A stretch of DNA of 64,000 nucleotides. Source: Pectobacterium punjabense. Its GTDB lineage: Bacteria; Pseudomonadota; Gammaproteobacteria; Enterobacterales; Enterobacteriaceae. Made by a program: the position numbers and the translations under genes. A model generated the notes under the pieces. That model did no database searches, was not told where the DNA came from, and saw only the letters and a list, made by a program, of their open reading frames with translations. Positions 1-64,000 of the stretch are shown piece by piece. The stretch is taken from the NCBI RefSeq assembly GCF_012427845.1, contig NZ_CP038498.1, positions 4,278,001-4,342,000 on the forward strand, given 5' to 3'. Numbering within the stretch: position 1 is the stretch's first letter; each line of letters opens with the position of its first letter.

Positions 1-314
1 CCATAGACCAGACGACTAAACACATCGCGCCCAAACTCATCGGTACCAAAGTAATGCGCCGCGCTCGGTGCCTGTAGCGCGTTTGCCAAATCCTGTACCA
101 GCGGGTCGTGCGTGGCGATCCACGGCGCGAAGATGGCGACCAGCATCAACATCAGCACAATCGCAGAGCCAATCGCGGTAAGTGGATTGCGCATCATCGT
201 CAAGAGAAACCCGCCGATTCGCGCTCCGCGTAGCCGGAGGCGGCTCACGCGTTTTTCGGGCGGTGTCCGCATTACCGACTCACGAGTGACTGACGGCTCA
301 GAGGAAATATTCAT
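1..314 (-). CDS. DppC-type ABC transporter permease, N-terminal part (cut by window edge)
   Basis: Inner-membrane permease of a peptide/opine/nickel-type ABC importer; only about the first 104 residues lie in the window. The visible part has a cytoplasmic N-terminus rich in Arg, one clear membrane helix (IGSAIVLMLMLVAIFAPWIA), then the DppC-type periplasmic stretch with HYFGTDEFGRDVFSR, which is diagnostic for this family. The ATG at 314 overlaps the TGA of the preceding DppB-like gene in an ATGA, so the two permeases are translationally coupled and should form a heterodimer. The C-terminal transport domain, and probably the ATPase genes, lie to the left of the window. Confidence 0.85.
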   Translation of the reverse strand, partial: MNISSEPSVTRESVMRTPPEKRVSRLRLRGARIGGFLLTMMRNPLTAIGSAIVLMLMLVAIFAPWIATHDPLVQDLANALQAPSAAHYFGTDEFGRDVFSRLVY

Positions 315-1351
315 GCGTTCGTCCTCGGATCAAAGATTTGATACAACATGTCCGACAGCAGGTTAAGCGTCACGAAGATTAACCCCACCAGCAGCACACA
401 CCCCATCACCGCGTTCATATCCCCCAGCAGTAGACTACCGGTCAGATAGGAACCAAATCCTGGCCATGAGAAGACCGTTTCGATCAACACCGCCCCTTCC
501 AGCAGCGAGCCATACGCCAGCGCTACCACCGTCAGAAGCTGAACCAGAATATTGCGAAACGCATGCGCCCAGACAACACGGAACTCAGACAGCCCTTTCA
601 CTCGCGCAGTAATGATGTATTCCTGCGAAAGCTGCGCCAGCATGAAGCTGCGCGTCATACGGCTGATATAGGCCAGCGAATGGAAACCGAGAATCGTCGC
701 GGGCAATACCAGATGGTTCAACGCGCTGCGGAACACATCCCACTCGCCTGCCAGTAGTGAATCCACCAACAGCAGACCGGTACGGTTTTCCACCAGACCA
801 TCGTAGGCCATATCAACCCGTCCAGCGCCACCGACCCAATTCAGCCAGGCATAGAACACCAGCAGCCCCATCATCCCGACCCAAAATATAGGCGTCGAAT
901 AACCGGCCAGACTGATAAAACGCACCACATAATCCGCCCACTTACCGCGTCGCGCCGCAGCCAGCACGCCTAGCGGTACACCCAAACCCGCACCCACGAT
1001 AATCGCCATGGTGGCAAGCTCGATGGTGGCAGGGAAAACCCGGATAATGTCATCCATGACCGGTCGTCCGGTCAGGAGTGCATTGCCCAAATCCCCATGC
1101 ATCAGTGAATTGAAGTAAATAAAGAACTGGACATATAGCGGCTTATCCAACCCCAGTTGTTGGTAAACCTGTTGATAGGTACTTTGGTCAGCATCCTGCC
1201 CGACAATAGCCAGGACTGGATCGATTGGCATCACGCGGCCGATCACGAAGGTCAGGATTAATAACCCGAACAGCGTGACGACGACCTGAAACAGACGTTT
1301 TGCCAAACGACGCAGTACTCCACCCGGCTTGATCCAATCAGAGAAAACCAT
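311..1351 (-). CDS. DppB-type ABC transporter permease
   Basis: Membrane subunit (346 aa) of a dipeptide/oligopeptide-type ABC importer. The N-terminal segment VVTLFGLLILTFVIGRVMPIDP is the classic DppB signature, followed by about five more hydrophobic helices and the cytoplasmic EAA-like loop (ITARVKGLSEFRVVWAHAFRN, near residues 245-265) that docks the ATPase. Length is normal for DppB (about 340 aa). It sits between the binding-protein gene upstream and the DppC-like gene downstream (4-bp overlap). The substrate cannot be read from the permease. The neighbouring enolase-superfamily enzyme suggests a small acid, sugar acid or conjugate rather than a simple peptide, but this is inference. 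Confidence 0.88.
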   Translation of the reverse strand: MVFSDWIKPGGVLRRLAKRLFQVVVTLFGLLILTFVIGRVMPIDPVLAIVGQDADQSTYQQVYQQLGLDKPLYVQFFIYFNSLMHGDLGNALLTGRPVMDDIIRVFPATIELATMAIIVGAGLGVPLGVLAAARRGKWADYVVRFISLAGYSTPIFWVGMMGLLVFYAWLNWVGGAGRVDMAYDGLVENRTGLLLVDSLLAGEWDVFRSALNHLVLPATILGFHSLAYISRMTRSFMLAQLSQEYIITARVKGLSEFRVVWAHAFRNILVQLLTVVALAYGSLLEGAVLIETVFSWPGFGSYLTGSLLLGDMNAVMGCVLLVGLIFVTLNLLSDMLYQIFDPRTNA

Positions 1352-1431
1352 GTTCTTTCTCCTGATATCCCGGTTAGCGGCGACAGCAAATCACCACTCA
1401 CGCGGTCATCTCTTTTTAGCGTATCTGATCG

Positions 1432-1465
1432 GGATGATTAGCTGGGAACGTGTAGCTAATCATCC
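1432..1465. repeat. Perfect 12-bp inverted repeat between binding-protein and permease genes
   Basis: GGATGATTAGCT at 1432-1443 and AGCTAATCATCC at 1454-1465 form a perfect 12-bp stem with a 10-nt loop, in the gap between the binding-protein stop and the DppB-like start. There is no T run on the minus strand after it, so it looks like an mRNA-stabilising or partial-attenuation hairpin. Such hairpins are common after genes for binding proteins, which are needed in excess over the permeases. Confidence 0.6.
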
Positions 1466-1482
1466 GATTTAACGTGTGGACA

Positions 1483-3096
1483 CTAGCGCTGCTTATAGAC
1501 CTCGCGCAGATGCGTCGTAGAAGACGGATGCGGCACATAGCCTTTCACGTCTTTACGCAACACCACAGAATCGATCATCTGCGACACCGGAATAATGGCC
1601 GGGAACAGTTCTTCATAGCGATTCTGTACGTTGATATACATCTGCTTCTGTTTCTGAGGATCTTTCTCCAACAACGCCTGATCGATCATGTCGTTCAAGG
1701 GTTTGTCGTAGAAAGACGTGCGCCAGCCCTGGAAGTTGGTCAGTTTGGCTTCGTCGCTGTTATCCGGGTTATAGACAACAGAACGCAGGCTGGAGTGAGG
1801 GTGCGGATCGACGCCACCACCGCCGCGGCCGACCAGCATATCGAAGTTACGATCGCGCATCGCGCCGTAAACCTGATTGCCAGTACCGGAGATGATTTTG
1901 GCTTTGATACCCGCCTGTGCCAGCGTGGACTGTACCGACGTCGCCAGATTCAGGAACGGCTGATCGGAAAGAACACGTAGCGTGGTTTCAAACCCATTCG
2001 GGTAGCCAGCTTCAGCCAGCAGCGCTTTGGCGCGTGGCACGTCCAGCTTATAGCCAGGGTCCGGCAACGTCGCATCCATCCCTTTTTGGATGGGGCGCTG
2101 ATGATAGAAGCCGTAGCCAGGCATCACTGTCTTATTGACGCCATCGTAATCAATCAGGTAGCGAACCGCTTCGCGCACTTTCGGCTTAGCGAAGTATTCG
2201 TTTTTCAGGCTCATTGCAACGTAGTACAGCGTGCCTTTTTTCACCTCATCAACCACAACGTCTTTATCTTGTTTCAACGCATTGATATCCGGCACCGACA
2301 TCCCAGAGGCCACGTCAATGTCGCCTTTTTCAATCATCAGACGCAGCGCCTGTGATTCAGTCATGTGGCGGAAAATCACGCGCCGCATTTTCGCGTCGCC
2401 CTGCCAGTTGTTCTCAACCTTACTGATGCGCAGCACGTCTTTCGCCTGCCACACATCCAGCTTGAACGGACCAGAACCGGCTTCGTTCGTGGTCAGCCAG
2501 CCGTTACCCCAGTCACCGTTTTTCTCGTGCTTCATGACCGTTTTACTGTCCAGCACCGAGCCGCTACCTAACGTTGCCAGCGAATAGATCACCAGCTTGG
2601 GGTCGTTCGGCTTAGGCAGCTCAATTTCAACGGTATGATCGTCTTTGGCACGGATCATTTTCTCCACGTTTTCCGCGGTGAAGCCGTAGGATTTCCACGT
2701 CGTGGCCTGGGCCATGTTGAGGCTAAGCAGACGCTTCATCGACCAAGCGAAATCTTGTGCCGTCACGGGGTTACCGGAATGGAATTTGGCGTTATCGACC
2801 AGATTGAAGGTGATGACGTTGCCCGCATCATTGACGCTCCAGCTTTTCGCCAGAGAAGGCAGGATGTTACTCAGGTTGGCCGGATCGAGCACCACCAGCG
2901 AGTCATAGAGGTTGACGATAATGCCCACCACTTCGTTACCCGTCATGGCGGCCGGATCGAGTGAGAGCATGTTGTTCATGTTCATCCCCACGATCAGCTG
3001 ATCGTCAGGGGTTTTTGCCGATAGAATGGCCGGCGTAGCGGCCATGCAGAGTGAACCTAACAGCAGGGTACGGAGTATTGCTCGTGCTTTCATCAT
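1483..3096 (-). CDS. Periplasmic substrate-binding protein, SBP family 5 (DppA/OppA type)
   Basis: Binding protein (537 aa) that would deliver its ligand to the DppB/DppC-like permeases encoded just downstream. It starts with a Sec signal peptide (MMKARAILRTLLLGSLCMAATPAILSAK, cleavage near the last Ala). The mature protein has family-5 hallmarks: LDPAAMTGNEVVGIIVNLYDSL, then FHSGNPVTAQDFAWSMKRLL, and YLIDYDGVNKTVMPGYG. A GGAG ribosome site lies just before the ATG. The C-terminal half contains a Gly-rich insert (GRGGGGVDPHPHSS) in the region that usually lines the ligand pocket. Family-5 members bind peptides, nickel, opines, murein peptides or sugar oligomers, so the ligand remains open. 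Confidence 0.88.
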   Translation of the reverse strand: MMKARAILRTLLLGSLCMAATPAILSAKTPDDQLIVGMNMNNMLSLDPAAMTGNEVVGIIVNLYDSLVVLDPANLSNILPSLAKSWSVNDAGNVITFNLVDNAKFHSGNPVTAQDFAWSMKRLLSLNMAQATTWKSYGFTAENVEKMIRAKDDHTVEIELPKPNDPKLVIYSLATLGSGSVLDSKTVMKHEKNGDWGNGWLTTNEAGSGPFKLDVWQAKDVLRISKVENNWQGDAKMRRVIFRHMTESQALRLMIEKGDIDVASGMSVPDINALKQDKDVVVDEVKKGTLYYVAMSLKNEYFAKPKVREAVRYLIDYDGVNKTVMPGYGFYHQRPIQKGMDATLPDPGYKLDVPRAKALLAEAGYPNGFETTLRVLSDQPFLNLATSVQSTLAQAGIKAKIISGTGNQVYGAMRDRNFDMLVGRGGGGVDPHPHSSLRSVVYNPDNSDEAKLTNFQGWRTSFYDKPLNDMIDQALLEKDPQKQKQMYINVQNRYEELFPAIIPVSQMIDSVVLRKDVKGYVPHPSSTTHLREVYKQR

Positions 3097-3192
3097 TATT
3101 CTCCAGGTGTGGGAGCATGGAAGACGACAACTTTTTATTTTTTAGGTAAGGCTATCTTTCAGATCGAACAAACAACTATTCATGCAGAAAAA

Positions 3193-4347
3193 CTATTCTT
3201 TGCTTAGGGTATGCTCCTCAATCCAGTCAAAATTAATATCTTCTCCCAGCCCTGGACGTTGCGGCAGATGCACAAAGCCCTCGTCATCCATCGGGTCGAC
3301 AATCGAATTCAGGTAAGCAGCAGGTTCGTCGTAATCGAGGAAAGGATGCAGCAGCCCGCGTTCATACCAACGGCAGTTTTTGATCGCACCTACAACGTTA
3401 AGGTTTGGCGCACCGTTACCGTGAATTTCGCAGTCCATACCGAAAGATTCAGCCAGGCTGGCAACCTTCAGACACGGCCAGAGACCGCCGACGCCTTGCA
3501 CGCCCGCGCGCAAAATGTCGCATGCGCCTTCTTTAACCCAGTCAGCACGGCTGAAATATTTACCTGACAGGCTTTCCGGCCCGATGACATCGATATCCAG
3601 GCTCTTGGTCAGCCAACTGTAGGACGCCATGCTCTGTTCTTCCATTGGCTCTTCAAACCAGGTGAAATCGAGCTTTTGCAGTTCACGGCCGATGTATAGC
3701 GCATCGCTGCGGCTGTACCAGTGGTAGCCATCCAGCATCAGGCAGATATCCGGGCCGACCGCTTCACGCACTGCCGCACAGGCTTTCACATCAATTTTCG
3801 GGCTAGGCGCGAACGAGACAGGCGGCATCCAGGTATGCAACTTGATGGCCTTATAGCCGCGCTGCACCAGCTTTTCGGCGAACTGGCCGTATTCCTCTGG
3901 CGTAGATAAACCGCCTTCCAGCTCATCACCACACATGGTGCTGCCGTAAGCAGGGACTTTTTCACGATAGCCGCCGAGCAGCTTATGCACCGGCATGTTC
4001 AGCACGCGACCTTGCAGATCCCACAGTGCGGATTCCACAATCGACAGCGCGCGGTCAGTCAGTTGGTTGGCGCTGCCGCGTTGCCAGTGCACCAGATCCT
4101 GCCAGAGGCGTTCACGATCGAACGGATTCTGCCCAATCAGCACTTTACGGAAGAACGCATTAACGATATGGGGACGAATCACTTCCGGCGGAGCGAAAGC
4201 GTAACCTTTTTGGCCGTCATCTGCCGTGATGGTCAACAGCGCCATCTTGGCCTGATTCTCGGCTCCCGGGTGTGAATGGCCCGCACTATCGGAAACCCGA
4301 CGTGTGGGATAAGTGAAGACGGTGACATCAATTGATTCTATTTTCAC
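3193..4347 (-). CDS. Enolase superfamily enzyme, mandelate racemase/muconate lactonizing subgroup
   Basis: Probable acid-sugar dehydratase or racemase. The N-terminal capping domain is followed by a TIM barrel with a KLHTW motif (K-x-H, base on the second strand), three expected Mg2+ carboxylate ligands (Asp in LMLDGYHW, Glu in WFEEPMEE, Glu in IGPESL) and a His in the HGNGAPN strand. The likely start is the GTG at 4347, preceded by AGCAGG at good spacing; an in-frame ATG at 4374 lacks a good ribosome site. It is the first gene of the leftward operon with a peptide/opine-type ABC importer, so the importer probably brings in its substrate. Members of this superfamily cannot be assigned a substrate from motifs alone. 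Confidence 0.8.
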   Translation of the reverse strand: MKIESIDVTVFTYPTRRVSDSAGHSHPGAENQAKMALLTITADDGQKGYAFAPPEVIRPHIVNAFFRKVLIGQNPFDRERLWQDLVHWQRGSANQLTDRALSIVESALWDLQGRVLNMPVHKLLGGYREKVPAYGSTMCGDELEGGLSTPEEYGQFAEKLVQRGYKAIKLHTWMPPVSFAPSPKIDVKACAAVREAVGPDICLMLDGYHWYSRSDALYIGRELQKLDFTWFEEPMEEQSMASYSWLTKSLDIDVIGPESLSGKYFSRADWVKEGACDILRAGVQGVGGLWPCLKVASLAESFGMDCEIHGNGAPNLNVVGAIKNCRWYERGLLHPFLDYDEPAAYLNSIVDPMDDEGFVHLPQRPGLGEDINFDWIEEHTLSKE

Positions 4348-4881
4348 GTTGTTACCTGCTTTGATGTTTAACACAACTCATGTATACGATTGCGAATGTG
4401 AGCCACATAAATAGTAAAGAATCACTTCACTGCCTGTGCTGGGACTAGTAGATAAAAAACGCATAACGCTTTCTGGTACGACCTTATAAGTCGATCGGCG
4501 TCACAAAAAGAAATCACGTGTTAATTAAAAAAAAATAGCGTTTTATTTTTAATTATTAAGGTTGTTACGCCGTTAGTCATTAGGCAATTTCTTTCATATG
4601 AAGAAATTATGTCGCGGATAACTGTGCATTTGCACATAAAGCTGTGAGCACTATCACCAGAAAATTTCATATCCTTACTAAATGAATGGATAATCCCTTA
4701 GTTTTATTTTTACGCCTTCAGGAACGTGAATGATTGATGAGAGGGACGATTACCCTGATAGCGGATTGGCCGCTAATCAGTCGGCTTCTGACCAAAAGCG
4801 TGCTATAGATCTCATTTTTGCCAATCCCGAAAACTCCAATGAAAACCAACACTTAATAAAAATTAAGTAAAATCATCAAGA
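4348..4881. promoter_or_regulatory. Divergent regulatory region between the enolase-superfamily operon and nirB, with a CRP-like site
   Basis: AT-rich non-coding stretch. A CRP-like site, TGTGAGCACTATCACC, lies at 4643-4658 and matches TGTGA-N6-TCACA in nine of ten positions. An adjacent TGTGC-N4-GCACA palindrome (4624-4637) has the wrong spacing for CRP. An imperfect hairpin lies at 4755-4780. The leftward operon promoter should be in the left part of this region and the nirB control sites start at 4882. Catabolite control of the leftward transporter operon is an inference from the CRP-like site. Confidence 0.45.
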
Positions 4882-4897
4882 TACCCACAAAGAAGTA
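4882..4897 (+). promoter_or_regulatory. NarL/NarP 7-2-7 binding site of the nirB promoter
   Basis: TACCCACAAAGAAGTA is two heptamers in inverted orientation separated by 2 bp (7-2-7), close to the E. coli nirB site. Its centre (4889.5) is exactly 28 bp upstream of the centre of the FNR site (4917.5), the same separation as the -69.5 and -41.5 sites of the E. coli nirB promoter. It predicts nitrate/nitrite activation of nirB by NarL or NarP. Confidence 0.8.
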
Positions 4898-4910
4898 TAT
4901 AAAAGACAAC

Positions 4911-4924
4911 TTGATGTACATCAA
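4911..4924 (+). promoter_or_regulatory. FNR binding site of the nirB promoter
   Basis: TTGATGTACATCAA is a perfect match to the FNR consensus TTGAT-N4-ATCAA. If centred at -41.5 (class II activation), transcription would start near 4959. A GATAAG at 4944-4949 is a plausible -10. The nirB ATG follows at 4982 with a GAGG ribosome site at 4973-4976. The site predicts anaerobic induction. Confidence 0.9.
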
Positions 4925-4981
4925 TAAGCGGCCTTTGTAGCGCGATAAGGTAACCTCAGAAGAAGCAATTTTGAGGCAAAA

Positions 4982-7534
4982 ATGAACAAAGTCAGACTCG
5001 CTGTTATCGGTAACGGGATGGTTGGCCACCGTTTTATCGAAGAGTTGCTGGATAAGGCCCCAACGTCCACCTACGAGATTACCGTTTTTTGTGAAGAACC
5101 CCGCGTTGCCTACGATCGTGTCCACCTCTCTTCTTACTTCGCTCACCATACGGTAGAAGAACTTTCTTTAGTACGCGAAGGTTATTACGAAAAGAATGGC
5201 GTTAACGTCCTGCTCGGTGAACGCGCCATCACCATCAACCGCAGTGAAAAAGCCATTCACTCCAATTCCGGCCGTACCGTGTATTACGATAAGCTCATCA
5301 TGGCAACCGGCTCCTACCCCTGGATTCCTTCAATCAAAGGATCAAACGGGCAAGACTGTTTCGTCTACCGCACCATTGAAGATCTGAACGCCATCGAAAA
5401 CTGCGCACGCCGTAGCAAGCGCGGCGCGGTGATCGGCGGGGGGCTATTAGGTCTAGAAGCGGCTGGCGCGCTGAAACACCTTGGCGTGGAAACACACGTC
5501 ATTGAGTTCGCCCCCGTGCTCATGGCCGAACAGTTAGATGCACAGGGCGGCACCCTGCTGCAACGCAAGATTGAAAACATGGGTGTGCGTGTGCATACCA
5601 GCAAGAATACGCAGGCGATCCAACATTCTGGTCTGGAAAGCCGCAAGACGATGGTGTTTGCCGATGGCAGCACGCTGGAAGTCGACTTCATCGTGTTCTC
5701 TACCGGTATCCGCGCACAAGACAAATTGGCACGTCAGTGTGCGCTGGAAATTGGCCCACGCGGCGGTATCGCGATTAACGACTGGTGTCAAACTTCCGAC
5801 CCTGACGTCTACGCCATCGGCGAATGTGCCGCCTGGCAAGGCAGGCCATTTGGTCTGGTTGCGCCCGGCTACAAAATGGCACAGGTTACCGTCGACCACC
5901 TGTTAGGGCATGAAAACCGATTCCAGGGTGCCGATATGAGCGCCAAGCTCAAGTTGATGGGCGTTGATGTCGGCGGGATTGGCGACGCACACGGCCATAC
6001 GCCAGGCTCTCGCAGCTACATGTGGCTGGATGAAAATAAAGAAACCTACAAACGACTGATCGTCAGCGCCGACAATAAAACGCTGCTCGGCGCTGTGCTG
6101 GTCGGCGACACGCGGGATTACGGTAACCTGCTGCAATTCATGCTGAACAAAATCCCGCTGCCGGATTCTCCTGAAGCGCTGATTCTTCCTGCGTCCGCTG
6201 GCAGTGCGAAACCGACGCTGGGTGTCGATGCACTGCCAGAAAGTGCGCAAATCTGCTCCTGCTTCGACGTGTCCAAAGGCGACATCATCAAAGCGATTAA
6301 CGGCGGCTGCCATACCGTCGCGGCGCTTAAGGAAACCACTAAAGCCGGTACGGGCTGCGGCGGCTGTATCCCGCTGCTTACGCAGGTGTTGAACGCGGAA
6401 CTCAGCAAACAGGGGATCGAAGTCAATAATCACCTGTGTGAACACTTCGCCTATTCGCGTCAGGAGCTGTACCACCTGATCCAAATCGAAAAAATCAAAA
6501 CGTTCGATCAACTGCTGGAGAAACACGGTTCAGGCTACGGCTGTGAGGTCTGTAAACCGACCGTCGCGTCCCTGCTGGCTTCCTGTTGGAACGAGTACGT
6601 GCTCAAACCGCAGCACACGCCGTTGCAGGATTCTAACGACAACTTCCTCGGCAATATCCAGAAAGACGGCACCTACTCCGTGATCCCCCGCTCCGCAGGC
6701 GGGGAAATCACGCCGGATGGCCTGATCGCCATTGGTCGCATCGCGAAGCAATACAACCTGTACACCAAAATGACGGGTTCTCAGCGCATGGCGCTATTCG
6801 GCGTACAGAAAGACGACCTGCCTGACGTATGGGCTCAGCTCATCGAAGCCGGGTTTGAAACCGGCCACGCTTACGCCAAGGCATTACGGATGGCAAAAAC
6901 CTGCGTCGGCAGCACCTGGTGCCGTTTTGGCGTCGGTGACAGCGTAGGGTTCGGCGTTGAGCTGGAAAACCGCTACAAAGGTATCCGCACGCCGCACAAA
7001 ATGAAATTTGGCGTTTCCGGCTGTACGCGGGAATGTGCGGAAGCACAGGGTAAAGACGTGGGGATCATCGCTACCGAAAAAGGCTGGAACCTCTATGTAT
7101 GCGGCAACGGCGGGATGAAACCGCGCCACGCTGACCTGCTGGAAGCCGATCTGGATCGCGAGACCTTAGTCCGCTATTTGGATCGCTTCATGATGTTCTA
7201 CATCCGCACGGCCGATAAGCTCCAACGTACGTCCGTCTGGCTGGATAACCTCGAAGGCGGTATCGACTACCTGCGCAATGTAATTGTGAAAGACAAACTG
7301 GGCATTAACGACCAACTTGAATCCGATATCGCACGCCTGCGGGAAGGCTACGTCTGCGAATGGCAGGCGACGCTGGAAGATGCGGAAGCACAGAAACGCT
7401 TTGCCCACTTTATTAACAGCCCGGTACGTGACCCGAACGTGCAAATGGTGAGTGAACGTCAACAACACCGTCCGGCACGCCCTGCCGAGCGTATTCCGGT
7501 GAAACAGATTGAACTAGCGGAGGAAAACGCATGA
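4982..7534 (+). CDS. nirB: NADH-dependent nitrite reductase, large subunit
   Basis: Cytoplasmic six-electron reduction of nitrite to ammonium with NADH, together with NirD. Domains in order: an FAD/NAD(P)-binding oxidoreductase (residues 1 to about 400, starting VRLAVIGNGMVGHRF), a BFD-type [2Fe-2S] domain with Cys425, Cys427, Cys459 and Cys462, a second BFD-like region (GYGCEVCKP), then the sulfite/nitrite reductase domain carrying [4Fe-4S]-siroheme with Cys641, Cys647, Cys681 and Cys685. Length (850 aa) matches E. coli NirB (847). The gene is preceded by NarL/P and FNR sites and overlaps nirD by an ATGA. The siroheme it needs is made by the product of cysG two genes downstream. Confidence 0.97.
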   Translation: MNKVRLAVIGNGMVGHRFIEELLDKAPTSTYEITVFCEEPRVAYDRVHLSSYFAHHTVEELSLVREGYYEKNGVNVLLGERAITINRSEKAIHSNSGRTVYYDKLIMATGSYPWIPSIKGSNGQDCFVYRTIEDLNAIENCARRSKRGAVIGGGLLGLEAAGALKHLGVETHVIEFAPVLMAEQLDAQGGTLLQRKIENMGVRVHTSKNTQAIQHSGLESRKTMVFADGSTLEVDFIVFSTGIRAQDKLARQCALEIGPRGGIAINDWCQTSDPDVYAIGECAAWQGRPFGLVAPGYKMAQVTVDHLLGHENRFQGADMSAKLKLMGVDVGGIGDAHGHTPGSRSYMWLDENKETYKRLIVSADNKTLLGAVLVGDTRDYGNLLQFMLNKIPLPDSPEALILPASAGSAKPTLGVDALPESAQICSCFDVSKGDIIKAINGGCHTVAALKETTKAGTGCGGCIPLLTQVLNAELSKQGIEVNNHLCEHFAYSRQELYHLIQIEKIKTFDQLLEKHGSGYGCEVCKPTVASLLASCWNEYVLKPQHTPLQDSNDNFLGNIQKDGTYSVIPRSAGGEITPDGLIAIGRIAKQYNLYTKMTGSQRMALFGVQKDDLPDVWAQLIEAGFETGHAYAKALRMAKTCVGSTWCRFGVGDSVGFGVELENRYKGIRTPHKMKFGVSGCTRECAEAQGKDVGIIATEKGWNLYVCGNGGMKPRHADLLEADLDRETLVRYLDRFMMFYIRTADKLQRTSVWLDNLEGGIDYLRNVIVKDKLGINDQLESDIARLREGYVCEWQATLEDAEAQKRFAHFINSPVRDPNVQMVSERQQHRPARPAERIPVKQIELAEENA

Positions 7535-7899
7535 GCCAATGGACGACCGTATGTAAGTTAGACGACATCCTGCCCGGCACTGGCGTGTGTGCACTCGTCG
7601 AGCAGCAACAGATTGCCGTGTTCCGCCCACGTAACGATGAGCAGGTTTACGCCATCAGCAATATCGATCCGTTCGCACAGGCGAGTGTATTAAGTCGCGG
7701 GATAGTGGGAGAGCATCAAGACGATCTTTGGGTCGCAAGCCCATTGAAAAAACAGCATTTCCGCCTTTATGATGGCTTCTGTCTGGAGGATGGAGCCTAT
7801 TCTGTTGCAGCTTATGATACTCAGGTAACAAACGGTAATGTGCAAATATCCATCGCAGACCGTGACATCGCGGTTGATAATAGCCAACCATTACCCTAA
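7531..7899 (+). CDS. nirD: NADH-dependent nitrite reductase, small subunit
   Basis: Small Rieske-fold subunit of the NirBD nitrite reductase (122 aa; E. coli 108). It aligns with E. coli NirD along its core (DDILPGTGVCALV, AISNIDPFAQASVLSRGIVGEH, LWVASPLKKQHFRLYDG). As in E. coli NirD, the Cys and His ligands of a true Rieske cluster are absent, so it should not bind [2Fe-2S]. The C-terminus is about 14 residues longer than in E. coli. The start overlaps the nirB stop (ATGA). In E. coli nirC follows; here cysG follows after 26 bp. Confidence 0.93.
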   Translation: MSQWTTVCKLDDILPGTGVCALVEQQQIAVFRPRNDEQVYAISNIDPFAQASVLSRGIVGEHQDDLWVASPLKKQHFRLYDGFCLEDGAYSVAAYDTQVTNGNVQISIADRDIAVDNSQPLP

Positions 7900-7925
7900 T
7901 AACCTGAGCTTTTAAGAGGCGTTAC

Positions 7926-9305
7926 ATGGATTACCTGCCAATATTCTGTCAGTTGCACGATAAACCTTGTCTATTGGTAGGAGGGGGGGAAATAGCCGAG
8001 CGTAAAGCCCGGCTATTGCTGGATGCTGGCGCAGTGATTACTGTCAATGCGCTCGATTTTAACGATCAATTTCGGGCGTGGGAGCAGGATGCTCAATTAA
8101 CGCTGGTACACGGCACCTTCGATCCGACGTTACTGGACGCGGTGTGGCTGGTGATTGCCGCTACCGACGATCAGGACGTCAATAACCATGTCTATGCCAG
8201 CGCCAGCGAGCGCCGGATTTTCTGTAACGTGGTGGATTCACCAGAACGTGCCAGCTTCATTATGCCGTCGATCATTGACCGTTCACCGCTGATGGTCGCG
8301 GTGTCTTCTGGCGGCGCGGCGCCGGTATTGGCTCGGCTACTGCGGGAAAAACTGGAAAGTATTCTGCCGCAAAATCTCGGTAAGCTGGCGACATACGCAG
8401 GTGAATTGCGCAGTCGGGTCAAAAGCCGATTCCGCAATATGAGCGCACGCCGCCGCTTCTGGGAAAAGCTCTTTGTACACGATCGGCTGGCGCAAGCGCT
8501 GGCAAATGAAAATAGCCAGAGCGTTCAACAACTGACGGAACTGCTTTTCTCCGCGCCGCTCGATGACCGAGGTGAAGTCACGTTGGTTGGCGCGGGACCG
8601 GGTGATGCCGGGTTACTGACGTTGAAAGGTCTACAGCATCTACAGCAGGCTGACATCGTCGTTTACGATCGTCTGGTCTCGAAAGAGATTCTCAATCTGT
8701 CACGCCGCGACGCCGAGCGAATTTTCGTCGGCAAAGCCTCTGGCTACCACAGCGTTCCTCAGGATCAAATCAATCAGTTGCTGGAAGAAAAGGCACGCGC
8801 CGGTCATCGGGTCGTCAGGCTGAAAGGCGGCGATCCCTTTATCTTCGGCCGTGGAGCCGAAGAGCTGGAGCACCTGCAACAGGCGGGCGTACCGTTCTCT
8901 GTTGTTCCCGGTATTACTGCTGCGTCAGGCTGCTCAGCCTACAGCGGTATCCCTCTCACCCATCGCGATCACTCGCAGGGCGTCAGATTGATTACCGGGC
9001 ACGTCAAGCACGACACCGATCTGGACTGGTCCAGCCTCGCAGCGGAAAAACAAACGCTGGTGTTTTACATGGGGCTTCAGCAGGCTGAGCACATTCAAAG
9101 TAAGCTCATCGAACAGCGGTTACCGGAAACCGTGCCTGTCGCCATTATCGAAAACGGCACCTCAACCAAACAGCGCGTTCTGAGTGGGCAGCTCTCCCAA
9201 TTGAGCGAGTTAGCCCAACAAGCCAGCAGCCCGAGTTTGATCATCATCGGTAACGTTGTCGGGCTACGGGAAAAATTGAGCTGGTTTTCAGACCGGACAG
9301 CATAA
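7926..9305 (+). CDS. cysG: Siroheme synthase (trifunctional CysG)
   Basis: Makes siroheme from uroporphyrinogen III: two SAM-dependent methylations, NAD-dependent dehydrogenation, and iron insertion. The N-terminal dehydrogenase/chelatase half (to about residue 200) starts with [28 protein letters not shown], including the NAD-binding GGGEIA. The C-terminal methyltransferase half starts at [18 protein letters not shown] and contains [15 protein letters not shown] and [10 protein letters not shown]. The 459 aa length is typical (E. coli 457). It lies directly behind nirBD, so siroheme supply is co-induced with its consumer, and it also serves sulfite reductase. A strong hairpin terminator follows. 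Confidence 0.97.
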
Positions 9306-9329
9306 TCCTCTTCTCATTTACCGACTCAC

Positions 9330-9359
9330 CCGCTATCCGTCCTGCCGGATAGCGGTTAT
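9330..9359 (+). terminator. Terminator-like hairpin after cysG
   Basis: CCGCTATCCG (9330-9339) pairs perfectly with CGGATAGCGG (9346-9355) around a 6-nt loop, followed by TTATT. It is 24 bp past the cysG stop and likely ends the nirBD-cysG transcript, although the T run is short. Confidence 0.7.
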
Positions 9360-9843
9360 TGCACCATCATAATGCAACGCCCCACCAAATAGCATAATAA
9401 TGCACTATTTTGAACATACTCCCTTACAAAATGTCACTTTAATGCTTTACCACAGGCCACATCTGTCTTATTTTGACTAAAACAAAACTCATTAATAAGC
9501 AGGCTATGTGAATAAATAATCAATTATCATTTGCGTGGAAACGTGGCCCAAGTATTGCTTAGCTTTCTGATAGATTCGCGGCACGACTTCTGAATCGTTC
9601 TTATCGAGCCGATTTCATCGTCAAACCATCGTGTTTCATCGAATTCGTACTCCATAGAATGAGTACATCATCGAGTTAATACCATTACGCATTACTGCTC
9701 TTGTTCCTGAACAGAGTGTGTAGCCCTCTCACCACAAACACAGTTCTGTGTAACGGAGCACTCTTTTACTACCAACAAAACGTGCTAAGAACACTATTTG
9801 CTAAGAATGAAATTTGCCAAAAACAGGCAGTTTGGAGTCACTT
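9360..9843. other. Non-coding leader/promoter region of the amino-acid ABC operon
   Basis: About 480 bp of AT-rich sequence with no credible gene. It should hold the promoter and leader of the rightward ABC-transporter operon. No clear operator or riboswitch was recognised. A 69-codon open frame at 9701-9910 lacks a good ribosome site and overlaps the true permease gene out of frame, so it is not called. Confidence 0.5.
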
Positions 9844-10560
9844 GTGGAAGACATTACTTTCTGGCAACTCATCAGTTTTGGTGAACACGGCTGGGGAAAA
9901 TTATTACTGATTGGGGCAGGAATGACGCTCGCACTGGCGATCTGCGGCTTCCTGCTGGGAGCGGTGATCGGTACGATCGGCGCCTGGTCCAAAATTTGCG
10001 GCAATCGCCCCGTGCGCTATCTGGCCGATGGCTACACGACGCTTATCCGTGGCGTCCCCGATCTACTCATCATCTACCTGCTGTATTTCGGCGGCAGCTC
10101 TGCGCTAACCCTGCTCGCCAAACTGTTTGGCAGCAATGAGTTCTTCGGTTTTCCTGGCTTCCTCGCTGGCGTCTTCGCCGTCGGCATTTCCTCTGGTGCG
10201 CAGCAAACGGAAGTCTACCGCGGTGCCTTCTACGCCGTGTCCAAAGGGGAAATTGAGGCCGCCAAAGCCTGTGGTATGCCAACGCTATTACGCCTGCGCC
10301 GCATCATCATACCGCTCCTGCTGCGCCACGCGATCCCCCCACTCGGCAACGTGTGGCAGTTGGTGCTGAAAACCTCTGCGCTGGTTTCCGTTACCGGCGT
10401 CGCAGAGCTGATGACGCAGTCGCAAACTGGCGCCGGTTCTACCGGTAAACCGTTTGATTTCTTCATGGCAGCCGCGCTGCTGTACCTGCTTATCTCAATC
10501 TGTTCCGGCTGGATTATGCGCCGTGCTGAATCTCATTATTCCCGGGGTGTGAAACGCTGA
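9844..10560 (+). CDS. Polar amino-acid ABC transporter permease (HisQ/ArtQ type)
   Basis: Inner-membrane permease of the His/Lys/Arg/opine-type importer family. It has about five hydrophobic helices and the family loop EVYRGAFYAVSKGEIEAAKACGMPTLLRLRRIIIP (residues about 122-155), which docks the ATPase. The start is taken as GTG at 9844 because GGAG at 9834-9837 is well placed; an in-frame ATG at 9814 lacks such a site. With this start the protein is 238 aa, normal for HisQ. Its TGA overlaps the ATG of the next permease gene (TGATG). It forms the HisQ/HisM-like heterodimer with that protein. Confidence 0.9.
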   Translation: MEDITFWQLISFGEHGWGKLLLIGAGMTLALAICGFLLGAVIGTIGAWSKICGNRPVRYLADGYTTLIRGVPDLLIIYLLYFGGSSALTLLAKLFGSNEFFGFPGFLAGVFAVGISSGAQQTEVYRGAFYAVSKGEIEAAKACGMPTLLRLRRIIIPLLLRHAIPPLGNVWQLVLKTSALVSVTGVAELMTQSQTGAGSTGKPFDFFMAAALLYLLISICSGWIMRRAESHYSRGVKR

Positions 10561-11294
10561 TGGATTTTCCTTTTCTGTACGACACGTTTCTGGAGATTAT
10601 TCCCGGTATTCCGTTGACCCTACAGCTGGCGGTCAGCTCGGTTTTTCTGGGCTTCTTTCTGGCGCTGGGCTTAGCACTGATGCAGTTATCATCCTTTGCC
10701 GTGCTGCGCTCCATTGCACGAACCTATGTGCTGTTTTTCCGCGGCACACCGCTGCTGGTTCAGCTGTTCCTGATTTACTACGGGCTGGGGCAATTCCCCT
10801 GGGTGAGAGAAAGCATGCTTTGGCCGTTCCTGCGGGAGCCACACTGGTGCGCCCTGCTGTCGCTCAGCCTGTGTACCGGAGCCTATGCCAGTGAAATTAT
10901 CCGTGGTGGATTGCAGTCCGTTCCCACAGGCCAGATCGAATCGGCACGCGCCTGCGGCATGCCGTCGTTCATGATTTTCAAGCGTATCGTTTTCCCGCTG
11001 GCAATCCGTCAGGCACTCCCGGCTTACGGCAATGAGCTGATTTCGATGGTCAAATCGACCTCATTGGCTTCCATCATCACACTAATGGAAATCACCGGTA
11101 TCGCCGCACGCCTTATTGCGGAAACCTACCGAGCGCTCGAAGTCTTCTTGGTCGCCGGCGCTATTTATCTATCTATTAACCTTATTCTGACACGTTTACT
11201 GATGTGGACAGAATTTACGCTTACCCCTCATCTCCGTGCGCCGGGCGCGCAACCGGCAGCGAAAAAAATTAAGAAATTGGGAGATCTGCAATGA
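10560..11294 (+). CDS. Polar amino-acid ABC transporter permease (HisM/ArtM type)
   Basis: Second permease (244 aa) of the polar amino-acid importer. It shows the family pattern [32 protein letters not shown] at the N-terminus, [20 protein letters not shown], and the ATPase-docking loop [23 protein letters not shown]. The start overlaps the preceding stop (TGATG), and the end overlaps the ATPase start (ATGA), so all three membrane/ATPase genes are coupled. Subfamily members import His, Lys/Arg/ornithine, octopine/nopaline or cystine, so the substrate is not fixed by the sequence. Confidence 0.9.
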
Positions 11295-12055
11295 CGACAC
11301 CCGCCATTAGCCTGCGCAACATTCATAAAAGCTTCGGTTCTCTGGACGTCCTGAAAGGGATTTCGATTGAAGCCAATCAGGGAGAAGTCATCTCAATTCT
11401 GGGATCGTCCGGTTCAGGTAAATCGACACTGCTGCGCTGTAGCAACCTGCTTGAGCTTCCCGATCAGGGTGAGATTATCGTCGGCGGAGAAGCGATTGAA
11501 ATGAAGCCGAACCGCAAAGGGCAGAACCGCCCGTCGAACCTCAAGCAGATCGACAGAATTCGTACTCAGTTGGGCATGGTATTCCAGAATTTTAACCTCT
11601 GGTCACACAAGACCGTGTTGGAAAACATCATCGAAGCGCCCGTACACGTCTTAAAGCGTCCACAGGCAGAGTGCGTGGAACACGCCGAGCAATTATTAGA
11701 GAAAGTCGGTCTGGCGGATAAGCGTCACTACTATCCTGCGCATTTGTCCGGTGGACAGCAGCAGCGTGCGGCGATTGCCCGTGCGCTCGCGATGGAACCA
11801 AAAGTGATGCTATTCGATGAGCCAACCTCCGCACTCGATCCCGAGCTGGTTGGCGAAGTGCTGCGCGTCATGCGCACGCTGGCGGACGAAGGGATGACCA
11901 TGCTGGTCGTGACTCACGAAATGGATTTTGCCCGCGAAGTTTCTAACCGTATCGTCTTCCTCCATCAGGGGGAAATTGAAGAACAGGGAACGCCGGAGCA
12001 GGTTTTCACCGCCAGCCAGTCGGCTCGCTTCCGGCAATTTATTGCCAGTTGGTAA
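11291..12055 (+). CDS. Polar amino-acid ABC transporter ATP-binding protein (HisP type)
   Basis: Cytoplasmic ATPase (254 aa) that drives the import system. Walker A is GSSGSGKST, the ABC signature is [15 protein letters not shown], and Walker B is [14 protein letters not shown], followed by the H-loop His in VVTHEMDFA. The N-terminal segment [28 protein letters not shown] is typical of HisP/OccP-type ATPases. A hairpin (12062-12087) follows the stop and separates this gene from the binding-protein gene. Confidence 0.95.
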
Positions 12056-12061
12056 ACACAG

Positions 12062-12087
12062 CCCACCACTATCGTTACAGTGGTGGG
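12062..12087 (+). repeat. Intercistronic hairpin between ATPase and binding-protein genes
   Basis: CCCACCACT (12062-12070) pairs with AGTGGTGGG (12079-12087), a perfect 9-bp stem with an 8-nt loop. No T run follows. It probably protects or partly attenuates the transcript, so that the membrane genes and the binding-protein gene have different expression levels. Confidence 0.55.
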
Positions 12088-12130
12088 AAATAAACAAAAT
12101 ATAACGATATAGAACGCCGGGAGAACACCA

Positions 12131-13000
12131 ATGATCAAATCAAAACTCACTCTGTTCGCCTGCTCGCTGTGTATGGCAGGCACGCTGGCTGCTTCATTCA
12201 CCGCCTCCGCAGAAGAGAAAAAATGGACAACCGTCCGCATCGCGACCGAAGGCGCTTACCACCCGTATAACTTCACCAAGCCAGACGGGACGCTGGATGG
12301 CATGGAGATCGAACTGTATAAAGTGCTGTGCAACAACATGCAGGTAAAATGCGAGATCATGGTTCAGCCCTTCGCCAGCGCCATTCCTGCGCTAAACGCA
12401 GGTAAATATGACGCGATCATTGCAGGTATGTCCGCTACGGCGAAACGCCGTGAAGTGATCGATTTCAGCCAGCCGTACACGCAGTCAGGGCAAACTTTCG
12501 CCGTACTGAAATCCAGCTCACTCGCCAAAGATTTCCCAGATGCAGGCGTGCGTTTCTCCATTGAACCCGCCGATGAAGCTACAGCATTGGCAGAAGTCGA
12601 GAAACTGAAACCGCTGCTGGAAGGCAAAACTATTGGCGTACAGTCTGCTTCTATCGCCAGCGCCTTTTTAGATAAATATATGAAAGGCTTTATGAAAGTA
12701 CGCGAGTATAAAACCACGCAGGAACACGATCTGGATCTGAAAGCTGGCCGTGTCGATCTGGTCATTGCTTCCGCACCTTATCTGAAAAGCACGACGGACA
12801 AACCAGGCAATGAGAACATCGTGATGCCAGGGCCACAGTTCATCGGCGGCATTCTGGGTAGCGGCTCCTCTGTTGGCCTGCGCAAAAGCGATCCTGAGCT
12901 GAAAGCCATGTTCGACAAAGCGATCGATCAGGCCAAGCAAGATGGCACCATCAGAAAACTGAGTGAAAAATGGTTCGGTATGGACACCACGCCACTCTAA
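12131..13000 (+). CDS. Polar amino-acid periplasmic binding protein (HisJ/OccT family 3)
   Basis: Family-3 solute-binding protein (289 aa). A Sec signal peptide (MIKSKLTLFACSLCMAGTLAASFTASAEE) precedes the mature domain starting KWTTVRIATEGAYHPYNFTKPDGTLDGMEIEL, the typical ligand-pocket start. Later blocks are YDAIIAGMSATAKRREVIDFSQPY and LRKSDPELKAMFDKAIDQAKQDGTIRKLSEKWFG. The family motif normally has Arg contacting the substrate carboxylate in MSxTxxR, and this is present. There is a Lys- and Glu-rich insert around residues 140-165, as in the longer octopine/nopaline and lysine/arginine proteins. It feeds the importer encoded upstream. Confidence 0.9.
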   Translation: MIKSKLTLFACSLCMAGTLAASFTASAEEKKWTTVRIATEGAYHPYNFTKPDGTLDGMEIELYKVLCNNMQVKCEIMVQPFASAIPALNAGKYDAIIAGMSATAKRREVIDFSQPYTQSGQTFAVLKSSSLAKDFPDAGVRFSIEPADEATALAEVEKLKPLLEGKTIGVQSASIASAFLDKYMKGFMKVREYKTTQEHDLDLKAGRVDLVIASAPYLKSTTDKPGNENIVMPGPQFIGGILGSGSSVGLRKSDPELKAMFDKAIDQAKQDGTIRKLSEKWFGMDTTPL

Positions 13001-13042
13001 GTATGACCCTCTAGTTGAATCGCGTGTCATAGCAAACGGGTT

Positions 13043-14551
13043 GTGACACGCTCCTCGCAAATGCATCAGAGCAATCAAACGAGCACACCACGCATGAATG
13101 CAACACACAATGAAGGAACGCTGCCTGCCGTCAATCATCAGACCGTGGAAGCGATCTGCGGCCTGATTGCGGCCAAGCGGCAGCAATTCTGTACGCTGAG
13201 TGACGGCATCTGGGATACGCCAGAACTAAACTACGAAGAGCATCGTTCAGCCGCACAGCATGAAGCCGTCCTGAAAGCAGAAGGCTTCCGTCTGACGAAA
13301 GGCATTGCCAACATGCCGACTGCACTACTGGGGGAATTCGGCGAAGGTCTGCCGATTATCGCCATCCTGGGTGAATACGATGCGCTGCCGGGCCTAAGCC
13401 AGCAGGCGAATATCGCTGAGCCAAAGCCGTTGGAAAACGGTGGCAACGGCCACGGCTGCGGGCATAACCTGCTCGGCACCGCGGCACTACAGGCTGCGAC
13501 GGCAGTGAAGGATTATCTGCAAAAACACGCACTGGCCGGAACCATACGCTTTTACGGCTGCCCTGCGGAAGAAGGCGGATCGTCCAAAGGTTTTATGGTC
13601 AAGGAAGGCGTGTTTGATGACGTCGATATTGCCCTCTGCTGGCACCCTGCGACCTTCACCGGCGTCAACAGCCCGGTCTCGCTGGCCTGTAACGAGCTGA
13701 ATTTTTACTTCAAAGGCCGCGCCGCTCATGCTGCCAGCAGCCCACACTTGGGGCGCAGCGCGCTGGATGCCGTTGAATTAATGAATGTTGGCGTGAACTA
13801 TATGCGCGAGCATATGCCGTCCTCCGCGCGCGTTCACTACGCGATTACCGACAGCGGCGGTCAGGCACCAAACGTCGTACAGGCTAACGCGACCGTGCGT
13901 TACCTCGTACGAGCACGTCAGTTGCCAGAACTGCATCAGTTGGTCAAACGCGTGAAGAAAATTGCCGAAGGCGCGGCGCTAATGACAGAAACCGAAGTCC
14001 GCAGCGAGGTGATTAGCGGTGATGCCAACCTGCTGGCAAACCCGCCGCTGGAAGCACGTATGCATGAACATCTGCTGGCACTCGGTCCAATACCGTTTGA
14101 TGACGAAGATCGTAAGGTCGCGGCAATGTTCCAGACGGCGTTGAGCGCCGAAGACATCGCCGAATCCTACGCACGTTTCGGCGTCAAACCTCAGCCGGGT
14201 TTAACGCTACATGATGGGATTTATCCGCTGTATAGCCCGAATGACGCCTTCATCGGTTCCACCGATGTGGGAACAGTGAGTTGGGTTGTGCCGACCGTGC
14301 AGATTCGCAGCGCCACCTACGCCATTGGTACACCGGCGCATTCGTGGCAGTTGGTTGCACAGGGGAAAACTGGCGCAGCGCATAAAGGCATGGAATATGC
14401 GGCAAAGGCGATGGCATCACTGGCTATCGATCTGCTGGTCACGCCTGAACTGATTGCACAGGCAAAAGCCGACCACCAGGAAAGATTGCAGCACACACCG
14501 TTTGAGAACCCGATTCCAGACGACGTGTTTGCGCCTATCCCGCAGGAATAA
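13043..14551 (+). CDS. M20-family amidohydrolase, AbgB-like
   Basis: Zinc-dependent amidohydrolase closely similar to E. coli AbgB, a subunit of p-aminobenzoyl-glutamate hydrolase. Shared blocks include ILGEYDALPGLSQQA, the metal-site NGHGCGHNLLGTAAL, RFYGCPAEEGGSSKGFMVKEGVFDDVD, HAASSPHLGRSALDAVELM and TDVGTVSWVVPT. It cleaves an amide bond of an amino-acid conjugate. The N-terminal start is uncertain: the open frame begins at GTG 13043, with ATGs at 13061 and 13094, none with a strong ribosome site, and homology to AbgB starts near residue 33. It follows the importer by 42 bp, so the imported solute may be an N-acyl or N-aroyl amino acid that this enzyme opens. Confidence 0.85.
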   Translation: MTRSSQMHQSNQTSTPRMNATHNEGTLPAVNHQTVEAICGLIAAKRQQFCTLSDGIWDTPELNYEEHRSAAQHEAVLKAEGFRLTKGIANMPTALLGEFGEGLPIIAILGEYDALPGLSQQANIAEPKPLENGGNGHGCGHNLLGTAALQAATAVKDYLQKHALAGTIRFYGCPAEEGGSSKGFMVKEGVFDDVDIALCWHPATFTGVNSPVSLACNELNFYFKGRAAHAASSPHLGRSALDAVELMNVGVNYMREHMPSSARVHYAITDSGGQAPNVVQANATVRYLVRARQLPELHQLVKRVKKIAEGAALMTETEVRSEVISGDANLLANPPLEARMHEHLLALGPIPFDDEDRKVAAMFQTALSAEDIAESYARFGVKPQPGLTLHDGIYPLYSPNDAFIGSTDVGTVSWVVPTVQIRSATYAIGTPAHSWQLVAQGKTGAAHKGMEYAAKAMASLAIDLLVTPELIAQAKADHQERLQHTPFENPIPDDVFAPIPQE

Positions 14552-14569
14552 ATAAGACGTATCAGGAAA

Positions 14570-14594
14570 CCGTCAGGAGAGAACCTCCTGACGG
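14570..14594. terminator. Hairpin between the amidohydrolase gene and trpS
   Basis: CCGTCAGGAG (14570-14579) and CTCCTGACGG (14585-14594) form a 10-bp stem between two convergent genes. It can end both transcripts, although neither side has a long T run. Confidence 0.65.
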
Positions 14595-14604
14595 TGATGA
14601 AAAC

Positions 14605-15609
14605 TTACGGGCGGGACACAAAACCGACAGCGTCGTAGACTTTCTTCAGCGTTTCCTGTGCACGAGCGCTGGCTTTTTCAGCGCCTTCACGCATCACCTG
14701 TTGCAGGAAAGCCTCATCGTTGCGGAAACGGTGATAACGTTCTTGCAGTTCTGACAGCATACCAGACACGGCCTCCGCCACCGCGCCTTTCAGATGACCA
14801 TACATCTGGCCATCAAATTCCTGCTCCAGCTCTGGGATGCTTTTTCCCGTCACGCCAGACAGAATATCTAACAGGTTCGATACCCCGGCTTTATTCTTCA
14901 CATCATAGCGAATGACTGGCGGCTCATCGGAATCTGTCATCGCGCGTTTGATCTTCTTCACCACCGCTTTCGGATCTTCCAGCAACCCGATAACGTTGTT
15001 GCGGTTATCGTCGGACTTGGACATCTTCTTGGTAGGTTCCAACAGAGACATCACGCGCGCGCCCGATTTCGGAATAAATGGCTCCGGCGCTTTAAAAATG
15101 TCGCCATACAGGCTATTGAAGCGCTGACCAACATCGCGGCTCAGTTCCAGATGCTGCTTCTGATCTTCGCCTACCGGTACCTGATTCGTTTGATACAGCA
15201 GGATATCCGCCGCCATCAGCACCGGATAATCAAACAGGCCAGCGTTGATATTCTCTTCATAACGCGCGGATTTATCCTTGAACTGCGTCATGCGGCTCAG
15301 CTCGCCGAAATAGGCGTAACAGTTCAGTATCCAGCTCAGTTGGCTATGTTCAGGAACATGAGACTGAACAAAAATGGTGCTCTTTTTCGGGTCGATGCCA
15401 CAAGCCAAATACAGCGCCAGTGTGTCCAACGTCGCTTTTCTCAGCGCCTGCGGGTCCTGACGTACCGTGATGGCATGCAAATCCACAATGCAGTAGATGC
15501 AGTCATAATCGTCCTGCATGTTGACCCACTGACGTAACGCCCCCATGTAGTTACCAATGGTCAATTCACCAGACGGTTGCGCACCGCTAAATACAATGGG
15601 CTTGCTCAT
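14605..15609 (-). CDS. trpS: Tryptophanyl-tRNA synthetase
   Basis: Class I aminoacyl-tRNA synthetase charging tRNA-Trp (334 aa, same as E. coli). The ATP-binding HIGH-like motif is [14 protein letters not shown] (residues 12-25) and the KMSKS motif is in [11 protein letters not shown]. The start overlaps the stop of gph (ATGA), as in the dam-gph-trpS cluster of enterobacteria. Confidence 0.97.
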
Positions 15610-16310
15610 ACTAAGGGTTCCTGATTGTGTGAAGAAGACTGCCCGATTAGAGGCAAAATATCGGCAAAGCGATCCAAAACGATATCCGGCTGACTCAGCT
15701 CGATCGCTTCACCATAGTTATAACCATACGTCATACCGACACTGCGGCAACCCGCCGCCTGCGCGGCCTGAATATCATTGCGGGAATCACCGATGAACAA
15801 GAGTTCGCTAGCGCGTAATCCCAGTTTACCCAGCACCAGATAGAGCGGCGCGGGGTGTGGTTTTTTTACGATGACATCATCGCCACCGATAATCAGTGAA
15901 AAATAGTCACCGATCCCTAATCCTGACAGCAGTGGCGCAACAAACGGCGTGGGCTTATTAGTCACCACCGCCATCGGAACCCCTTGCTGTGCCAACTGCG
16001 CCAGCGTCTCTTTTACCTGTGGGAACAGCGTGCTGCCGCTATCCACCGTCTGTGCATAATAGCTATCAAACCGCTCACGCGTTTCCTGCAAGCGCGCGCC
16101 CGTCGGCTCAACACCCGCCCAACGTAGCGCACGTTCAACCATAACGTCAGCGCCGTTGCCGATCCAGGTTGCAACACGGGCTTCACCCGCAGCAGGCAAT
16201 GACTGTGCCACTAATGCCCGATCGATAGCCGCCGCAAGACCCGGTGCGCTGTGAATCAGCGTACCGTCCAAATCAAAAGCCAACCCGCGAATCGCCGTTA
16301 ATTCAGTCAT
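15606..16310 (-). CDS. gph: Phosphoglycolate phosphatase
   Basis: HAD-family phosphatase that clears 2-phosphoglycolate, for example from 3'-end repair of DNA damage. Motif I is [16 protein letters not shown] (catalytic DLD), motif II is VVTNKPTPF, motif III/IV is VKKPHPAPL then [16 protein letters not shown]. The start is placed at ATG 16310 (MTELTAIRG), matching the E. coli N-terminus and overlapping the rpe stop by 8 bp; the open frame extends 12 codons further but inside rpe. Encoded between rpe and trpS as in E. coli. Confidence 0.95.
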
Positions 16311-16980
16311 GTTTCGTCCTTGAAATTTCATTACGCATTTGATCAATCACGGTACGGTAATCCGGATGACCAAAAATAGCCGATCCCGCTACAAACATAT
16401 CCGCGCCAGCTTCCGCAATCGCGCCGATATTCTCCACTTTTACCCCGCCATCAACTTCCAGTCGAATGTCGTAACCGCTGTCGTCGATCAAGCGACGAAC
16501 CTGACGAAGCTTATCCAACGTACCAGGAATAAAAGATTGGCCGCCGAATCCAGGGTTAACCGACATCAGCAGAATAATATCCAATTTGTCCATGACATAA
16601 TCGAGATAACTTAGCGGGGTTGCAGGGTTAAACACCAGCCCGGCTTTACAGCCGTGATCCTTGATCAGTTGGAGTGAACGATCGAGATGATCGGTAGCTT
16701 CAGGATGAAAAGTAATGAAACTGGCTCCCGCATTGGCAAAATCGGGAATGATACGATCGACCGGTTTCACCATCAGGTGAACGTCAATCGGCGCGGTAAT
16801 GCCGTAATCGCGCAGGGATTTCAGTACCAGCGGGCCAATCGTCAAATTTGGCACATAGTGGTTATCCATGACATCAAAATGGACCACATCAGCCCCGGCG
16901 GCTAATACATTAGCGGTATCTTCACCAAGACGGGCAAAATCAGCCGACAAAATAGACGGCGCGATTAAAAACGGTTTCAT
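16303..16980 (-). CDS. rpe: Ribulose-phosphate 3-epimerase
   Basis: Interconverts ribulose 5-phosphate and xylulose 5-phosphate in the pentose phosphate pathway. TIM barrel of 225 aa (E. coli 225) with metal-binding segments starting [31 protein letters not shown], and [14 protein letters not shown], and phosphate-binding [26 protein letters not shown] near the C-terminus. Cytoplasmic. Between dam and gph, the standard enterobacterial position. Confidence 0.97.
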
Positions 16981-17092
16981 TCATTTCTCCAAACGGTAAA
17001 GTCTGAATGCCTGCGGGTAACCTCACTCTCGGCTAATGACGCCTCTCAGACGGCATTAACCAATTCACCGCGCTCTGTTTGCCCAAGCGGTA

Positions 17093-17905
17093 TTACCGAT
17101 ATAGGGCTAATAACTCGTTTACTTTACTACGCCCTAAAATATTACGGCTAATTGTTCTGCGCGCTTTAACCACATAAAGCACGGCTTCCTGATACCACTC
17201 GCGAGTCAGCAAGGTGTCATGATTGGAAATCAGCACGGGAATCTGGCTTTCTACTGACAAACGCCGAGCCAATTGCGCCAAACTTTGCTGATCGGCACGA
17301 CTGAAATTATTAGTGTGGTAGGCCGTAAAATTCGCGGTAGCAGACAGCGGTGCATAGGGCGGATCGCAATAAATAACCGATCCCTTCTCTGCTTTTTCCA
17401 GCGTGTCCTGATAATGCTCACAAACGAAGGTGGCATTTTGCGATTTCAGGGCAAACCAGCGAATCTCTTCTTCAGGAAAATAGGGCTTCTTATAACGCCC
17501 AAAAGGAACATTGAATTCACCGCGCATATTGTAACGGCACAGGCCGTTATAGCAGTGGCGATTCAAATAGAGAAATAACAGGGCACGCCGATAAGCATCA
17601 CTGCAAAGGTTAAATTCGTCACGCAGCAGATAAAACGCCTCAGACGTGTTCACTTCATCCGTAAACAGTTTACGGGCGTCGAGAACAAACTCCTCGGCAT
17701 TCGCTTTGACGATATTGTACAGGTTGATCAGATCGCTATTAATATCAGCCAGTATATAGCGCTCATATTCCGTATTCAGAAACACGGAACCCGCGCCAAC
17801 AAAAGGCTCAATAAGACAGTCTCCTGCGGGTAAATAGCGACGAATTTCTTCTACCAGCGGATATTTACCACCAGCCCATTTTAAAAAAGCGCGGTTCTTC
17901 TTCAT
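17093..17905 (-). CDS. dam: DNA adenine methylase (GATC-specific)
   Basis: SAM-dependent N6-adenine methyltransferase for GATC, used in mismatch-repair strand discrimination, replication timing and gene control. SAM-binding motif FLKWAGGKYPL (residues 8-18) with FVGAGSVFLN, and catalytic motif IV DPPYAPLSATANFTAYH. 270 aa, slightly shorter than E. coli Dam (278). Co-directional with damX upstream and rpe downstream, as in E. coli. Confidence 0.97.
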   Translation of the reverse strand: MKKNRAFLKWAGGKYPLVEEIRRYLPAGDCLIEPFVGAGSVFLNTEYERYILADINSDLINLYNIVKANAEEFVLDARKLFTDEVNTSEAFYLLRDEFNLCSDAYRRALLFLYLNRHCYNGLCRYNMRGEFNVPFGRYKKPYFPEEEIRWFALKSQNATFVCEHYQDTLEKAEKGSVIYCDPPYAPLSATANFTAYHTNNFSRADQQSLAQLARRLSVESQIPVLISNHDTLLTREWYQEAVLYVVKARRTISRNILGRSKVNELLALYR

Positions 17906-17984
17906 GCCGTCGTTAGTTACTCATACGTTTCAGAGCCGCGGATTGTACTCTGTGTCAGACAGCACATCAGGGCTAAAATTGGTG

Positions 17985-19001
17985 TTACTTATTCAAGTCC
18001 TGCTTCACCTGACGGATCGGCTTAACCCATGGTTTTTTCGCTTGTACTTCTGCGGGTAGCGCGGCAATCGCCTGTTTCGCCTCCGCAGAAGAAGCATAGA
18101 CTCCGGTCACTAACACATACCAGGATTTTCCGTCTCGTTTCGTTTCATACACCCATGACTGGGCGAGATTGTGTTGTTTCGCGTAGGCTTTCAGCGTGTC
18201 CGAGCGTGAAGCGCTGCTCAATTGCAAAGTAAAGTGGCTGGCTGGCGCATTCTGTACGGAAACGTTTTGCCCGACAGTCGCCGGAGCCGCTTTTGCATTA
18301 GTAGCAGGTTTACTCGCTACTGGCGTTTTTGGCGCGCTGTTCACGGCAGGCTTAGCATTGCTGGCGTGTGTAGACGTCGTGCTGTGCGTATTTTTAGCTG
18401 AGGACGCCGCTGGCGTTTTCCCCGTTGGGGCTACCGTTGCAGGCGCCGTCGGCAGCGTCGAATGTCCTGATGCACCCTGAGAGAATTCGCTCACGCGCCC
18501 TTGCTGTTGCGACAATGCATCGGTGATATTTCCCGGCAATTCAATACGCTGCTGTCCAGCCACTGGTGGTTGAACTTTCGCATCTGTCGGCGTACCAGCA
18601 ATCGGTGGGGCACTTAATGTTTGGGGTGACATCGGCGCTTGGGAAGATGCCTGCGCGGATGTTTGCCCATGACCAACATCGCCGGGAACCGCCGTAGGGT
18701 TCTCACCCTGTGAAGAAAGCTGCGAGTTCTGTGTCATCGATGACGATGAAGAGAGATCGATATTCCGCTCTCCCCCCGCTTGGTTTTGTGTCTGTGGCGT
18801 TTGTGGCTGGGAAGGAGCCTGCAATGCAGAGCCGATACCCACAATCAATAGCACCAGCACGACAATCCCGATACCAATCATCAGGTGCTGTCTGGAAAGC
18901 GCGACTTTAGGTACCGCGAAATTGCTGCTTTTTTGCTGACGAGTAGGTCGACGGTCACTGGTATCAGGCTTCAGCTCATCTTCCGGCTTGAACTCATCCA
19001 T
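17985..19001 (-). CDS. damX: DamX cell-division SPOR protein
   Basis: Inner-membrane protein that binds septal peptidoglycan. A charged cytoplasmic N-terminus is followed by one membrane helix (LMIGIGIVVLVLLIVGIGSAL, about residues 41-61), a long Ser/Ala/Thr/Pro/Gln-rich periplasmic linker (about 65-245) and a C-terminal SPOR domain (about 250-330, starting HFTLQLSSASRSDTLKAYAKQ). It is shorter than E. coli DamX (428 aa), mainly in the cytoplasmic and linker parts. Sits between aroB and dam as in E. coli. Confidence 0.93.
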   Translation of the reverse strand: MDEFKPEDELKPDTSDRRPTRQQKSSNFAVPKVALSRQHLMIGIGIVVLVLLIVGIGSALQAPSQPQTPQTQNQAGGERNIDLSSSSSMTQNSQLSSQGENPTAVPGDVGHGQTSAQASSQAPMSPQTLSAPPIAGTPTDAKVQPPVAGQQRIELPGNITDALSQQQGRVSEFSQGASGHSTLPTAPATVAPTGKTPAASSAKNTHSTTSTHASNAKPAVNSAPKTPVASKPATNAKAAPATVGQNVSVQNAPASHFTLQLSSASRSDTLKAYAKQHNLAQSWVYETKRDGKSWYVLVTGVYASSAEAKQAIAALPAEVQAKKPWVKPIRQVKQDLNK

Positions 19002-19167
19002 TTAACATCTCCCCACTAAAAAACTCGAATCCGCCATACGATCGTCAAGGCGAATCATTGAATCGTAACGCATTGTATTTTATTAACCATAACCCATCAG
19101 GGCGTGTCTGTCGTTAATACTTATCTTTCATAACTGCCAGTCTTTCATAACTGGCTAGCATTAGGCG

Positions 19168-20253
19168 TCAGGCTTGGCAATCCGCGATTGAGGCCAACAC
19201 CATGTCATGCGCAACGCCACCACGGACTTCTGATTGGCCAATCGCTGTTGGCAACACCAGGCGTAGCTCACCTGCCAGCACTTTCTTGTCACGCATCATG
19301 TGAGGAAGATAGGCTTCAGGCGTCATTTGCGTCGGACCGTTCACTGGAAGGCCAGCACGAACCAACAGAGACTTGATGCGCTCGACGTCCGCAGAGGAGA
19401 ACTGCCCGAGGCGACGTGCAGTATGCGCAGCCATCACCATGCCTGCCGCAACCGCTTCGCCATGAAGCCAATTACCGTAGCCCATTTCAGCTTCAATAGC
19501 ATGCCCGTAAGTATGGCCCAAATTGAGCAATGCGCGCATGCCACTTTCACGTTCATCAGCGGCGACCACTGCCGCTTTGATTTCACAGCAGCGTCGAATG
19601 CAATAAGCCAGCGCGTCATGCTGTAGCGCACGCACCGCCTCAATATTTTCTTCAAGCCAAAGGAAGAAATCGCGATCCAGAATAATGCCGTACTTAATGA
19701 CCTCCGCCAGCCCGGATGACAACTCCCGCGCGGGTAAGGATTTCAGGCAGTCCAGATCGATCACAACCGATACGGGCTGATAAAACGCCCCGATCATGTT
19801 TTTACCCAATGGGTGATTGACGGCGGTTTTACCACCGACGGAAGAATCTACCTGTGATAACAGCGTTGTCGGCACCTGAATGAACCGGACGCCGCGCTGA
19901 TAACTGGCTGCGGCAAAACCGGCTAAATCGCCGATGACACCGCCCCCCAAAGCGACAATCGTCGTATCACGACCATGTGGCTTTGCCAGTAGCGCGGTAA
20001 AAACCTGATCCAGTACGGCCAACGATTTGTACTGCTCGCCATCAGGTAAGATCACCTGATCGACATGCACGCCATTGTTTTCCAGCACACCACGAACGCG
20101 GTCAAGATACAGAGGGGCCAACGTCTGGTTAGTCACCAGCATGGCCTGTTCCCCCGCTTTCAACGGCATAAAAGATGCCGAATCATCAAATAATCCGGCG
20201 GCTATCGTAATGGGATAACTACGTTCCCCTAGTGTTACGGTAATTCTTTCCAT
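19168..20253 (-). CDS. aroB: 3-dehydroquinate synthase
   Basis: Second step of the shikimate pathway: DAHP to 3-dehydroquinate, NAD- and Zn-dependent. 361 aa (E. coli 362). Visible motifs: NAD site [48 protein letters not shown], and Zn ligands Glu in GLAEVIKYG and His in [13 protein letters not shown] and [10 protein letters not shown]. It follows aroK closely in the same operon. Confidence 0.97.
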
Positions 20254-20304
20254 GCTCGTTAAACAACCCGTTCAGGGTCCGCTCAATGCGGATAAGGTAT
20301 GCGC

Positions 20305-20826
20305 TTAGTTGCTTTCCAGCATATTGATAATCTGGTTAGCAACAACCTTGGCACTTTGCTCGTCAGTCCGAATGGTAACATCGGCGATTTCTTCATAAAG
20401 CGGGTTCCGCTCTTTCGCCAATGCTTCCAATACTTCACGTGGAGGGGTTTCAACCTGAAGTAACGGACGTTTCTTATCACGCTGCGTGCGGGCCAGTTGC
20501 TTCTCGATTGTCGTTTCCAAATAAACGACAACGCCGCGCGCAGAAAGACGATTACGCGTCTCACGTGATTTGACTGAGCCACCGCCTGTCGCCAGTACGA
20601 TGCCTTGCTTTTCCGTCAATTCATTAATGACTTTCTCTTCACGATCGCGGAAGCCTTCTTCGCCTTCCACATCGAATACCCAGCCCACATCAGCCCCAGT
20701 GCGTCGCTCAATTTCTTGATCGGAGTCGAAAAACTCCATATTGAGTTGCTGAGCTAACTGACGGCCAATAGTGCTTTTGCCGGCACCCATAGGCCCAACC
20801 AGAAAGATATTGCGTTTCTCTGCCAT
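20305..20826 (-). CDS. aroK: Shikimate kinase I
   Basis: Phosphorylates shikimate with ATP. 173 aa, as in E. coli AroK. P-loop [15 protein letters not shown] (residues 11-25), shikimate-binding [31 protein letters not shown], and [14 protein letters not shown]. First gene of the aroK-aroB-damX-dam-rpe-gph-trpS superoperon. Confidence 0.97.
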
Positions 20827-21177
20827 GTTTTTTGGTATTACTAAGACAATTCGTTAATGATAACCCGCCCCGCCAATCAACCCAGCGGCGGGACCTAAAC
20901 TGAAACCTCATGAGCGATAGTGCGAGAATCAGACAAAAAATTATCTCAAGACTCAGGGTAGTTTGGCAACCGAATAAAATGTCACACCGACCACAGAGGG
21001 CCAATGCAGTATGTTTTATCGACATTTTCGGTGGAACAACACTTCAGTGCTCAATTCGCTAACCCTTGTAAGCTAAATCCGCCGCAGCGTCAAACTCATA
21101 AGCATTGAACGTGACAAAAATATTGCTCCTTATCCGAAAAAAATCACCGAATAACATCAGAGCGAGCCTGGGTTTGC
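20827..21177. other. Non-coding region upstream of aroK, downstream of hofQ
   Basis: About 350 bp with no credible gene. In E. coli the aroKB promoters lie here. No strong terminator, operator or repeat was recognised apart from weak short inverted repeats. Confidence 0.5.
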
Positions 21178-22452
21178 TCACGATGAGGCGGGTATCAACG
21201 TCGGCGTGATGAAAATAACCAATTCTCGTCGCGTATGCTGCTGAGTATGGTTTCTGAACAGATGACCAAATACAGGAACCTCACCTAATAGTGGCACCTG
21301 TCTGTCACTGTTCTTTTTTTGTTGCTGGAAAATGCCACCTAATACGATGGTTTCTCCGTCGGTGACGGTCACCTGCGTTTGAATTTCTTGTTTATCGATC
21401 GCTAACGCTTCACCATTATCGCCCTGCTTAATCGTCTGTCCCGGCATGTTTTGACTAATTTTCAGATTCAGCGTAATCCGTCCGGCGCGCAGAATGTCGG
21501 GCGTCACTTCCATACCGAGTACCGCTTCTTTGAACTCGATAGACGTCGATCCGCTAGCACCGCTGGAGACCTGATACGGAATTTCCGTTCCCTGTTTAAT
21601 ACTGGCGGTCTGCTGGTGTGCCGTGAACAGGCGGGGACTAGCGATAATTTCGACCTGGCTTTCCTGCTCCAGCGCCATTAATTCCAGATCCAACAGACGA
21701 CCATTCAGTCGCGCCAAATGGAACCCCGCATTGACCGCTGGCGTATCTACTGGCAAGCCAACATTAAAATTGTTCAACCTGAGTGCCTTGTTCGTTGCAT
21801 CACCTTCCCCCAACCCCCAGTTAACGCCCAACGCTTGCAAGTGTTCACTGCTAATGGTGACAATGTGCGCCGCCAGTTGCACCTGCGCTAACGGCAAATC
21901 GAGCTCTTTTACCCACGGTTCGAGCTGTGCCAACGCGTCTTCCGTATCGCGAATCAATAAGGTATTCGTTCGTTTATCCATGGTTACGCTACCACGTGTA
22001 GAAAGCAGGGCTCCACGCTGGGCCTGAACGCTGGCTGCGACCTCATCCACATCGGCATACTGCAAGGCGATAGAAAGATTATGTAGCGGCAGTTTCTGCG
22101 CCAACTCCGCCATGCGTTCATCCTTTTCCTTCTGCTGGGACGCAAGATGCTCGGCAGGGAAAACCAGTAGCACGTTACCGTTGCGCTCTACGCTGAGTTT
22201 CCCCATACGCAAAACAATCTCCAGCGCTTGCTGCCAGGGTACTTCTGCCAACCTCAGGCTAAGGTTTCCCGTCACCCCCGGTGCAATCACCACATTGAGC
22301 TGCTGGTGATCGGCTAGCGCCTGCAACACCCGGGATATTGGCGAATCCTCAAAAGCCATCGATACCGAAGGTTCTGCATTGACCTGATACGGCATTACGA
22401 GGAGCAGTAACCAACTCAACGTCGCCACGCGACATAACATTCTGATGTTCAT
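21178..22452 (-). CDS. hofQ: HofQ, PilQ-family secretin for DNA uptake
   Basis: Outer-membrane secretin of the competence-type DNA utilisation apparatus (424 aa; E. coli HofQ 412). Signal peptide to about residue 27 (VNAEPSVSM follows), then an STN/AMIN-like N-domain (VSMAFEDSPISRVLQALADHQQLNVVIAPGVTGNLSLRLAEVPWQQALEIVL), an N1 domain, and the C-terminal secretin domain from about residue 190 with VEIIASPRLFTAHQQTASIKQGTEIPYQ and the closing VPLLGEVPVFGHLFRNH. Last gene of the hofMNOPQ operon. In E. coli the operon needs Sxy/CRP; no such site was checked in detail here. Confidence 0.93.
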   Translation of the reverse strand: MNIRMLCRVATLSWLLLLVMPYQVNAEPSVSMAFEDSPISRVLQALADHQQLNVVIAPGVTGNLSLRLAEVPWQQALEIVLRMGKLSVERNGNVLLVFPAEHLASQQKEKDERMAELAQKLPLHNLSIALQYADVDEVAASVQAQRGALLSTRGSVTMDKRTNTLLIRDTEDALAQLEPWVKELDLPLAQVQLAAHIVTISSEHLQALGVNWGLGEGDATNKALRLNNFNVGLPVDTPAVNAGFHLARLNGRLLDLELMALEQESQVEIIASPRLFTAHQQTASIKQGTEIPYQVSSGASGSTSIEFKEAVLGMEVTPDILRAGRITLNLKISQNMPGQTIKQGDNGEALAIDKQEIQTQVTVTDGETIVLGGIFQQQKKNSDRQVPLLGEVPVFGHLFRNHTQQHTRRELVIFITPTLIPASS

Positions 22453-22514
22453 AACCGTCCTTGTTATCGAGATAAGCGGTTGTTAAAAAATACGAGCCGA
22501 TAGGCAAGCTTCAC

Positions 22515-22892
22515 CTATTCCTTTGACTTATTAATAAATGGCGAAGCCAGCAACAGGCTCTCCTGCTGACCGTCACAACCTGCCCCCCTCACTGTCGGAA
22601 CCAGTTTGGCTCCTGATTTATCCAGTTGGCTGACCGACCAATTTCCCGGAGGAATGACCTCGCCATTTGTTAGCCGAACCCACCCTACTTCTGGCTGGGC
22701 TAGCCAGCCAATCCAGCGGTCACCAGAACCAACCACGCCCTTTAGCCTCCACGCAGGCGAGGTCGCTGAAGGCAGGCAACGTGCAGCGATCGACGGATGA
22801 AAAGGGTCGATACGTGCTGCGGTTTTTTCTGCCTGCACGCTATGCAGCACGAATAACAGCATCCATGCGATACGACCGATTATCTGACTCAT
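22515..22892 (-). CDS. hofP: HofP, DNA-utilisation (type IV pilus alignment, PilP-like) protein
   Basis: Small secreted protein (125 aa) in the PilP position of the pilus-alignment cluster. Signal peptide to about residue 22 (MSQIIGRIAWMLLFVLHSVQAEK). The mature part has the PilP-like core PAWRLKGVVGSGDRWIGWLAQPEVGWVRLTNGEVIPPGNWSVSQLDKSGAKL. Function is inferred from position and this core; E. coli HofP is equally divergent. Its ATG overlaps the end of hofO. Confidence 0.82.
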   Translation of the reverse strand: MSQIIGRIAWMLLFVLHSVQAEKTAARIDPFHPSIAARCLPSATSPAWRLKGVVGSGDRWIGWLAQPEVGWVRLTNGEVIPPGNWSVSQLDKSGAKLVPTVRGAGCDGQQESLLLASPFINKSKE

Positions 22893-23476
22893 GGCACCAC
22901 CTCTGGTTCGATCAGTGATAATTCAACCCGTAGCCGTGGCGCTTCAGAGGATAGATTGGTTAACCCGGCATCTGGCTTTACCGTCAACTGCGCAATTCGC
23001 AATACATAAGGCAGCTTCGTCAACTCACGAAGCACCTGCAATATCCCCGTGTAATCCGCACTAAATACCAGTTGCCAGCGTTCCTGATGAGGAGCTTCTA
23101 CGCTACGGGAAGCGCGTTGCCACGACAGCAGCGAAGCCCCCGCTTGCGACAGAGGCTCGACGAGAAGTTGTGCCAACACATCAGGCTGAAAGGGAGCGGA
23201 TCGCGTGGTTTTTCCCGCTAGCTGCGTGTGCAAAACTGACAATAACGGCATCGCGTCTAGTTTTTGTTGCGTCTCCTGTATATTCAGCCGCACCTGAACG
23301 ATCTGCGCCTCCGTGCCAATAACGGTTATCCGTACGTCACCGATGAAGAACCAGCCTGATAGCAGCCCAACTGCGGCAACAAACGCCCATTGAAGGGCAA
23401 GTTGCTGCCAGAGCGGTTTATTAATTAGTCCTGGTCGGTTCAACACAGCATTAAGCATAATTTTTTGATTAATCAT
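22889..23476 (-). CDS. hofO: HofO, DNA-utilisation (PilO-like) membrane protein
   Basis: PilO-position protein. The open frame reaches 23599, but this part overlaps hofN; the start is taken as ATG 23476 (MINQKIMLNAVLNRPG), preceded by a GGGGGA ribosome site and overlapping the hofN stop by 8 bp, giving 195 aa. One membrane helix (WAFVAAVGLLSGWFFIG) is followed by a coiled-coil stretch (EAQIVQVRLNIQETQQKLD) and a PilO-like periplasmic ferredoxin fold with LLSWQRASRSVEAPHQERWQLVFSADYTGILQVLREL. Acts with HofN and HofP to link the pilus motor to the secretin. Confidence 0.82.
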   Translation of the reverse strand: MINQKIMLNAVLNRPGLINKPLWQQLALQWAFVAAVGLLSGWFFIGDVRITVIGTEAQIVQVRLNIQETQQKLDAMPLLSVLHTQLAGKTTRSAPFQPDVLAQLLVEPLSQAGASLLSWQRASRSVEAPHQERWQLVFSADYTGILQVLRELTKLPYVLRIAQLTVKPDAGLTNLSSEAPRLRVELSLIEPEVVP

Positions 23477-24038
23477 GGTCATCCCCCAACAGGAAATCCG
23501 TTGCGCCGCGCCAGTCAACCTGCAAGGAAAAACGTAGCCCGTCCCCCATGTCGCGCTCTCGGGACGTACGCAGCAGTTGTATGCGTTCGACTGAAACATG
23601 GCGCAATAACGCGTGCTGTAGCGTAATGATGTCGTGATAGTTTTCGCTCACACCTGTAAGTAGCAAATGCGACCCACGGTCAGCGATTTCCGTCAGCCAC
23701 AGACGCGCGGGCATCATGCCAGCAAGCTGCTCTAACAAATGAAGGTTGCGACGATTGTCATGCAGGATTACTGCCTCTGTGCGTTCTTGCGCCTGAAAGC
23801 GACGCAGCGTTTCCCGCGCGAGGTGAGTTTGCTGATACAACGTGGACAACTGCTGCTGCTGCGTCAGAACCGTATCGAGACCATCCTGCGCACGTTGTTG
23901 ACGGTGCTGGAAAAGCAGATAACTTGCCGCAATAAGGCATAGCATCAACCCCGTCTGTAGCCATAATAGCCCTAACCAACGGCGTGCCCGCTGACGCATC
24001 TGAGTCGTACGCCAGGGTAAAAGATTAATCAGCAGCAT
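23469..24038 (-). CDS. hofN: HofN, DNA-utilisation (PilN-like) membrane protein
   Basis: PilN-like protein of the pilus-alignment cluster (189 aa; E. coli 179). It starts MLLINLLPWRTTQMRQRARRW, the characteristic PilN N-terminus, with one membrane helix (GLLWLQTGLMLCLIAASYLLF), a Gln-rich coiled coil and a periplasmic domain. It follows hofM with only 2 bp between stop and start. Confidence 0.88.
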   Translation of the reverse strand: MLLINLLPWRTTQMRQRARRWLGLLWLQTGLMLCLIAASYLLFQHRQQRAQDGLDTVLTQQQQLSTLYQQTHLARETLRRFQAQERTEAVILHDNRRNLHLLEQLAGMMPARLWLTEIADRGSHLLLTGVSENYHDIITLQHALLRHVSVERIQLLRTSRERDMGDGLRFSLQVDWRGATDFLLGDDHD

Positions 24039-24040
24039 GG

Positions 24041-24892
24041 TCAGACATCCTCAGGACGCAATGCCAAGCCACTCGCGACCGCAAAAGCCGAGGGGAAACT
24101 CGGCAACGGTGGCTGTAGGTGGCTAAACACCGTTAACGGCGACCACGGCAGTAATACGTTGGTACTCTGTCTGGGTAAATCGGACGAGACGCTGGAATAA
24201 TAGGCTACGCTATCGACATCATGCTGATAGCGAGTGCTTACAACCGATACGATATCGGCTTCGTCATTCAGCTCATCAAGGTGTATCACGCCCGAGTAAA
24301 ACGCGTGGTTCAACGGGGATGCCCACAGCCAACCATCCAACAGGCGATGCAGGAACAGACGGTTAGCTTCAAGTCCAGCCAACTGTGCCATCGTTCGAAG
24401 CGCACACGTTGAAACATCAAGGACATCAGGATGCAGCCCCGCGTTCTTCAGACATGTCAGCCATTTGTCGATTTCCTGTCGGCGTGCGGCCGTCACCAGC
24501 AGTGAACCCTGCTCCTGCGGATCTTCCCGATAGTCTATCGCCAGCGATTCGCGGCTAATCGGCAGCTTGCGATCCGCCATAGTTTCAATATAAAGGCTAC
24601 GTTCTGGCTCCTGTAAACGCGGGTCAGGCAGCGGTAAACGCTGCTGCAAAATCGACTGAGCAGGAAACCCCACCCGCAATGAAATAGGTTCAGGCAGTAA
24701 ACGACGCCATGTTTGTAAGGTCTCACAAAGCACCTCAGTATGGTGTAGACTACCCGAGCGCAACGTATCGTCTGGTAGTGGATATTGCCACCAGTGACGA
24801 AGCTGCCAACCGTAGCGGCGACGCTGAACCGCCAGAGCGCGCATGAAGCCGTTCTGTATATCTAACCCAACCCGCCAGATGTGATAAGCCAT
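24041..24892 (-). CDS. hofM: HofM, DNA-utilisation (PilM-like) protein
   Basis: Cytoplasmic actin-like PilM family member that recruits HofN. The start is placed at ATG 24892 (MAYHIWRVGLDIQNGF), matching E. coli HofM (MAFKIWQIGL); the open frame begins 8 codons earlier. 283 aa. It contains VGFPAQSILQQRLPLPDP and the C-terminal AVASGLALRPEDV block. First gene of the leftward hof operon, divergent from mrcA with about 110 bp between them. Confidence 0.87.
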   Translation of the reverse strand: MAYHIWRVGLDIQNGFMRALAVQRRRYGWQLRHWWQYPLPDDTLRSGSLHHTEVLCETLQTWRRLLPEPISLRVGFPAQSILQQRLPLPDPRLQEPERSLYIETMADRKLPISRESLAIDYREDPQEQGSLLVTAARRQEIDKWLTCLKNAGLHPDVLDVSTCALRTMAQLAGLEANRLFLHRLLDGWLWASPLNHAFYSGVIHLDELNDEADIVSVVSTRYQHDVDSVAYYSSVSSDLPRQSTNVLLPWSPLTVFSHLQPPLPSFPSAFAVASGLALRPEDV

Positions 24893-25003
24893 GTTTAACC
24901 CGATTTCCTTATCCAATAAACGTATCCACAGTGCTGGGTTATCTTTATACTAGCGCCCGATTGTTTATAAACTGTCCAAACGCTACTGAATGGAAAATCC
25001 CAG

Positions 25004-27559
25004 GTGAAGTTCGTAAAGTATCTATTCATCCTTGCAGTCTCTTGCATTCTGCTGGGAGCTGCCTCGATATATGGTTTGTACCGCTATATCGAACCCCAAC
25101 TGCCCGATGTCGCCACGCTGAAAGACGTTCGGCTACAAACGCCAATGCAGGTCTACAGCGCCGATGGCGAACTGATCGCTCAATTTGGTGAGAAACGGCG
25201 TATCCCGCTCAAGCTGGACCAGATTCCCCCTGAGCTGGTACATGCTTTTATCGCGACCGAAGACAGCCGCTTCTATGATCACCACGGTGTCGATCCCGTC
25301 GGGATTATCCGCGCCGCATCTATCGCGCTCACCTCTGGTCACGCCTCTCAAGGGGCGAGTACCATTACGCAACAGCTCGCCAGGAACTTCTTCCTGAGCC
25401 CGGAACGCACCCTGACTCGTAAGATAAAGGAAGTGTTTCTGGCTATTCGTATTGAGCAATTGCTGACTAAGGATGAAATCCTTGAGCTCTACCTGAACAA
25501 GATTTACCTCGGCTATCGCGCCTATGGTGTTGGTGCGGCGGCACAGGTTTACTTCGGTCGCCCTGTTGACCAGTTGACGCTGAGCGAAATGGCGATGATC
25601 GCCGGCTTGCCGAAGGCCCCATCGACGTTCAACCCGCTCTATTCCTATGACCGCGCCGTTGCCCGCCGCAACGTGGTACTGGCGCGCATGAAGGATGAAA
25701 ACTACATCACGCCGTCGCAATACGATGCGGCACGCAGCGAAAAGCTGGTCGCGAATTATCACGCGCCTGAAATTTCGTTCTCCGCACCGTATGTCGCGGA
25801 AATGGCACGGCAGGAGATGGTCAAACGCTACGGTGAAGATGCGTATAACGACGGTTATAAGGTCTACACGACGGTTACCAAGAAATTGCAAACTGCCGCG
25901 CAGGATGCATTGCGTAATAACATTCTCGCCTATGACATGCGCCACGGTTATCGCGGCCCAAGTAAAGTGTTGTGGAAAGTGGGTGAAGGCGTTTGGGATC
26001 AGGCGAAGATGATTACGGCATTGAAAGCGTTGCCGGTCTACGGCCCGCTCTATCCGGCCATCGTCACCAGCACGACGTCAGATAATGCGATTGCGATCCT
26101 GTCTGACGGCAACAATATTGCCTTACCGATGGCGGGCATGCGCTGGGCGCGCGCCTATCGTTCCGATACGCAACAAGGGCCAACGCCGAAACGCGTCACG
26201 GATGTAGTGCAGGCAGGCCAACAGATTTGGGTGCGTAAAGTGAACGATGACTGGTGGCTGGCACAGGTGCCGGACGTCAACTCTGCTATCGTCTCGCTCA
26301 ACCCGAAAAATGGCGCGATAGAAGCGCTGGTTGGCGGTTTTGACTTTAACCAAAGTAAATTCAACCGTGCGACACAGGCACTGCGTCAGATTGGTTCCAA
26401 CATCAAACCATTCCTGTACACCGCAGCGATGGACAAAGGCTTAACGCTGGCAACGATTCTGAACGACGTACCGATCACCCGTTGGGATGCGGGCGCAGGA
26501 TCTGACTGGCGGCCGAAAAACTCCCCAGCAACTTATGACGGCCCAATCCGTTTGCGTCAGGGACTAGGTCAATCCAAAAACGTGGTCATGGTACGCGCCA
26601 TGCGTGCGATGGGCGTCGACTATGCCGCGGATTACCTGCAACGCTTCGGCTTCCCGGCACAGAATATCGTTCATACCGAATCGCTGGCGCTGGGTGCGGC
26701 CTCGTTTACGCCGCTACAGGTTGTACGTGGTTATGCCGTCATGGCAAACGGTGGCTATCTGGTCGATCCCTATCTGATTAGTAAGATAGAGAGCGAAGCG
26801 GGTGGTACGGTGTTTACCGCGACACCTAAGGTGGTCTGTGATACCTGCAATCTACCGCTGGTTTACGGTGAAACGCCACGTTCTCCGGTATTAGCAACCA
26901 CTAACGTTGAAGATGTCGCCACGTCAAACGAAGCACCACCGCTAGGCCTGCCGCAGCCAGAACTGGAGCCTGTTACGCCAGAGGCCGCACAGCAAAGCGC
27001 AGCGCAACCTTATGCACCGCACGTGATCAACACGCCGCTGTCTTTCCTGATTAAAGACGCGCTGAACAGTAACGTCTTTGGTGAACCAGGTTGGATGGGA
27101 ACGGGCTGGCGTGCAGGTCGTGATTTGAAACGTCGTGATATCGGCGGAAAAACCGGTACCACGAACAGTTCCAAAGATGCCTGGTTCTCCGGCTATGGCC
27201 CGAATCTGGTGACCTCAGTCTGGATAGGTTTCGACGATCACCGCCGCGATCTCGGGGCAAGCAGCGCATCAGGCGTCATCAAAGACCAGATTTCCGGTTA
27301 TGAAGGCGGTGCGAAATCAGCGCAGCCTGCATGGGATGATTTCATGAAAGCCGCGCTGGATGGCGTACCTGAGCAACCGCTGACGCCGCCGCCTGGCATC
27401 GTCAGCGTGGTCATTGACCGCAGCAGCGGTAAGCTGTCTAACGGGGGTGGGAACAGCCGTTCCGAATACTTCATTGACGGTACACAGCCGAAAGAATATG
27501 AAGTGCATGAAGTCGGCACCACACTGATGGATAACGGGCAAAGCGAAGAATTGTTCTAG
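25004..27559 (+). CDS. mrcA: Penicillin-binding protein 1A
   Basis: Bifunctional peptidoglycan synthase (851 aa; E. coli 850). Cytoplasmic N-tail and membrane anchor (YLFILAVSCILLGAASIYGLYRYI), GT51 glycosyltransferase domain (ATEDSRFYDHHGVDPVG, GASTITQQLARNFFLS), an OB-fold insert, then the transpeptidase with SxxK in SNIKPF, SxN in QSKNVVMV and KTGT in GGKTGTTNSSKDAW. It starts with GTG at the position homologous to the E. coli ATG (MKFVKYLFILAV). Divergent from hofM and followed by a strong terminator. Confidence 0.97.
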   Translation: MKFVKYLFILAVSCILLGAASIYGLYRYIEPQLPDVATLKDVRLQTPMQVYSADGELIAQFGEKRRIPLKLDQIPPELVHAFIATEDSRFYDHHGVDPVGIIRAASIALTSGHASQGASTITQQLARNFFLSPERTLTRKIKEVFLAIRIEQLLTKDEILELYLNKIYLGYRAYGVGAAAQVYFGRPVDQLTLSEMAMIAGLPKAPSTFNPLYSYDRAVARRNVVLARMKDENYITPSQYDAARSEKLVANYHAPEISFSAPYVAEMARQEMVKRYGEDAYNDGYKVYTTVTKKLQTAAQDALRNNILAYDMRHGYRGPSKVLWKVGEGVWDQAKMITALKALPVYGPLYPAIVTSTTSDNAIAILSDGNNIALPMAGMRWARAYRSDTQQGPTPKRVTDVVQAGQQIWVRKVNDDWWLAQVPDVNSAIVSLNPKNGAIEALVGGFDFNQSKFNRATQALRQIGSNIKPFLYTAAMDKGLTLATILNDVPITRWDAGAGSDWRPKNSPATYDGPIRLRQGLGQSKNVVMVRAMRAMGVDYAADYLQRFGFPAQNIVHTESLALGAASFTPLQVVRGYAVMANGGYLVDPYLISKIESEAGGTVFTATPKVVCDTCNLPLVYGETPRSPVLATTNVEDVATSNEAPPLGLPQPELEPVTPEAAQQSAAQPYAPHVINTPLSFLIKDALNSNVFGEPGWMGTGWRAGRDLKRRDIGGKTGTTNSSKDAWFSGYGPNLVTSVWIGFDDHRRDLGASSASGVIKDQISGYEGGAKSAQPAWDDFMKAALDGVPEQPLTPPPGIVSVVIDRSSGKLSNGGGNSRSEYFIDGTQPKEYEVHEVGTTLMDNGQSEELF

Positions 27560-27586
27560 CCAACGTTCGATAGCGTTACACTTACA

Positions 27587-27618
27587 AAGAAGGCACCGAA
27601 ACGGTGCCTTCTTTTTTT
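27587..27618. terminator. Bidirectional terminator between mrcA and nudE
   Basis: AAAGAAGGCACCG and CGGTGCCTTCTTT form a long perfect stem with an AAA loop, followed by a run of T on the plus strand and preceded by an A run, so it works in both directions between these convergent genes. Confidence 0.93.
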
Positions 27619-27638
27619 GGCGATGATAAGTCAGGAAA

Positions 27639-28196
27639 TTAGCGGGGCGTACGGCGCAACCAGTCGTGAGCCAGAAATAGCGCACTAACATTACGTGCTT
27701 CGCGGAAATCGGGCTCTTGCAGCAGCGACATCATATTGTCCATCGGCCAGCGGACTTGCGGCAGAGGCTCCGGCTCATCGCCTTCCAAACTCTGCGGGTA
27801 CAACCCGCGCGCTACCACGATATTCATCTGACTGGAAAAATAGGAGGGTGCCATGGTTAACGTCGCTAGCAGTTCCATCTTTTCCGCACCGAAACCGACT
27901 TCCTCCATCAGTTCGCGATTAGCCGCTTCAAAAACCGTTTCACCGGGATCGATCAGCCCCTTAGGGAAGCCCAGCTCGTACTCCTCAATGCCGACTGCGT
28001 ATTCGCGGATCAACAACAGTTCATCATCAATGATCGGGACAACCATTACCGCCTGCCGACCGCTTGATCGCATCCGTTCATAAACCCGGCGTACCCCGTT
28101 GCTAAATTCAAGATCGACGGATTCCACATTGAACAAGCGCGAACGCGCTACCGTTTCCACCTTGAGGATTTTAGGTTTTTTCAGGTTATGACTCAT
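27639..28196 (-). CDS. nudE: ADP compounds hydrolase NudE
   Basis: Nudix hydrolase acting on ADP-ribose, NADH and Ap3A (185 aa; E. coli 186). The Nudix box is GLIDPGETVFEAANRELMEEVGF. The start is ATG 28196 (MSHNLKKPKILKVETVARSRLF), matching E. coli NudE; the frame is open 17 codons further upstream with a basic sequence that is not conserved. It also keeps YAVGIEEYELGFPKG and LEGDEPEPLPQVRWP. Position next to mrcA is conserved. Confidence 0.95.
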   Translation of the reverse strand: MSHNLKKPKILKVETVARSRLFNVESVDLEFSNGVRRVYERMRSSGRQAVMVVPIIDDELLLIREYAVGIEEYELGFPKGLIDPGETVFEAANRELMEEVGFGAEKMELLATLTMAPSYFSSQMNIVVARGLYPQSLEGDEPEPLPQVRWPMDNMMSLLQEPDFREARNVSALFLAHDWLRRTPR

Positions 28197-28632
28197 TGAT
28201 GCCCCCAGAGAGTTACGACCAGAACGGCGCCTTCGCCCAACGCACATGAGGGACTGCGTTTATCGCAACCTGAACACGACATGCTGTTGAATAAGAAGAG
28301 ATCGTAAATATTCTTTTTTGATTCTGTTCACATTGTGCGTTAACAGTCACCTTCGCTGCAACTATCGTGACGATGAATTTACGTGTGAGCAACATGCAGG
28401 ACACATCCTGTATGAGAAACGGCCGCCAAAAGTCAATAACTTAAAAAAAATAGGATTATCCTCATTCAATAGGCATTTTTTGCTTGTTACTATCATCACC
28501 TTATGCGATTAATTCTATTCACAATTACGTCATTAATCTAAGAAAACAATGCCATACGGGTTATCATCGATTGTATAATTTTGTTAAACTCCGACAGGAA
28601 CAAGGAGCATCGCGTTTTGGAATGGAGATGAC
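28197..28632. other. Divergent non-coding region nudE/igaA
   Basis: About 435 bp, strongly AT-rich towards igaA, holding the nudE and igaA promoters. A short palindrome (AGGACACATCCT) lies near 28396. No other element was recognised. Confidence 0.5.
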
Positions 28633-30780
28633 ATGAGCACAATATTTACCCTATTGGCGATATTGCTTGCCTGTCTGATCGTTATCGGAGGTCTTGTCGG
28701 CTACCGTATGCGACGCCGTTTTCTGTCCGCTCCGCCCTTACCTGTTGCGCAATCGCTTCCCCGTCGGTTAACTGAAGATGAACGGATCGCTATTGAGCGT
28801 TATCTGGCTCAGGAAAACAGTCAACAAACCACACCGCTTGATACCCCCAATGCGCAGCCAAAACTGCCACGATCTCTGCAAAGTAATCGGGTGTACCCTA
28901 TCACCCATACCATTACACGCTACGGCCTGAGCACCGATGCTCAGAATAAATGGCGCTACTATATTGATACCCAAGAGATTCATCTGCCACCCAGTTGGGA
29001 GCAGTTCATTACCGAAAACAATACCGTTGAACTGATTAAGACACGCTCGATCCCGCTGGTCATCTCCCTAAACGGTCATTCGCTAACAGAATGCCTCGAC
29101 GATCGTCCATTAGCCCCGTTACCGGCTGAAGTTCCCGTGCCAAATGCCTCTATCCGCCAGGAGGGCAGTGAACATGCGGAGCTGGTCACCATCCGCAAAG
29201 AAACACGTGAAGAACACGTCATACACCACTCCAGAGGGCTGAAAGAAACGGCCGTGCTCTGTCTGTCTTTTTTTCTCCTGTTCATCAGCCTGAATAGCCC
29301 TATCGCCCTACTCCCCTGGCTGACTGGCATTGCGACATTGCTGGCAAGCTGGAGCTTATGGCAGCTTTTTCGGTCACCGTCCTCTCAGGAATTGCGGGAC
29401 GTGCATTGCCTTCACGGCACGCCACAAGGCCTGGGTCTGTTTGGCGAATCTAATCAGGGATCACTCGGCAATATCTCACTCGGTAACATCGATCTGATCT
29501 ACCCTCCTCACTGGCAGCCTTATATCACACAGGATCTGGGGCGGAAAACGGACGTAGATATCTATCTCAACCGACAAGTCATCCGTCAAGGCGAGCATCT
29601 TTCGCTGCACGATGAAGTGAAATATTTCCCGCTACAGCGCTGGGGCAGGAATCTGCTGCTAGCTGCGGGTTCACTGCTCAGCCTGATGTTGCTCGTCACC
29701 AACGTGCAGCTCGAACTACCGTTAAAACTCAGTCTGGCCTGGCTTCAAGGCGCACAGCGCATTGAGGTAACGCAAGTCAGCGATCTGGAAAAAGCGCAGC
29801 TCCGCATTGGCGATACGCTGGCGGTTCGCGGTAACGGTATGTGTTATGTACCCGCAGGCATTCACCCCGTCTCTGCACCATCACCCTATGCTTTCAGCCC
29901 TTTCGACTGTTCCGCTATTTACTGGAACAAAGCTGCGCCGCTACCGCTGCCGGAGTCCGAGACCATTGAAAAAACGTCCGCCTTGCTTAAATCCGTCAAC
30001 AGCCAGCTCCATCCGCAAGCGGATAAAGACGGTCAGGCCAATTCTCAATTAGCGTCCACGATCCAGAAATCAGGGCTGATTCTGATGAAGAACTTCGCTG
30101 ATGTCGTCCTAAGAACGCAGGATTTATGTAAACAGGAAAATGACTGTTCCCGCTTGAAAAATGCACTGGTGAATTTAAGCGACGTTAAAAACTGGAATAC
30201 GTTGGTAAAAGATGCCGATTCCGGCAAGTTGAAAGGCATGAATGTGGTGTTGCCCGCTGTCAGTGCAGAAACACTGGAATCATTGGTCAACAGTTCCACC
30301 GATCAATTCTTCTATCAGGAAATCAATAATGCAGCAGAGTCGCTGAACAGCCCACCGCCCGGAGGATTCCTGATCCGTAGCGATGAAGGCCGGCAGTTCG
30401 TTAACCACCCGCTCCCTCCGATGCCGCTCAATGAATATCGACCATCGGATCAGTGGCAGGAACTCCAGCGGCTTTCGGCGATGCTGCTGCATACGCCGTT
30501 TAATGCCACCGGCGTCATCACGCAGCTCAATACTGATGCCAACGGGACACAGCACATCAGCCTGCACAGTGAACCCGACGTCATTACCGTCTGGCGCTAT
30601 CTCGGCAGTTGCCTGCTGCTGCTGCTCTTTTCCACGATGTTCATCATTAATGCGATTCTGACCGGCATTAAAATGCGTAAAAGCCAGAAGCGTGTCACCG
30701 ATATCCAGCGCTATTACGCCTCACGCTTCAATATGATGGCGAGTTCATCCTCGGATAATCACCCTCGGCTTCCCCACTAA
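28633..30780 (+). CDS. igaA: IgaA, inner-membrane repressor of the Rcs envelope-stress pathway
   Basis: YrfF/UmoB/IgaA family protein (715 aa; E. coli YrfF 711) that restrains RcsD/RcsC signalling at the inner membrane. Predicted layout: N-terminal helix (TLLAILLACLIVIGGLVGY), cytoplasmic domain, a hydrophobic pair near residues 203-245 (TAVLCLSFFLLFISL, LPWLTGIATLLASW), a second cytoplasmic domain, a helix near 340 (LLLAAGSLLSLMLLVTNV), a large periplasmic domain with four Cys (VRGNGMCYVPAG, SPFDCSAIYW, DLCKQENDCSRL), and a C-terminal helix (LLLLLFSTMFIINAILTG). Periplasmic Cys pairs are a known feature of IgaA. Confidence 0.93.
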   Translation: MSTIFTLLAILLACLIVIGGLVGYRMRRRFLSAPPLPVAQSLPRRLTEDERIAIERYLAQENSQQTTPLDTPNAQPKLPRSLQSNRVYPITHTITRYGLSTDAQNKWRYYIDTQEIHLPPSWEQFITENNTVELIKTRSIPLVISLNGHSLTECLDDRPLAPLPAEVPVPNASIRQEGSEHAELVTIRKETREEHVIHHSRGLKETAVLCLSFFLLFISLNSPIALLPWLTGIATLLASWSLWQLFRSPSSQELRDVHCLHGTPQGLGLFGESNQGSLGNISLGNIDLIYPPHWQPYITQDLGRKTDVDIYLNRQVIRQGEHLSLHDEVKYFPLQRWGRNLLLAAGSLLSLMLLVTNVQLELPLKLSLAWLQGAQRIEVTQVSDLEKAQLRIGDTLAVRGNGMCYVPAGIHPVSAPSPYAFSPFDCSAIYWNKAAPLPLPESETIEKTSALLKSVNSQLHPQADKDGQANSQLASTIQKSGLILMKNFADVVLRTQDLCKQENDCSRLKNALVNLSDVKNWNTLVKDADSGKLKGMNVVLPAVSAETLESLVNSSTDQFFYQEINNAAESLNSPPPGGFLIRSDEGRQFVNHPLPPMPLNEYRPSDQWQELQRLSAMLLHTPFNATGVITQLNTDANGTQHISLHSEPDVITVWRYLGSCLLLLLFSTMFIINAILTGIKMRKSQKRVTDIQRYYASRFNMMASSSSDNHPRLPH

Positions 30781-30907
30781 CGGCATCGTGCCCTCCTTGT
30801 GATTATGCTAACCTAATGGACTAGGTTTCCCCTCACTCTTGTCACAATTGCATTGCGCGTCTCCTGTTTCATCACCCCAATGGTACGACGCGACATCTGG
30901 AGTCGTT

Positions 30908-31594
30908 ATGAACCCCCACGTTAACTGGCATAACATCGACACCGTGATACTGGATATGGATGGCACGCTGCTCGATCTGGCGTTTGACAGCTATTTCTGG
31001 CTTCAACTGGTGCCGCAATCGCTCAGTGAAAAACGTCAGATCAGCCTTGAACAGGCGCATCAGCTTATCGAACAGGAGTACCGGGCCGTTCAACACACGC
31101 TGAATTGGTATTGCTTCGATTACTGGTCAGAACGTCTCGATCTGGATATCTACCAAATGACGACAGATATCGGCACGCGAGCCCGATTGCGCGACGACAC
31201 CACGCCGTTTTTAGCGGCGCTGCGCGAGTGCGGCAAAGAGACAATTCTGCTGACCAACGCTCATCCGCACAGTCTGGCGGTAAAAATCGAGCATACTGGG
31301 CTGGATCGGCACCTTGATTTATTGCTTTCCACCCATACTTATGGGTATCCGAAAGAGAATCAGCGCTTGTGGCAGGCCGTACAGCAGCAAACCGGTTTCA
31401 ATCCTGCCAGAACTCTGTTCGTGGATGACAGCGAACCGATTCTGGATGCCGCGAAAACCTTCGGCATCCATTATTGTCTGGGCGTACGTAATCCAGATTC
31501 TGGTCAGCAGGAGAAGGCATTCCTGCAACATCCGTCAATGAACGACTATCTTGCGCTGCTACCAGCCCTGCGTCACTCCGTTAACGCAGGGTAA
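30908..31594 (+). CDS. yrfG: YrfG, HAD-family GMP/IMP nucleotidase
   Basis: HAD phosphatase that dephosphorylates purine mononucleotides in E. coli. Motif I VILDMDGTLLDLAFDSYFW, motif II LLTNAHPHSLAVKIEHTGLD, motif III K in YGYPKENQRLW, motif IV LFVDDSEPILDAAKTFGI. The start is ATG 30908 (MNPHVNWHNIDTV), matching E. coli; the frame is open 23 codons further upstream without conservation. 228 aa. It leads the yrfG-hslR-hslO group downstream of igaA, the conserved order. Confidence 0.93.
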   Translation: MNPHVNWHNIDTVILDMDGTLLDLAFDSYFWLQLVPQSLSEKRQISLEQAHQLIEQEYRAVQHTLNWYCFDYWSERLDLDIYQMTTDIGTRARLRDDTTPFLAALRECGKETILLTNAHPHSLAVKIEHTGLDRHLDLLLSTHTYGYPKENQRLWQAVQQQTGFNPARTLFVDDSEPILDAAKTFGIHYCLGVRNPDSGQQEKAFLQHPSMNDYLALLPALRHSVNAG

Positions 31595-31606
31595 TCAGGA
31601 GGGTTT

Positions 31607-32017
31607 ATGGTGAAAGCTACCGAGCATGCCGACGACGCCGTTCGTCTGGACAAATGGCTCTGGGCCGCCCGTTTCTATAAAACACGGGCAATAGCCCGCG
31701 AGATGATCGACGGCGGCAAAGTGCACTATAACGGTCAACGCGGTAAGCCGAGCAAGCAGGTCGAGCTGAATGCCGAGATTAAACTGCGTCAGGGAAATGA
31801 TGAACGCACCGTGATCGTTTCAGCCGTCAGCGGCCAGCGCAGAAGTGCGACAGAGGCGCAGTCGCTGTATCAGGAAACAGCAGCAAGCATTGAGAAACGA
31901 GAAAAGGTAGCGCAGGCGCGGAAAATGAATGCGCTGACGATGCCACATCCCGATCGCCGCCCTGATAAAAAAGAGCGACGCGATCTGATTAAATTTAAAT
32001 ATAGCGATCAGGAATAA
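31607..32017 (+). CDS. hslR: Ribosome-associated heat-shock protein Hsp15
   Basis: S4-domain RNA-binding protein that rescues stalled 50S subunits carrying peptidyl-tRNA. The S4 motif spans VRLDKWLWAARFYKTRAIAREMIDGGKVHYNGQRGKPSKQV. The C-terminal tail is basic (RPDKKERRDLIKFKYSDQE). 136 aa (E. coli 133). 12 bp downstream of yrfG. Confidence 0.95.
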   Translation: MVKATEHADDAVRLDKWLWAARFYKTRAIAREMIDGGKVHYNGQRGKPSKQVELNAEIKLRQGNDERTVIVSAVSGQRRSATEAQSLYQETAASIEKREKVAQARKMNALTMPHPDRRPDKKERRDLIKFKYSDQE

Positions 32018-32131
32018 CGCTCCGCTCTTCATTTTTTGGTCATCAAACTGCTGACAATAGAGAGAAGACCCAGCGATTGCCGTACCACTCATCGCGCACT
32101 ACTCATCTCCGTACAACGACGAGAAAACATC

Positions 32132-33001
32132 ATGGCTCACGACCAACTACATCGCTATCTGTTTGAAAATTATGCCGTCCGTGGCGAATTAGTGACCGTT
32201 AACGAAACGTATCAACGTATTTTGACTAACCACGACTACCCGTCCGCGGTACAAACACTGCTGGGTGAAATGCTGGTTGCCACCAGTCTGCTGACGGCAA
32301 CACTGAAATTCAGCGGTGATATTACCGTTCAGCTTCAGGGCGATGGCCCGCTGAAACTGGCGGTGATTAACGGTAACCACCAACAGCAGATGCGCGGCGT
32401 TGCCCGTCTGCAAGGGGATATCGCACCGGGGAGCTCGCTGAAAGAGATGGTCGGCAATGGCTATCTGGTCATTACGATTACACCAACCGACGGAGAGCGT
32501 TATCAAGGCGTTGTTGGTTTAGAAGGTGAAACCGTTGCCGAATGTCTGGAAAGCTATTTCCAGCAGTCCGAACAGTTGCCAACACGGCTGTTTATCCGTA
32601 CCGGACAGCACGAGGGCAATCAGGCCGCCGCAGGCATGTTGCTACAGGTACTGCCTGCGCAGGACGCCGATCGCAATGATTTTGATCATCTGGCACAGCT
32701 CACCACAACGGTCAAAGCCGAAGAACTGTTTACCCTGCCTGCCAACGAGGTGCTGTACCGCCTTTACCATCAGGAAGAGGTTACCGTGTATGAACCGCAG
32801 GATGTCGAATTCCGCTGTCACTGCTCGCGCGATCGTTGCGCAGATGCATTAATGACGCTGTCCGATCAGGAAGTGAATGAGATGATCGAACAGGACGGTG
32901 AAATCGATATGAACTGTGATTATTGCGGTACGCACTACCTGTTTAATTCTCTGGATATCCGCGCGATCCGGCAGGATTCATCAGGAAATCTGTTGCATTA
33001 A
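32132..33001 (+). CDS. hslO: Hsp33 redox-regulated chaperone
   Basis: Holding chaperone activated by oxidation and unfolding. The redox switch zinc centre is visible as C-x-C in [10 protein letters not shown] and C-x2-C in [10 protein letters not shown] near the C-terminus. 289 aa (E. coli 292). The start is ATG 32132 ([21 protein letters not shown]), matching E. coli; an open frame of 32 codons upstream is not conserved. A hairpin terminator follows 9 bp after the stop. Confidence 0.97.
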
Positions 33002-33010
33002 TCTTTTTGA

Positions 33011-33036
33011 CGGGTACAAAAGTACCCGTTTTATTT
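33011..33036 (+). terminator. Rho-independent terminator after hslO
   Basis: CGGGTAC (33011-33017), AAAA loop, GTACCCG (33022-33028), then TTTTATTTT. Confidence 0.9.
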
Positions 33037-33198
33037 TGCTTATTTTCCCACCTGCAAACCGCTATGGTTATTTTTCAAACACCCTAAATAAGCAAAGTTA
33101 TTAATGAATTTATTTAATTTTATGATTGCTATCGCGGTTAAAATAAGCTCACTCCCTACAATGTTTAGTAGTACGACTATAACTTGAGGAGTAGCAAC

Positions 33199-34818
33199 AT
33201 GCAGATCAACGGTATTACCCCGCAAGCTCTGGCTGCTTATGGAATCCATGATGTCCGCGATATTGTCTACAATCCCAGCTATGAACTCCTTTTTAAAGAA
33301 GAACGCTCTCCAACCCTACAAGGCTATGAACGCGGCATCGAAACTCAACTCGGTGCGGTAGCCGTCGATACTGGCATCTTTACCGGCCGTTCCCCGAAAG
33401 ACAAATACATCGTGCGCGATGACGTGACCCGCGACACCGTGTGGTGGTCCGATCAAGGCAAAGGCAAGAACGATAACCACCCGTTGAGCCAGGAAACCTG
33501 GACTCATCTGAAACAGCTGGTCACCACGCAACTGTCCGGCAAGCGGTTGTTCATCATCGATGCTTTCTGCGGCGCCAATCCAGACAGTCGCCTCAGTGTG
33601 CGTTTCGTAACCGAAGTGGCCTGGCAGGCACATTTCGTCAAAAACATGTTTATCCGTCCGAGCGATGAAGAATTAGCAGGTTTTGAACCAGACTTCATCG
33701 TGATGAACGGCGCAAAATGCACCAACCCAAACTGGCAGGAACAGGGGCTGAACTCTGAGAACTTCGTCGCGTTCAACCTGACAGAGCGCATCCAGCTGAT
33801 TGGCGGCACCTGGTACGGTGGCGAAATGAAGAAAGGGATGTTCTCCATCATGAACTACCTACTGCCGCTGAAAGGCATCGCTTCCATGCACTGCTCGGCG
33901 AACGTCGGTGAAAAAGGCGATGTCGCAGTCTTCTTCGGCCTGTCCGGTACGGGAAAAACCACGTTGTCCACCGACCCGAAACGCCAGTTGATTGGTGATG
34001 ACGAGCACGGCTGGGACGACGACGGCGTCTTTAACTTTGAAGGCGGCTGCTACGCCAAAACCATTAAGCTGTCCAAAGAAGCGGAGCCGGATATCTACGG
34101 TGCCATCAAACGCGATGCGCTGCTGGAAAACGTTACGGTGCTGGCAGACGGCACCGTGGACTTCAACGACGGTTCCAAAACCGAGAACACCCGCGTCTCT
34201 TACCCGATCTACCACATTCAGAATATCGTTAAACCGGTCTCGAAAGCGGGCCACGCGACCAAAGTGATCTTCCTGACGGCGGACGCCTTCGGCGTGCTGC
34301 CACCGGTTTCTCGCCTGACGTCCGATCAAACGCAGTATCATTTCCTGTCCGGCTTTACGGCTAAACTGGCGGGAACCGAGCGCGGCGTGACGGAACCGAC
34401 ACCAACCTTCTCTGCCTGCTTTGGCGCAGCCTTCCTGATGCTGCACCCAACGCAGTACGCGGAAGTGCTGGTGAAACGGATGAAGGCGGCAGGGGCGCAG
34501 GCCTATCTGGTGAACACGGGCTGGAACGGCAGCGGCAAGCGTATCTCCATCAAGGATACGCGTGGGATTATTGACGCCATTCTGAACGGCAGTATTGATG
34601 ATGCTGAAATGCAGACGCTGCCAGTGTTCGACTTGGCGATTCCGACCTCGCTGCCCGGCGTCAATCCTGACATTCTCGACCCGCGTGATACCTACGCGAG
34701 CGTCGAACAATGGCAGGAAAAAGCGGACGATCTGGCACAGCGCTTTATCACCAACTTCGATAAATACACCGATGCGCCAGCAGGTGCCGCGCTGGTGAAA
34801 GCAGGGCCGAAGCGGTAA
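33199..34818 (+). CDS. pckA: Phosphoenolpyruvate carboxykinase (ATP)
   Basis: Gluconeogenic conversion of oxaloacetate and ATP to PEP, CO2 and ADP. 539 aa (E. coli 540). The kinase P-loop is GLSGTGKTT, with the preceding Mn/PCK block [17 protein letters not shown] and the metal-site [21 protein letters not shown]. The start is ATG 33199 with the ribosome site GAGGAG at 33185-33190; the frame is open five codons earlier. Cytoplasmic. Next to envZ-ompR as in E. coli. Confidence 0.97.
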
Positions 34819-34841
34819 GCGTTAGCAAGAAACACACAGAG

Positions 34842-34866
34842 AAAAGGCGCGGAATCCGCGCCTTTT
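34842..34866 (+). terminator. Terminator after pckA
   Basis: AAAAGGCGCGG and CCGCGCCTTTT form a perfect 11-bp stem around AAT, 23 bp after the pckA stop. Confidence 0.92.
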
Positions 34867-34880
34867 GCTATTGTAGAACT

Positions 34881-34920
34881 TAAAAAGAGGCTTATGACTA
34901 ACGCTGGTAGCCTAAGCCTC
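34881..34920 (-). terminator. Terminator of the ompR-envZ transcript
   Basis: GAGGCTTA (34887-34894) and TAAGCCTC (34913-34920) form an 8-bp stem. On the minus strand the stem is followed by TTTTTAAG, so it fits the end of the leftward ompR-envZ operon. The loop is 18 nt, which is long. Confidence 0.6.
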
Positions 34921-34933
34921 ATTTTAGGAGAAA

Positions 34934-34972
34934 CACGGGGATGAGGTTCCCGCAGGGATACCTCGCCCCGTG
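34934..34972. repeat. Second GC-rich hairpin between pckA and envZ
   Basis: CACGGGG (34934-34940) with GAGG (34943-34946) pairs with CCTC (34961-34964) and CCCCGTG (34966-34972). It lies between the envZ stop and the T-run hairpin, so it would be in the envZ 3' untranslated region. Role unknown; it could stabilise the mRNA end or be part of a small RNA. Confidence 0.5.
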
Positions 34973-35014
34973 GTAGCTCCGTGTATCTCGGTTCTTAAAC
35001 GATCGGCATTAGGC

Positions 35015-37092
<2,078 letters not shown>

Positions 37093-37422
37093 TCTCTTTC
37101 TCCAAAGGCGTAATAGCGCCGACGCTGCTATTGTTCAGAAACACACGAATTACTGACAGTCGTTTCTGGTATACATTCTAGGCAAAATTGTTACAAAGCA
37201 TATTAAAATTCGTGTAATCAATCATTTCCTGTGCTGTCAGTCATAAAATCATCGGCGATTTACGCAGGTTGTGGTTAGCGAAGATTGTCGTTTACGAAGA
37301 TTATAGTAACGCCGTAGCCAATAAAAAGGCACTGTGGCGGCAAAAGCTGGAGAAAAGAAAGGCGAGAAGGCGTTACTGCCCGGATTCAGGGCGGCGGCGT
37401 AGCGGTTAACACCTAACCGTGA
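37093..37422. other. Non-coding region between the siderophore island and ompR
   Basis: About 330 bp. The right-hand copy of enterobacterial synteny ends here: ompR keeps its promoter region on the left, but greB, which faces ompR in E. coli, is replaced by the island. An 'aggcgagaaggcg' repeat-rich stretch and a weak stem GGTTA-N5-TAACC (37405-37419), possibly the end of the island transcript, are the only structures seen. No integrase or insertion-sequence remnant was recognised. Confidence 0.5.
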
Positions 37423-37833
37423 TTAGCGCATCAGCTCATCCAGTACAACACGCACTGACGGCAGCGCAGGCTGGAAAAGGTGACGCGTGGTTTTATAGGG
37501 AAATAGGCTCTTTTCCGTCACAACCGTCTGCATAATCAGATTTTTGCAAAAAGGCTGGCCGGTTTTCCAATGGTAAACAGCCACGCGAGGATCGTCATAA
37601 TCGAGCAGCGCACAGGGGATATGCTTTAACCCCAATTCGGTGGCCGCACGCAGCCGATGATTGCCGTCCATGATAATCCCCGTCTCTTTCTCTATCGGCA
37701 CAGGCGTCGTCCAGCAACCACAGCGGCAAATATCCTCCATCAGACATTCCACGTTCGACATATCGACATTTTCCGAGGGCAACAAGAACTGCACGGGCGT
37801 AAGGGCAATGTGGTAGGTCATACTGTCAAACAT
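37423..37833 (-). CDS. ParB/SerK-fold protein, SbnI-like candidate free-serine kinase
   Basis: 136-aa protein with the ParB/sulfiredoxin-like nucleotide fold of SerK and SbnI, enzymes that phosphorylate free L-serine to O-phospho-L-serine. Visible: Glu21 in LLPSEN, at the place of the catalytic Glu20 of SbnI; DGNHR (56-60) where the family has DG-H-R; and FPYKTTRH (111-118) resembling a C-terminal family block. SbnI is about 254 aa and also has a heme-responsive C-terminal part, which is missing here. In this island it would supply O-phosphoserine to the SbnA-like synthase. Last gene of the leftward operon, with a good AGGAGG ribosome site. Function is inferred from fold motifs and context. 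Confidence 0.65.
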   Translation of the reverse strand: MFDSMTYHIALTPVQFLLPSENVDMSNVECLMEDICRCGCWTTPVPIEKETGIIMDGNHRLRAATELGLKHIPCALLDYDDPRVAVYHWKTGQPFCKNLIMQTVVTEKSLFPYKTTRHLFQPALPSVRVVLDELMR

Positions 37834-37895
37834 TCTCCACCTCCTGACATAACGGTTACGTGCAGCGCCGACGTAACGCCGGAGCTGACTCTCAT

Positions 37896-39056
37896 TTACG
37901 GCGTAAGACTGACGAAATAGCCCGACTGGTAGTCAACCGGTAAAAACTGCTCATGAAGCTGGCGGAAGGTGTCGTCTGCATTGAGATCGCGGAATAAATC
38001 TGGGTGAAACCACTCTGCCAGTTGCTGAATCGCAATGAAATCATAGGGGCCGTTGTAAAACTGGTGCCAGATGGCATGGAACGCGCGCTTCTGTTTAGCA
38101 ATGCTGTTGGTATAGGCCGGACGCCCCAGGAACCATTCAAGCCGCTTGCGCCCTTCCGTCATATCCTGTCCCGGCCCTAACCCAATCCAGCGCCCGCCGG
38201 GAACGAAGGCTTCAAAGTTGCCGCTGGTGATCACCACGACTTCCGGGTTTTCCACAATCACCTGTTCAGAATGCATCTGCATGAAGGTATTCGGCGCATT
38301 TTTCGCTGCCACATTGTCGCCGCCCGCCAACTGCACAAATTTACCAAAATTATCCCGACCAAACGTCAGGCAGCACTCATCGGTGTACCCCCCCAGTCGC
38401 TCAATAAACACGCGCGGGGAACGCGGTTTTTTCGCCGCTAGCACATCGGAAACGCGTTTTAGCTGCGCCTCACGGAATGCGAGAAACGCGTCGGCACGCG
38501 CTTCCTGATGGAACAGCTTGCCGAACAGGCGCAAGGTCGGCGCCGTGTTTTCCAGCGGGTGATAGCGGAAGTCGACATACACAATAGGAATGCCAACGCT
38601 GTCCAATATCCGATCGTAGCCCGCATCGACAATCGCCCGCTGCGCCTCAATGTTCATAATGATCACGTCTGGCTTGAGCGATACCGCCTGTTCCACATCA
38701 AACGTGCCCTTTTCCGTGCCGTCAAACGTCGGTATTTTTGCCAGTTGAGGGAAGCGGTCACGATACTGGTGCCACGTTGCCGGATCGGACTGAATCAGAT
38801 CGCGCCGCCAGGCGACAATTCTTTTTGCCGGATCTTCCCTGTCGAGCATCGCGACCAGATAAAGCTGACGCCCCTCGCCCAACATCACGCGCTGCACCGG
38901 TGTGTTGACTCTCACCTCACGCCCCAACACATCCTTGATGACAGTTGAGGTTTGCGCAGTTTGCTCAGCCTGCCCCACCAGCGGCGACAGACCGACCATC
39001 AACAGCGCACTCAGCAATAACCGACGGCAATGTTGCCGCATCCAACAATTACACAT
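37896..39056 (-). CDS. Siderophore periplasmic binding protein (FecB/TroA-like, class III)
   Basis: Iron-siderophore type substrate-binding protein. The start is placed at ATG 39056 (MCNCWMRQHCRRLLLSALLMVG), 8 bp into the MFS gene end; a longer frame reaches 39089. The signal peptide ends near GQAEQ. The mature protein starts with VIKDVLGREVRVNTPVQRVMLGEGRQLYLVAML, typical of the family, and has DVIIMNIEAQ and PEVVVITSGNFEAFVPG. At about 386 aa it is longer than FecB (300 aa). No ABC permease or ATPase gene is nearby, so it must use a transporter from elsewhere or serve another role. Confidence 0.82.
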   Translation of the reverse strand: MCNCWMRQHCRRLLLSALLMVGLSPLVGQAEQTAQTSTVIKDVLGREVRVNTPVQRVMLGEGRQLYLVAMLDREDPAKRIVAWRRDLIQSDPATWHQYRDRFPQLAKIPTFDGTEKGTFDVEQAVSLKPDVIIMNIEAQRAIVDAGYDRILDSVGIPIVYVDFRYHPLENTAPTLRLFGKLFHQEARADAFLAFREAQLKRVSDVLAAKKPRSPRVFIERLGGYTDECCLTFGRDNFGKFVQLAGGDNVAAKNAPNTFMQMHSEQVIVENPEVVVITSGNFEAFVPGGRWIGLGPGQDMTEGRKRLEWFLGRPAYTNSIAKQKRAFHAIWHQFYNGPYDFIAIQQLAEWFHPDLFRDLNADDTFRQLHEQFLPVDYQSGYFVSLTP

Positions 39057-40299
39057 TTTCGATATTTCCCTTCGTCGAGAGAGAGTCATGTTTTTCCACC
39101 TGTATCCGCAGGCGTCGTAGCAGCATCAGCGAGACGAGAAAAGTCACCAGATACGCGGCACCAACGCAGAAGAACAGTGAACGTAATCCGGGGGAATAGA
39201 GAACCAATCCGCCCAAAGCAATGCCCAGAATCGAGGCAAACTGGCTGACGCTTTGCGCCACGCCGAGTATGTAACCCTGCTGCCCGGCACCAGCCGCGCG
39301 GGAAATCAACGCCATCAGAACGGGCGTCGTTGCCCCCAACAGCACGCCCCACAGGAAATAAAGCGGGATGAAAATCGCAATATTCAGGATCGTAGCGGCC
39401 GTCAATGTCACGATAGCGCAGGCCAGCATGACCACGCACAGACGGCTCAGCGTCTGCGACAGCGAGAGATTTTCAAAATAGCGCGCCCACAGCGACGCGG
39501 AGACAATCACGCCGGTCGCCTGCAAGCCATAACACAGCCCGATAACCCACTTATCCACCTGAAAGAAGCCGTCCATGTAGAGGGAAAACGGCGTTTGCGG
39601 AATCATGCGGCTAGCCAGCAGCAGGCCAGAAATCAGCAACAGGCCGGGGATCGGCGACAGCGCCCAGAGCCGCCTGCGGGGAATGGTTTTCGCCTGCACG
39701 TCCGCAGGCGGTGTCGTTGGCACCGCCGGGGCGACATGCGGTAGGAACAGCGCCACAGTGATGCCACACAGCGCGCAGAGGATCGCGGCACTCAGGTTGA
39801 TCCAGAAGAAGTTCAGATAATCGAGAATCAGCCCACCAACAATCGCTCCCACTAGCGATCCCACGTTGGTGGAGACCTGAAGCCAGGCAAACAGCCGCGT
39901 GCGCTGTAACGGACTGACCACCGCAACGCCGTACGCCTGCGCGGGTGCAATATAACCCGCACAGGCACCCTGAATAAAACGCAGCGCGACGATCGTCCAG
40001 ATATCATTGGCCCACGCCAGCCCAAGTTGGGTCAACGCCAGCCCGAACAGCGCGCGGATCATCATGGCTTTGTTGCCCAGCCGATCGCCCATCCGTCCCC
40101 AGAAAGCGCTGGTCAGCATAATGCCCAGCATCGGCCCGACGTATACGGCAATCCCCGCGAGACTCAGTTCCGCACCGGACGACATGCTTTCCAGATGCAG
40201 CGGCCAAAACGGCCCGCTCATCTCCATCGCTCCCATTGCCACTAGCTGTACGACAAACATAAAGTGGATGATGAACGCGACCTGCCCGCTCAAGCGCAT
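39049..40299 (-). CDS. MFS transporter, probable siderophore exporter
   Basis: Major facilitator protein of 416 aa with about 12 hydrophobic segments. The MFS loop 2-3 motif appears as GRMGDRLGNKAMMIRALFGL and the family motif after it as RFIQGACAGYIAPAQAYG. By position and size it corresponds to SbnD/PvsC/AlcS-type exporters found in IucA/IucC siderophore loci, which export the finished siderophore across the inner membrane. Between the opine-dehydrogenase gene (37 bp upstream) and the binding-protein gene (overlap). Confidence 0.8.
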   Translation of the reverse strand: MRLSGQVAFIIHFMFVVQLVAMGAMEMSGPFWPLHLESMSSGAELSLAGIAVYVGPMLGIMLTSAFWGRMGDRLGNKAMMIRALFGLALTQLGLAWANDIWTIVALRFIQGACAGYIAPAQAYGVAVVSPLQRTRLFAWLQVSTNVGSLVGAIVGGLILDYLNFFWINLSAAILCALCGITVALFLPHVAPAVPTTPPADVQAKTIPRRRLWALSPIPGLLLISGLLLASRMIPQTPFSLYMDGFFQVDKWVIGLCYGLQATGVIVSASLWARYFENLSLSQTLSRLCVVMLACAIVTLTAATILNIAIFIPLYFLWGVLLGATTPVLMALISRAAGAGQQGYILGVAQSVSQFASILGIALGGLVLYSPGLRSLFFCVGAAYLVTFLVSLMLLRRLRIQVEKHDSLSTKGNIENV

Positions 40300-40336
40300 A
40301 CGTCAGCTCCTTCTGCTTTCACAGCGTCACCCCGTC

Positions 40337-41494
40337 TCATTTCAGCCACTGTAGCGGGAAATAGTCGGGACGATCCTGCGTCAATGTTCCCATGTAATCG
40401 CTGCACCACCGGTAGACTTCCTCAATGTACGGCACGCTAACGGCCAGGTTCTCTGCAAGGGTCACCAGCAGGCTCAGGCCGTAGGCAATATCCTCCTGAA
40501 ACACCCGATGCTGCGTATCAAACACGTACCCACCAGCATCATGTTTTCGCAGCGGCAGACCGATGCCGTGATAAGCCTGATTGGTGCGCAGTACGGAAAG
40601 CATCGTGTGCGCATCGGCAATCTGCTCGCCATAAGCATCGATAATCTCCTGCTTGAGCGGCAGTACCGAACCCAACTGCACGCTAAGCCGCGCCTCCAGC
40701 GCCGCACACAGCCGCTGGTTCTCCTCGTCCATACGTTCCAGATAATAGGCTCCGAGTTCCGGGCAATCATTCCACCAGCACAGCGGCTGCGGGAAAGGCC
40801 GGGCATGCCACTGTCCGTAGGGGCCGATAAGACCATAAATCACCGCACTGTGCATAATTGGGTTACCCGGCGTCAGCGTGATCTCCAAATAATCCGGCAA
40901 GAGCACAACGGGCGCAGCATAGAGCCGTTGCAGCAGCGCCACCAGCGCCTGCTGGCTCGCAGCGGTTTCACGCCGATGGGTGGCGACATACAGCGTGGAT
41001 TTTTCCCCCCCCATCTTGATCGACTGACCCGGCAGCAAATCAAACGCAATGTGCGCCACATCCTTCATTCCCCAAATCACTGCATTTGGGCAAGCGGCCA
41101 GCTCGCGTTCGGCCAGCCAGTCAAAACCACAAAAACCGGGAATTGCGCCAACGTAAACCGGTTTGTTGGCAGGTAAATGGGGAACGATCCGCGCCAGAAT
41201 ATCAGCGCGAAAGTTAGCGGGAACGGTGATGATAACCACATCGGCATCACGGCAGGCTTCCGCCGGATCGCAGGTCACGCAGTCTGGCGTAGCCGTCAGT
41301 ACCTCGCCATCCGGCAGCAGCGCGTGTAGCCGTTTACCGTGCTGTTGGTAGGCTGCCAGCAGACGGGGATGGCTGCCCAGCAGCGTCACCTCGACGTCCG
41401 GTAACTGCGTAAACAGCACCGTGGCGAGATGGCCGGTCTTGCCAGCCCCACAAATCACCACGTTAAGCGGCTGTGCACTTAGCGATTCGCTCAT
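40337..41494 (-). CDS. Octopine/nopaline dehydrogenase family protein, candidate SbnB substitute
   Basis: NAD(P)-dependent opine dehydrogenase of 385 aa. The Rossmann start is NVVICGAGKTGHLATVLF (residues 11-28) and the substrate domain carries NPIMHSAVIYG (211-221) with His215 at the place of the catalytic His of octopine dehydrogenases (His212 in the scallop enzyme). Opine dehydrogenases join or split an amino acid and a 2-oxo acid through a secondary amine. Here it lies between the exporter and an SbnA-like synthase, where staphyloferrin B loci have SbnB. It could oxidise the opine-like SbnA product to L-2,3-diaminopropionate and 2-oxoglutarate. Family assignment is firm; the reaction is inference. 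Confidence 0.82.
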   Translation of the reverse strand: MSESLSAQPLNVVICGAGKTGHLATVLFTQLPDVEVTLLGSHPRLLAAYQQHGKRLHALLPDGEVLTATPDCVTCDPAEACRDADVVIITVPANFRADILARIVPHLPANKPVYVGAIPGFCGFDWLAERELAACPNAVIWGMKDVAHIAFDLLPGQSIKMGGEKSTLYVATHRRETAASQQALVALLQRLYAAPVVLLPDYLEITLTPGNPIMHSAVIYGLIGPYGQWHARPFPQPLCWWNDCPELGAYYLERMDEENQRLCAALEARLSVQLGSVLPLKQEIIDAYGEQIADAHTMLSVLRTNQAYHGIGLPLRKHDAGGYVFDTQHRVFQEDIAYGLSLLVTLAENLAVSVPYIEEVYRWCSDYMGTLTQDRPDYFPLQWLK

Positions 41495-41504
41495 CCTTGG
41501 CTCC

Positions 41505-42521
41505 TTAACTTGCCTGCTCCAGAGAAATCGCGTTGCCCAGCCAGCGATCCAGATCGTGCCACACGCTGTTATCCGTCAGATTACGTGCCGCCAGCCACTC
41601 TTCGTTAAACACCGTATGCAGGTATTTTTCACCGCCGTCGGCGATCGCCAACACAACGTTGCCACCGATACGATCCTGATAGATCAGTTCCAGCGCTTTA
41701 TAGATCACCCCGCCGGTCGAGCCGCCAACCAGCAGACCGTAGTGGCGTGCGATATAGCGTGCTGTTTCAAATGCTTGCGAATCCGAAACCTGCTCACCGC
41801 AGTCGATACAGCTGTAATCCAGCACCAGTCCCACCGTATCCCCCGCTGGCGTACCAGTGCCGGACTGATAGTAGGGTTTGCCGGGGTGGCCGAAGACGAT
41901 GGAACCCACCGGTTCAACGGCAATGGTCATAATATCCGGGTTGTGCACCTTCAGGCCGTGAGAAATACCGGTCATCGATCCCCCCGTGCCCACGCAACCG
42001 ACAAACGCGTCGATCTTGCCAATCTGACTGAACAGCTCGCGGACAAGATCGGCATAGCCGCCCGCATTCGCCGCATTGTCCGACTGATTCATAAACACCG
42101 CACCGGGAATGTCCTGTGCCAGCTGCGCCGCCATACGCTGACGTTCCACTACCGCCACCTCATCTTCGCCATAATCACCGGAGACATAGCGAATTTCCGC
42201 CCCCAGCGCGCGCATGATGGCAATTTTGTCCGGTGCCGCATGATGATCGACCACGGCAATAAAGCGCAGACCGTATTCGATCGACGCCAATGCCAGTCCG
42301 ATACCGGTATTACCCGATGACGACTCGACAATGGTGCCACCGGGGCGGATTTTCCCTGACTTCAGTCCGGCAACAATCATATTTCTCGCCATGCGATCCT
42401 TCATGCTGCCACCGGGGTTGTTCTTCTCCACTTTTAAAAACAAACGCGTGTCCCCATAGGGAACGGGAATGTGTATAACGGGCGTATTACCAATCAAATC
42501 AGTTACTTTACTCAGGATCAT
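41505..42521 (-). CDS. PLP-dependent synthase, SbnA-like (O-phosphoserine + glutamate)
   Basis: Fold-type II PLP enzyme of the cysteine synthase family, 338 aa. The PLP Lys is Lys41 in NPGGSMKDR, the SbnA/cystathionine synthase variant rather than the NPSxSVKxR of CysK. SSSGNTGIGLA binds the substrate carboxylate and GTGGSMTGIS the PLP phosphate. The block EPVGSIVFG resembles SbnA. SbnA makes N-(1-amino-1-carboxy-2-ethyl)-L-glutamate. The start is ATG 42521 with GGAG at good distance; an upstream in-frame GTG at 42545 overlaps the decarboxylase gene. Placed between the dehydrogenase and decarboxylase genes, which argues for diaminopropionate synthesis over cysteine synthesis. Confidence 0.8.
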   Translation of the reverse strand: MILSKVTDLIGNTPVIHIPVPYGDTRLFLKVEKNNPGGSMKDRMARNMIVAGLKSGKIRPGGTIVESSSGNTGIGLALASIEYGLRFIAVVDHHAAPDKIAIMRALGAEIRYVSGDYGEDEVAVVERQRMAAQLAQDIPGAVFMNQSDNAANAGGYADLVRELFSQIGKIDAFVGCVGTGGSMTGISHGLKVHNPDIMTIAVEPVGSIVFGHPGKPYYQSGTGTPAGDTVGLVLDYSCIDCGEQVSDSQAFETARYIARHYGLLVGGSTGGVIYKALELIYQDRIGGNVVLAIADGGEKYLHTVFNEEWLAARNLTDNSVWHDLDRWLGNAISLEQAS

Positions 42522-42534
42522 GGTTCTGCTCCAT

Positions 42535-43938
42535 TCAGTTATCACTGGAAAAAATCAGCTCACCTTTCTTACCTTTGAAAGCGCACAGGCGCGCAGGCAG
42601 CGGATGCCGATGAAACGCGTTCTCCAGCAGGTCCATTTGGTATCCCGCCGTATTCGCGTAAATCAGTAAATCGCCTGGCTGCGGCACGGTTCGAAAATGA
42701 ATCAATCGGTTCGTAATGACATCGTCGTCCAGACAGCTGTGTCCGGCGATCCAGGATTTGCCCGGCACCAGAGGCGTGTCTTTTTTGACGGAAAAAACAT
42801 GCAGAGGATCAATCAAAAACTCAGAGTTAAACCAGGTTTCACACGCGCTAAAGCTGCTGCCTTCCACAAACACGACGTGGTTGCCATCCGGCTGGCGGCG
42901 CGTGCGCGTGACGCGAAACACGGTAATCGCACTTTGGTCAGCCAGGCTGCGTCCCGGCTCAATCGCCAGAATCAGGCCGTGCTGCTTGAGCACGTCCGCT
43001 ACGCGGTTCTGTCCGATTGAGCCGGACAGGAATGCTTCAAGATAGTCGGCTGCCGAACGCTCGCCGCCGTACGGGTAAAACGAGGTCGGCACCTGACCGT
43101 GGCGGTAATCCGCCGCATTCTGCTTCGCTAAATAATCCTGATAGCGTGAAGCCGAAAGATATTGAATCGGCAATCCGCCGCCGATATCAATAATGACCGG
43201 CTGCAACCCCCGGGACTGCGCCCGCTCCAGTAATGGCAATAGCTCGGCGAATGCCGCCACGCGGGTATCGGGCTCATAGCCGCCGAGATGGAAATGGAAG
43301 CCTTCTAAACGCAGCGCATCCTGCCTGACGCTCAGCGCCTCCAGACAACGTTCGACCTCATCGGCCAACATGCCAAAACGGCTAGCCTGTGCGAACGATG
43401 GGCGATAGCGCAGCAGGACCCGCACCGGCTTCGTCACGCGCAGCAAATCTGCCAGCGCGAGCACCTCGTCGAACTCTTCCGGTGAATCCAGCACGATAAG
43501 CGCACGGTGATGAACCAGCGCCGTCAGGAACTCACGCGTTTTTGCCGGGCCGGTGGCGCACAGCCGTGCGCCATCGCCGCCTGCCCGCAGCGCATCGTTC
43601 AGTTCCTGTAGGCTGGAAACATCCACGCCAACACCCGCATTAACCGCCGCCTGTACCAGCCCCGGCGATTTGTTCACCTTCGCGCCGTAGTACAGGCGGC
43701 AGTCCACGTCGTGACGCTGCAACACAGTTCGCAATGCCGCGATATTGTTAGCCACGGTGTGCGGCCAGACAATATTCAGCGGAGACCCATACTGTTCAAC
43801 CAGCCATGACAACCTTTGGGTCGAGTCGAAAAGGAACTGTTCAATCTCACTATCCAGATAAGGCGTCAGTCTTTCAGGCCAGTGTGCCTGCATAACAGAG
43901 TGGGAAGACGCTGCGGCAAAGCTAAACAGGTTGCTCAT
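42535..43938 (-). CDS. PLP-dependent amino-acid decarboxylase, SbnH/PvsE-like
   Basis: Fold-type III PLP decarboxylase (467 aa) of the diaminopimelate/ornithine decarboxylase family. Lys87 in YYGAKVNKSP forms the Schiff base; GFHFHLGGYE, DIGGGLPI and EPGRSLADQ bind PLP phosphate and ring; the C-terminal active-site Cys/Asp is in GHSCLDDDV near residue 400. In siderophore loci such enzymes (SbnH, PvsE) remove the carboxyl of a diaminopropionyl or citryl-diaminopropionyl unit, leaving a diaminoethane moiety. 39 bp downstream of the receptor gene, in the same direction. Confidence 0.83.
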   Translation of the reverse strand: MSNLFSFAAASSHSVMQAHWPERLTPYLDSEIEQFLFDSTQRLSWLVEQYGSPLNIVWPHTVANNIAALRTVLQRHDVDCRLYYGAKVNKSPGLVQAAVNAGVGVDVSSLQELNDALRAGGDGARLCATGPAKTREFLTALVHHRALIVLDSPEEFDEVLALADLLRVTKPVRVLLRYRPSFAQASRFGMLADEVERCLEALSVRQDALRLEGFHFHLGGYEPDTRVAAFAELLPLLERAQSRGLQPVIIDIGGGLPIQYLSASRYQDYLAKQNAADYRHGQVPTSFYPYGGERSAADYLEAFLSGSIGQNRVADVLKQHGLILAIEPGRSLADQSAITVFRVTRTRRQPDGNHVVFVEGSSFSACETWFNSEFLIDPLHVFSVKKDTPLVPGKSWIAGHSCLDDDVITNRLIHFRTVPQPGDLLIYANTAGYQMDLLENAFHRHPLPARLCAFKGKKGELIFSSDN

Positions 43939-43977
43939 TGCTATCTCCTAACGTTCGGTTCCTGAAAACGCATGCCC

Positions 43978-46152
43978 TTAGAAATCAACCGCCACGGACA
44001 GCATCAGCGTCCGCGGCGTTCCTTGCGATACCGTGCTGAACGACGTCACGCCAGACCAGTAGTTGTGGTCAAAAGCGTTAAGGACATCTGCTCGGAACGT
44101 GGTCGGTGCGTTATAGATGCGCGTCTTGTAACGGGCGCCGAAATCAACGGTGGTCCAGGAAGGAATGGATTGAGTATTGATGGTGTTGACGTTCTGCTTC
44201 CCGTTATGGGTGACGTTGGCGTTCAGCGTCAGATCGCGCAGGAACGGCAGGTCATATTCCAAGCCGGCGTTAGCCTGAAAACGCGACGTACCCGGTGCGC
44301 GCTTGCCCTGCGCCCCCGGTGTCACGCTTTTGGTTAGTTCAGCATCCAGCAGCATCACGCCGCCCGTCAGACGTAGATCCTCCAGCGGTGAACCGACCAC
44401 ATCCAGTTCGATACCCCGATTGCGCTGCTCGTTAGCCTCAATAAACTCACTGCCCGGTCCGTTAGCTAACGCGCCGCTCGGTTTGGTGATCTGGAAGACA
44501 CTCAGCGTAGAAATCGTCCCCAGCGCATCCACTTTTACCCCAGCCTCGTACTGCTTGCTCTTATACGGCGACAGTACTTGACCTGCATTCGATGCATTAT
44601 CTGGAGCAATTTGGCCTTGGCTCAGACCTTCAATGTAGTTGGCGTAGAGCGAGACGTGCTGCCAAGGTTTAACAATCACCCCGAGCATCGGAGTAATTGC
44701 ACTCTTGTCATAAGAAGAACGCACAACAAAGTTATCTGAGCTAACTTTCTGGTAGCGTAACCCACCAGTAACCTGCAACGTATCGTTCCAGAAACCGAGC
44801 GTATCCGCCAACGCGATACCCGATAGTGCGGTGGAAGAACGCTTAACAACATCAGGTTCGTTAATGCTCTGCTCAGGGATATAGACTGGGTTATAAATGT
44901 TACTGTTAACATTTAACGTAGAGCGAATACCACTTGATAACTGATCACGATAGTAGCTAGTTTGTGCGGATAATTTGTGCGTTATCGAACCTGTTTCAGC
45001 TTCTGCCCGAATACCAGTTGCCAAGTTATAACGACTGACGTTAGAACGAAAACCCACCATGCTGGATACTGAGTCACCATTATTATTAATCAGCGGGACC
45101 TGCTCCGATACGCGATGAACATGACTGCTAGAGCCTCCAGCATCGGTAAACCAAGTGACGTTATCCGCCAAATCGTATTCGGTATGCAGCAACACCGACT
45201 GATCTTTGGAGTGCCAGAATCCCCACGGCTGGGAAATATTGGTGTTACCATCCGGTGCATCGGGCACGGTCACACCCTGCGCGAACAAATAAGGGCGAGA
45301 CGGCGCACGGGTTTTCAGATGCTGAGTGATAAGATCCAACGTGGCGCGGAAGCGTTCTGATGAGAAATCCAGCCCGAGCGCGCCGACCTGCGTGCGCTTG
45401 TCGCTGCCGTCCCACACGGTGTCACCATAGCCATAGTTACCATTAAAACGGACGCCGAGCAGATTATTATTGTCCAGCGCATAAACGCGGGAGATATCCG
45501 CATGCTGCGTGAGTTGAGAATCAGACTGCCAGCTGGTGGTGAGGCGGGTCAGATTGCCGACGGTAGTCGGGCGTTTGGTGACGGCGTTAATCACGCCGCC
45601 CACGCTGCTGTTAGGTGACAGCCCGTACAGCAGCGCCGACGGCCCTTTCAGCACTTCCACCCGCTCGATGTAGTCGGTCATCAGTTGGTAGTTGGGCGCG
45701 ACGCCGTAGACACCATTCATGGCGATATCGCTCAGATTACCTTCGTTGAGCGGGAAACCGCGGATGTAATAAGAATCCAGCAGACCGCCCTGCGAACTAC
45801 TGACTCGCACCGAGGCGTCATGCGCGACTACCTGCCCCAGCGTCTGCGCCTGCTTGTTTTCAATAAACGATGAGGTCATGTTGCTGACATTAAATGGCGT
45901 ATCCATCACGTCCTTTTTGCCCAGCAGCCCGGTGCTGGACGCACGCGCCGACATGCCGCCCGCCACCAGCCCCTGCGCAGCCTCAGCGTCTTTGGCTTCG
46001 ACCACGATAGTGGAATCATCGCGCTCGCCCGTTGCCGACTGCACGGGTATCGCGATGCCGCTTAGCACAGCCGTTACGGCGATGGCCAACGCGGAGGGAA
46101 TAGGAAAACGAGTCTTCCCGGTAGGTGGAGTGAAGTTCTTCCTGGCGTTCAT
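43978..46152 (-). CDS. TonB-dependent siderophore receptor
   Basis: Outer-membrane 22-strand barrel with plug (about 724 aa). The start is placed at ATG 46152 (MNARKNFTPPTG); the open frame begins with a TTG 7 codons earlier. Signal peptide to about IPVQSA, then a TonB-box-like DDSTIVVEA, plug with VMDTPFNVSNMTSSFIENKQAQTLGQVVAHDASVRV, YYIRGFPLN and VEVLKGPSALLYGLSPNSSVGGVINAVTKRP, and a barrel ending in LMLSVAVDF with a terminal Phe. No N-terminal signalling domain, so it is not of the FecA type. Belongs to the FoxA/FhuA-like siderophore receptor group; should import the siderophore made by this island. Confidence 0.92.
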   Translation of the reverse strand: MNARKNFTPPTGKTRFPIPSALAIAVTAVLSGIAIPVQSATGERDDSTIVVEAKDAEAAQGLVAGGMSARASSTGLLGKKDVMDTPFNVSNMTSSFIENKQAQTLGQVVAHDASVRVSSSQGGLLDSYYIRGFPLNEGNLSDIAMNGVYGVAPNYQLMTDYIERVEVLKGPSALLYGLSPNSSVGGVINAVTKRPTTVGNLTRLTTSWQSDSQLTQHADISRVYALDNNNLLGVRFNGNYGYGDTVWDGSDKRTQVGALGLDFSSERFRATLDLITQHLKTRAPSRPYLFAQGVTVPDAPDGNTNISQPWGFWHSKDQSVLLHTEYDLADNVTWFTDAGGSSSHVHRVSEQVPLINNNGDSVSSMVGFRSNVSRYNLATGIRAEAETGSITHKLSAQTSYYRDQLSSGIRSTLNVNSNIYNPVYIPEQSINEPDVVKRSSTALSGIALADTLGFWNDTLQVTGGLRYQKVSSDNFVVRSSYDKSAITPMLGVIVKPWQHVSLYANYIEGLSQGQIAPDNASNAGQVLSPYKSKQYEAGVKVDALGTISTLSVFQITKPSGALANGPGSEFIEANEQRNRGIELDVVGSPLEDLRLTGGVMLLDAELTKSVTPGAQGKRAPGTSRFQANAGLEYDLPFLRDLTLNANVTHNGKQNVNTINTQSIPSWTTVDFGARYKTRIYNAPTTFRADVLNAFDHNYWSGVTSFSTVSQGTPRTLMLSVAVDF

Positions 46153-46189
46153 CAACAAAGTTATCCATCTCAAAATGAGGAGTGAAAAA

Positions 46190-46226
46190 GATGCTCCCGT
46201 TTTTCAGCCTGTGGGGCAGGAGCATC
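46190..46226 (-). terminator. Attenuator-like hairpin between the synthetase and receptor genes
   Basis: GATGCTCC (46190-46197) and GGAGCATC (46219-46226) pair; read on the minus strand the stem is followed by TTTTTC. It sits just after the synthetase stop and before the receptor start. It may cut transcription partly so that the synthetase is expressed more than the downstream genes, or end a separate transcript. Confidence 0.55.
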
Positions 46227-46234
46227 GCCATACA

Positions 46235-48136
46235 TCACGATCCGATGCGGGTTTCTTCCCCTTCCGCGAGGAAGGGATTGCTCAGACCATGCTGAATTCG
46301 GTAATCGCGGTATTCCTGAATGTGCATGCGCAGCAGCGAACGCGTATACCAGGGCTGGGTCAAAAACATGTCGCGTTCGGTCTGCCACAGATCGCCATCA
46401 ACGCGCGACTTCACCGCGTCAAACGCCGCGGCGGTTTCTTCCTTCATCACCTGCCACAGCCGGGCATCGGCAAAGCCGTATTCCGCGCTGAGCGCCAGCG
46501 CCAGTTCGTGCAGGTGGCTGACAAAGCAGGCATCAACGACAAACATCCGCACGGGTTCGATATCGTCTTCAAACACCGTGGGCAGAATGCCGGGCCAGAC
46601 GTAGGGTTGCAGATGATGCCCGCGCTGACGCAGCAGCGGTGCGTAGGTGCGCCCGTCGCCGAAATCACGGATTAATAGCCCTTGCGCGACACCTTCAGAT
46701 GAAAAGAGGATCTGGCTGTTCTGCTGATGCGCTTCCAGCCCGATGCCGTACAGCAGATAGATAGCGATAACAGGACGAGTAACGGCGCGCACGTATTGGC
46801 GGAACCATGCCTCTGCGCCGAGCCCGGAAAGCGTAACCAGCTCGGTGAACAGTGGCTGGTCGCGGTGAGGCAGCGCCGTAAACAGTGTGGCGACGGTCAC
46901 GGGCAGCGCGCCGTCAGCGCGTTCATAGGCGTGCGCATCGCGGAAAACGACAGAGAGGTGTTTGCCCGGCGCGTCATCCTGATGAACCGCGTGCTTGTAG
47001 TGGAAAGCGGCTTCTTCGCGGAAAAATTCCAATCGCTGTTCGAATCCCCCTTCCTGCACCAGAATCGCCTCGATAATGGCGCTGATGCGCGGCCCCATGT
47101 GGATCGATTTCGCCTGTAGACTACGCATTTCGCTGGTCATCCAGATGGCGACAGGCAGTTTGATGAAGGGGGAAGAAGGCGGTTCAACAGGCAAAACCGT
47201 ACGAAACGACATGCCCGGAAGCGTGATGAGATCGGGGCCGTCGGTAAGCAGAATCCCTTCGGCGATCTCGTCCGCGTAGTGGGATTTCACCCAGTTTTCC
47301 AAATGCCAACTGTGGATGGGCAGCGGGAGCCATTGCGCCTCATCCAGCCCCTGTTGATTCAGGCGCTGCTTCCATTCCTGCCAGAGCGCCGGGAACGCTT
47401 GAGCAAACCACTGATGAAAATCATCGACATGTGGCATACATTCCACATACGCCATATCACGGCGTAGTGCGGTAATACGCAATGGTACACGGGCATTGAA
47501 TTCGGGTGACAGCAGTTGGACGTCTTCGTCACTCAGGCCCGGACGAGATTTCCAGGTCGGGTAGTAGGGATGCCCTTCCAGCGATCCCCACTGATCGAGA
47601 AACATGGCGGCATCGCGAATACTTCGCTGCCGACGCAGCCATTGCGTGAAATATTCTTGCCCATCCTGTCGCATGGCCTCAGCCACCTCAGCACGCCATT
47701 GACACCGATAGCGCCGGGCATTCGTATCATTACGGATGCTGTTAGCCACATCTCTTTTCAAGCCATTAATGCCGCTTTCTTCAGGATGGAAATCAAAACT
47801 ATCGCGGAATACATCAATCAACCGCTCGTGACCGTTGACGGGAAAAGATGTCCCATCTGAATGAATGAGAGAAATATTTCCATTATTAATATAGGTATTT
47901 GCCGGGGCTAGATAAATATCATCAAATTTCACCTCCCCTTTTCCATCTCGTAAAACAAGCGTTGCTGACCTGGAATTAACCCCATTTAAAATAAGGTCAT
48001 TTCTATTCAAAATTCCTTCAGCAAAAAAGCAACGAATCAATCGCCTCAACGCATTTTTATTTGAATAATCAGAGAGAAAATCACCTGAAATCTGATGTAT
48101 ATCCTTGTGCTTAACTGCGTCTACCTTGATATTCAT
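46235..48136 (-). CDS. IucA/IucC family NIS siderophore synthetase
   Basis: NRPS-independent siderophore synthetase that adenylates a carboxylate (usually citrate) and condenses it with an amine. 633 aa, typical length. Family blocks: LEGHPYYPTWKSRPGLSDEDVQLLSPEFNARVPLR, KLPVAIWMTSEMRSLQAKSIHMGPRIS, and GLEAHQQNSQILFSSEG. The usual His-Pro-x-x-K-R pattern is HPYYPTWKSR here, with Tyr in place of the second His. The start is ATG 48136, with an AGGAG ribosome site. It is the only NIS synthetase in the window, whereas staphyloferrin B and achromobactin loci have three. Type A, B or C cannot be settled by eye. First gene of the leftward operon. Confidence 0.92.
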   Translation of the reverse strand: MNIKVDAVKHKDIHQISGDFLSDYSNKNALRRLIRCFFAEGILNRNDLILNGVNSRSATLVLRDGKGEVKFDDIYLAPANTYINNGNISLIHSDGTSFPVNGHERLIDVFRDSFDFHPEESGINGLKRDVANSIRNDTNARRYRCQWRAEVAEAMRQDGQEYFTQWLRRQRSIRDAAMFLDQWGSLEGHPYYPTWKSRPGLSDEDVQLLSPEFNARVPLRITALRRDMAYVECMPHVDDFHQWFAQAFPALWQEWKQRLNQQGLDEAQWLPLPIHSWHLENWVKSHYADEIAEGILLTDGPDLITLPGMSFRTVLPVEPPSSPFIKLPVAIWMTSEMRSLQAKSIHMGPRISAIIEAILVQEGGFEQRLEFFREEAAFHYKHAVHQDDAPGKHLSVVFRDAHAYERADGALPVTVATLFTALPHRDQPLFTELVTLSGLGAEAWFRQYVRAVTRPVIAIYLLYGIGLEAHQQNSQILFSSEGVAQGLLIRDFGDGRTYAPLLRQRGHHLQPYVWPGILPTVFEDDIEPVRMFVVDACFVSHLHELALALSAEYGFADARLWQVMKEETAAAFDAVKSRVDGDLWQTERDMFLTQPWYTRSLLRMHIQEYRDYRIQHGLSNPFLAEGEETRIGS

Positions 48137-48301
48137 AACCACTCCTCATACCGATAAAACAAGTAATAATTAATTGCAGTAACGTATAAAAAGGTGTCAT
48201 TAGGACTCGGGTTAACACATCCCGAAACATAATAAAAATGTCGTGATAGATAGATTGAAAAATAATGAACGGAAAGCTAGCATACCATTAACGTCAATGT
48301 A

Positions 48302-48320
48302 AATAGGTATCATTCTTATT
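48302..48320. promoter_or_regulatory. Candidate Fur box in the divergent siderophore promoter region
   Basis: On the minus strand, AATAAGAATGATACCTATT matches a commonly seen Fur-box form (AATGAGAATGATTATCATT) at 14 of 19 positions. It lies 67 bp upstream of the aldolase gene and about 165 bp upstream of the synthetase gene in a 244-250 bp AT-rich divergent spacer. It predicts iron repression of both transcripts. Seen by eye only. Confidence 0.55.
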
Positions 48321-48386
48321 CGCAATTAATTAGTTACATTTTAATAAAATTATCTTAAATCAATTAATTAACAGAAGGAGAGCAGC

Positions 48387-49274
48387 ATGGAATACGCTAA
48401 GACCTATCTCTTCGTACCCGGTAATGCACCCCGTCGCTTTCAGCATGCTGTTAACTGCGGTGCCGATGCCGTGATATTTGATTTAGAAGATGCTGTTCAT
48501 CCTGATGAAAAAAACCAAGCCCGAGAAAATATTATTCAGTGGTATGAAAAAGATACTGCCGTCTCTGATGTAAATTGCAAAAAATATATACGTTTAAATA
48601 AGTTTGGCTCAATAGCGTTTAGTGAAGACATCGAGTTCCTGAATAAGCTCAATAACAAAGAGGGATTAAGACGTAACGAAAAATTAAGAAATAAAGTAGT
48701 CAAGTGGGAAATTGTCTTACCTAAAATAGAGTCCGCAGAAATGCTGAATGAAGCGAGGGAAATGATAAATCGCAATAAAAATAAACTAGAAAATGTGAAT
48801 ATTATTGCGATTATTGAAACAGCACGGGGGTTGCATAACGTAGAGGAAATTTGCGCCGCAGGCATAGAAAGGGTCGCATTCGGTTCACTGGATTTTTCAC
48901 TCGATATCCATTGCGATCAATCCCTATATGCTTTGCTGTATGCCAGAAGCCGTATTGTATTAGCTTCCAGATTGGCCGACTTGCCGCCGCCAATAGATTG
49001 CGTCAATCCCGACTTCACGCATCACGAGCGGGTGTTAGCTGACGCATTGCACGCACGCTCGCTCGGGTTCTCAGCCAAACTGTGTATCCATCCCTCGCAG
49101 ATCGATGCCGTTCAGCAGGCTTTCGCGACAGATCACAGCAAAATAGACTGGGCAAAACAGGTGTTGAAAGCGGCCGAACATAGCTACGCTTTTCAGATAA
49201 ACGGCGAGATGGTTGACTTACCCGTCATTGAGCAGGCCAGGCAACTATTGCGATCGCAAAATGCAGATGACTAA
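48387..49274 (+). CDS. HpcH/HpaI aldolase, CitE-like (possible citrate or hydroxy-acid supplier, SbnG role)
   Basis: 295-aa TIM-barrel lyase of the citrate lyase beta (CitE) family. Visible: KTYLFVPGNAPRRFQHAVNCGADAVIFDLEDAVHPDEK, IRLNKFGS (substrate Arg), IIAIIETARGLHNVEEI (metal Glu), AFGSLDFSLDI (metal Asp), and LGFSAKLCIHPSQIDAV. It faces the siderophore operon across the Fur-like site, so it is likely co-regulated. In staphyloferrin B synthesis the aldolase-fold SbnG makes citrate from oxaloacetate and acetyl-CoA; this protein may do the same or make another hydroxy-acid. The gene body has a visibly higher A/T content in its first two thirds than its neighbours, consistent with transfer. 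A ribosome site AGGAG precedes the ATG. Confidence 0.78.
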   Translation: MEYAKTYLFVPGNAPRRFQHAVNCGADAVIFDLEDAVHPDEKNQARENIIQWYEKDTAVSDVNCKKYIRLNKFGSIAFSEDIEFLNKLNNKEGLRRNEKLRNKVVKWEIVLPKIESAEMLNEAREMINRNKNKLENVNIIAIIETARGLHNVEEICAAGIERVAFGSLDFSLDIHCDQSLYALLYARSRIVLASRLADLPPPIDCVNPDFTHHERVLADALHARSLGFSAKLCIHPSQIDAVQQAFATDHSKIDWAKQVLKAAEHSYAFQINGEMVDLPVIEQARQLLRSQNADD

Positions 49275-49342
49275 ACCTGCTTCAGGCGACATCGCACTTT
49301 TCACGTCAGCGATAAATCCGCCCGGCGTAAGCTGGGCTACGC

Positions 49343-49822
49343 TTATGACTTAACGTAATCAATCGAATTAACGAACCACTCGCGCGGCCCCTCTGGCGTA
49401 TTCACGGTGAACTCCTCATCAACCGCTTTTTTCAGCATCGCACGCGCCATCGGGGAGTCAATCGAGATATAGTCTTTATTATCACCGTAGATCTCGTCCG
49501 GGCCGACAATCCGCAAGCGCTTCACATCACCCTGCTCATTTTCGATCTCGACCCAGGCACCAAAAAATACGCTGCCGTCCTGCTGCGGTGAGTAATCGAC
49601 AATTTTCAATTCCGTCAGACATTTTCTCAGGTAGCGCACACGGCGATCGATCTGGCGTAACAAACGCTTATTGTAGGTATAGTCCGCATTTTCTGAGCGA
49701 TCCCCCAAGCTTGCTGCCCAGGAAACGATTTTGGTAATTTCCGGGCGCTTTACATTCCAGAGATGTTCATGCTCAGCCCGCAGTTTGTCATATCCCTCGC
49801 GGGTAATCAGATTGGTTTTCAA
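49343..49822 (-). CDS. greB: Transcription elongation factor GreB
   Basis: Rescues backtracked RNA polymerase by stimulating transcript cleavage. 159 aa, clearly GreB: ITREGYDKLRAEHEHLW, WAASLGDRSENADYTYNKRLLRQIDRRVRYL (coiled coil with the acidic tip DRSENADY), KIVDYSPQQDGSVFFGAWVEIE and DYISIDSPMARAMLKK. The start is TTG at 49822, at the position of the E. coli ATG (KTxLxTREGY follows). This TTG overlaps the hipA TGA in a TTGA, so greB is coupled to hipA. In E. coli greB is co-directional with tex and divergent from ompR; here it is on the opposite strand to tex. Confidence 0.95.
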   Translation of the reverse strand: MKTNLITREGYDKLRAEHEHLWNVKRPEITKIVSWAASLGDRSENADYTYNKRLLRQIDRRVRYLRKCLTELKIVDYSPQQDGSVFFGAWVEIENEQGDVKRLRIVGPDEIYGDNKDYISIDSPMARAMLKKAVDEEFTVNTPEGPREWFVNSIDYVKS

Positions 49823-51117
49823 GTCAGTAACCCCGCTAGCGCTTTAGTGCGTACAACGTCCGGCGTACCTTCAAAAATAAAAGGGTTGAGAAACATACGG
49901 CCCCAAAACAGCTTGCGGTCCACTTCACTCAATACGACTTCATCACAGATGTCTTCCCAGCATGCACGCACCGTTTCTATCTGATGCATGATGATCTCAA
50001 TAGCGTCAGCTTCACCCAACAGAAATTTAGGAGCGGCCTCCAGACAGAGGGAGAGATTACTCATCCTGTTTTCGCCAGTGATCAACATTGCCTGCGTCGC
50101 CTCATTACCCGCCCGATTCTGCGGACAGATATCATAGGCTGGTGTCAGCTTTAGAGCGCGACCATCCCAGAATGCCGCGTGATTTCGGGCATGATCGTCG
50201 GTGTTTCCGCAAATGATATTGAAGGTTAGACGGCCAAACAGCTCGCGCAGCGTCGCTTTCGGTTCGTCGAAGCGTTGCCGAATGATATCCGAGAATTCTT
50301 CGTAGCTCGCATATCTCGCCATCATTTCATCAAGGCCGAAAAGCGTCAGTGCAGAGACCATCAGCCTACGTTTCCAGCCATCTTCTACTTTCGTACGGTC
50401 AAAACGTTCTATCAGAATCACGTCCTTCCCCGCCGTCTGCCGAAAGTGCACCGGAGCCACATTTAAACCAACACTCGCAGCCAGTCGCATCGCAATGTAT
50501 TCGGCCTTAACGACGTTGTAGGTATCCGTTGAGGATGAAAATTTTGCGATAAACTTATGGTTCTCATCTTCAATCATCGCTTTCGGCCGAGCCCCGCCCA
50601 ACGAACTCCCATGGAAAAGTGCTTGTTCAAGCTCAGGCGTCAGCAAAGCCCCCTTTTCCACCATGGTTGCAGCCAGCATCAACTCTTCAAGAGAAGCATT
50701 TTGGGCTGAACGCGGGACATACTCTGTTGGCGATGCTTGAAAATCAAGCCCGCCAATTCTGTCTGAGCCTGACTCAAGCAGGTATGTCAGTTCATCCAGC
50801 ATACCGCTATCCGCTCCCCTGCCTCTGGCCCCCATGAGTCGATTAAGGATAACCCGTCGCCCCCACGCGTCAGGTGCGGCATCGCGTAATGCACTCGCCT
50901 GCCATAGGCCCGCTGCTGGCGGGATAGCACCACGCATTAACGGCAGTTCAGGTTCATAGATAGGGATCGCGTCTTTTCGCTCCAGATAGTGACGACCATA
51001 ATTGAAAATAAGTCGGTCGCCGTCCCGGCTCAATAAACCAGCCACAACGGGCTTCGTCGCATCAGGCAACCAGATCCACACGTAGGCTTTGCCGACAGCG
51101 TTATCAGAAGTCATCAT
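49819..51117 (-). CDS. hipA: HipA-family Ser/Thr kinase toxin
   Basis: Toxin of a HipBA module (432 aa; E. coli HipA 440). N-subdomain VAGLLSRDGDRLIFNYGRHYLERKDAIPIYEPELPL is family-typical. Kinase motifs: Gly-rich loop with possible autophosphorylation Ser in GSSLGGARPKAMIE, ATP Lys in KFIAKFSS, catalytic loop NTDDHARNHAAF (Asp and Asn) and metal-binding LTPAYDICP. E. coli HipA phosphorylates glutamyl-tRNA synthetase to produce persistence; the target here is unknown. The start overlaps the end of hipB, and the stop overlaps the TTG start of greB. Confidence 0.88.
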   Translation of the reverse strand: MMTSDNAVGKAYVWIWLPDATKPVVAGLLSRDGDRLIFNYGRHYLERKDAIPIYEPELPLMRGAIPPAAGLWQASALRDAAPDAWGRRVILNRLMGARGRGADSGMLDELTYLLESGSDRIGGLDFQASPTEYVPRSAQNASLEELMLAATMVEKGALLTPELEQALFHGSSLGGARPKAMIEDENHKFIAKFSSSTDTYNVVKAEYIAMRLAASVGLNVAPVHFRQTAGKDVILIERFDRTKVEDGWKRRLMVSALTLFGLDEMMARYASYEEFSDIIRQRFDEPKATLRELFGRLTFNIICGNTDDHARNHAAFWDGRALKLTPAYDICPQNRAGNEATQAMLITGENRMSNLSLCLEAAPKFLLGEADAIEIIMHQIETVRACWEDICDEVVLSEVDRKLFWGRMFLNPFIFEGTPDVVRTKALAGLLT

Positions 51118-51442
51118 TCACGATCTTTTTGGAATTATGTACAGCACGCGGTAGAAGAGAGAGTGTTTTCTCCGTGTTTGCAATATGAAGAGCCATTGCG
51201 GATTGATCTGCGGTAAAAAGAGGCACACCAACAAGGGTCGCCAACTCAAAAACCGCACCAATTGAGCATCCCATATCTCCTTCCTCCGCGCGATAGACCA
51301 GACCTCGTGATACGCCCGCTCGTTCAGCTAATTCTTCTACCGTCATATTACGTTCAATCCTCGCGCTGCGAAGCATCAACCCCAGTAAACGAGCGGCATC
51401 ACGGCTGTAGCGAGAGTATGTTCGAGCAGAAGGTTTCGCCAT
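51104..51442 (-). CDS. hipB: HipB-like antitoxin, HTH (XRE) regulator
   Basis: 112-aa antitoxin and autoregulator. Helix-turn-helix near residues 20-60: RLLGLMLRSARIERNMTVEELAERAGVSRGLVYRAEEGDMGCSIGAVFELATLVGV. The start at ATG 51442 follows a CAGGAA ribosome site and lies 13 bp from the nearest of four operator copies. The 14-bp overlap with hipA is normal for toxin-antitoxin pairs. Confidence 0.87.
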   Translation of the reverse strand: MAKPSARTYSRYSRDAARLLGLMLRSARIERNMTVEELAERAGVSRGLVYRAEEGDMGCSIGAVFELATLVGVPLFTADQSAMALHIANTEKTLSLLPRAVHNSKKIVNDDF

Positions 51443-51454
51443 CGCTATATTCCT

Positions 51455-51472
51455 GTTCCATTAATGGGGCAT
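51455..51472 (+). promoter_or_regulatory. hipBA operator copy 1
   Basis: GTTCCATTAATGGGGCAT, with palindromic core CCATTAATGG. It resembles copy 3 at 15 of 18 positions. Closest to the hipB start codon. Confidence 0.7.
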
Positions 51473-51483
51473 AACATATACCT

Positions 51484-51501
51484 AACACCTATTTATAGAA
51501 C
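51484..51501 (-). promoter_or_regulatory. hipBA operator copy 2 (inverted)
   Basis: On the minus strand GTTCTATAAATAGGTGTT; matches the operator copy 3 at all but three positions. It starts 29 bp from copy 1, in the opposite orientation. Confidence 0.65.
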
Positions 51502-51537
51502 ATGATGCGTCTATAATGAAGGAAACTCAAGACTACT

Positions 51538-51555
51538 GTTCTATTAATAGGTCAT
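51538..51555 (+). promoter_or_regulatory. hipBA operator copy 3
   Basis: GTTCTATTAATAGGTCAT, with palindromic core CTATTAATAG. It starts 83 bp from copy 1, in the same orientation. Confidence 0.7.
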
Positions 51556-51566
51556 ATTTTTAAACT

Positions 51567-51584
51567 ATGCCTTATTAATGAAAC
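51567..51584 (-). promoter_or_regulatory. hipBA operator copy 4 (inverted)
   Basis: On the minus strand GTTTCATTAATAAGGCAT. It starts 29 bp from copy 3, the same spacing as copies 1 and 2. With the other copies it forms two inverted pairs, as expected for cooperative HipB binding. Confidence 0.65.
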
Positions 51585-51793
51585 ACGCCTCCCCCTGCAT
51601 TGAATAACAGCGGCAAAAACCTGTCCTAGCGCGCTTTTTCCACAGCTAATCGGCAGGCTGGGTTGGTAATAGCACGCAAAAATCACGCGTTCATTACACA
51701 GATTTACAATTTTGGCTAATAATCTATCAACAGACATAAATATGTCATTTCTATCCCGTACTTTTAGCCACGGAGAGCTACGGAGAACGATTT
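51585..51793. other. Non-coding spacer between hip operators and the acyltransferase gene
   Basis: About 210 bp without a gene. It should hold the promoter of the rightward acyltransferase gene. A GGAGA ribosome site precedes the ATG at 51794. Confidence 0.5.
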
Positions 51794-53509
51794 ATGTTTA
51801 GCTTAGACGCCATTCTGCAAGATCTTGCCCCGCATCGCCATACGCCACCCTGGCAGAAAACGGTTTTGCGTTCTCTGCTATTTGAAAATGAAATGCAGCA
51901 ATTTGCCCGGCGTTACCCGCATTTGAAAGGATTGGATCTGGTCGAACAGATTCTTGATTACTTCAACTTCAATTGTGAAATGGTCGAAGGGGACTTAGAA
52001 AATATCCCCAGTCAGGGGCCGGTGGTGCTGGTTGCCAACCACCCGATTGGGTCGCTGGACGGTCTGGCGCTACTACGCACCGTCGCCAGCGTCAGGCCCG
52101 ATGTTCGCATCGTCGCCAGCCAACTCCTCTCTTATGTCGCCCCACTTAAAAATCTGTTTTTTTCCGTCGATAACTTCAATAACCGCACCAAACGCCAGCA
52201 AATCAGCGCCATCCAGCAGCATCTGGAAAGTGACGGCGCGATCATCGTGTTCCCGGCTGGTGAGGTTTCACGCGCCAGCCTGAAAGGGATTCGTGACGGC
52301 CACTGGCATAATGGCTTTATCCGCATGGCGAGCAAAGCCCGTGCGCCCGTGGTTCCGATTCATATCGGCGGACGTAACAGTGCGCTGTTCTATCTCTCTT
52401 CCATGGTTTATCGCCCGCTGTCCACCCTCCTGCTGGTCAGAGAAATGTTCGGCCAACGCGGACAAACACTCAAGCTGCGTATCGGTGCCAGAATTCCCTA
52501 TACGTCCTGGAGCCAGGGCGAATGGAACGCCAACGATCTGGCAGCCCGCTTCCGGCGACACGTTTATCGATTGGGACAAGGAAAACCCGGCTGCTTTGCA
52601 GGTGAGAAGCCCATCGCGCTGGCCGAAGATCGTGTGCTGCTGAAACGTGCGCTGTCAGCGTGTGAAACGCTGGGCACCACGCCGGATGGCAAAGTGGTCT
52701 ATCTGTATCGGCGCGGTGAAGAGGATTACGTACCGCTGTTGCGTGAACTCGGACGCCTGCGTGAAATCGCTTTCCGCGCCGTGGGCGAAGGCTCCGGCCA
52801 GCGCCGCGATCTGGACAGCTATGACGATGACTATATGCACCTGATCCTATGGGACGATCGCGAGCTAGAGATTGTCGGTGCTTATCGCTTTGTCTCAACG
52901 GCAAACCTGATCGCTGAAAAAGGGAAAAGCGGCCTCTATAGCCACAGCCTGTTCCAGTACGGCGACGAAATGGACCCAATACTGGCGTCAGGCATTGAAC
53001 TGGGGCGCAGTTTTATTCAACCCAAATATTGGGGTAAACGCGGACTGGATTATCTCTGGCTGGGTATTGGTGCTTATCTGGCACGCTATCCAGAACACCG
53101 CTATCTATTTGGCCCGGTGTCACTTTCTGGCACGTTGCCGCCTCATGCACGCGATTTGCTGGTTGCGTTCTACCGCCTGCACTTCACGCCTGACCAGCCG
53201 CTGGCAACCTCGCGCCGACCTTATCCGGCATCGCTGCCTGACGTGCTGAAGCAGTTTGAAGGAACAGACTATCAGCAGGATCTCACACGGTTGAAAAGCA
53301 TGCTCAGCAATATGGGGTGCGCCATTCCAACGCTCTACAAGCAGTATTCGGAGCTGTGTGAACCGGGAGGCGTGCGGTTTATCGACTTTGGCATCGATCC
53401 CGACTTCAATAACTGCATTGACGGCCTGGTGCTTGTCGACCTGCAACAGCTGAAAACATCACGCTATCAGCGCTATATCGCCCCTTTTGTCCACGATAAA
53501 GCCTCTTGA
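51794..53509 (+). CDS. Bifunctional acyltransferase, OlsF-like (ornithine lipid synthesis candidate)
   Basis: 571-aa fusion. The N-terminal half is a PlsC-type O-acyltransferase with VANHPIGSLDGLALL (His and Asp of the H-x-D type, in the variant with five residues between) and IIVFPAGEVSRA. The C-terminal half, from about residue 310, is a GNAT-like N-acyltransferase of the OlsB/hemolysin type (REIAFRAVGEGSGQRRDLDSYDDDYMHLILWDDRELEIVGAYRF, ELGRSFIQPKYWGKRGLDYLWLGIGAYLARYPEHRYLFGPVSLS). The same order and size are described for OlsF of Serratia, which makes ornithine lipids in two steps. The assignment is inference from architecture; many homologues are labelled only as putative hemolysin. Confidence 0.7.
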   Translation: MFSLDAILQDLAPHRHTPPWQKTVLRSLLFENEMQQFARRYPHLKGLDLVEQILDYFNFNCEMVEGDLENIPSQGPVVLVANHPIGSLDGLALLRTVASVRPDVRIVASQLLSYVAPLKNLFFSVDNFNNRTKRQQISAIQQHLESDGAIIVFPAGEVSRASLKGIRDGHWHNGFIRMASKARAPVVPIHIGGRNSALFYLSSMVYRPLSTLLLVREMFGQRGQTLKLRIGARIPYTSWSQGEWNANDLAARFRRHVYRLGQGKPGCFAGEKPIALAEDRVLLKRALSACETLGTTPDGKVVYLYRRGEEDYVPLLRELGRLREIAFRAVGEGSGQRRDLDSYDDDYMHLILWDDRELEIVGAYRFVSTANLIAEKGKSGLYSHSLFQYGDEMDPILASGIELGRSFIQPKYWGKRGLDYLWLGIGAYLARYPEHRYLFGPVSLSGTLPPHARDLLVAFYRLHFTPDQPLATSRRPYPASLPDVLKQFEGTDYQQDLTRLKSMLSNMGCAIPTLYKQYSELCEPGGVRFIDFGIDPDFNNCIDGLVLVDLQQLKTSRYQRYIAPFVHDKAS

Positions 53510-53841
53510 TTGACCGGTGCGTTCGCCTCTGAAGGGCTAACGCACCACTTCTCCGTTCCTCCCGCATTCCCCACTCGGCAACATCAAAATAACCCGTATT
53601 TTGTCTCTCAGATCACACATTTCATACGAAATCCCTCTCGCCGTAATTTACGTGATCAACCGAACGCTTTTACTGCCGATATTAAAGATATTCTTATCTA
53701 TAGGTTTTTAAATGCGGGAGTCGACGATGTATCCCGAAAATGAAAAACATGGCAATAAAACCCTGTCATTACTTGCATCAATTACGATAGCAAGCCCCCT
53801 CCTTTGTGCCTTCGTAGCATGTCAAAAAATTAAGGATGTTT
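53510..53841. other. Non-coding region upstream of the chemoreceptor gene
   Basis: About 330 bp. GCCGATAT at 53675-53682 resembles a sigma-28 -10 box, but no matching -35 (TAAAGTTT-like) is seen at the right spacing. A 77-codon frame at 53510-53743 lacks ribosome site and conserved features, so it is not called. Confidence 0.45.
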
Positions 53842-55509
53842 ATGAATATGCTGAACAGAATCAAACTCGGTAACATGCTGGGTATGGGATTTACTCTGGT
53901 TATCATCATCAGTTTGCTGGTCGCATTCTTCGGACGACTCCAGCTGGTTGGGCTGGGTAACGACATCAACCGGCTTTCCGGCACCACGTTAGCCAACATG
54001 CTACTCATTCAAGAGGTTAAAGCCGGTTTTGATGCCAATGCCCGTCTTATCCGCAATATTGCACTGAGCACCGACCCCGAGAAAATTCGGCAGGAAAAAC
54101 AGTTTGTTGACGAACAAATCGCCCGCAACACCGCCAATCTGAAAAAACTCGGCCAACAGTTAGATACCGAAGGCACCAGCGCACTGTTGAAACAGTTTCA
54201 GGACACGCGTCCACCGTACCTTGCCGCTTTTTTAAAAGCCATGGAGCTGGTGCAATCCACCGACCCACAACAGCGCCAGCAGGGTAGCACCATTATTCTT
54301 AACGAGATGCAAACCGCGCAAAATGCGCTATTCAAAGTACTGGATGCGATGACAGCCTCACAACAGCAGGATACCAATGAGATTGTCAGCCGTGCGCAGA
54401 ATAATGCGCAATCCGGCAGCGTTATCATGCTGATTCTCTCCCTTGCTGCCACCGCGATGGCCGCTGTCGTGGCATGGCTGATTACCCGTACATTGAAAAA
54501 ACAGCTGGGCGGCGAGCCGCTGTACGCAACCCACGTTGCCCGGCAGGTAGCCGAGGGCGATCTGGCCGTCGACATCGATATAAAACCGGGTGACCACAGC
54601 AGCCTGTTAGCCACCATGCATCATATGAGTAATAGCTTGGGAAATATCGTCGAACAGGTACGACAAAGCAGTGAAGCGATTGCTTCTGGCTCCAGCCAGA
54701 TCGCTGCTGGCAGTGAAAACCTTAGCCAACGTACAGAAGAGCAGGCTGCCAGTTTGCAGCAAACCGCCGCTTCGATGGAGCAAATGAGCCAGGCGATTCG
54801 TCAGAATGCGGATACCGTGCGTAACGCCACCCGCCTCGCCAGCCAAACCAGCGAAACGGCGACGAAGGGTGGTGAGGCCATTAGCGATATCGTTGTGACG
54901 ATGAAAGAGATCTCCGCCAGTTCGCATAAAATTCGCGATATTATCAGCGTGATTGACGGTATCGCCTTCCAGACCAATATTCTGGCGTTGAATGCGGCCG
55001 TTGAAGCCGCCCGCGCTGGCGAACAGGGCCGCGGCTTTGCCGTCGTCGCCGGAGAAGTTCGTTCGCTGGCACAGCGCTCCGCCTCTGCCGCTAAGGAGAT
55101 TGCGGTACTGATCAATACCAGCGTCGAAAAAGTCGAAGCAGGCAACCGTCTGGTCGAAGAAACGGGTAGCACCATTGATGAGCTGGTCAATCAGGCACGC
55201 AATGCCGCAACGTTAATCGGCGAGATTGGGACAACCACGCAAGAGCAGGAATCCGGCATTGCGCAAATTCATGATGCGGTTAACCAACTCGATCAGGTCA
55301 CACAGCAGAACGCAACGCTGGTGGAAGAGTCTGCCAATGCAGCAACCAGCCTGCGCGAACAGTCTGCCCATCTGGTGACTCTCATGAACCATTTCCACCT
55401 GCGAGGCATGTCAGCAGCCCGTCCAACACCGGTGGCAAAGACAGCACAACCGGCTCGCTTAGCGCTAGCCCCTGTCGGTAACACGCAGGATAACTGGGAA
55501 AAATTCTAG
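53842..55509 (+). CDS. Methyl-accepting chemotaxis protein
   Basis: Chemoreceptor of the Tar/Tsr class (about 555 aa). Helix 1 MLGMGFTLVIIISLLVAFFG, a four-helix-bundle periplasmic sensor (about 35-190), helix 2 SVIMLILSLAATAMAAVVAWLITRTL, a HAMP domain, then the signalling domain with hairpin tip IISVIDGIAFQTNILALNAAVEAARAGEQGRGFAVVAGEVRSLAQRSA. The C-terminus is DNWEKF, an NWETF-like pentapeptide that docks CheR/CheB, so this is a high-abundance type receptor. The start is placed at ATG 53842 after AAGGA; an ATG at 53836 is also in frame. The ligand is unknown. Confidence 0.93.
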   Translation: MNMLNRIKLGNMLGMGFTLVIIISLLVAFFGRLQLVGLGNDINRLSGTTLANMLLIQEVKAGFDANARLIRNIALSTDPEKIRQEKQFVDEQIARNTANLKKLGQQLDTEGTSALLKQFQDTRPPYLAAFLKAMELVQSTDPQQRQQGSTIILNEMQTAQNALFKVLDAMTASQQQDTNEIVSRAQNNAQSGSVIMLILSLAATAMAAVVAWLITRTLKKQLGGEPLYATHVARQVAEGDLAVDIDIKPGDHSSLLATMHHMSNSLGNIVEQVRQSSEAIASGSSQIAAGSENLSQRTEEQAASLQQTAASMEQMSQAIRQNADTVRNATRLASQTSETATKGGEAISDIVVTMKEISASSHKIRDIISVIDGIAFQTNILALNAAVEAARAGEQGRGFAVVAGEVRSLAQRSASAAKEIAVLINTSVEKVEAGNRLVEETGSTIDELVNQARNAATLIGEIGTTTQEQESGIAQIHDAVNQLDQVTQQNATLVEESANAATSLREQSAHLVTLMNHFHLRGMSAARPTPVAKTAQPARLALAPVGNTQDNWEKF

Positions 55510-55521
55510 CGTCTTTCTCCT

Positions 55522-55557
55522 GCCCCCAGATGCCACAACATCGGCATCTGGGGGCAA
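55522..55557. terminator. Bidirectional terminator-like hairpin between chemoreceptor and citrate synthase genes
   Basis: TGCCCCCAGATGCC (55522-55535) and GGCATCTGGGGGCA (55544-55557) form a perfect 14-bp stem with an 8-nt loop between convergent genes. Confidence 0.75.
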
Positions 55558-55603
55558 TCGTACTAGCCCTTCCTTTGAGAAGCATTATTTCTTCTGAGAA
55601 ACG

Positions 55604-56887
55604 CTATTTTTTCTGAGAAACATAGTCCCGGCGCGGCTGCCCAGTGTAAATTTGCCGCGGGCGATAAATGCTGATGTCCTTCTGTTTGTGCATTTCATCC
55701 CAATGCGCAATCCAACCGATCGTCCTGCCAACGGTAGAAATGACCGTAAACATTGATGGCGGCAGACCCATCGCTTTCAAAATGACCGACGTATAGAAAT
55801 CGACGCTTGGATAGAGCTTATTCTCTAGAAAATAGGCATCGGTCATAGCGATATGTTCCAGCTCCATCGCCACCTGTAACAGGCTGTCTTCCGTACCTAA
55901 CTCACCTAATACTTCGTAGCAGGTTTTACGCAGAATCGCCGCACGCGGATCGAAATGCTGGTAGACCGAGTTACCGAATCCCATCAGGCGGAATGAATCA
56001 CAGCGGTCTTTCGCTCGCCGTACAAATTCAGGCACGCGATCGACCGTTTTAATCTCTTCCAGCATGCGCATACAGGCTTCATTCGCCCCGCCGTGCAGCG
56101 GACCCCACATCGATGCCAGCCCGGCGGCAATGCAGGCAAACGGATTCGCACCGGAAGAGCCAGACGCTCTAACCGCCATCGTAGACGGGCATTGACCGTG
56201 GTCAGCATGCAGAATCAGGATGCGGTTCATCGCCCGTTCCAACACCGGATTGACTTCATATTTTTCCGCCGGCACTGAAAACAACATGTGCAGGAAGTTG
56301 CCGGTATAGGAGAGGGAATTTCGCGGATAAACAGAAGGCTGCTCGATGGAGTATTTGTAGCACATCGCCGCCAGTGTCGGCATTTTTGACAGCAGTCGCA
56401 CTGCCGCTAGCTCGCGGTGCTCCTCGTTATGAATATCGAGTACATCGTGATAGAACGCGGCCAACGCCCCTACCACCGCACACATCAGCGCCATCGGATG
56501 AGAGTCACGGCGAAAACCGCTGAACATCCGGGTAATTTGCTCATGAACCAGCGTATGCCGGGTAATGTTGTTGGCAAATTCCGCATAGGCCTCCGCAGAA
56601 GGCGCGTCGCCATGCAGCAGGATGTAACAGACTTCCGTAAAATCGCACTGCTCGGCAAGCTGTTCGACAGGGAAGCCCCGATGTAGCAATACGCTATTCA
56701 TTGCATCAATATAGGTAATCGCCGACTCGCATCCTGCCGTATTGGCAAAGCCAGGATCATAACTGCATAGCCCGTGTTCACCGAGAGGGCGAATGTCCAC
56801 CGCCTCTTTCCCCAGTACGCCGGAACGCATTTCCAGCGCAATACTCGCCTGCCCTTCTGCCGTCAACGTGGACGTTCTGACTGTCAT
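55604..56887 (-). CDS. Citrate synthase paralogue with altered active site
   Basis: 427 aa, same length as E. coli GltA and hexameric type II by sequence. Conserved: His227 and His230 (HADH), His265 ([12 protein letters not shown]. coli His264), Arg315 (DPR, E. coli Arg314) and the late Asp in SVDFYTS (E. coli Asp362). Not conserved: E. coli His305 in GFGHRVY is Asn306 here (GFGNSVY), and the next Arg is Ser. Also Cys206, the E. coli residue linked to NADH inhibition, is Ala207 (SVPAEKYE). This is therefore not a standard housekeeping GltA. It could use another 2-oxo acid or acyl-CoA, be slow, or be non-catalytic. Next to tex, outside the sdh cluster where gltA normally lies. Confidence 0.85.
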
Positions 56888-57204
56888 GAACCTTTCTCCT
56901 GCCCGAATAATGATGTTGTTCCTTCAGCTCTCACGGGCTTTGGATAGGTCATCCCGTGCTACACGTCCTGATCAAAACAACACTCAATTTACAAAGAAAC
57001 AAGCCAACGTATTTCATACGCTAAAATCGTGGGTGGGTTGCAAGAATCTGACGGAATATTGATTTAGGTAAAGATTGTTGCGCTGAACAGCGCGAGATCG
57101 CCCACGCTTTCCAGATGGCAGCGGCTGGCATTTTGCACGCTCAATCCGTATAACTGTCCTCACTTGTTTATTCCACTCATTTGATGACGACTGATATCAG
57201 ACCC
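56888..57204. other. Divergent promoter region, citrate synthase paralogue / tex
   Basis: About 315 bp without a gene, holding the promoters of both flanking genes. No clear operator was recognised. Confidence 0.5.
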
Positions 57205-59538
57205 ATGAATGATTCATTAAGCCATATTATCGCCAGCGAATTGCAGGCGCGCACGGAGCAGGTAGACGCCGCAGTCCGCCTGCTGGACGAAGGAAATACC
57301 GTCCCTTTTATCGCCCGTTACCGTAAAGAAGTGACCGGCGGACTGGATGACACTCAACTGCGCCAGCTCGAAACACGCCTCGGTTACCTGCGTGAACTGG
57401 AAGACCGGCGCCAGACTATTCTGAAATCCATCGATGAGCAGGGAAAGTTAACCGCGCAGCTCGCCACCGCCATTAACGGCACGCTGAGTAAAACCGAGCT
57501 GGAAGATCTCTATCTGCCGTATAAACCTAAGCGCCGCACCCGCGGACAAATCGCGATTGAAGCCGGTCTGGAACCGTTGGCCGATAGCCTATGGCAAGAC
57601 CCAAGCCAGGAGCCGGAGCTGACGGCACAGGCTTATGTCGATGCCGAGAAAGGCGTAGCGGACGTGAAAGCCGCATTGGACGGCGCGCGTTACATCCTGA
57701 TGGAGCGCTTTGCCGAAGACGCGACGCTACTGGCGAAAGTGCGTCACTATCTGTGGAAAAACGCCCATCTGGTTTCCCGCGTCGTGGAAGGGAAAGAGGA
57801 AGACGGCGCGAAGTTCCGCGACTATTTCGATCATCACGAACCGATCGCTCAGGTGCCTTCACACCGCGCACTGGCGATGTTCCGTGGCCGTAACGAAGGC
57901 GTGCTGCAACTGGCGCTGAACGCCGATCCGCAGCACGAAGAAGCGCCGCGTGAGAGCTACTGCGAACAGATTATTATCGACCACTTGAACCTGCGGCTAG
58001 GCAATGCAGCGGCAGACAGCTGGCGTCGCGCCGTCATTAGCTGGACGTGGCGCATCAAAGTGCTGCTACATCTTGAGACCGAGCTCATGGGCAGCGTGCG
58101 TGAGAAAGCGGAAGACGAAGCCATCAACGTCTTCGCCCGCAACATGCACGACCTGCTGATGGCCGCTCCGGCGGGTATGCGTGCCACGATGGGTCTCGAT
58201 CCCGGCTTGCGTACTGGCGTAAAAGTCGCGGTGGTGGATGCCACTGGCAAGCTGGTCGCGACCGATACGATTTATCCGCACACCGGTCAGGCAGGGAAAG
58301 CCGCGCCAATAATCGCCGCGCTGTGCCGTAAACATCAGGTTGAGCTGGTGGCGATTGGCAACGGCACCGCCTCGCGTGAAACCGAGCGTTTCTTCCTCGA
58401 TACGCAGAAACAGTTCCCAGAGATCAACGCGCAGAAAGTGATCGTCAGTGAAGCCGGTGCGTCGGTGTACTCCGCGTCCGAGCTGGCCGCGCTGGAATTC
58501 CCCGATCTGGATGTGTCGCTGCGCGGTGCCGTGTCTATCGCTCGTCGTTTGCAGGACCCGCTGGCAGAACTGGTGAAGATCGACCCGAAATCCATCGGTG
58601 TAGGCCAGTATCAGCATGACGTAAGCCAGAGCCAACTCGCGAAAAAACTGGATGCGGTGGTCGAAGACTGCGTAAACGCCGTCGGCGTTGATCTCAATAC
58701 CGCCTCCGTTGCACTGCTGACACGTGTCGCAGGGCTGACACGTATGATGGCGCAAAATATTGTGACCTGGCGTGATGAGAATGGCCGCTTCCACAACCGC
58801 GAGCAGTTGCTGAAAGTCAGCCGTCTGGGGCCAAAAGCCTTTGAGCAATGCGCGGGCTTCCTGCGTATCAATCACGGCAATAACCCACTGGATGCCTCCA
58901 CCGTTCACCCGGAAGCCTATCCTGTCGTAGAACGCATTCTGGCCGCAACCGAGCAGGCGTTGCAGGCGCTAATGGGGAATCCAAACGCGCTACGTAACCT
59001 GAAACCGTCGGATTTCACCGATGAACGTTTCGGCGTGCCGACGGTGACTGACATCATTAAAGAGCTGGAAAAACCAGGTCGCGATCCGCGCCCTGAGTTT
59101 AAAACCGCCAGCTTCGCCGACGGTGTAGAAACCTTAAACGATCTGCTACCGGGCATGATTCTGGAAGGCGCAGTCACCAACGTCACCAACTTTGGCGCGT
59201 TTGTGGATATCGGCGTCCATCAGGACGGCTTGGTACATATTTCATCGCTGGCCGACCATTTCGTCGACGATCCACACAAAGTGGTGAAAGCAGGCGATAT
59301 CGTGAAAGTGAAAGTGATGGAGGTGGATCTGCAACGTAAGCGCATCGCACTGACGATGCGGCTTGATGAGCAGCCGGGTGAGACGTCATCGCGCCGTGGC
59401 GGTGGCAATGCCCGCACTGATAACACGACCTCACCGCGTCAGCCAGCAGGTAAATCACGCCCCCGTCCAGCAAGTGCACCTGCTACAGGTAATAGCGCGA
59501 TGGGTGATGCGCTGGCCGCCGCCTTTAAAAAGCGTTAA
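57205..59538 (+). CDS. tex: Tex (YhgF), S1-domain nucleic-acid binding transcription accessory protein
   Basis: 777 aa (E. coli 773). N-terminal Tex domain ([30 protein letters not shown]), central YqgF/RNase H-like domain ([22 protein letters not shown]), helix-hairpin-helix region ([26 protein letters not shown]), and C-terminal S1 RNA-binding domain ([32 protein letters not shown]). The start is ATG 57205 ([12 protein letters not shown]), matching E. coli; an ATG at 57181 is also in frame. In E. coli it follows greB; here greB is inverted and about 7 kb away. Confidence 0.97.
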
Positions 59539-59900
59539 TCACCGTTCTTCTATTATTTAAAAATCCCTGACCTTGTGAAAATAGGGTCAGGGATCAGACC
59601 GTTGACAAACCTATTTGCCGAATGAAAACGGGAGTAACGGAATAGAAGAGTAAAGCGTTTGCGCCAGGGATGGCGCAAGCCGAGCGCACAAGGACGTGTT
59701 TACAGCGTCTTTACGATCTATCCGTTACCCCGCTCTGCGGACTTTGTCAGCAACCTCAGGGATTTTTCTCTTTCCCGCCAAAATACCGCTATTTTGTTTC
59801 CCTAATAAAACTACGTTTCATTTATATTGAAATATTCAACCTATTTGAGATTAATTTGTGATCTGTATCTAGGTAAATAAATTACCGTTGCGTTATTATT
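59539..59900. other. Non-coding region after tex, with two hairpins
   Basis: Hairpin 1: TCCCTGACC (59564-59572) with GGTCAGGGA (59585-59593), preceded by an A-rich run, probably the tex terminator although no T run follows it on the plus strand. Hairpin 2: TTGCGCCA (59659-59666), GGGA loop, TGGCGCAA (59671-59678), followed by a short conserved-looking tail (GCCGAGCGCACAAGGACGTG). The second looks like a dispersed intergenic repeat, but only one copy is in this window. Confidence 0.5.
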
Positions 59901-59936
59901 GTTCTATATAGGAAACCAAAGTTTTATATATAGAAC
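59901..59936. promoter_or_regulatory. Inverted repeat operator candidate at the IclR gene start
   Basis: GTTCTATATA (59901-59910) and TATATAGAAC (59927-59936) are a perfect 10-bp inverted repeat separated by 16 bp, ending 4 bp before the ATG of the IclR-family gene. The centre also holds an AAAC-CAAA-GTTT symmetry. It covers the expected ribosome-binding region, so it fits autorepression. Confidence 0.65.
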
Positions 59937-59940
59937 AACT

Positions 59941-60729
59941 ATGAATATATTCCAACAGCTCGAACACAGTAAAGCGCCAGCAGCCGTCCGTTTAGTGATG
60001 GTTCTTGACTACATCGCCAAACGCGACGAAGCCAGCTTCACTGAGATTTGTACGGATTTGTCTATCCCCAAAAGCAGCGTACATCATCTACTGGAAGTGC
60101 TGGTGGTCACACAGCTATTACGTCAGCGCGCCGACGGACGTTATGTTCTGGGGTTGAGACTATTTGAGCTGGGTGGTCTGGTAATAAAGAATATTGACCT
60201 GCGTAAAGATACAATTAACTTTATGCATGAGCTGGTCAAAGAGACGGAATTGACCTGCCATCTTGGTATTCTGGACGGCGACAATGGTTTCTTCCTGAGT
60301 AAAGTGGAATCACCCAAGGCTATTGTAAAAACATCTTGGGAAGGTAAGAAAATTATTTTTAACCGCATGTCTCTGGGAAAAGTACTCGTGGCCTGGCTAC
60401 CACAGGAAAGAATTGAATCACTAATTGCCAATTGCACCTTTGAATATTTAACGCCCCGGACGATCACCAATAAATCTGATTTCCTACAGCACCTGAAAAT
60501 CGTCAAAGAACAGGGCTGGGCCATAGATGACGGTGAAGATATAGAAGAAATTTGCTGTATGGCCGCGCCGATTTTTAATCAGGATGGCGAAGTCATTGCG
60601 GCTATTGGCGTTAACGGCATGCAATCGCAATATGCGAATGGAAAAAAAGAGAAGCATTTGGCAAGCCTGATTAAAACCAGCAAAGCGATTACCGCTCATA
60701 TTAACAGTCGGAATATTGATATCAGATAA
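59941..60729 (+). CDS. IclR-family transcriptional regulator
   Basis: 262 aa. N-terminal winged helix-turn-helix (AAVRLVMVLDYIAKRDEASFTEICTDLSIPKSSVHHLLEVLVVTQLLRQRADGRYVLGLRLFELG) and C-terminal IclR effector domain. The start is ATG 59941; it has no recognisable ribosome site because the inverted repeat fills that region, and the frame is open 14 codons earlier from a TTG. It is not KdgR (the well-known pectin-catabolism repressor has a different sequence), though in the same family. Adjacent kdgT and kduI suggest that it controls uronate-derived sugar uptake. Confidence 0.88.
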   Translation: MNIFQQLEHSKAPAAVRLVMVLDYIAKRDEASFTEICTDLSIPKSSVHHLLEVLVVTQLLRQRADGRYVLGLRLFELGGLVIKNIDLRKDTINFMHELVKETELTCHLGILDGDNGFFLSKVESPKAIVKTSWEGKKIIFNRMSLGKVLVAWLPQERIESLIANCTFEYLTPRTITNKSDFLQHLKIVKEQGWAIDDGEDIEEICCMAAPIFNQDGEVIAAIGVNGMQSQYANGKKEKHLASLIKTSKAITAHINSRNIDIR

Positions 60730-61061
60730 TTTATTTCTCAAAAACAGCCACAATAAATTTTAATGAGTGACGTATTGAACGTCATTCAGTAATCGTCATG
60801 ACATAAAAACCCGCAAGCGTGAATTACGCATTATGGGAAGGCAACCTATACCCTAAATAATAGCCAAGAGCATCAATATCAAAATAACGAAGAGTATTCA
60901 TTATCAATTTTATAATAAGGACAACCATCTTCAATAATTAATGAAATCGGGTAATAACCCCTTGGGTTTTATTCCACCCTATTTATGATTTTATACCAAT
61001 ACTCCATCTGCTTTCACTGAAAGCGGGCTGAATATCTTTTTATTTTTAAATGAGGTCTTTT
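60730..61061. other. Non-coding promoter region upstream of kdgT
   Basis: About 330 bp, AT-rich. A weak KdgR-box-like half site, AATGAAATCGGGTAATAA (60940-60957), is seen, and it overlaps a GGGT-AATA-ACCC palindrome (60950-60961). The GTTCTATATA operator found before the IclR gene was not seen here. A GAGG ribosome site precedes the kdgT ATG. Confidence 0.45.
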
Positions 61062-62018
61062 ATGAAAATCAAACAAGCCATTGATAAAATCCCAGGGGGA
61101 TTAATGCTGGTGCCGCTCTTTTTGGGCGCACTCTGTAATACCTTTACGCCCGGTGCGGGGAAATATTTAGGGTCTTTCAGTAACGGCCTGATTACCGGCA
61201 CGATCCCTATTCTGGCGGTCTGGTTTTTCTGCATGGGCGCGTCCATTGAACTTAAAGCGACGGGAACGATGTTGAAAAAGTCAGGTGTTCTGGTGATAAC
61301 CAAACTCGCCACCGCCTGGGTTGTCGCGATGATCGCAGGCACGTTCCTGCCGGGGGACGGCATCCAAAACGGCTTGCTGGCCGGGATCTCCGTGTTGGCA
61401 CTGGTCGCGGCAATGGACATGACAAACGGTGGTTTGTATGCCGCATTGATGAACCAATATGGTTCGAAAGAAGAAGCGGGCGCGTTTGTGCTGATGTCTC
61501 TGGAATCCGGCCCGTTAATGACTATGGTTATTCTGGGTGCCAGCGGTATCGCGACCTTTGAACCTCAGCTATTTGTCGGTGCCGTCCTGCCTTTCCTGAT
61601 TGGCTTTACGCTAGGTAACCTGGACCCTGATCTGAGAAAACTGTTTGGTAACTCAGTACAAACTCTGATTCCTTTCTTCGCTTTTGCGTTGGGTAATACC
61701 ATTAATTTAGCGGTAATCCTCCAAACAGGCTTCGCAGGGATCTTCCTCGGCGTATTGGTGATTATCGTTACCGGCATTCCATTGATTCTCGCCGATAAAT
61801 TTATCGGCGGCGGTAATGGAACCGCTGGCGTGGCCGCATCCAGCAGCGCAGGTGCCGCCGTCGCCACTCCCCTTCTGATCGCGAATATGGCACCAGAGTT
61901 CGCGCCGGTCGCGCAACAGGCAACAGCGTTAGTCGCCACCAGCGTCATCGTGACGTCAGTATTGGTGCCCATCATTACGGCATTATGGGCAAAACGCTTT
62001 TCACCTAAACACGCATAA
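61062..62018 (+). CDS. kdgT: 2-keto-3-deoxygluconate permease
   Basis: Proton-coupled inner-membrane importer of 2-keto-3-deoxygluconate and related pectin breakdown products (318 aa). It is close to KdgT throughout: [131 protein letters not shown]. About ten hydrophobic segments. The start is ATG 61062 (MKIKQAIDK) with GAGG upstream; an earlier ATG at 61050 is in frame. 12 bp before kduI, so they form an operon. Confidence 0.93.
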
Positions 62019-62030
62019 GAAGGTAGCAAA

Positions 62031-62867
62031 ATGGACGTAAGACAAAGTGTACACAGTGAGCATGCGAAAACGCTTGATACCACCGAGCTGAGAAAGAAAT
62101 TTCTCATTGAGAAGATATTTACGCCAAACCACTACACCATGACTTACAGCCACATCGACCGTATTGTTGTGGGCGGGATCATGCCGGTGGATGGCGAGAT
62201 AACGTTTGATGACGGCATCGGCAAACAGTTTGGCGTGAATTATTTTCTTGAGCGGCGCGAACTGGGGCTGATCAATATCGGCGGCCCGGCAGAAATCGTC
62301 ATCGACGGCACAAGCTATCAGGTTGGCAACGAGGAGGCGCTCTATGTCGGCAAGGGAGCCAAGGCCTTAGCCTTTAGTAGCCTCGACAAGACTAAACCGG
62401 CAAAACTGTATTATAACAGCGCCCCCGCGCATGCCGTTTACCCGACACGTATCATCACGCAGGATGACGCGATAAAAGCGCCGTTGGGAGACGTCACGAC
62501 CTGCAACAAACGGACGATTTGCAAATATCTGGTGCCGGAAGTGGTAGAAACCTGTCAACTGAGCATGGGATTAACGCGTCTGGCAGAAGGCAGCAACTGG
62601 AATTCAATGCCAACGCATACCCATGAACGCAGAATGGAGGTTTACTTCTATTTTGATATGGCGGAAGACACCATTATTTTCCATATGATGGGTGAACCGC
62701 ATGAAACGCGTCATCTGGTGATGCATAACGAACAGGCGGTGATCTCCCCCAGTTGGTCGATTCACACCGGTGTCGGCACCAAAAACTACGCCTTTATCTG
62801 GGGCATGATCGGCGAAAATCTGACGTTTGACGATATGGATCATATCGCGATGTTGGATTTACGCTAA
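62031..62867 (+). CDS. kduI: 5-keto 4-deoxyuronate isomerase (4-deoxy-L-threo-5-hexosulose-uronate ketol-isomerase)
   Basis: Converts 5-keto-4-deoxyuronate, from unsaturated galacturonate ends, to 2,5-diketo-3-deoxygluconate in pectin breakdown. 278 aa, same as E. coli KduI. Cupin metal site [13 protein letters not shown] (two His and Glu) plus a later His in [16 protein letters not shown]. It follows kdgT. Pectobacteria usually carry a kduI elsewhere in the KdgR regulon, so this may be a second copy; this cannot be tested from the window. Confidence 0.95.
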
Positions 62868-62894
62868 TCCCTTCCGGCGTGATGCCACAAGAGT

Positions 62895-62930
62895 AAAAAA
62901 ACAGGGTGAACCACGTTCACCCTGTTTTTT
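62895..62930. terminator. Bidirectional terminator between kduI and the secreted-protein genes
   Basis: AAAAAACAGGGTGAAC, CAC loop, GTTCACCCTGTTTTTT: long perfect stem with A and T runs on the two sides, serving both convergent genes. Confidence 0.93.
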
Positions 62931-62934
62931 AGCA

Positions 62935-63489
62935 TCAATAATCCAGTTCTACTGGCACAGGGTAATCCTGCAATTTCGCCGCTCCGCCTAACGCTTCACG
63001 AAGGGTGGCCGAATAGCGCGTGGTTCCTACGCCACCAACAAGATTATCCAGCTCGCTAAAGGCAAAACGTAGCGCCCGGTTATGCGCCCAGTTCTCCAGT
63101 GGCGTTAAACGATAAGTGAAATACACCACCGCCAGTTCCTGAGTCACGCGATCGACTTTCTCAATGCGCTCCACCTGCATCCTGCCGTAACACAAGTCAC
63201 CGTACTGACGCCAGTTTTTATCCCCTATGGGCGATAAACGGTATACCGTGCTGGTTCCTTCCGGCGTGGCATAAGCCAGACCCGCATCGACCAACGCGTG
63301 CAAACGCCCAATGTTCCAAGGTGCGTCACCTTTAGGGCTATGCACCGGCCACTGTTTCTCGCCCAGACACAAAGGCGATCCTGCATCAAAAAAATCCTGT
63401 ACCCGCTGCTGATAATCCCGCTCGCTAAGCTGTGCCAACGCCCCGAAAGGCAAAAGTAGTCCTGCTGCGATTAACATCGGCGTTTTCAT
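62935..63489 (-). CDS. Secreted hypothetical protein, possibly CarF-like
   Basis: 184 aa with a signal peptide (MKTPMLIAAGLLLPFGALA, cleavage about residue 19). The mature part holds RVQDFFDAGSPLCLGEKQWPV, ALVDAGLAYA (a short winged-helix-like stretch) and Trp/Tyr-rich strands near the C-terminus. Two Cys (residues about 42 and 103) may form a disulfide. Overlaps the preceding gene by ATGA, so the two are coupled. By pairing with a CarG-like protein it may be of the CarF type, which protects against carbapenem, but I am not certain; no function is shown by motif. Confidence 0.45.
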   Translation of the reverse strand: MKTPMLIAAGLLLPFGALAQLSERDYQQRVQDFFDAGSPLCLGEKQWPVHSPKGDAPWNIGRLHALVDAGLAYATPEGTSTVYRLSPIGDKNWRQYGDLCYGRMQVERIEKVDRVTQELAVVYFTYRLTPLENWAHNRALRFAFSELDNLVGGVGTTRYSATLREALGGAAKLQDYPVPVELDY

Positions 63490-64000
63490 TTTGCTAGCAT
63501 TGCCTCATCGACTTCCTTGTAGGCCTCATCGACGGATTGGTAGGCATTTTGCGTTACCACACGCTTGCGTTCTGACCATTCATACAACGGTACACCCGGA
63601 TCGTCCTGCGACGAGTTGAAACCGTAAATCGTCAAAATCACTTTTGCAGGATCAAAGGCGTTTTCCCCTTCCTTCCTCGCCGATACCAGAAAGTAGCGAC
63701 CTCCAGACAGGAACAGTTGGTTATCCTGTACCAGAAAATCAGCAGCGGCGGACAGCCGATAATCAAACCAGGTAAATGTATTACTGTTGGCAACTGGCAT
63801 AATGCTGTGTCCGCCATCCGGCCGTTGTATAAAGAAAGTCAGCCCGAGATGAGGATGCGAGGTATTGTTGTCAAACTGCGCCACGACAACATAGTCTTGC
63901 CCACCGTCCTGATTCAGATCCAATCGGTTAATGCCGTCTTTCAGCACCACGGGAGACAGTGCAGCGGCAGCGCTGCTGATGGCGCAGAGCACCACCCCAC
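63486..64000 (-). CDS. Secreted protein, possibly CarG-like (5' end cut by window edge)
   Basis: The visible part is about 170 residues. It begins within a signal peptide (VVLCAISSAAAALSPVV) and the true start is probably just outside the window; the in-frame GTG at 63995 would leave no positively charged n-region. The mature N-terminus LKDGINRLDLNQDGGQDYVVVAQFDN has an acidic DxNxDGxxD loop (a calcium-type FG-GAP-like motif) and resembles the family annotated as carbapenem self-resistance protein CarG. The tandem with the downstream secreted gene is like the carF-carG pair in Pectobacterium. The assignment is from memory of the family and needs a profile search. Confidence 0.45.
   Translation of the reverse strand, partial: GVVLCAISSAAAALSPVVLKDGINRLDLNQDGGQDYVVVAQFDNNTSHPHLGLTFFIQRPDGGHSIMPVANSNTFTWFDYRLSAAADFLVQDNQLFLSGGRYFLVSARKEGENAFDPAKVILTIYGFNSSQDDPGVPLYEWSERKRVVTQNAYQSVDEAYKEVDEAMLAK

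What the first reader, a model, noticed from the sequence alone, without database searches (positions are those of the whole stretch)
37423..49274. Hybrid siderophore island combining staphyloferrin-B-type diaminopropionate genes, an opine dehydrogenase and a single NIS synthetase
Nine genes around one Fur-like site encode, in leftward order, an IucA/IucC synthetase, TonB receptor, SbnH-like decarboxylase, SbnA-like synthase, opine dehydrogenase, MFS exporter, periplasmic binding protein and SerK/SbnI-like protein, plus a divergent CitE/SbnG-like aldolase. Staphyloferrin B synthesis (established: SbnI, SbnA, SbnB, SbnC/E/F, SbnG, SbnH, SbnD) is matched role by role except for SbnB and two of three synthetases. 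This points to a complete precursor, assembly, export and import set for a carboxylate siderophore that is neither staphyloferrin B nor achromobactin. I know of no description of this exact set.
Basis: partly seen in the sequence, partly recalled or inferred. Interest (0 to 1): 0.9.

Follow-up and report, generated by a model that had tools for sequence, protein, structure and literature searches.

The report
Rhizobactin-type siderophore gene island
This plant-pathogen gene island is a set already described in another bacterium under the name proteobactin, whose product is not given in the papers read here; the evidence suggests that it makes rhizobactin, a long-known iron-scavenging molecule whose genes those papers had not established.

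Summary
The Fur-like site is no better than chance by consensus. The set is not undescribed: it matches the Proteus mirabilis proteobactin locus pbtA-I gene for gene, and a review of that work mentions the Pectobacterium relative. What was missing is the product. The staphyloferrin B reading is weak: one NIS synthetase, no SbnB over cut-off, SbnA-like protein below the SbnA cut-off. Rhizobactin fits better: ethylenediamine joined to alanine, lysine and malate. Kinase plus SbnA-like enzyme would join phosphoserine to lysine, the decarboxylase would give the ethylenediamine, the opine dehydrogenase the alanine unit, the single synthetase the (citra)malate. Pseudomonas sp. FEN, a proven producer of rhizobactin and rhizobactin B, carries this cluster, which holds its only IucA/IucC match. 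Sinorhizobium meliloti, the original producer's species, carries it on plasmids. The CitE-like gene is present in FEN (mainly citramalyl product) and absent from the S. meliloti locus examined (malyl product known in the species), so rhizobactin B is predicted for Pectobacterium. No enzyme or metabolite was tested.

The parts
37423..37833 (-). SerK/SbnI-fold protein, 136 aa, probable free serine kinase giving O-phosphoserine
   Evidence: NCBIfam SerK 40.9 bits, below cut-off; AF2 model matches SerK and SbnI structures; DG[N/H]HR motif in the family alignment
37896..39089 (-). Periplasmic binding protein for the ferric siderophore
   Evidence: PF01497; in 68 of 80 loci
39049..40299 (-). MFS exporter, FslB-like
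   Evidence: PF07690; FslB 178.6 bits, below cut-off
40337..41494 (-). Opine dehydrogenase, proposed to add a carboxyethyl (alanine) unit from pyruvate
   Evidence: PF02317; octopine dehydrogenase 3c7a E 5e-21 and top fold match; H215, R330, D335 invariant in 81 of 81
41505..42545 (-). SbnA-like PLP enzyme, proposed phosphoserine + lysine beta-replacement
   Evidence: SbnA 234.7 bits, below cut-off 349.95; 65-81% identity in the loci outside Pectobacterium/Samsonia, apart from a split copy in L079
42535..43938 (-). LysA-fold PLP decarboxylase (Y4yA family by name in rhizobia)
   Evidence: LysA 109.1 bits, FslC 25.9; Y4yA name
43978..46173 (-). TonB-dependent siderophore receptor
   Evidence: TIGR01783 324.3 bits, over its cut-off
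46235..48142 (-). NIS synthetase, proposed (citra)malate ligase to lysine N6
   Evidence: PF04183 + PF06276; best NCBIfam FslA 266.4 bits, cut-off 1000; only PF04183 match in the genome
48387..49274 (+). CitE-like lyase/synthase, proposed citramalate supply
   Evidence: PF03328; RipC 158.7 bits, CitE 128.1, both below cut-off; in 36 of 80 loci
48299..48323 (.). Intergenic block conserved in Pectobacterium/Samsonia, possible iron-responsive operator
   Evidence: Alignment; not above chance by Fur consensus

Best explanation
A rhizobactin-type siderophore locus, orthologous to proteobactin pbtA-I. Inferred route: (1) the SerK-fold kinase makes O-phosphoserine; (2) the SbnA-like enzyme joins it to the alpha-amine of lysine, the reaction SbnA does with glutamate (recalled); (3) the LysA-fold decarboxylase removes the serine-derived carboxyl, leaving N2-(2-aminoethyl)lysine; (4) the opine dehydrogenase reductively condenses that amine with pyruvate, giving the carboxyethyl (alanine) end; (5) the single NIS synthetase joins the CH2-carboxyl of citramalate or malate to N6 of lysine; (6) the CitE-like enzyme supplies citramalate from acetyl-CoA and pyruvate; (7) the MFS exports the product, and receptor and binding protein bring the iron complex back, with a permease/ATPase from elsewhere. 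The order of steps 4 and 5 is open. Predicted product: rhizobactin B ([M+H]+ 392.203) with some rhizobactin (378.187). Shown here: gene content, conservation, and presence in a proven producer as its only IucA/IucC match. Everything about catalysis is inferred.
For: Pseudomonas sp. FEN makes rhizobactin (378.1866, C15H27N3O8) and more rhizobactin B (392.2020, C16H29N3O8, citramalate by NMR). FEN's published genome (CAJFDC01) carries the whole set (L040), and that cluster holds the only PF04183 match in the FEN genome. Rhizobactin's parts are described as ethylenediamine, alanine, lysine and malic acid, found first in Ensifer (Sinorhizobium) meliloti DM4. Of 44 plasmid records with a dehydrogenase match, 4 are S. 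meliloti, and pSINME01 of AK83 carries the set without citE. Each enzyme class of the cluster has a place in that structure, and one synthetase fits one acyl group. citE is present in the mainly citramalyl producer and absent from the S. meliloti locus; it is in 36 of 80 loci and follows the NIS tree with 3 changes against 26.4-26.8 in shuffles (near-copies inflate this). The dehydrogenase's closest solved folds are octopine and carboxyethyl-norvaline dehydrogenases, which use pyruvate (recalled). No SbnB passes its cut-off in any of 4 genomes with the cluster.
Against: No mutant, enzyme assay or metabolite links the genes to rhizobactin in any species. FEN is one strain, and its authors tied rhizobactin B to rhbAB homologues instead; FEN has a diaminobutyrate aminotransferase over the family cut-off on another contig, and a below-cut-off relative about 14 kb from this NIS on the same contig. 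The genome of S. meliloti DM4 was not available. That this SbnA relative takes lysine and this dehydrogenase takes an aminoethyl-lysine is without precedent known to me. FEN has citE yet also makes malyl rhizobactin, so citE does not decide the acyl group alone. S. fredii CCBAU 45436 carries the dehydrogenase on a plasmid, yet its petrobactin mutant is treated as non-producing (passages), so that copy may be silent or incomplete. No Fur box passes chance in the window. The island has no inner-membrane permease. The dehydrogenase model is of medium confidence, lowest around the aligned catalytic histidine.
Confidence: 0.8

Rival explanations
1. Diaminopropionate route: the SbnA-like enzyme uses glutamate, and the opine dehydrogenase works backwards in place of SbnB, cleaving the opine-like intermediate oxidatively to diaminopropionate and 2-oxoglutarate; one FslA-like NIS then makes a dicitryl-ethylenediamine, a short rhizoferrin.
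For: Nearest NCBIfam models are SbnA, FslA and FslB; SbnA and the opine dehydrogenase occur together in 79 of 80 loci and no SbnB passes its cut-off in 4 genomes; the intermediate of SbnA is itself opine-like (recalled).
Against: FEN, whose only IucA/IucC match lies in this cluster, makes rhizobactins; its paper reports two iron ligands, neither of this mass. All proteins are below the sbn/fsl cut-offs. FigA/FigC and the R. pickettii synthetase gave no siderophore with diaminopropionate (these are other enzymes).
Confidence: 0.1
2. A hydroxycarboxylate siderophore built on oxaloacetate or 2-oxoglutarate by a type B NIS synthetase fed by the CitE-like enzyme, as the proteobactin literature proposes.
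For: Proposal reported in the review of P. mirabilis, with PbtA in one clade with Y4xN.
Against: It leaves the SbnA-like enzyme and the opine dehydrogenase without a stated role; citE is missing from 44 of 80 loci with the same core; the CitE-like protein scores higher with RipC than with CitE.
Confidence: 0.05
3. An opine metallophore for zinc, nickel or cobalt, of the staphylopine/pseudopaline kind.
For: Opine dehydrogenase next to exporter and TonB receptor; staphylopine-type dehydrogenases appear lower in the fold list (ranks 5-14).
Against: No nicotianamine-synthase-like protein among the nine; the closest folds are octopine dehydrogenases; a NIS synthetase is always present (80 of 80); the P. 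mirabilis cluster is reported as iron-repressed.
Confidence: 0.02

Closest known systems
Proteobactin locus pbtA-I of Proteus mirabilis (Himpsl 2010, not held; seen through the review PMC11026637, section 27)
   Same: Same nine genes in the same order with citE divergent in P. mirabilis locus L067; proteins 48-81% identical.
   Different: P. mirabilis has a FecCD permease and an ABC ATPase beside citE, the window does not; the passages and section I read give no product structure.
Rhizobactin / rhizobactin B (S. meliloti DM4; Pseudomonas sp. FEN, PMC7676072)
   Same: FEN and S. meliloti AK83 carry the gene set; its enzyme classes account for each part of the molecule.
   Different: The FEN authors pointed to rhbAB homologues; there is no genetic proof; the product is untested in Pectobacterium.
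Cupriabactin (cub genes, Cupriavidus pinatubonensis JMP134; original paper not held)
   Same: CubA is a TonB receptor and a cubE mutant is defective in the siderophore system; strain HN-2 of the species has receptor, decarboxylase, SbnA-like, dehydrogenase, NIS, MFS in that order and one IucA/IucC match.
   Different: That JMP134 cub is this set is inferred from species and gene order; no citE in the locus held; structure not given in the passages read.
Staphyloferrin B (sbn)
   Same: SbnI-, SbnA- and SbnH-type chemistry and a NIS synthetase.
   Different: No SbnB over cut-off, one NIS, an added opine dehydrogenase, CitE/RipC type instead of SbnG; SbnA, SbnC and SbnF matches below cut-off.
Rhizoferrin (fsl/fig; PMC7857480, passages)
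   Same: Single NIS, MFS exporter and decarboxylase; nearest NCBIfam matches FslA and FslB.
   Different: Far below the cut-offs; FslC 25.9 bits only; extra SbnA-like enzyme, kinase, opine dehydrogenase and CitE-like gene.

Membership tests
Proteobactin (pbt) locus | Nine genes: NIS, receptor, decarboxylase, PLP enzyme, opine dehydrogenase, MFS, binding protein, small protein, divergent CitE | tested here: met
   P. mirabilis L067 shows the same nine in the same order; the review's list matches
Proteobactin (pbt) locus | Permease and ATPase genes beside citE | tested here: not met
   Present in L067; in the window greB follows citE
Rhizobactin biosynthesis | Gene set present in a proven producer and holding its only IucA/IucC gene | tested here: met
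   Pseudomonas sp. FEN: 1 PF04183 match, inside L040
Rhizobactin biosynthesis | Gene set present in the species of the original producer | tested here: met
   S. meliloti AK83 pSINME01, and 3 more S. meliloti records with the dehydrogenase; strain DM4 itself not available
Rhizobactin biosynthesis | Product of [M+H]+ 378.187 or 392.203 lost on mutation | not testable with these tools
   Needs LC-MS; masses computed
Cupriabactin (cub) | Identity of the JMP134 cub genes with this set | tested here: inconclusive
   Only strain HN-2 could be read (L064); gene order and single NIS agree
Staphyloferrin B | SbnB dehydrogenase | tested here: not met
   Best 79.6 bits against cut-off 326.9 in the whole genome
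Staphyloferrin B | Three NIS synthetases (SbnC, SbnE, SbnF) | tested here: not met
   One PF04183 match in the genome
Staphyloferrin B | SbnA equivalog | tested here: not met
   234.7 against 349.95 bits; the S. meliloti protein also below, 242.1
Rhizoferrin | FslA-type synthetase at the curated cut-off | tested here: not met
   266.4 against 1000 bits
Opine metallophore (cnt) | Nicotianamine-synthase-like enzyme in the locus | tested here: not met
   No such match among the nine proteins
Opine dehydrogenase superfamily | Fold, and residues aligned with octopine dehydrogenase H212, R324, D329 (roles recalled) | tested here: met
   Aligned to H215, R330, D335, invariant in 81 of 81; top fold matches
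SerK/SbnI free serine kinases | SerK fold | tested here: met
   Foldseek ranks 1 and 3-9, but the protein is about half as long (136 aa) and far below the SerK cut-off; activity not testable

The most novel reading that the evidence does not exclude
Proteobactin, cupriabactin and the Sinorhizobium y4x-type loci all make rhizobactins. The SbnA relative is a phosphoserine:lysine ligase rather than a diaminopropionate enzyme, the opine dehydrogenase is a siderophore-finishing enzyme, and the CitE relative is a siderophore-dedicated citramalate synthase that shifts the product from malyl (rhizobactin) to citramalyl (rhizobactin B).
Probability: 0.55. Interest if true: 0.72.

Novelty: new member of a known kind. 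Interest (0 to 1): 0.6.

Why it matters
It would join two halves of a puzzle: gene clusters whose product structure I did not find (proteobactin, probably cupriabactin, y4x) and a molecule whose genes were not established in the papers I could read (rhizobactin, 1985; rhizobactin B, 2020). If right, it defines an enzymatic route to aminopolycarboxylate siderophores spread over alpha-, beta- and gammaproteobacteria, among them soft-rot pathogens, P. mirabilis and nitrogen-fixing symbionts, and it corrects the tie between rhizobactin and the rhizobactin 1021 (rhb) genes. Each step is testable with purified enzymes and two known masses.

Tried and rejected
Staphyloferrin-B-like route with the opine dehydrogenase in place of SbnB: my own first idea (note), lowered to a rival once the FEN chemistry was read. 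Triabactin of Pseudomonas sp. NCIMB 10586 as the closest described product: rejected, its operon has three genes (NIS, MFS, receptor). The rhizobial paper PMC12815270: its passages show that its 'rhizobactin' is rhizobactin 1021. The rhbAB assignment for FEN: FEN has one IucA/IucC match, and its aminotransferase over the cut-off lies on another contig than the cluster (C16 against C13), though a below-cut-off relative (281.5 against 401.6 bits) lies about 14 kb from the cluster's NIS on C13; that rhizobactin 1021 needs two NIS is recalled; whether the authors' 'diaminopimelate decarboxylase' is this cluster's decarboxylase was not checked. They also cite a proposal of rhizobactin-like siderophore genes in P. 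corrugata, not checked. The hydroxylase family PF13434 was uninformative: 12 of 14 control genomes also match. Fur consensus: no better than chance. NIS columns that separate citE+ from citE- loci were listed (36 against 42 rows, L064 and L032 left out of the citE- side) but are confounded by a deep split of the tree; I draw no conclusion.

Rows dropped or chosen: L048 (short NIS, 268 aa) left out of the NIS tree, in which 22 of 77 inner branches are open and the Providencia row is very long. For the serine-kinase alignment 30 sequences were used: the window's and 29 of 70 usable relatives. For the dehydrogenase alignment 20: the window's and 19 of the 120 listed of 397 found. The genome scan kept the best 80 of 97 confirmed places.

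Literature limits: the library holds no bioRxiv and few subscription papers. Himpsl 2010 and the cupriabactin paper tried by a recalled DOI are not held; the first is known to me through a review, the second through passages of two later papers. That I found no paper joining rhizobactin with proteobactin, cupriabactin, Y4xN or opine dehydrogenase rests on (3 papers with two of six terms; I opened 2 of them, PMC5322557 only as a listing; 0 papers each; 5 papers on Pectobacterium and staphyloferrin, 1 opened) and the listing (14 papers, 3 opened). Papers seen: PMC7676072 abstract, passages and sections 21-22; PMC7849696 part 1 of 2 of the text; PMC11026637 passages and section 27; PMC10080011 and PMC12815270 abstract and passages; PMC7857480, PMC10846153, PMC8776902, PMC5484520, PMC7652902 and PMC3323832 passages; all others as search listings only.
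Full report
1. The observation. The nine reading frames are present at the stated coordinates and in the stated order: eight leftward genes from the NIS synthetase (46235-48142) to the small kinase-like gene (37423-37833), and one rightward gene (48387-49274). The island lies between ompR (36373-37092) and greB (49343-49822). In 25 genomes of the genus (the window's own included), 17 have both NIS and dehydrogenase between ompR and greB, which are there 11.6-12.4 kb apart; 3 (G001, G014, G015) have only NIS remnants in a 6.2-6.7 kb gap; 5 (G004, G006, G010, G011, G019) have ompR and greB 149-523 bp apart. Of the 17, one (G018) has a broken dehydrogenase frame and another (G021) a broken NIS frame; the other genes were not checked. 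The genus is Pectobacterium, inferred from named homologues of 91-95% identity; the species is not assigned.

2. What is not supported. A Fur box by consensus is not above chance (12 of 19; 607 of 1000 shuffles reach it). An intergenic block at 48299-48323 is conserved with few changes in the 8 Pectobacterium/Samsonia loci aligned with the window; iron repression is reported for the P. mirabilis cluster, so iron regulation remains likely. The island has a receptor and a binding protein but none of its nine proteins is a permease or ATPase; 17 FecCD matches lie elsewhere in the genome.

3. Conservation. A scan of genome contigs with an alignment of the dehydrogenase confirmed 97 places and kept 80 loci, from Pectobacterium, Samsonia, Proteus, Providencia, Arsenophonus, Pseudomonas, Burkholderiales, Vogesella, Thalassospira, rhizobia and others. 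Within 10 kb on either side (less where contigs end): opine dehydrogenase 80, NIS 80, SbnA-like 79, decarboxylase 79, MFS 79, receptor 75, serine-kinase-like 73, binding protein 68, CitE-like 36 of 80. All five core genes are in 78 of 80; the two misses (L048, L076) are cut at the end of the stretch. The dehydrogenase and the synthetase thus form one unit in three classes of Proteobacteria. The loci were chosen by the dehydrogenase, so this says nothing about NIS genes that lack it.

4. The set is already described. A 2024 review (PMC11026637, section 27), citing Himpsl 2010, lists for proteobactin a NIS (pbtA), TonB receptor, lysine/ornithine decarboxylase, PLP enzyme, octopine/opine/tauropine dehydrogenase, MFS, binding protein, hypothetical protein, and a divergent citrate lyase beta subunit (PbtI), with permease and ATPase PMI0229-0230. 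The P. mirabilis locus L067 shows exactly these, permease and ATPase included. The review states that the synthetase's closest relative is in Pectobacterium (54%); I find 55% to the window. It places PbtA with Y4xN of S. fredii; the symbiosis plasmid of NGR234 carries kinase-like gene, decarboxylase, SbnA-like, dehydrogenase, NIS and MFS between type III secretion genes. Cupriabactin of Cupriavidus pinatubonensis JMP134 is probably another: CubA is a TonB receptor, and cubE mutants are defective in the cupriabactin system; strain HN-2 of that species has receptor, decarboxylase, SbnA-like, dehydrogenase, NIS and MFS in that order, and one IucA/IucC match. None of the passages and sections I read gives a structure for proteobactin or cupriabactin.

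5. The product. Rhizobactin is described as ethylenediamine coupled with alanine, lysine and malic acid, found first in Ensifer (Sinorhizobium) meliloti DM4, and as different from rhizobactin 1021 (PMC7676072). Pseudomonas sp. FEN makes rhizobactin (m/z 378.1866, C15H27N3O8) and more rhizobactin B (392.2020, C16H29N3O8), in which NMR shows citramalic acid and alanine. Formula masses agree (378.1871, 392.2027). The FEN genome (CAJFDC01) contains the present cluster (L040: kinase-like gene and citE on one strand; decarboxylase, SbnA-like, dehydrogenase, NIS, MFS, receptor, binding protein on the other, with a FecR-like gene in between). FEN has exactly one PF04183 match, and it lies in this cluster. 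The authors tied rhizobactin B to two rhbAB homologues; the FEN aminotransferase over the family cut-off lies on a different contig, a below-cut-off one about 14 kb from the NIS. S. meliloti carries the cluster on plasmids (4 of 44 plasmid records with a match are S. meliloti; AK83 read in full).

6. Mechanism. The gene set covers the molecule. Ethylenediamine bridge on lysine N2: phosphoserine from the SerK-fold protein, an SbnA-type beta-replacement with the alpha-amine of lysine, then loss of CO2 by a decarboxylase that scores higher with diaminopimelate decarboxylase than with citryl-ornithine decarboxylase; its predicted substrate resembles diaminopimelate (inference). Alanine end: opine dehydrogenase with pyruvate; the residues aligned with H212, R324 and D329 of octopine dehydrogenase are invariant in 81 of 81 (roles recalled). 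The AF2 model of the dehydrogenase is of medium confidence (pLDDT 76.6, below 50 at 207-210 and 212-218, which includes the aligned histidine); its top fold matches are octopine and carboxyethyl-norvaline dehydrogenases. Malate or citramalate amide: one FslA-like synthetase; such enzymes join citrate to ornithine (FigA) or putrescine and cadaverine (R. pickettii); which carboxyl they use is recalled. Citramalate: the CitE-like protein, best match RipC, an itaconate-pathway lyase (that RipC acts on citramalyl-CoA is recalled).

7. The citE prediction. citE is in 36 of 80 loci and follows the NIS tree (3 changes, shuffled means 26.4 and 26.8; near-copies inflate this). It is in the mainly citramalyl producer FEN, and absent from the AK83 and NGR234 loci of Sinorhizobium; S. 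meliloti DM4 made malyl rhizobactin. These are two points, not a statistical test. The window has citE, so rhizobactin B is the first guess for Pectobacterium. FEN makes some malyl product too, so citE would bias the outcome, not dictate it.

8. Membership. The island meets the pbt gene-set criterion but not the adjacent permease/ATPase. It fails staphyloferrin B (SbnB, number of NIS, SbnA cut-off), rhizoferrin (FslA cut-off) and opine metallophores (no nicotianamine-synthase-like protein). It meets the genomic criteria I could test for rhizobactin; product and mutants are untested, so the claim is 'works like a rhizobactin pathway', at 0.8. I count it as a new member of a known kind: the gene set is known, the product assignment is the new part.

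9. Limits. No experiment here shows any reaction. S. fredii CCBAU 45436 carries a plasmid copy of the dehydrogenase, yet its petrobactin mutant is treated as non-producing (passages), so some copies may be silent. That I found no paper making the link rests in an open-licence library without preprints.

Noticed in passing
window 49819-51442: A HipA-like protein (PF07804) with a small HTH partner sits beside greB next to the island, a possible hipBA-type module.
   Followed up: no
window 37093-49342, ompR-greB interval: The interval varies in the genus: 17 of 25 genomes hold NIS and dehydrogenase there, 3 hold NIS remnants, 5 are nearly empty (149-523 bp).
   Followed up: partly
L097 6204-13249 (S. 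fredii NGR234 pNGR234a): The kinase-decarboxylase-SbnA-dehydrogenase-NIS-MFS set lies between nopX and nopL on the symbiosis plasmid, without receptor or binding protein in the stretch shown; a second dehydrogenase copy is on another NGR234 replicon (H29).
   Followed up: no
L079 and L086 (Sinorhizobium shofinae CCBAU 251167): One strain carries two copies of the cluster on different contigs.
   Followed up: no
NZ_CP042515.1 56664-57797 (Serratia marcescens plasmid): A 67 kb Serratia plasmid carries the dehydrogenase at 57% identity, a possible vehicle of transfer.
   Followed up: no
protein hits P0041 and P0083: Single homologues at 65% and 61% are labelled Salmonella enterica and Escherichia coli; mislabelling or rare transfer was not checked.
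   Followed up: no
L032 and L047 (Arsenophonus): Insect symbionts keep the cluster; in L047 citE and NIS are each split over two frames, and L032 has no citE in the stretch held.
   Followed up: no
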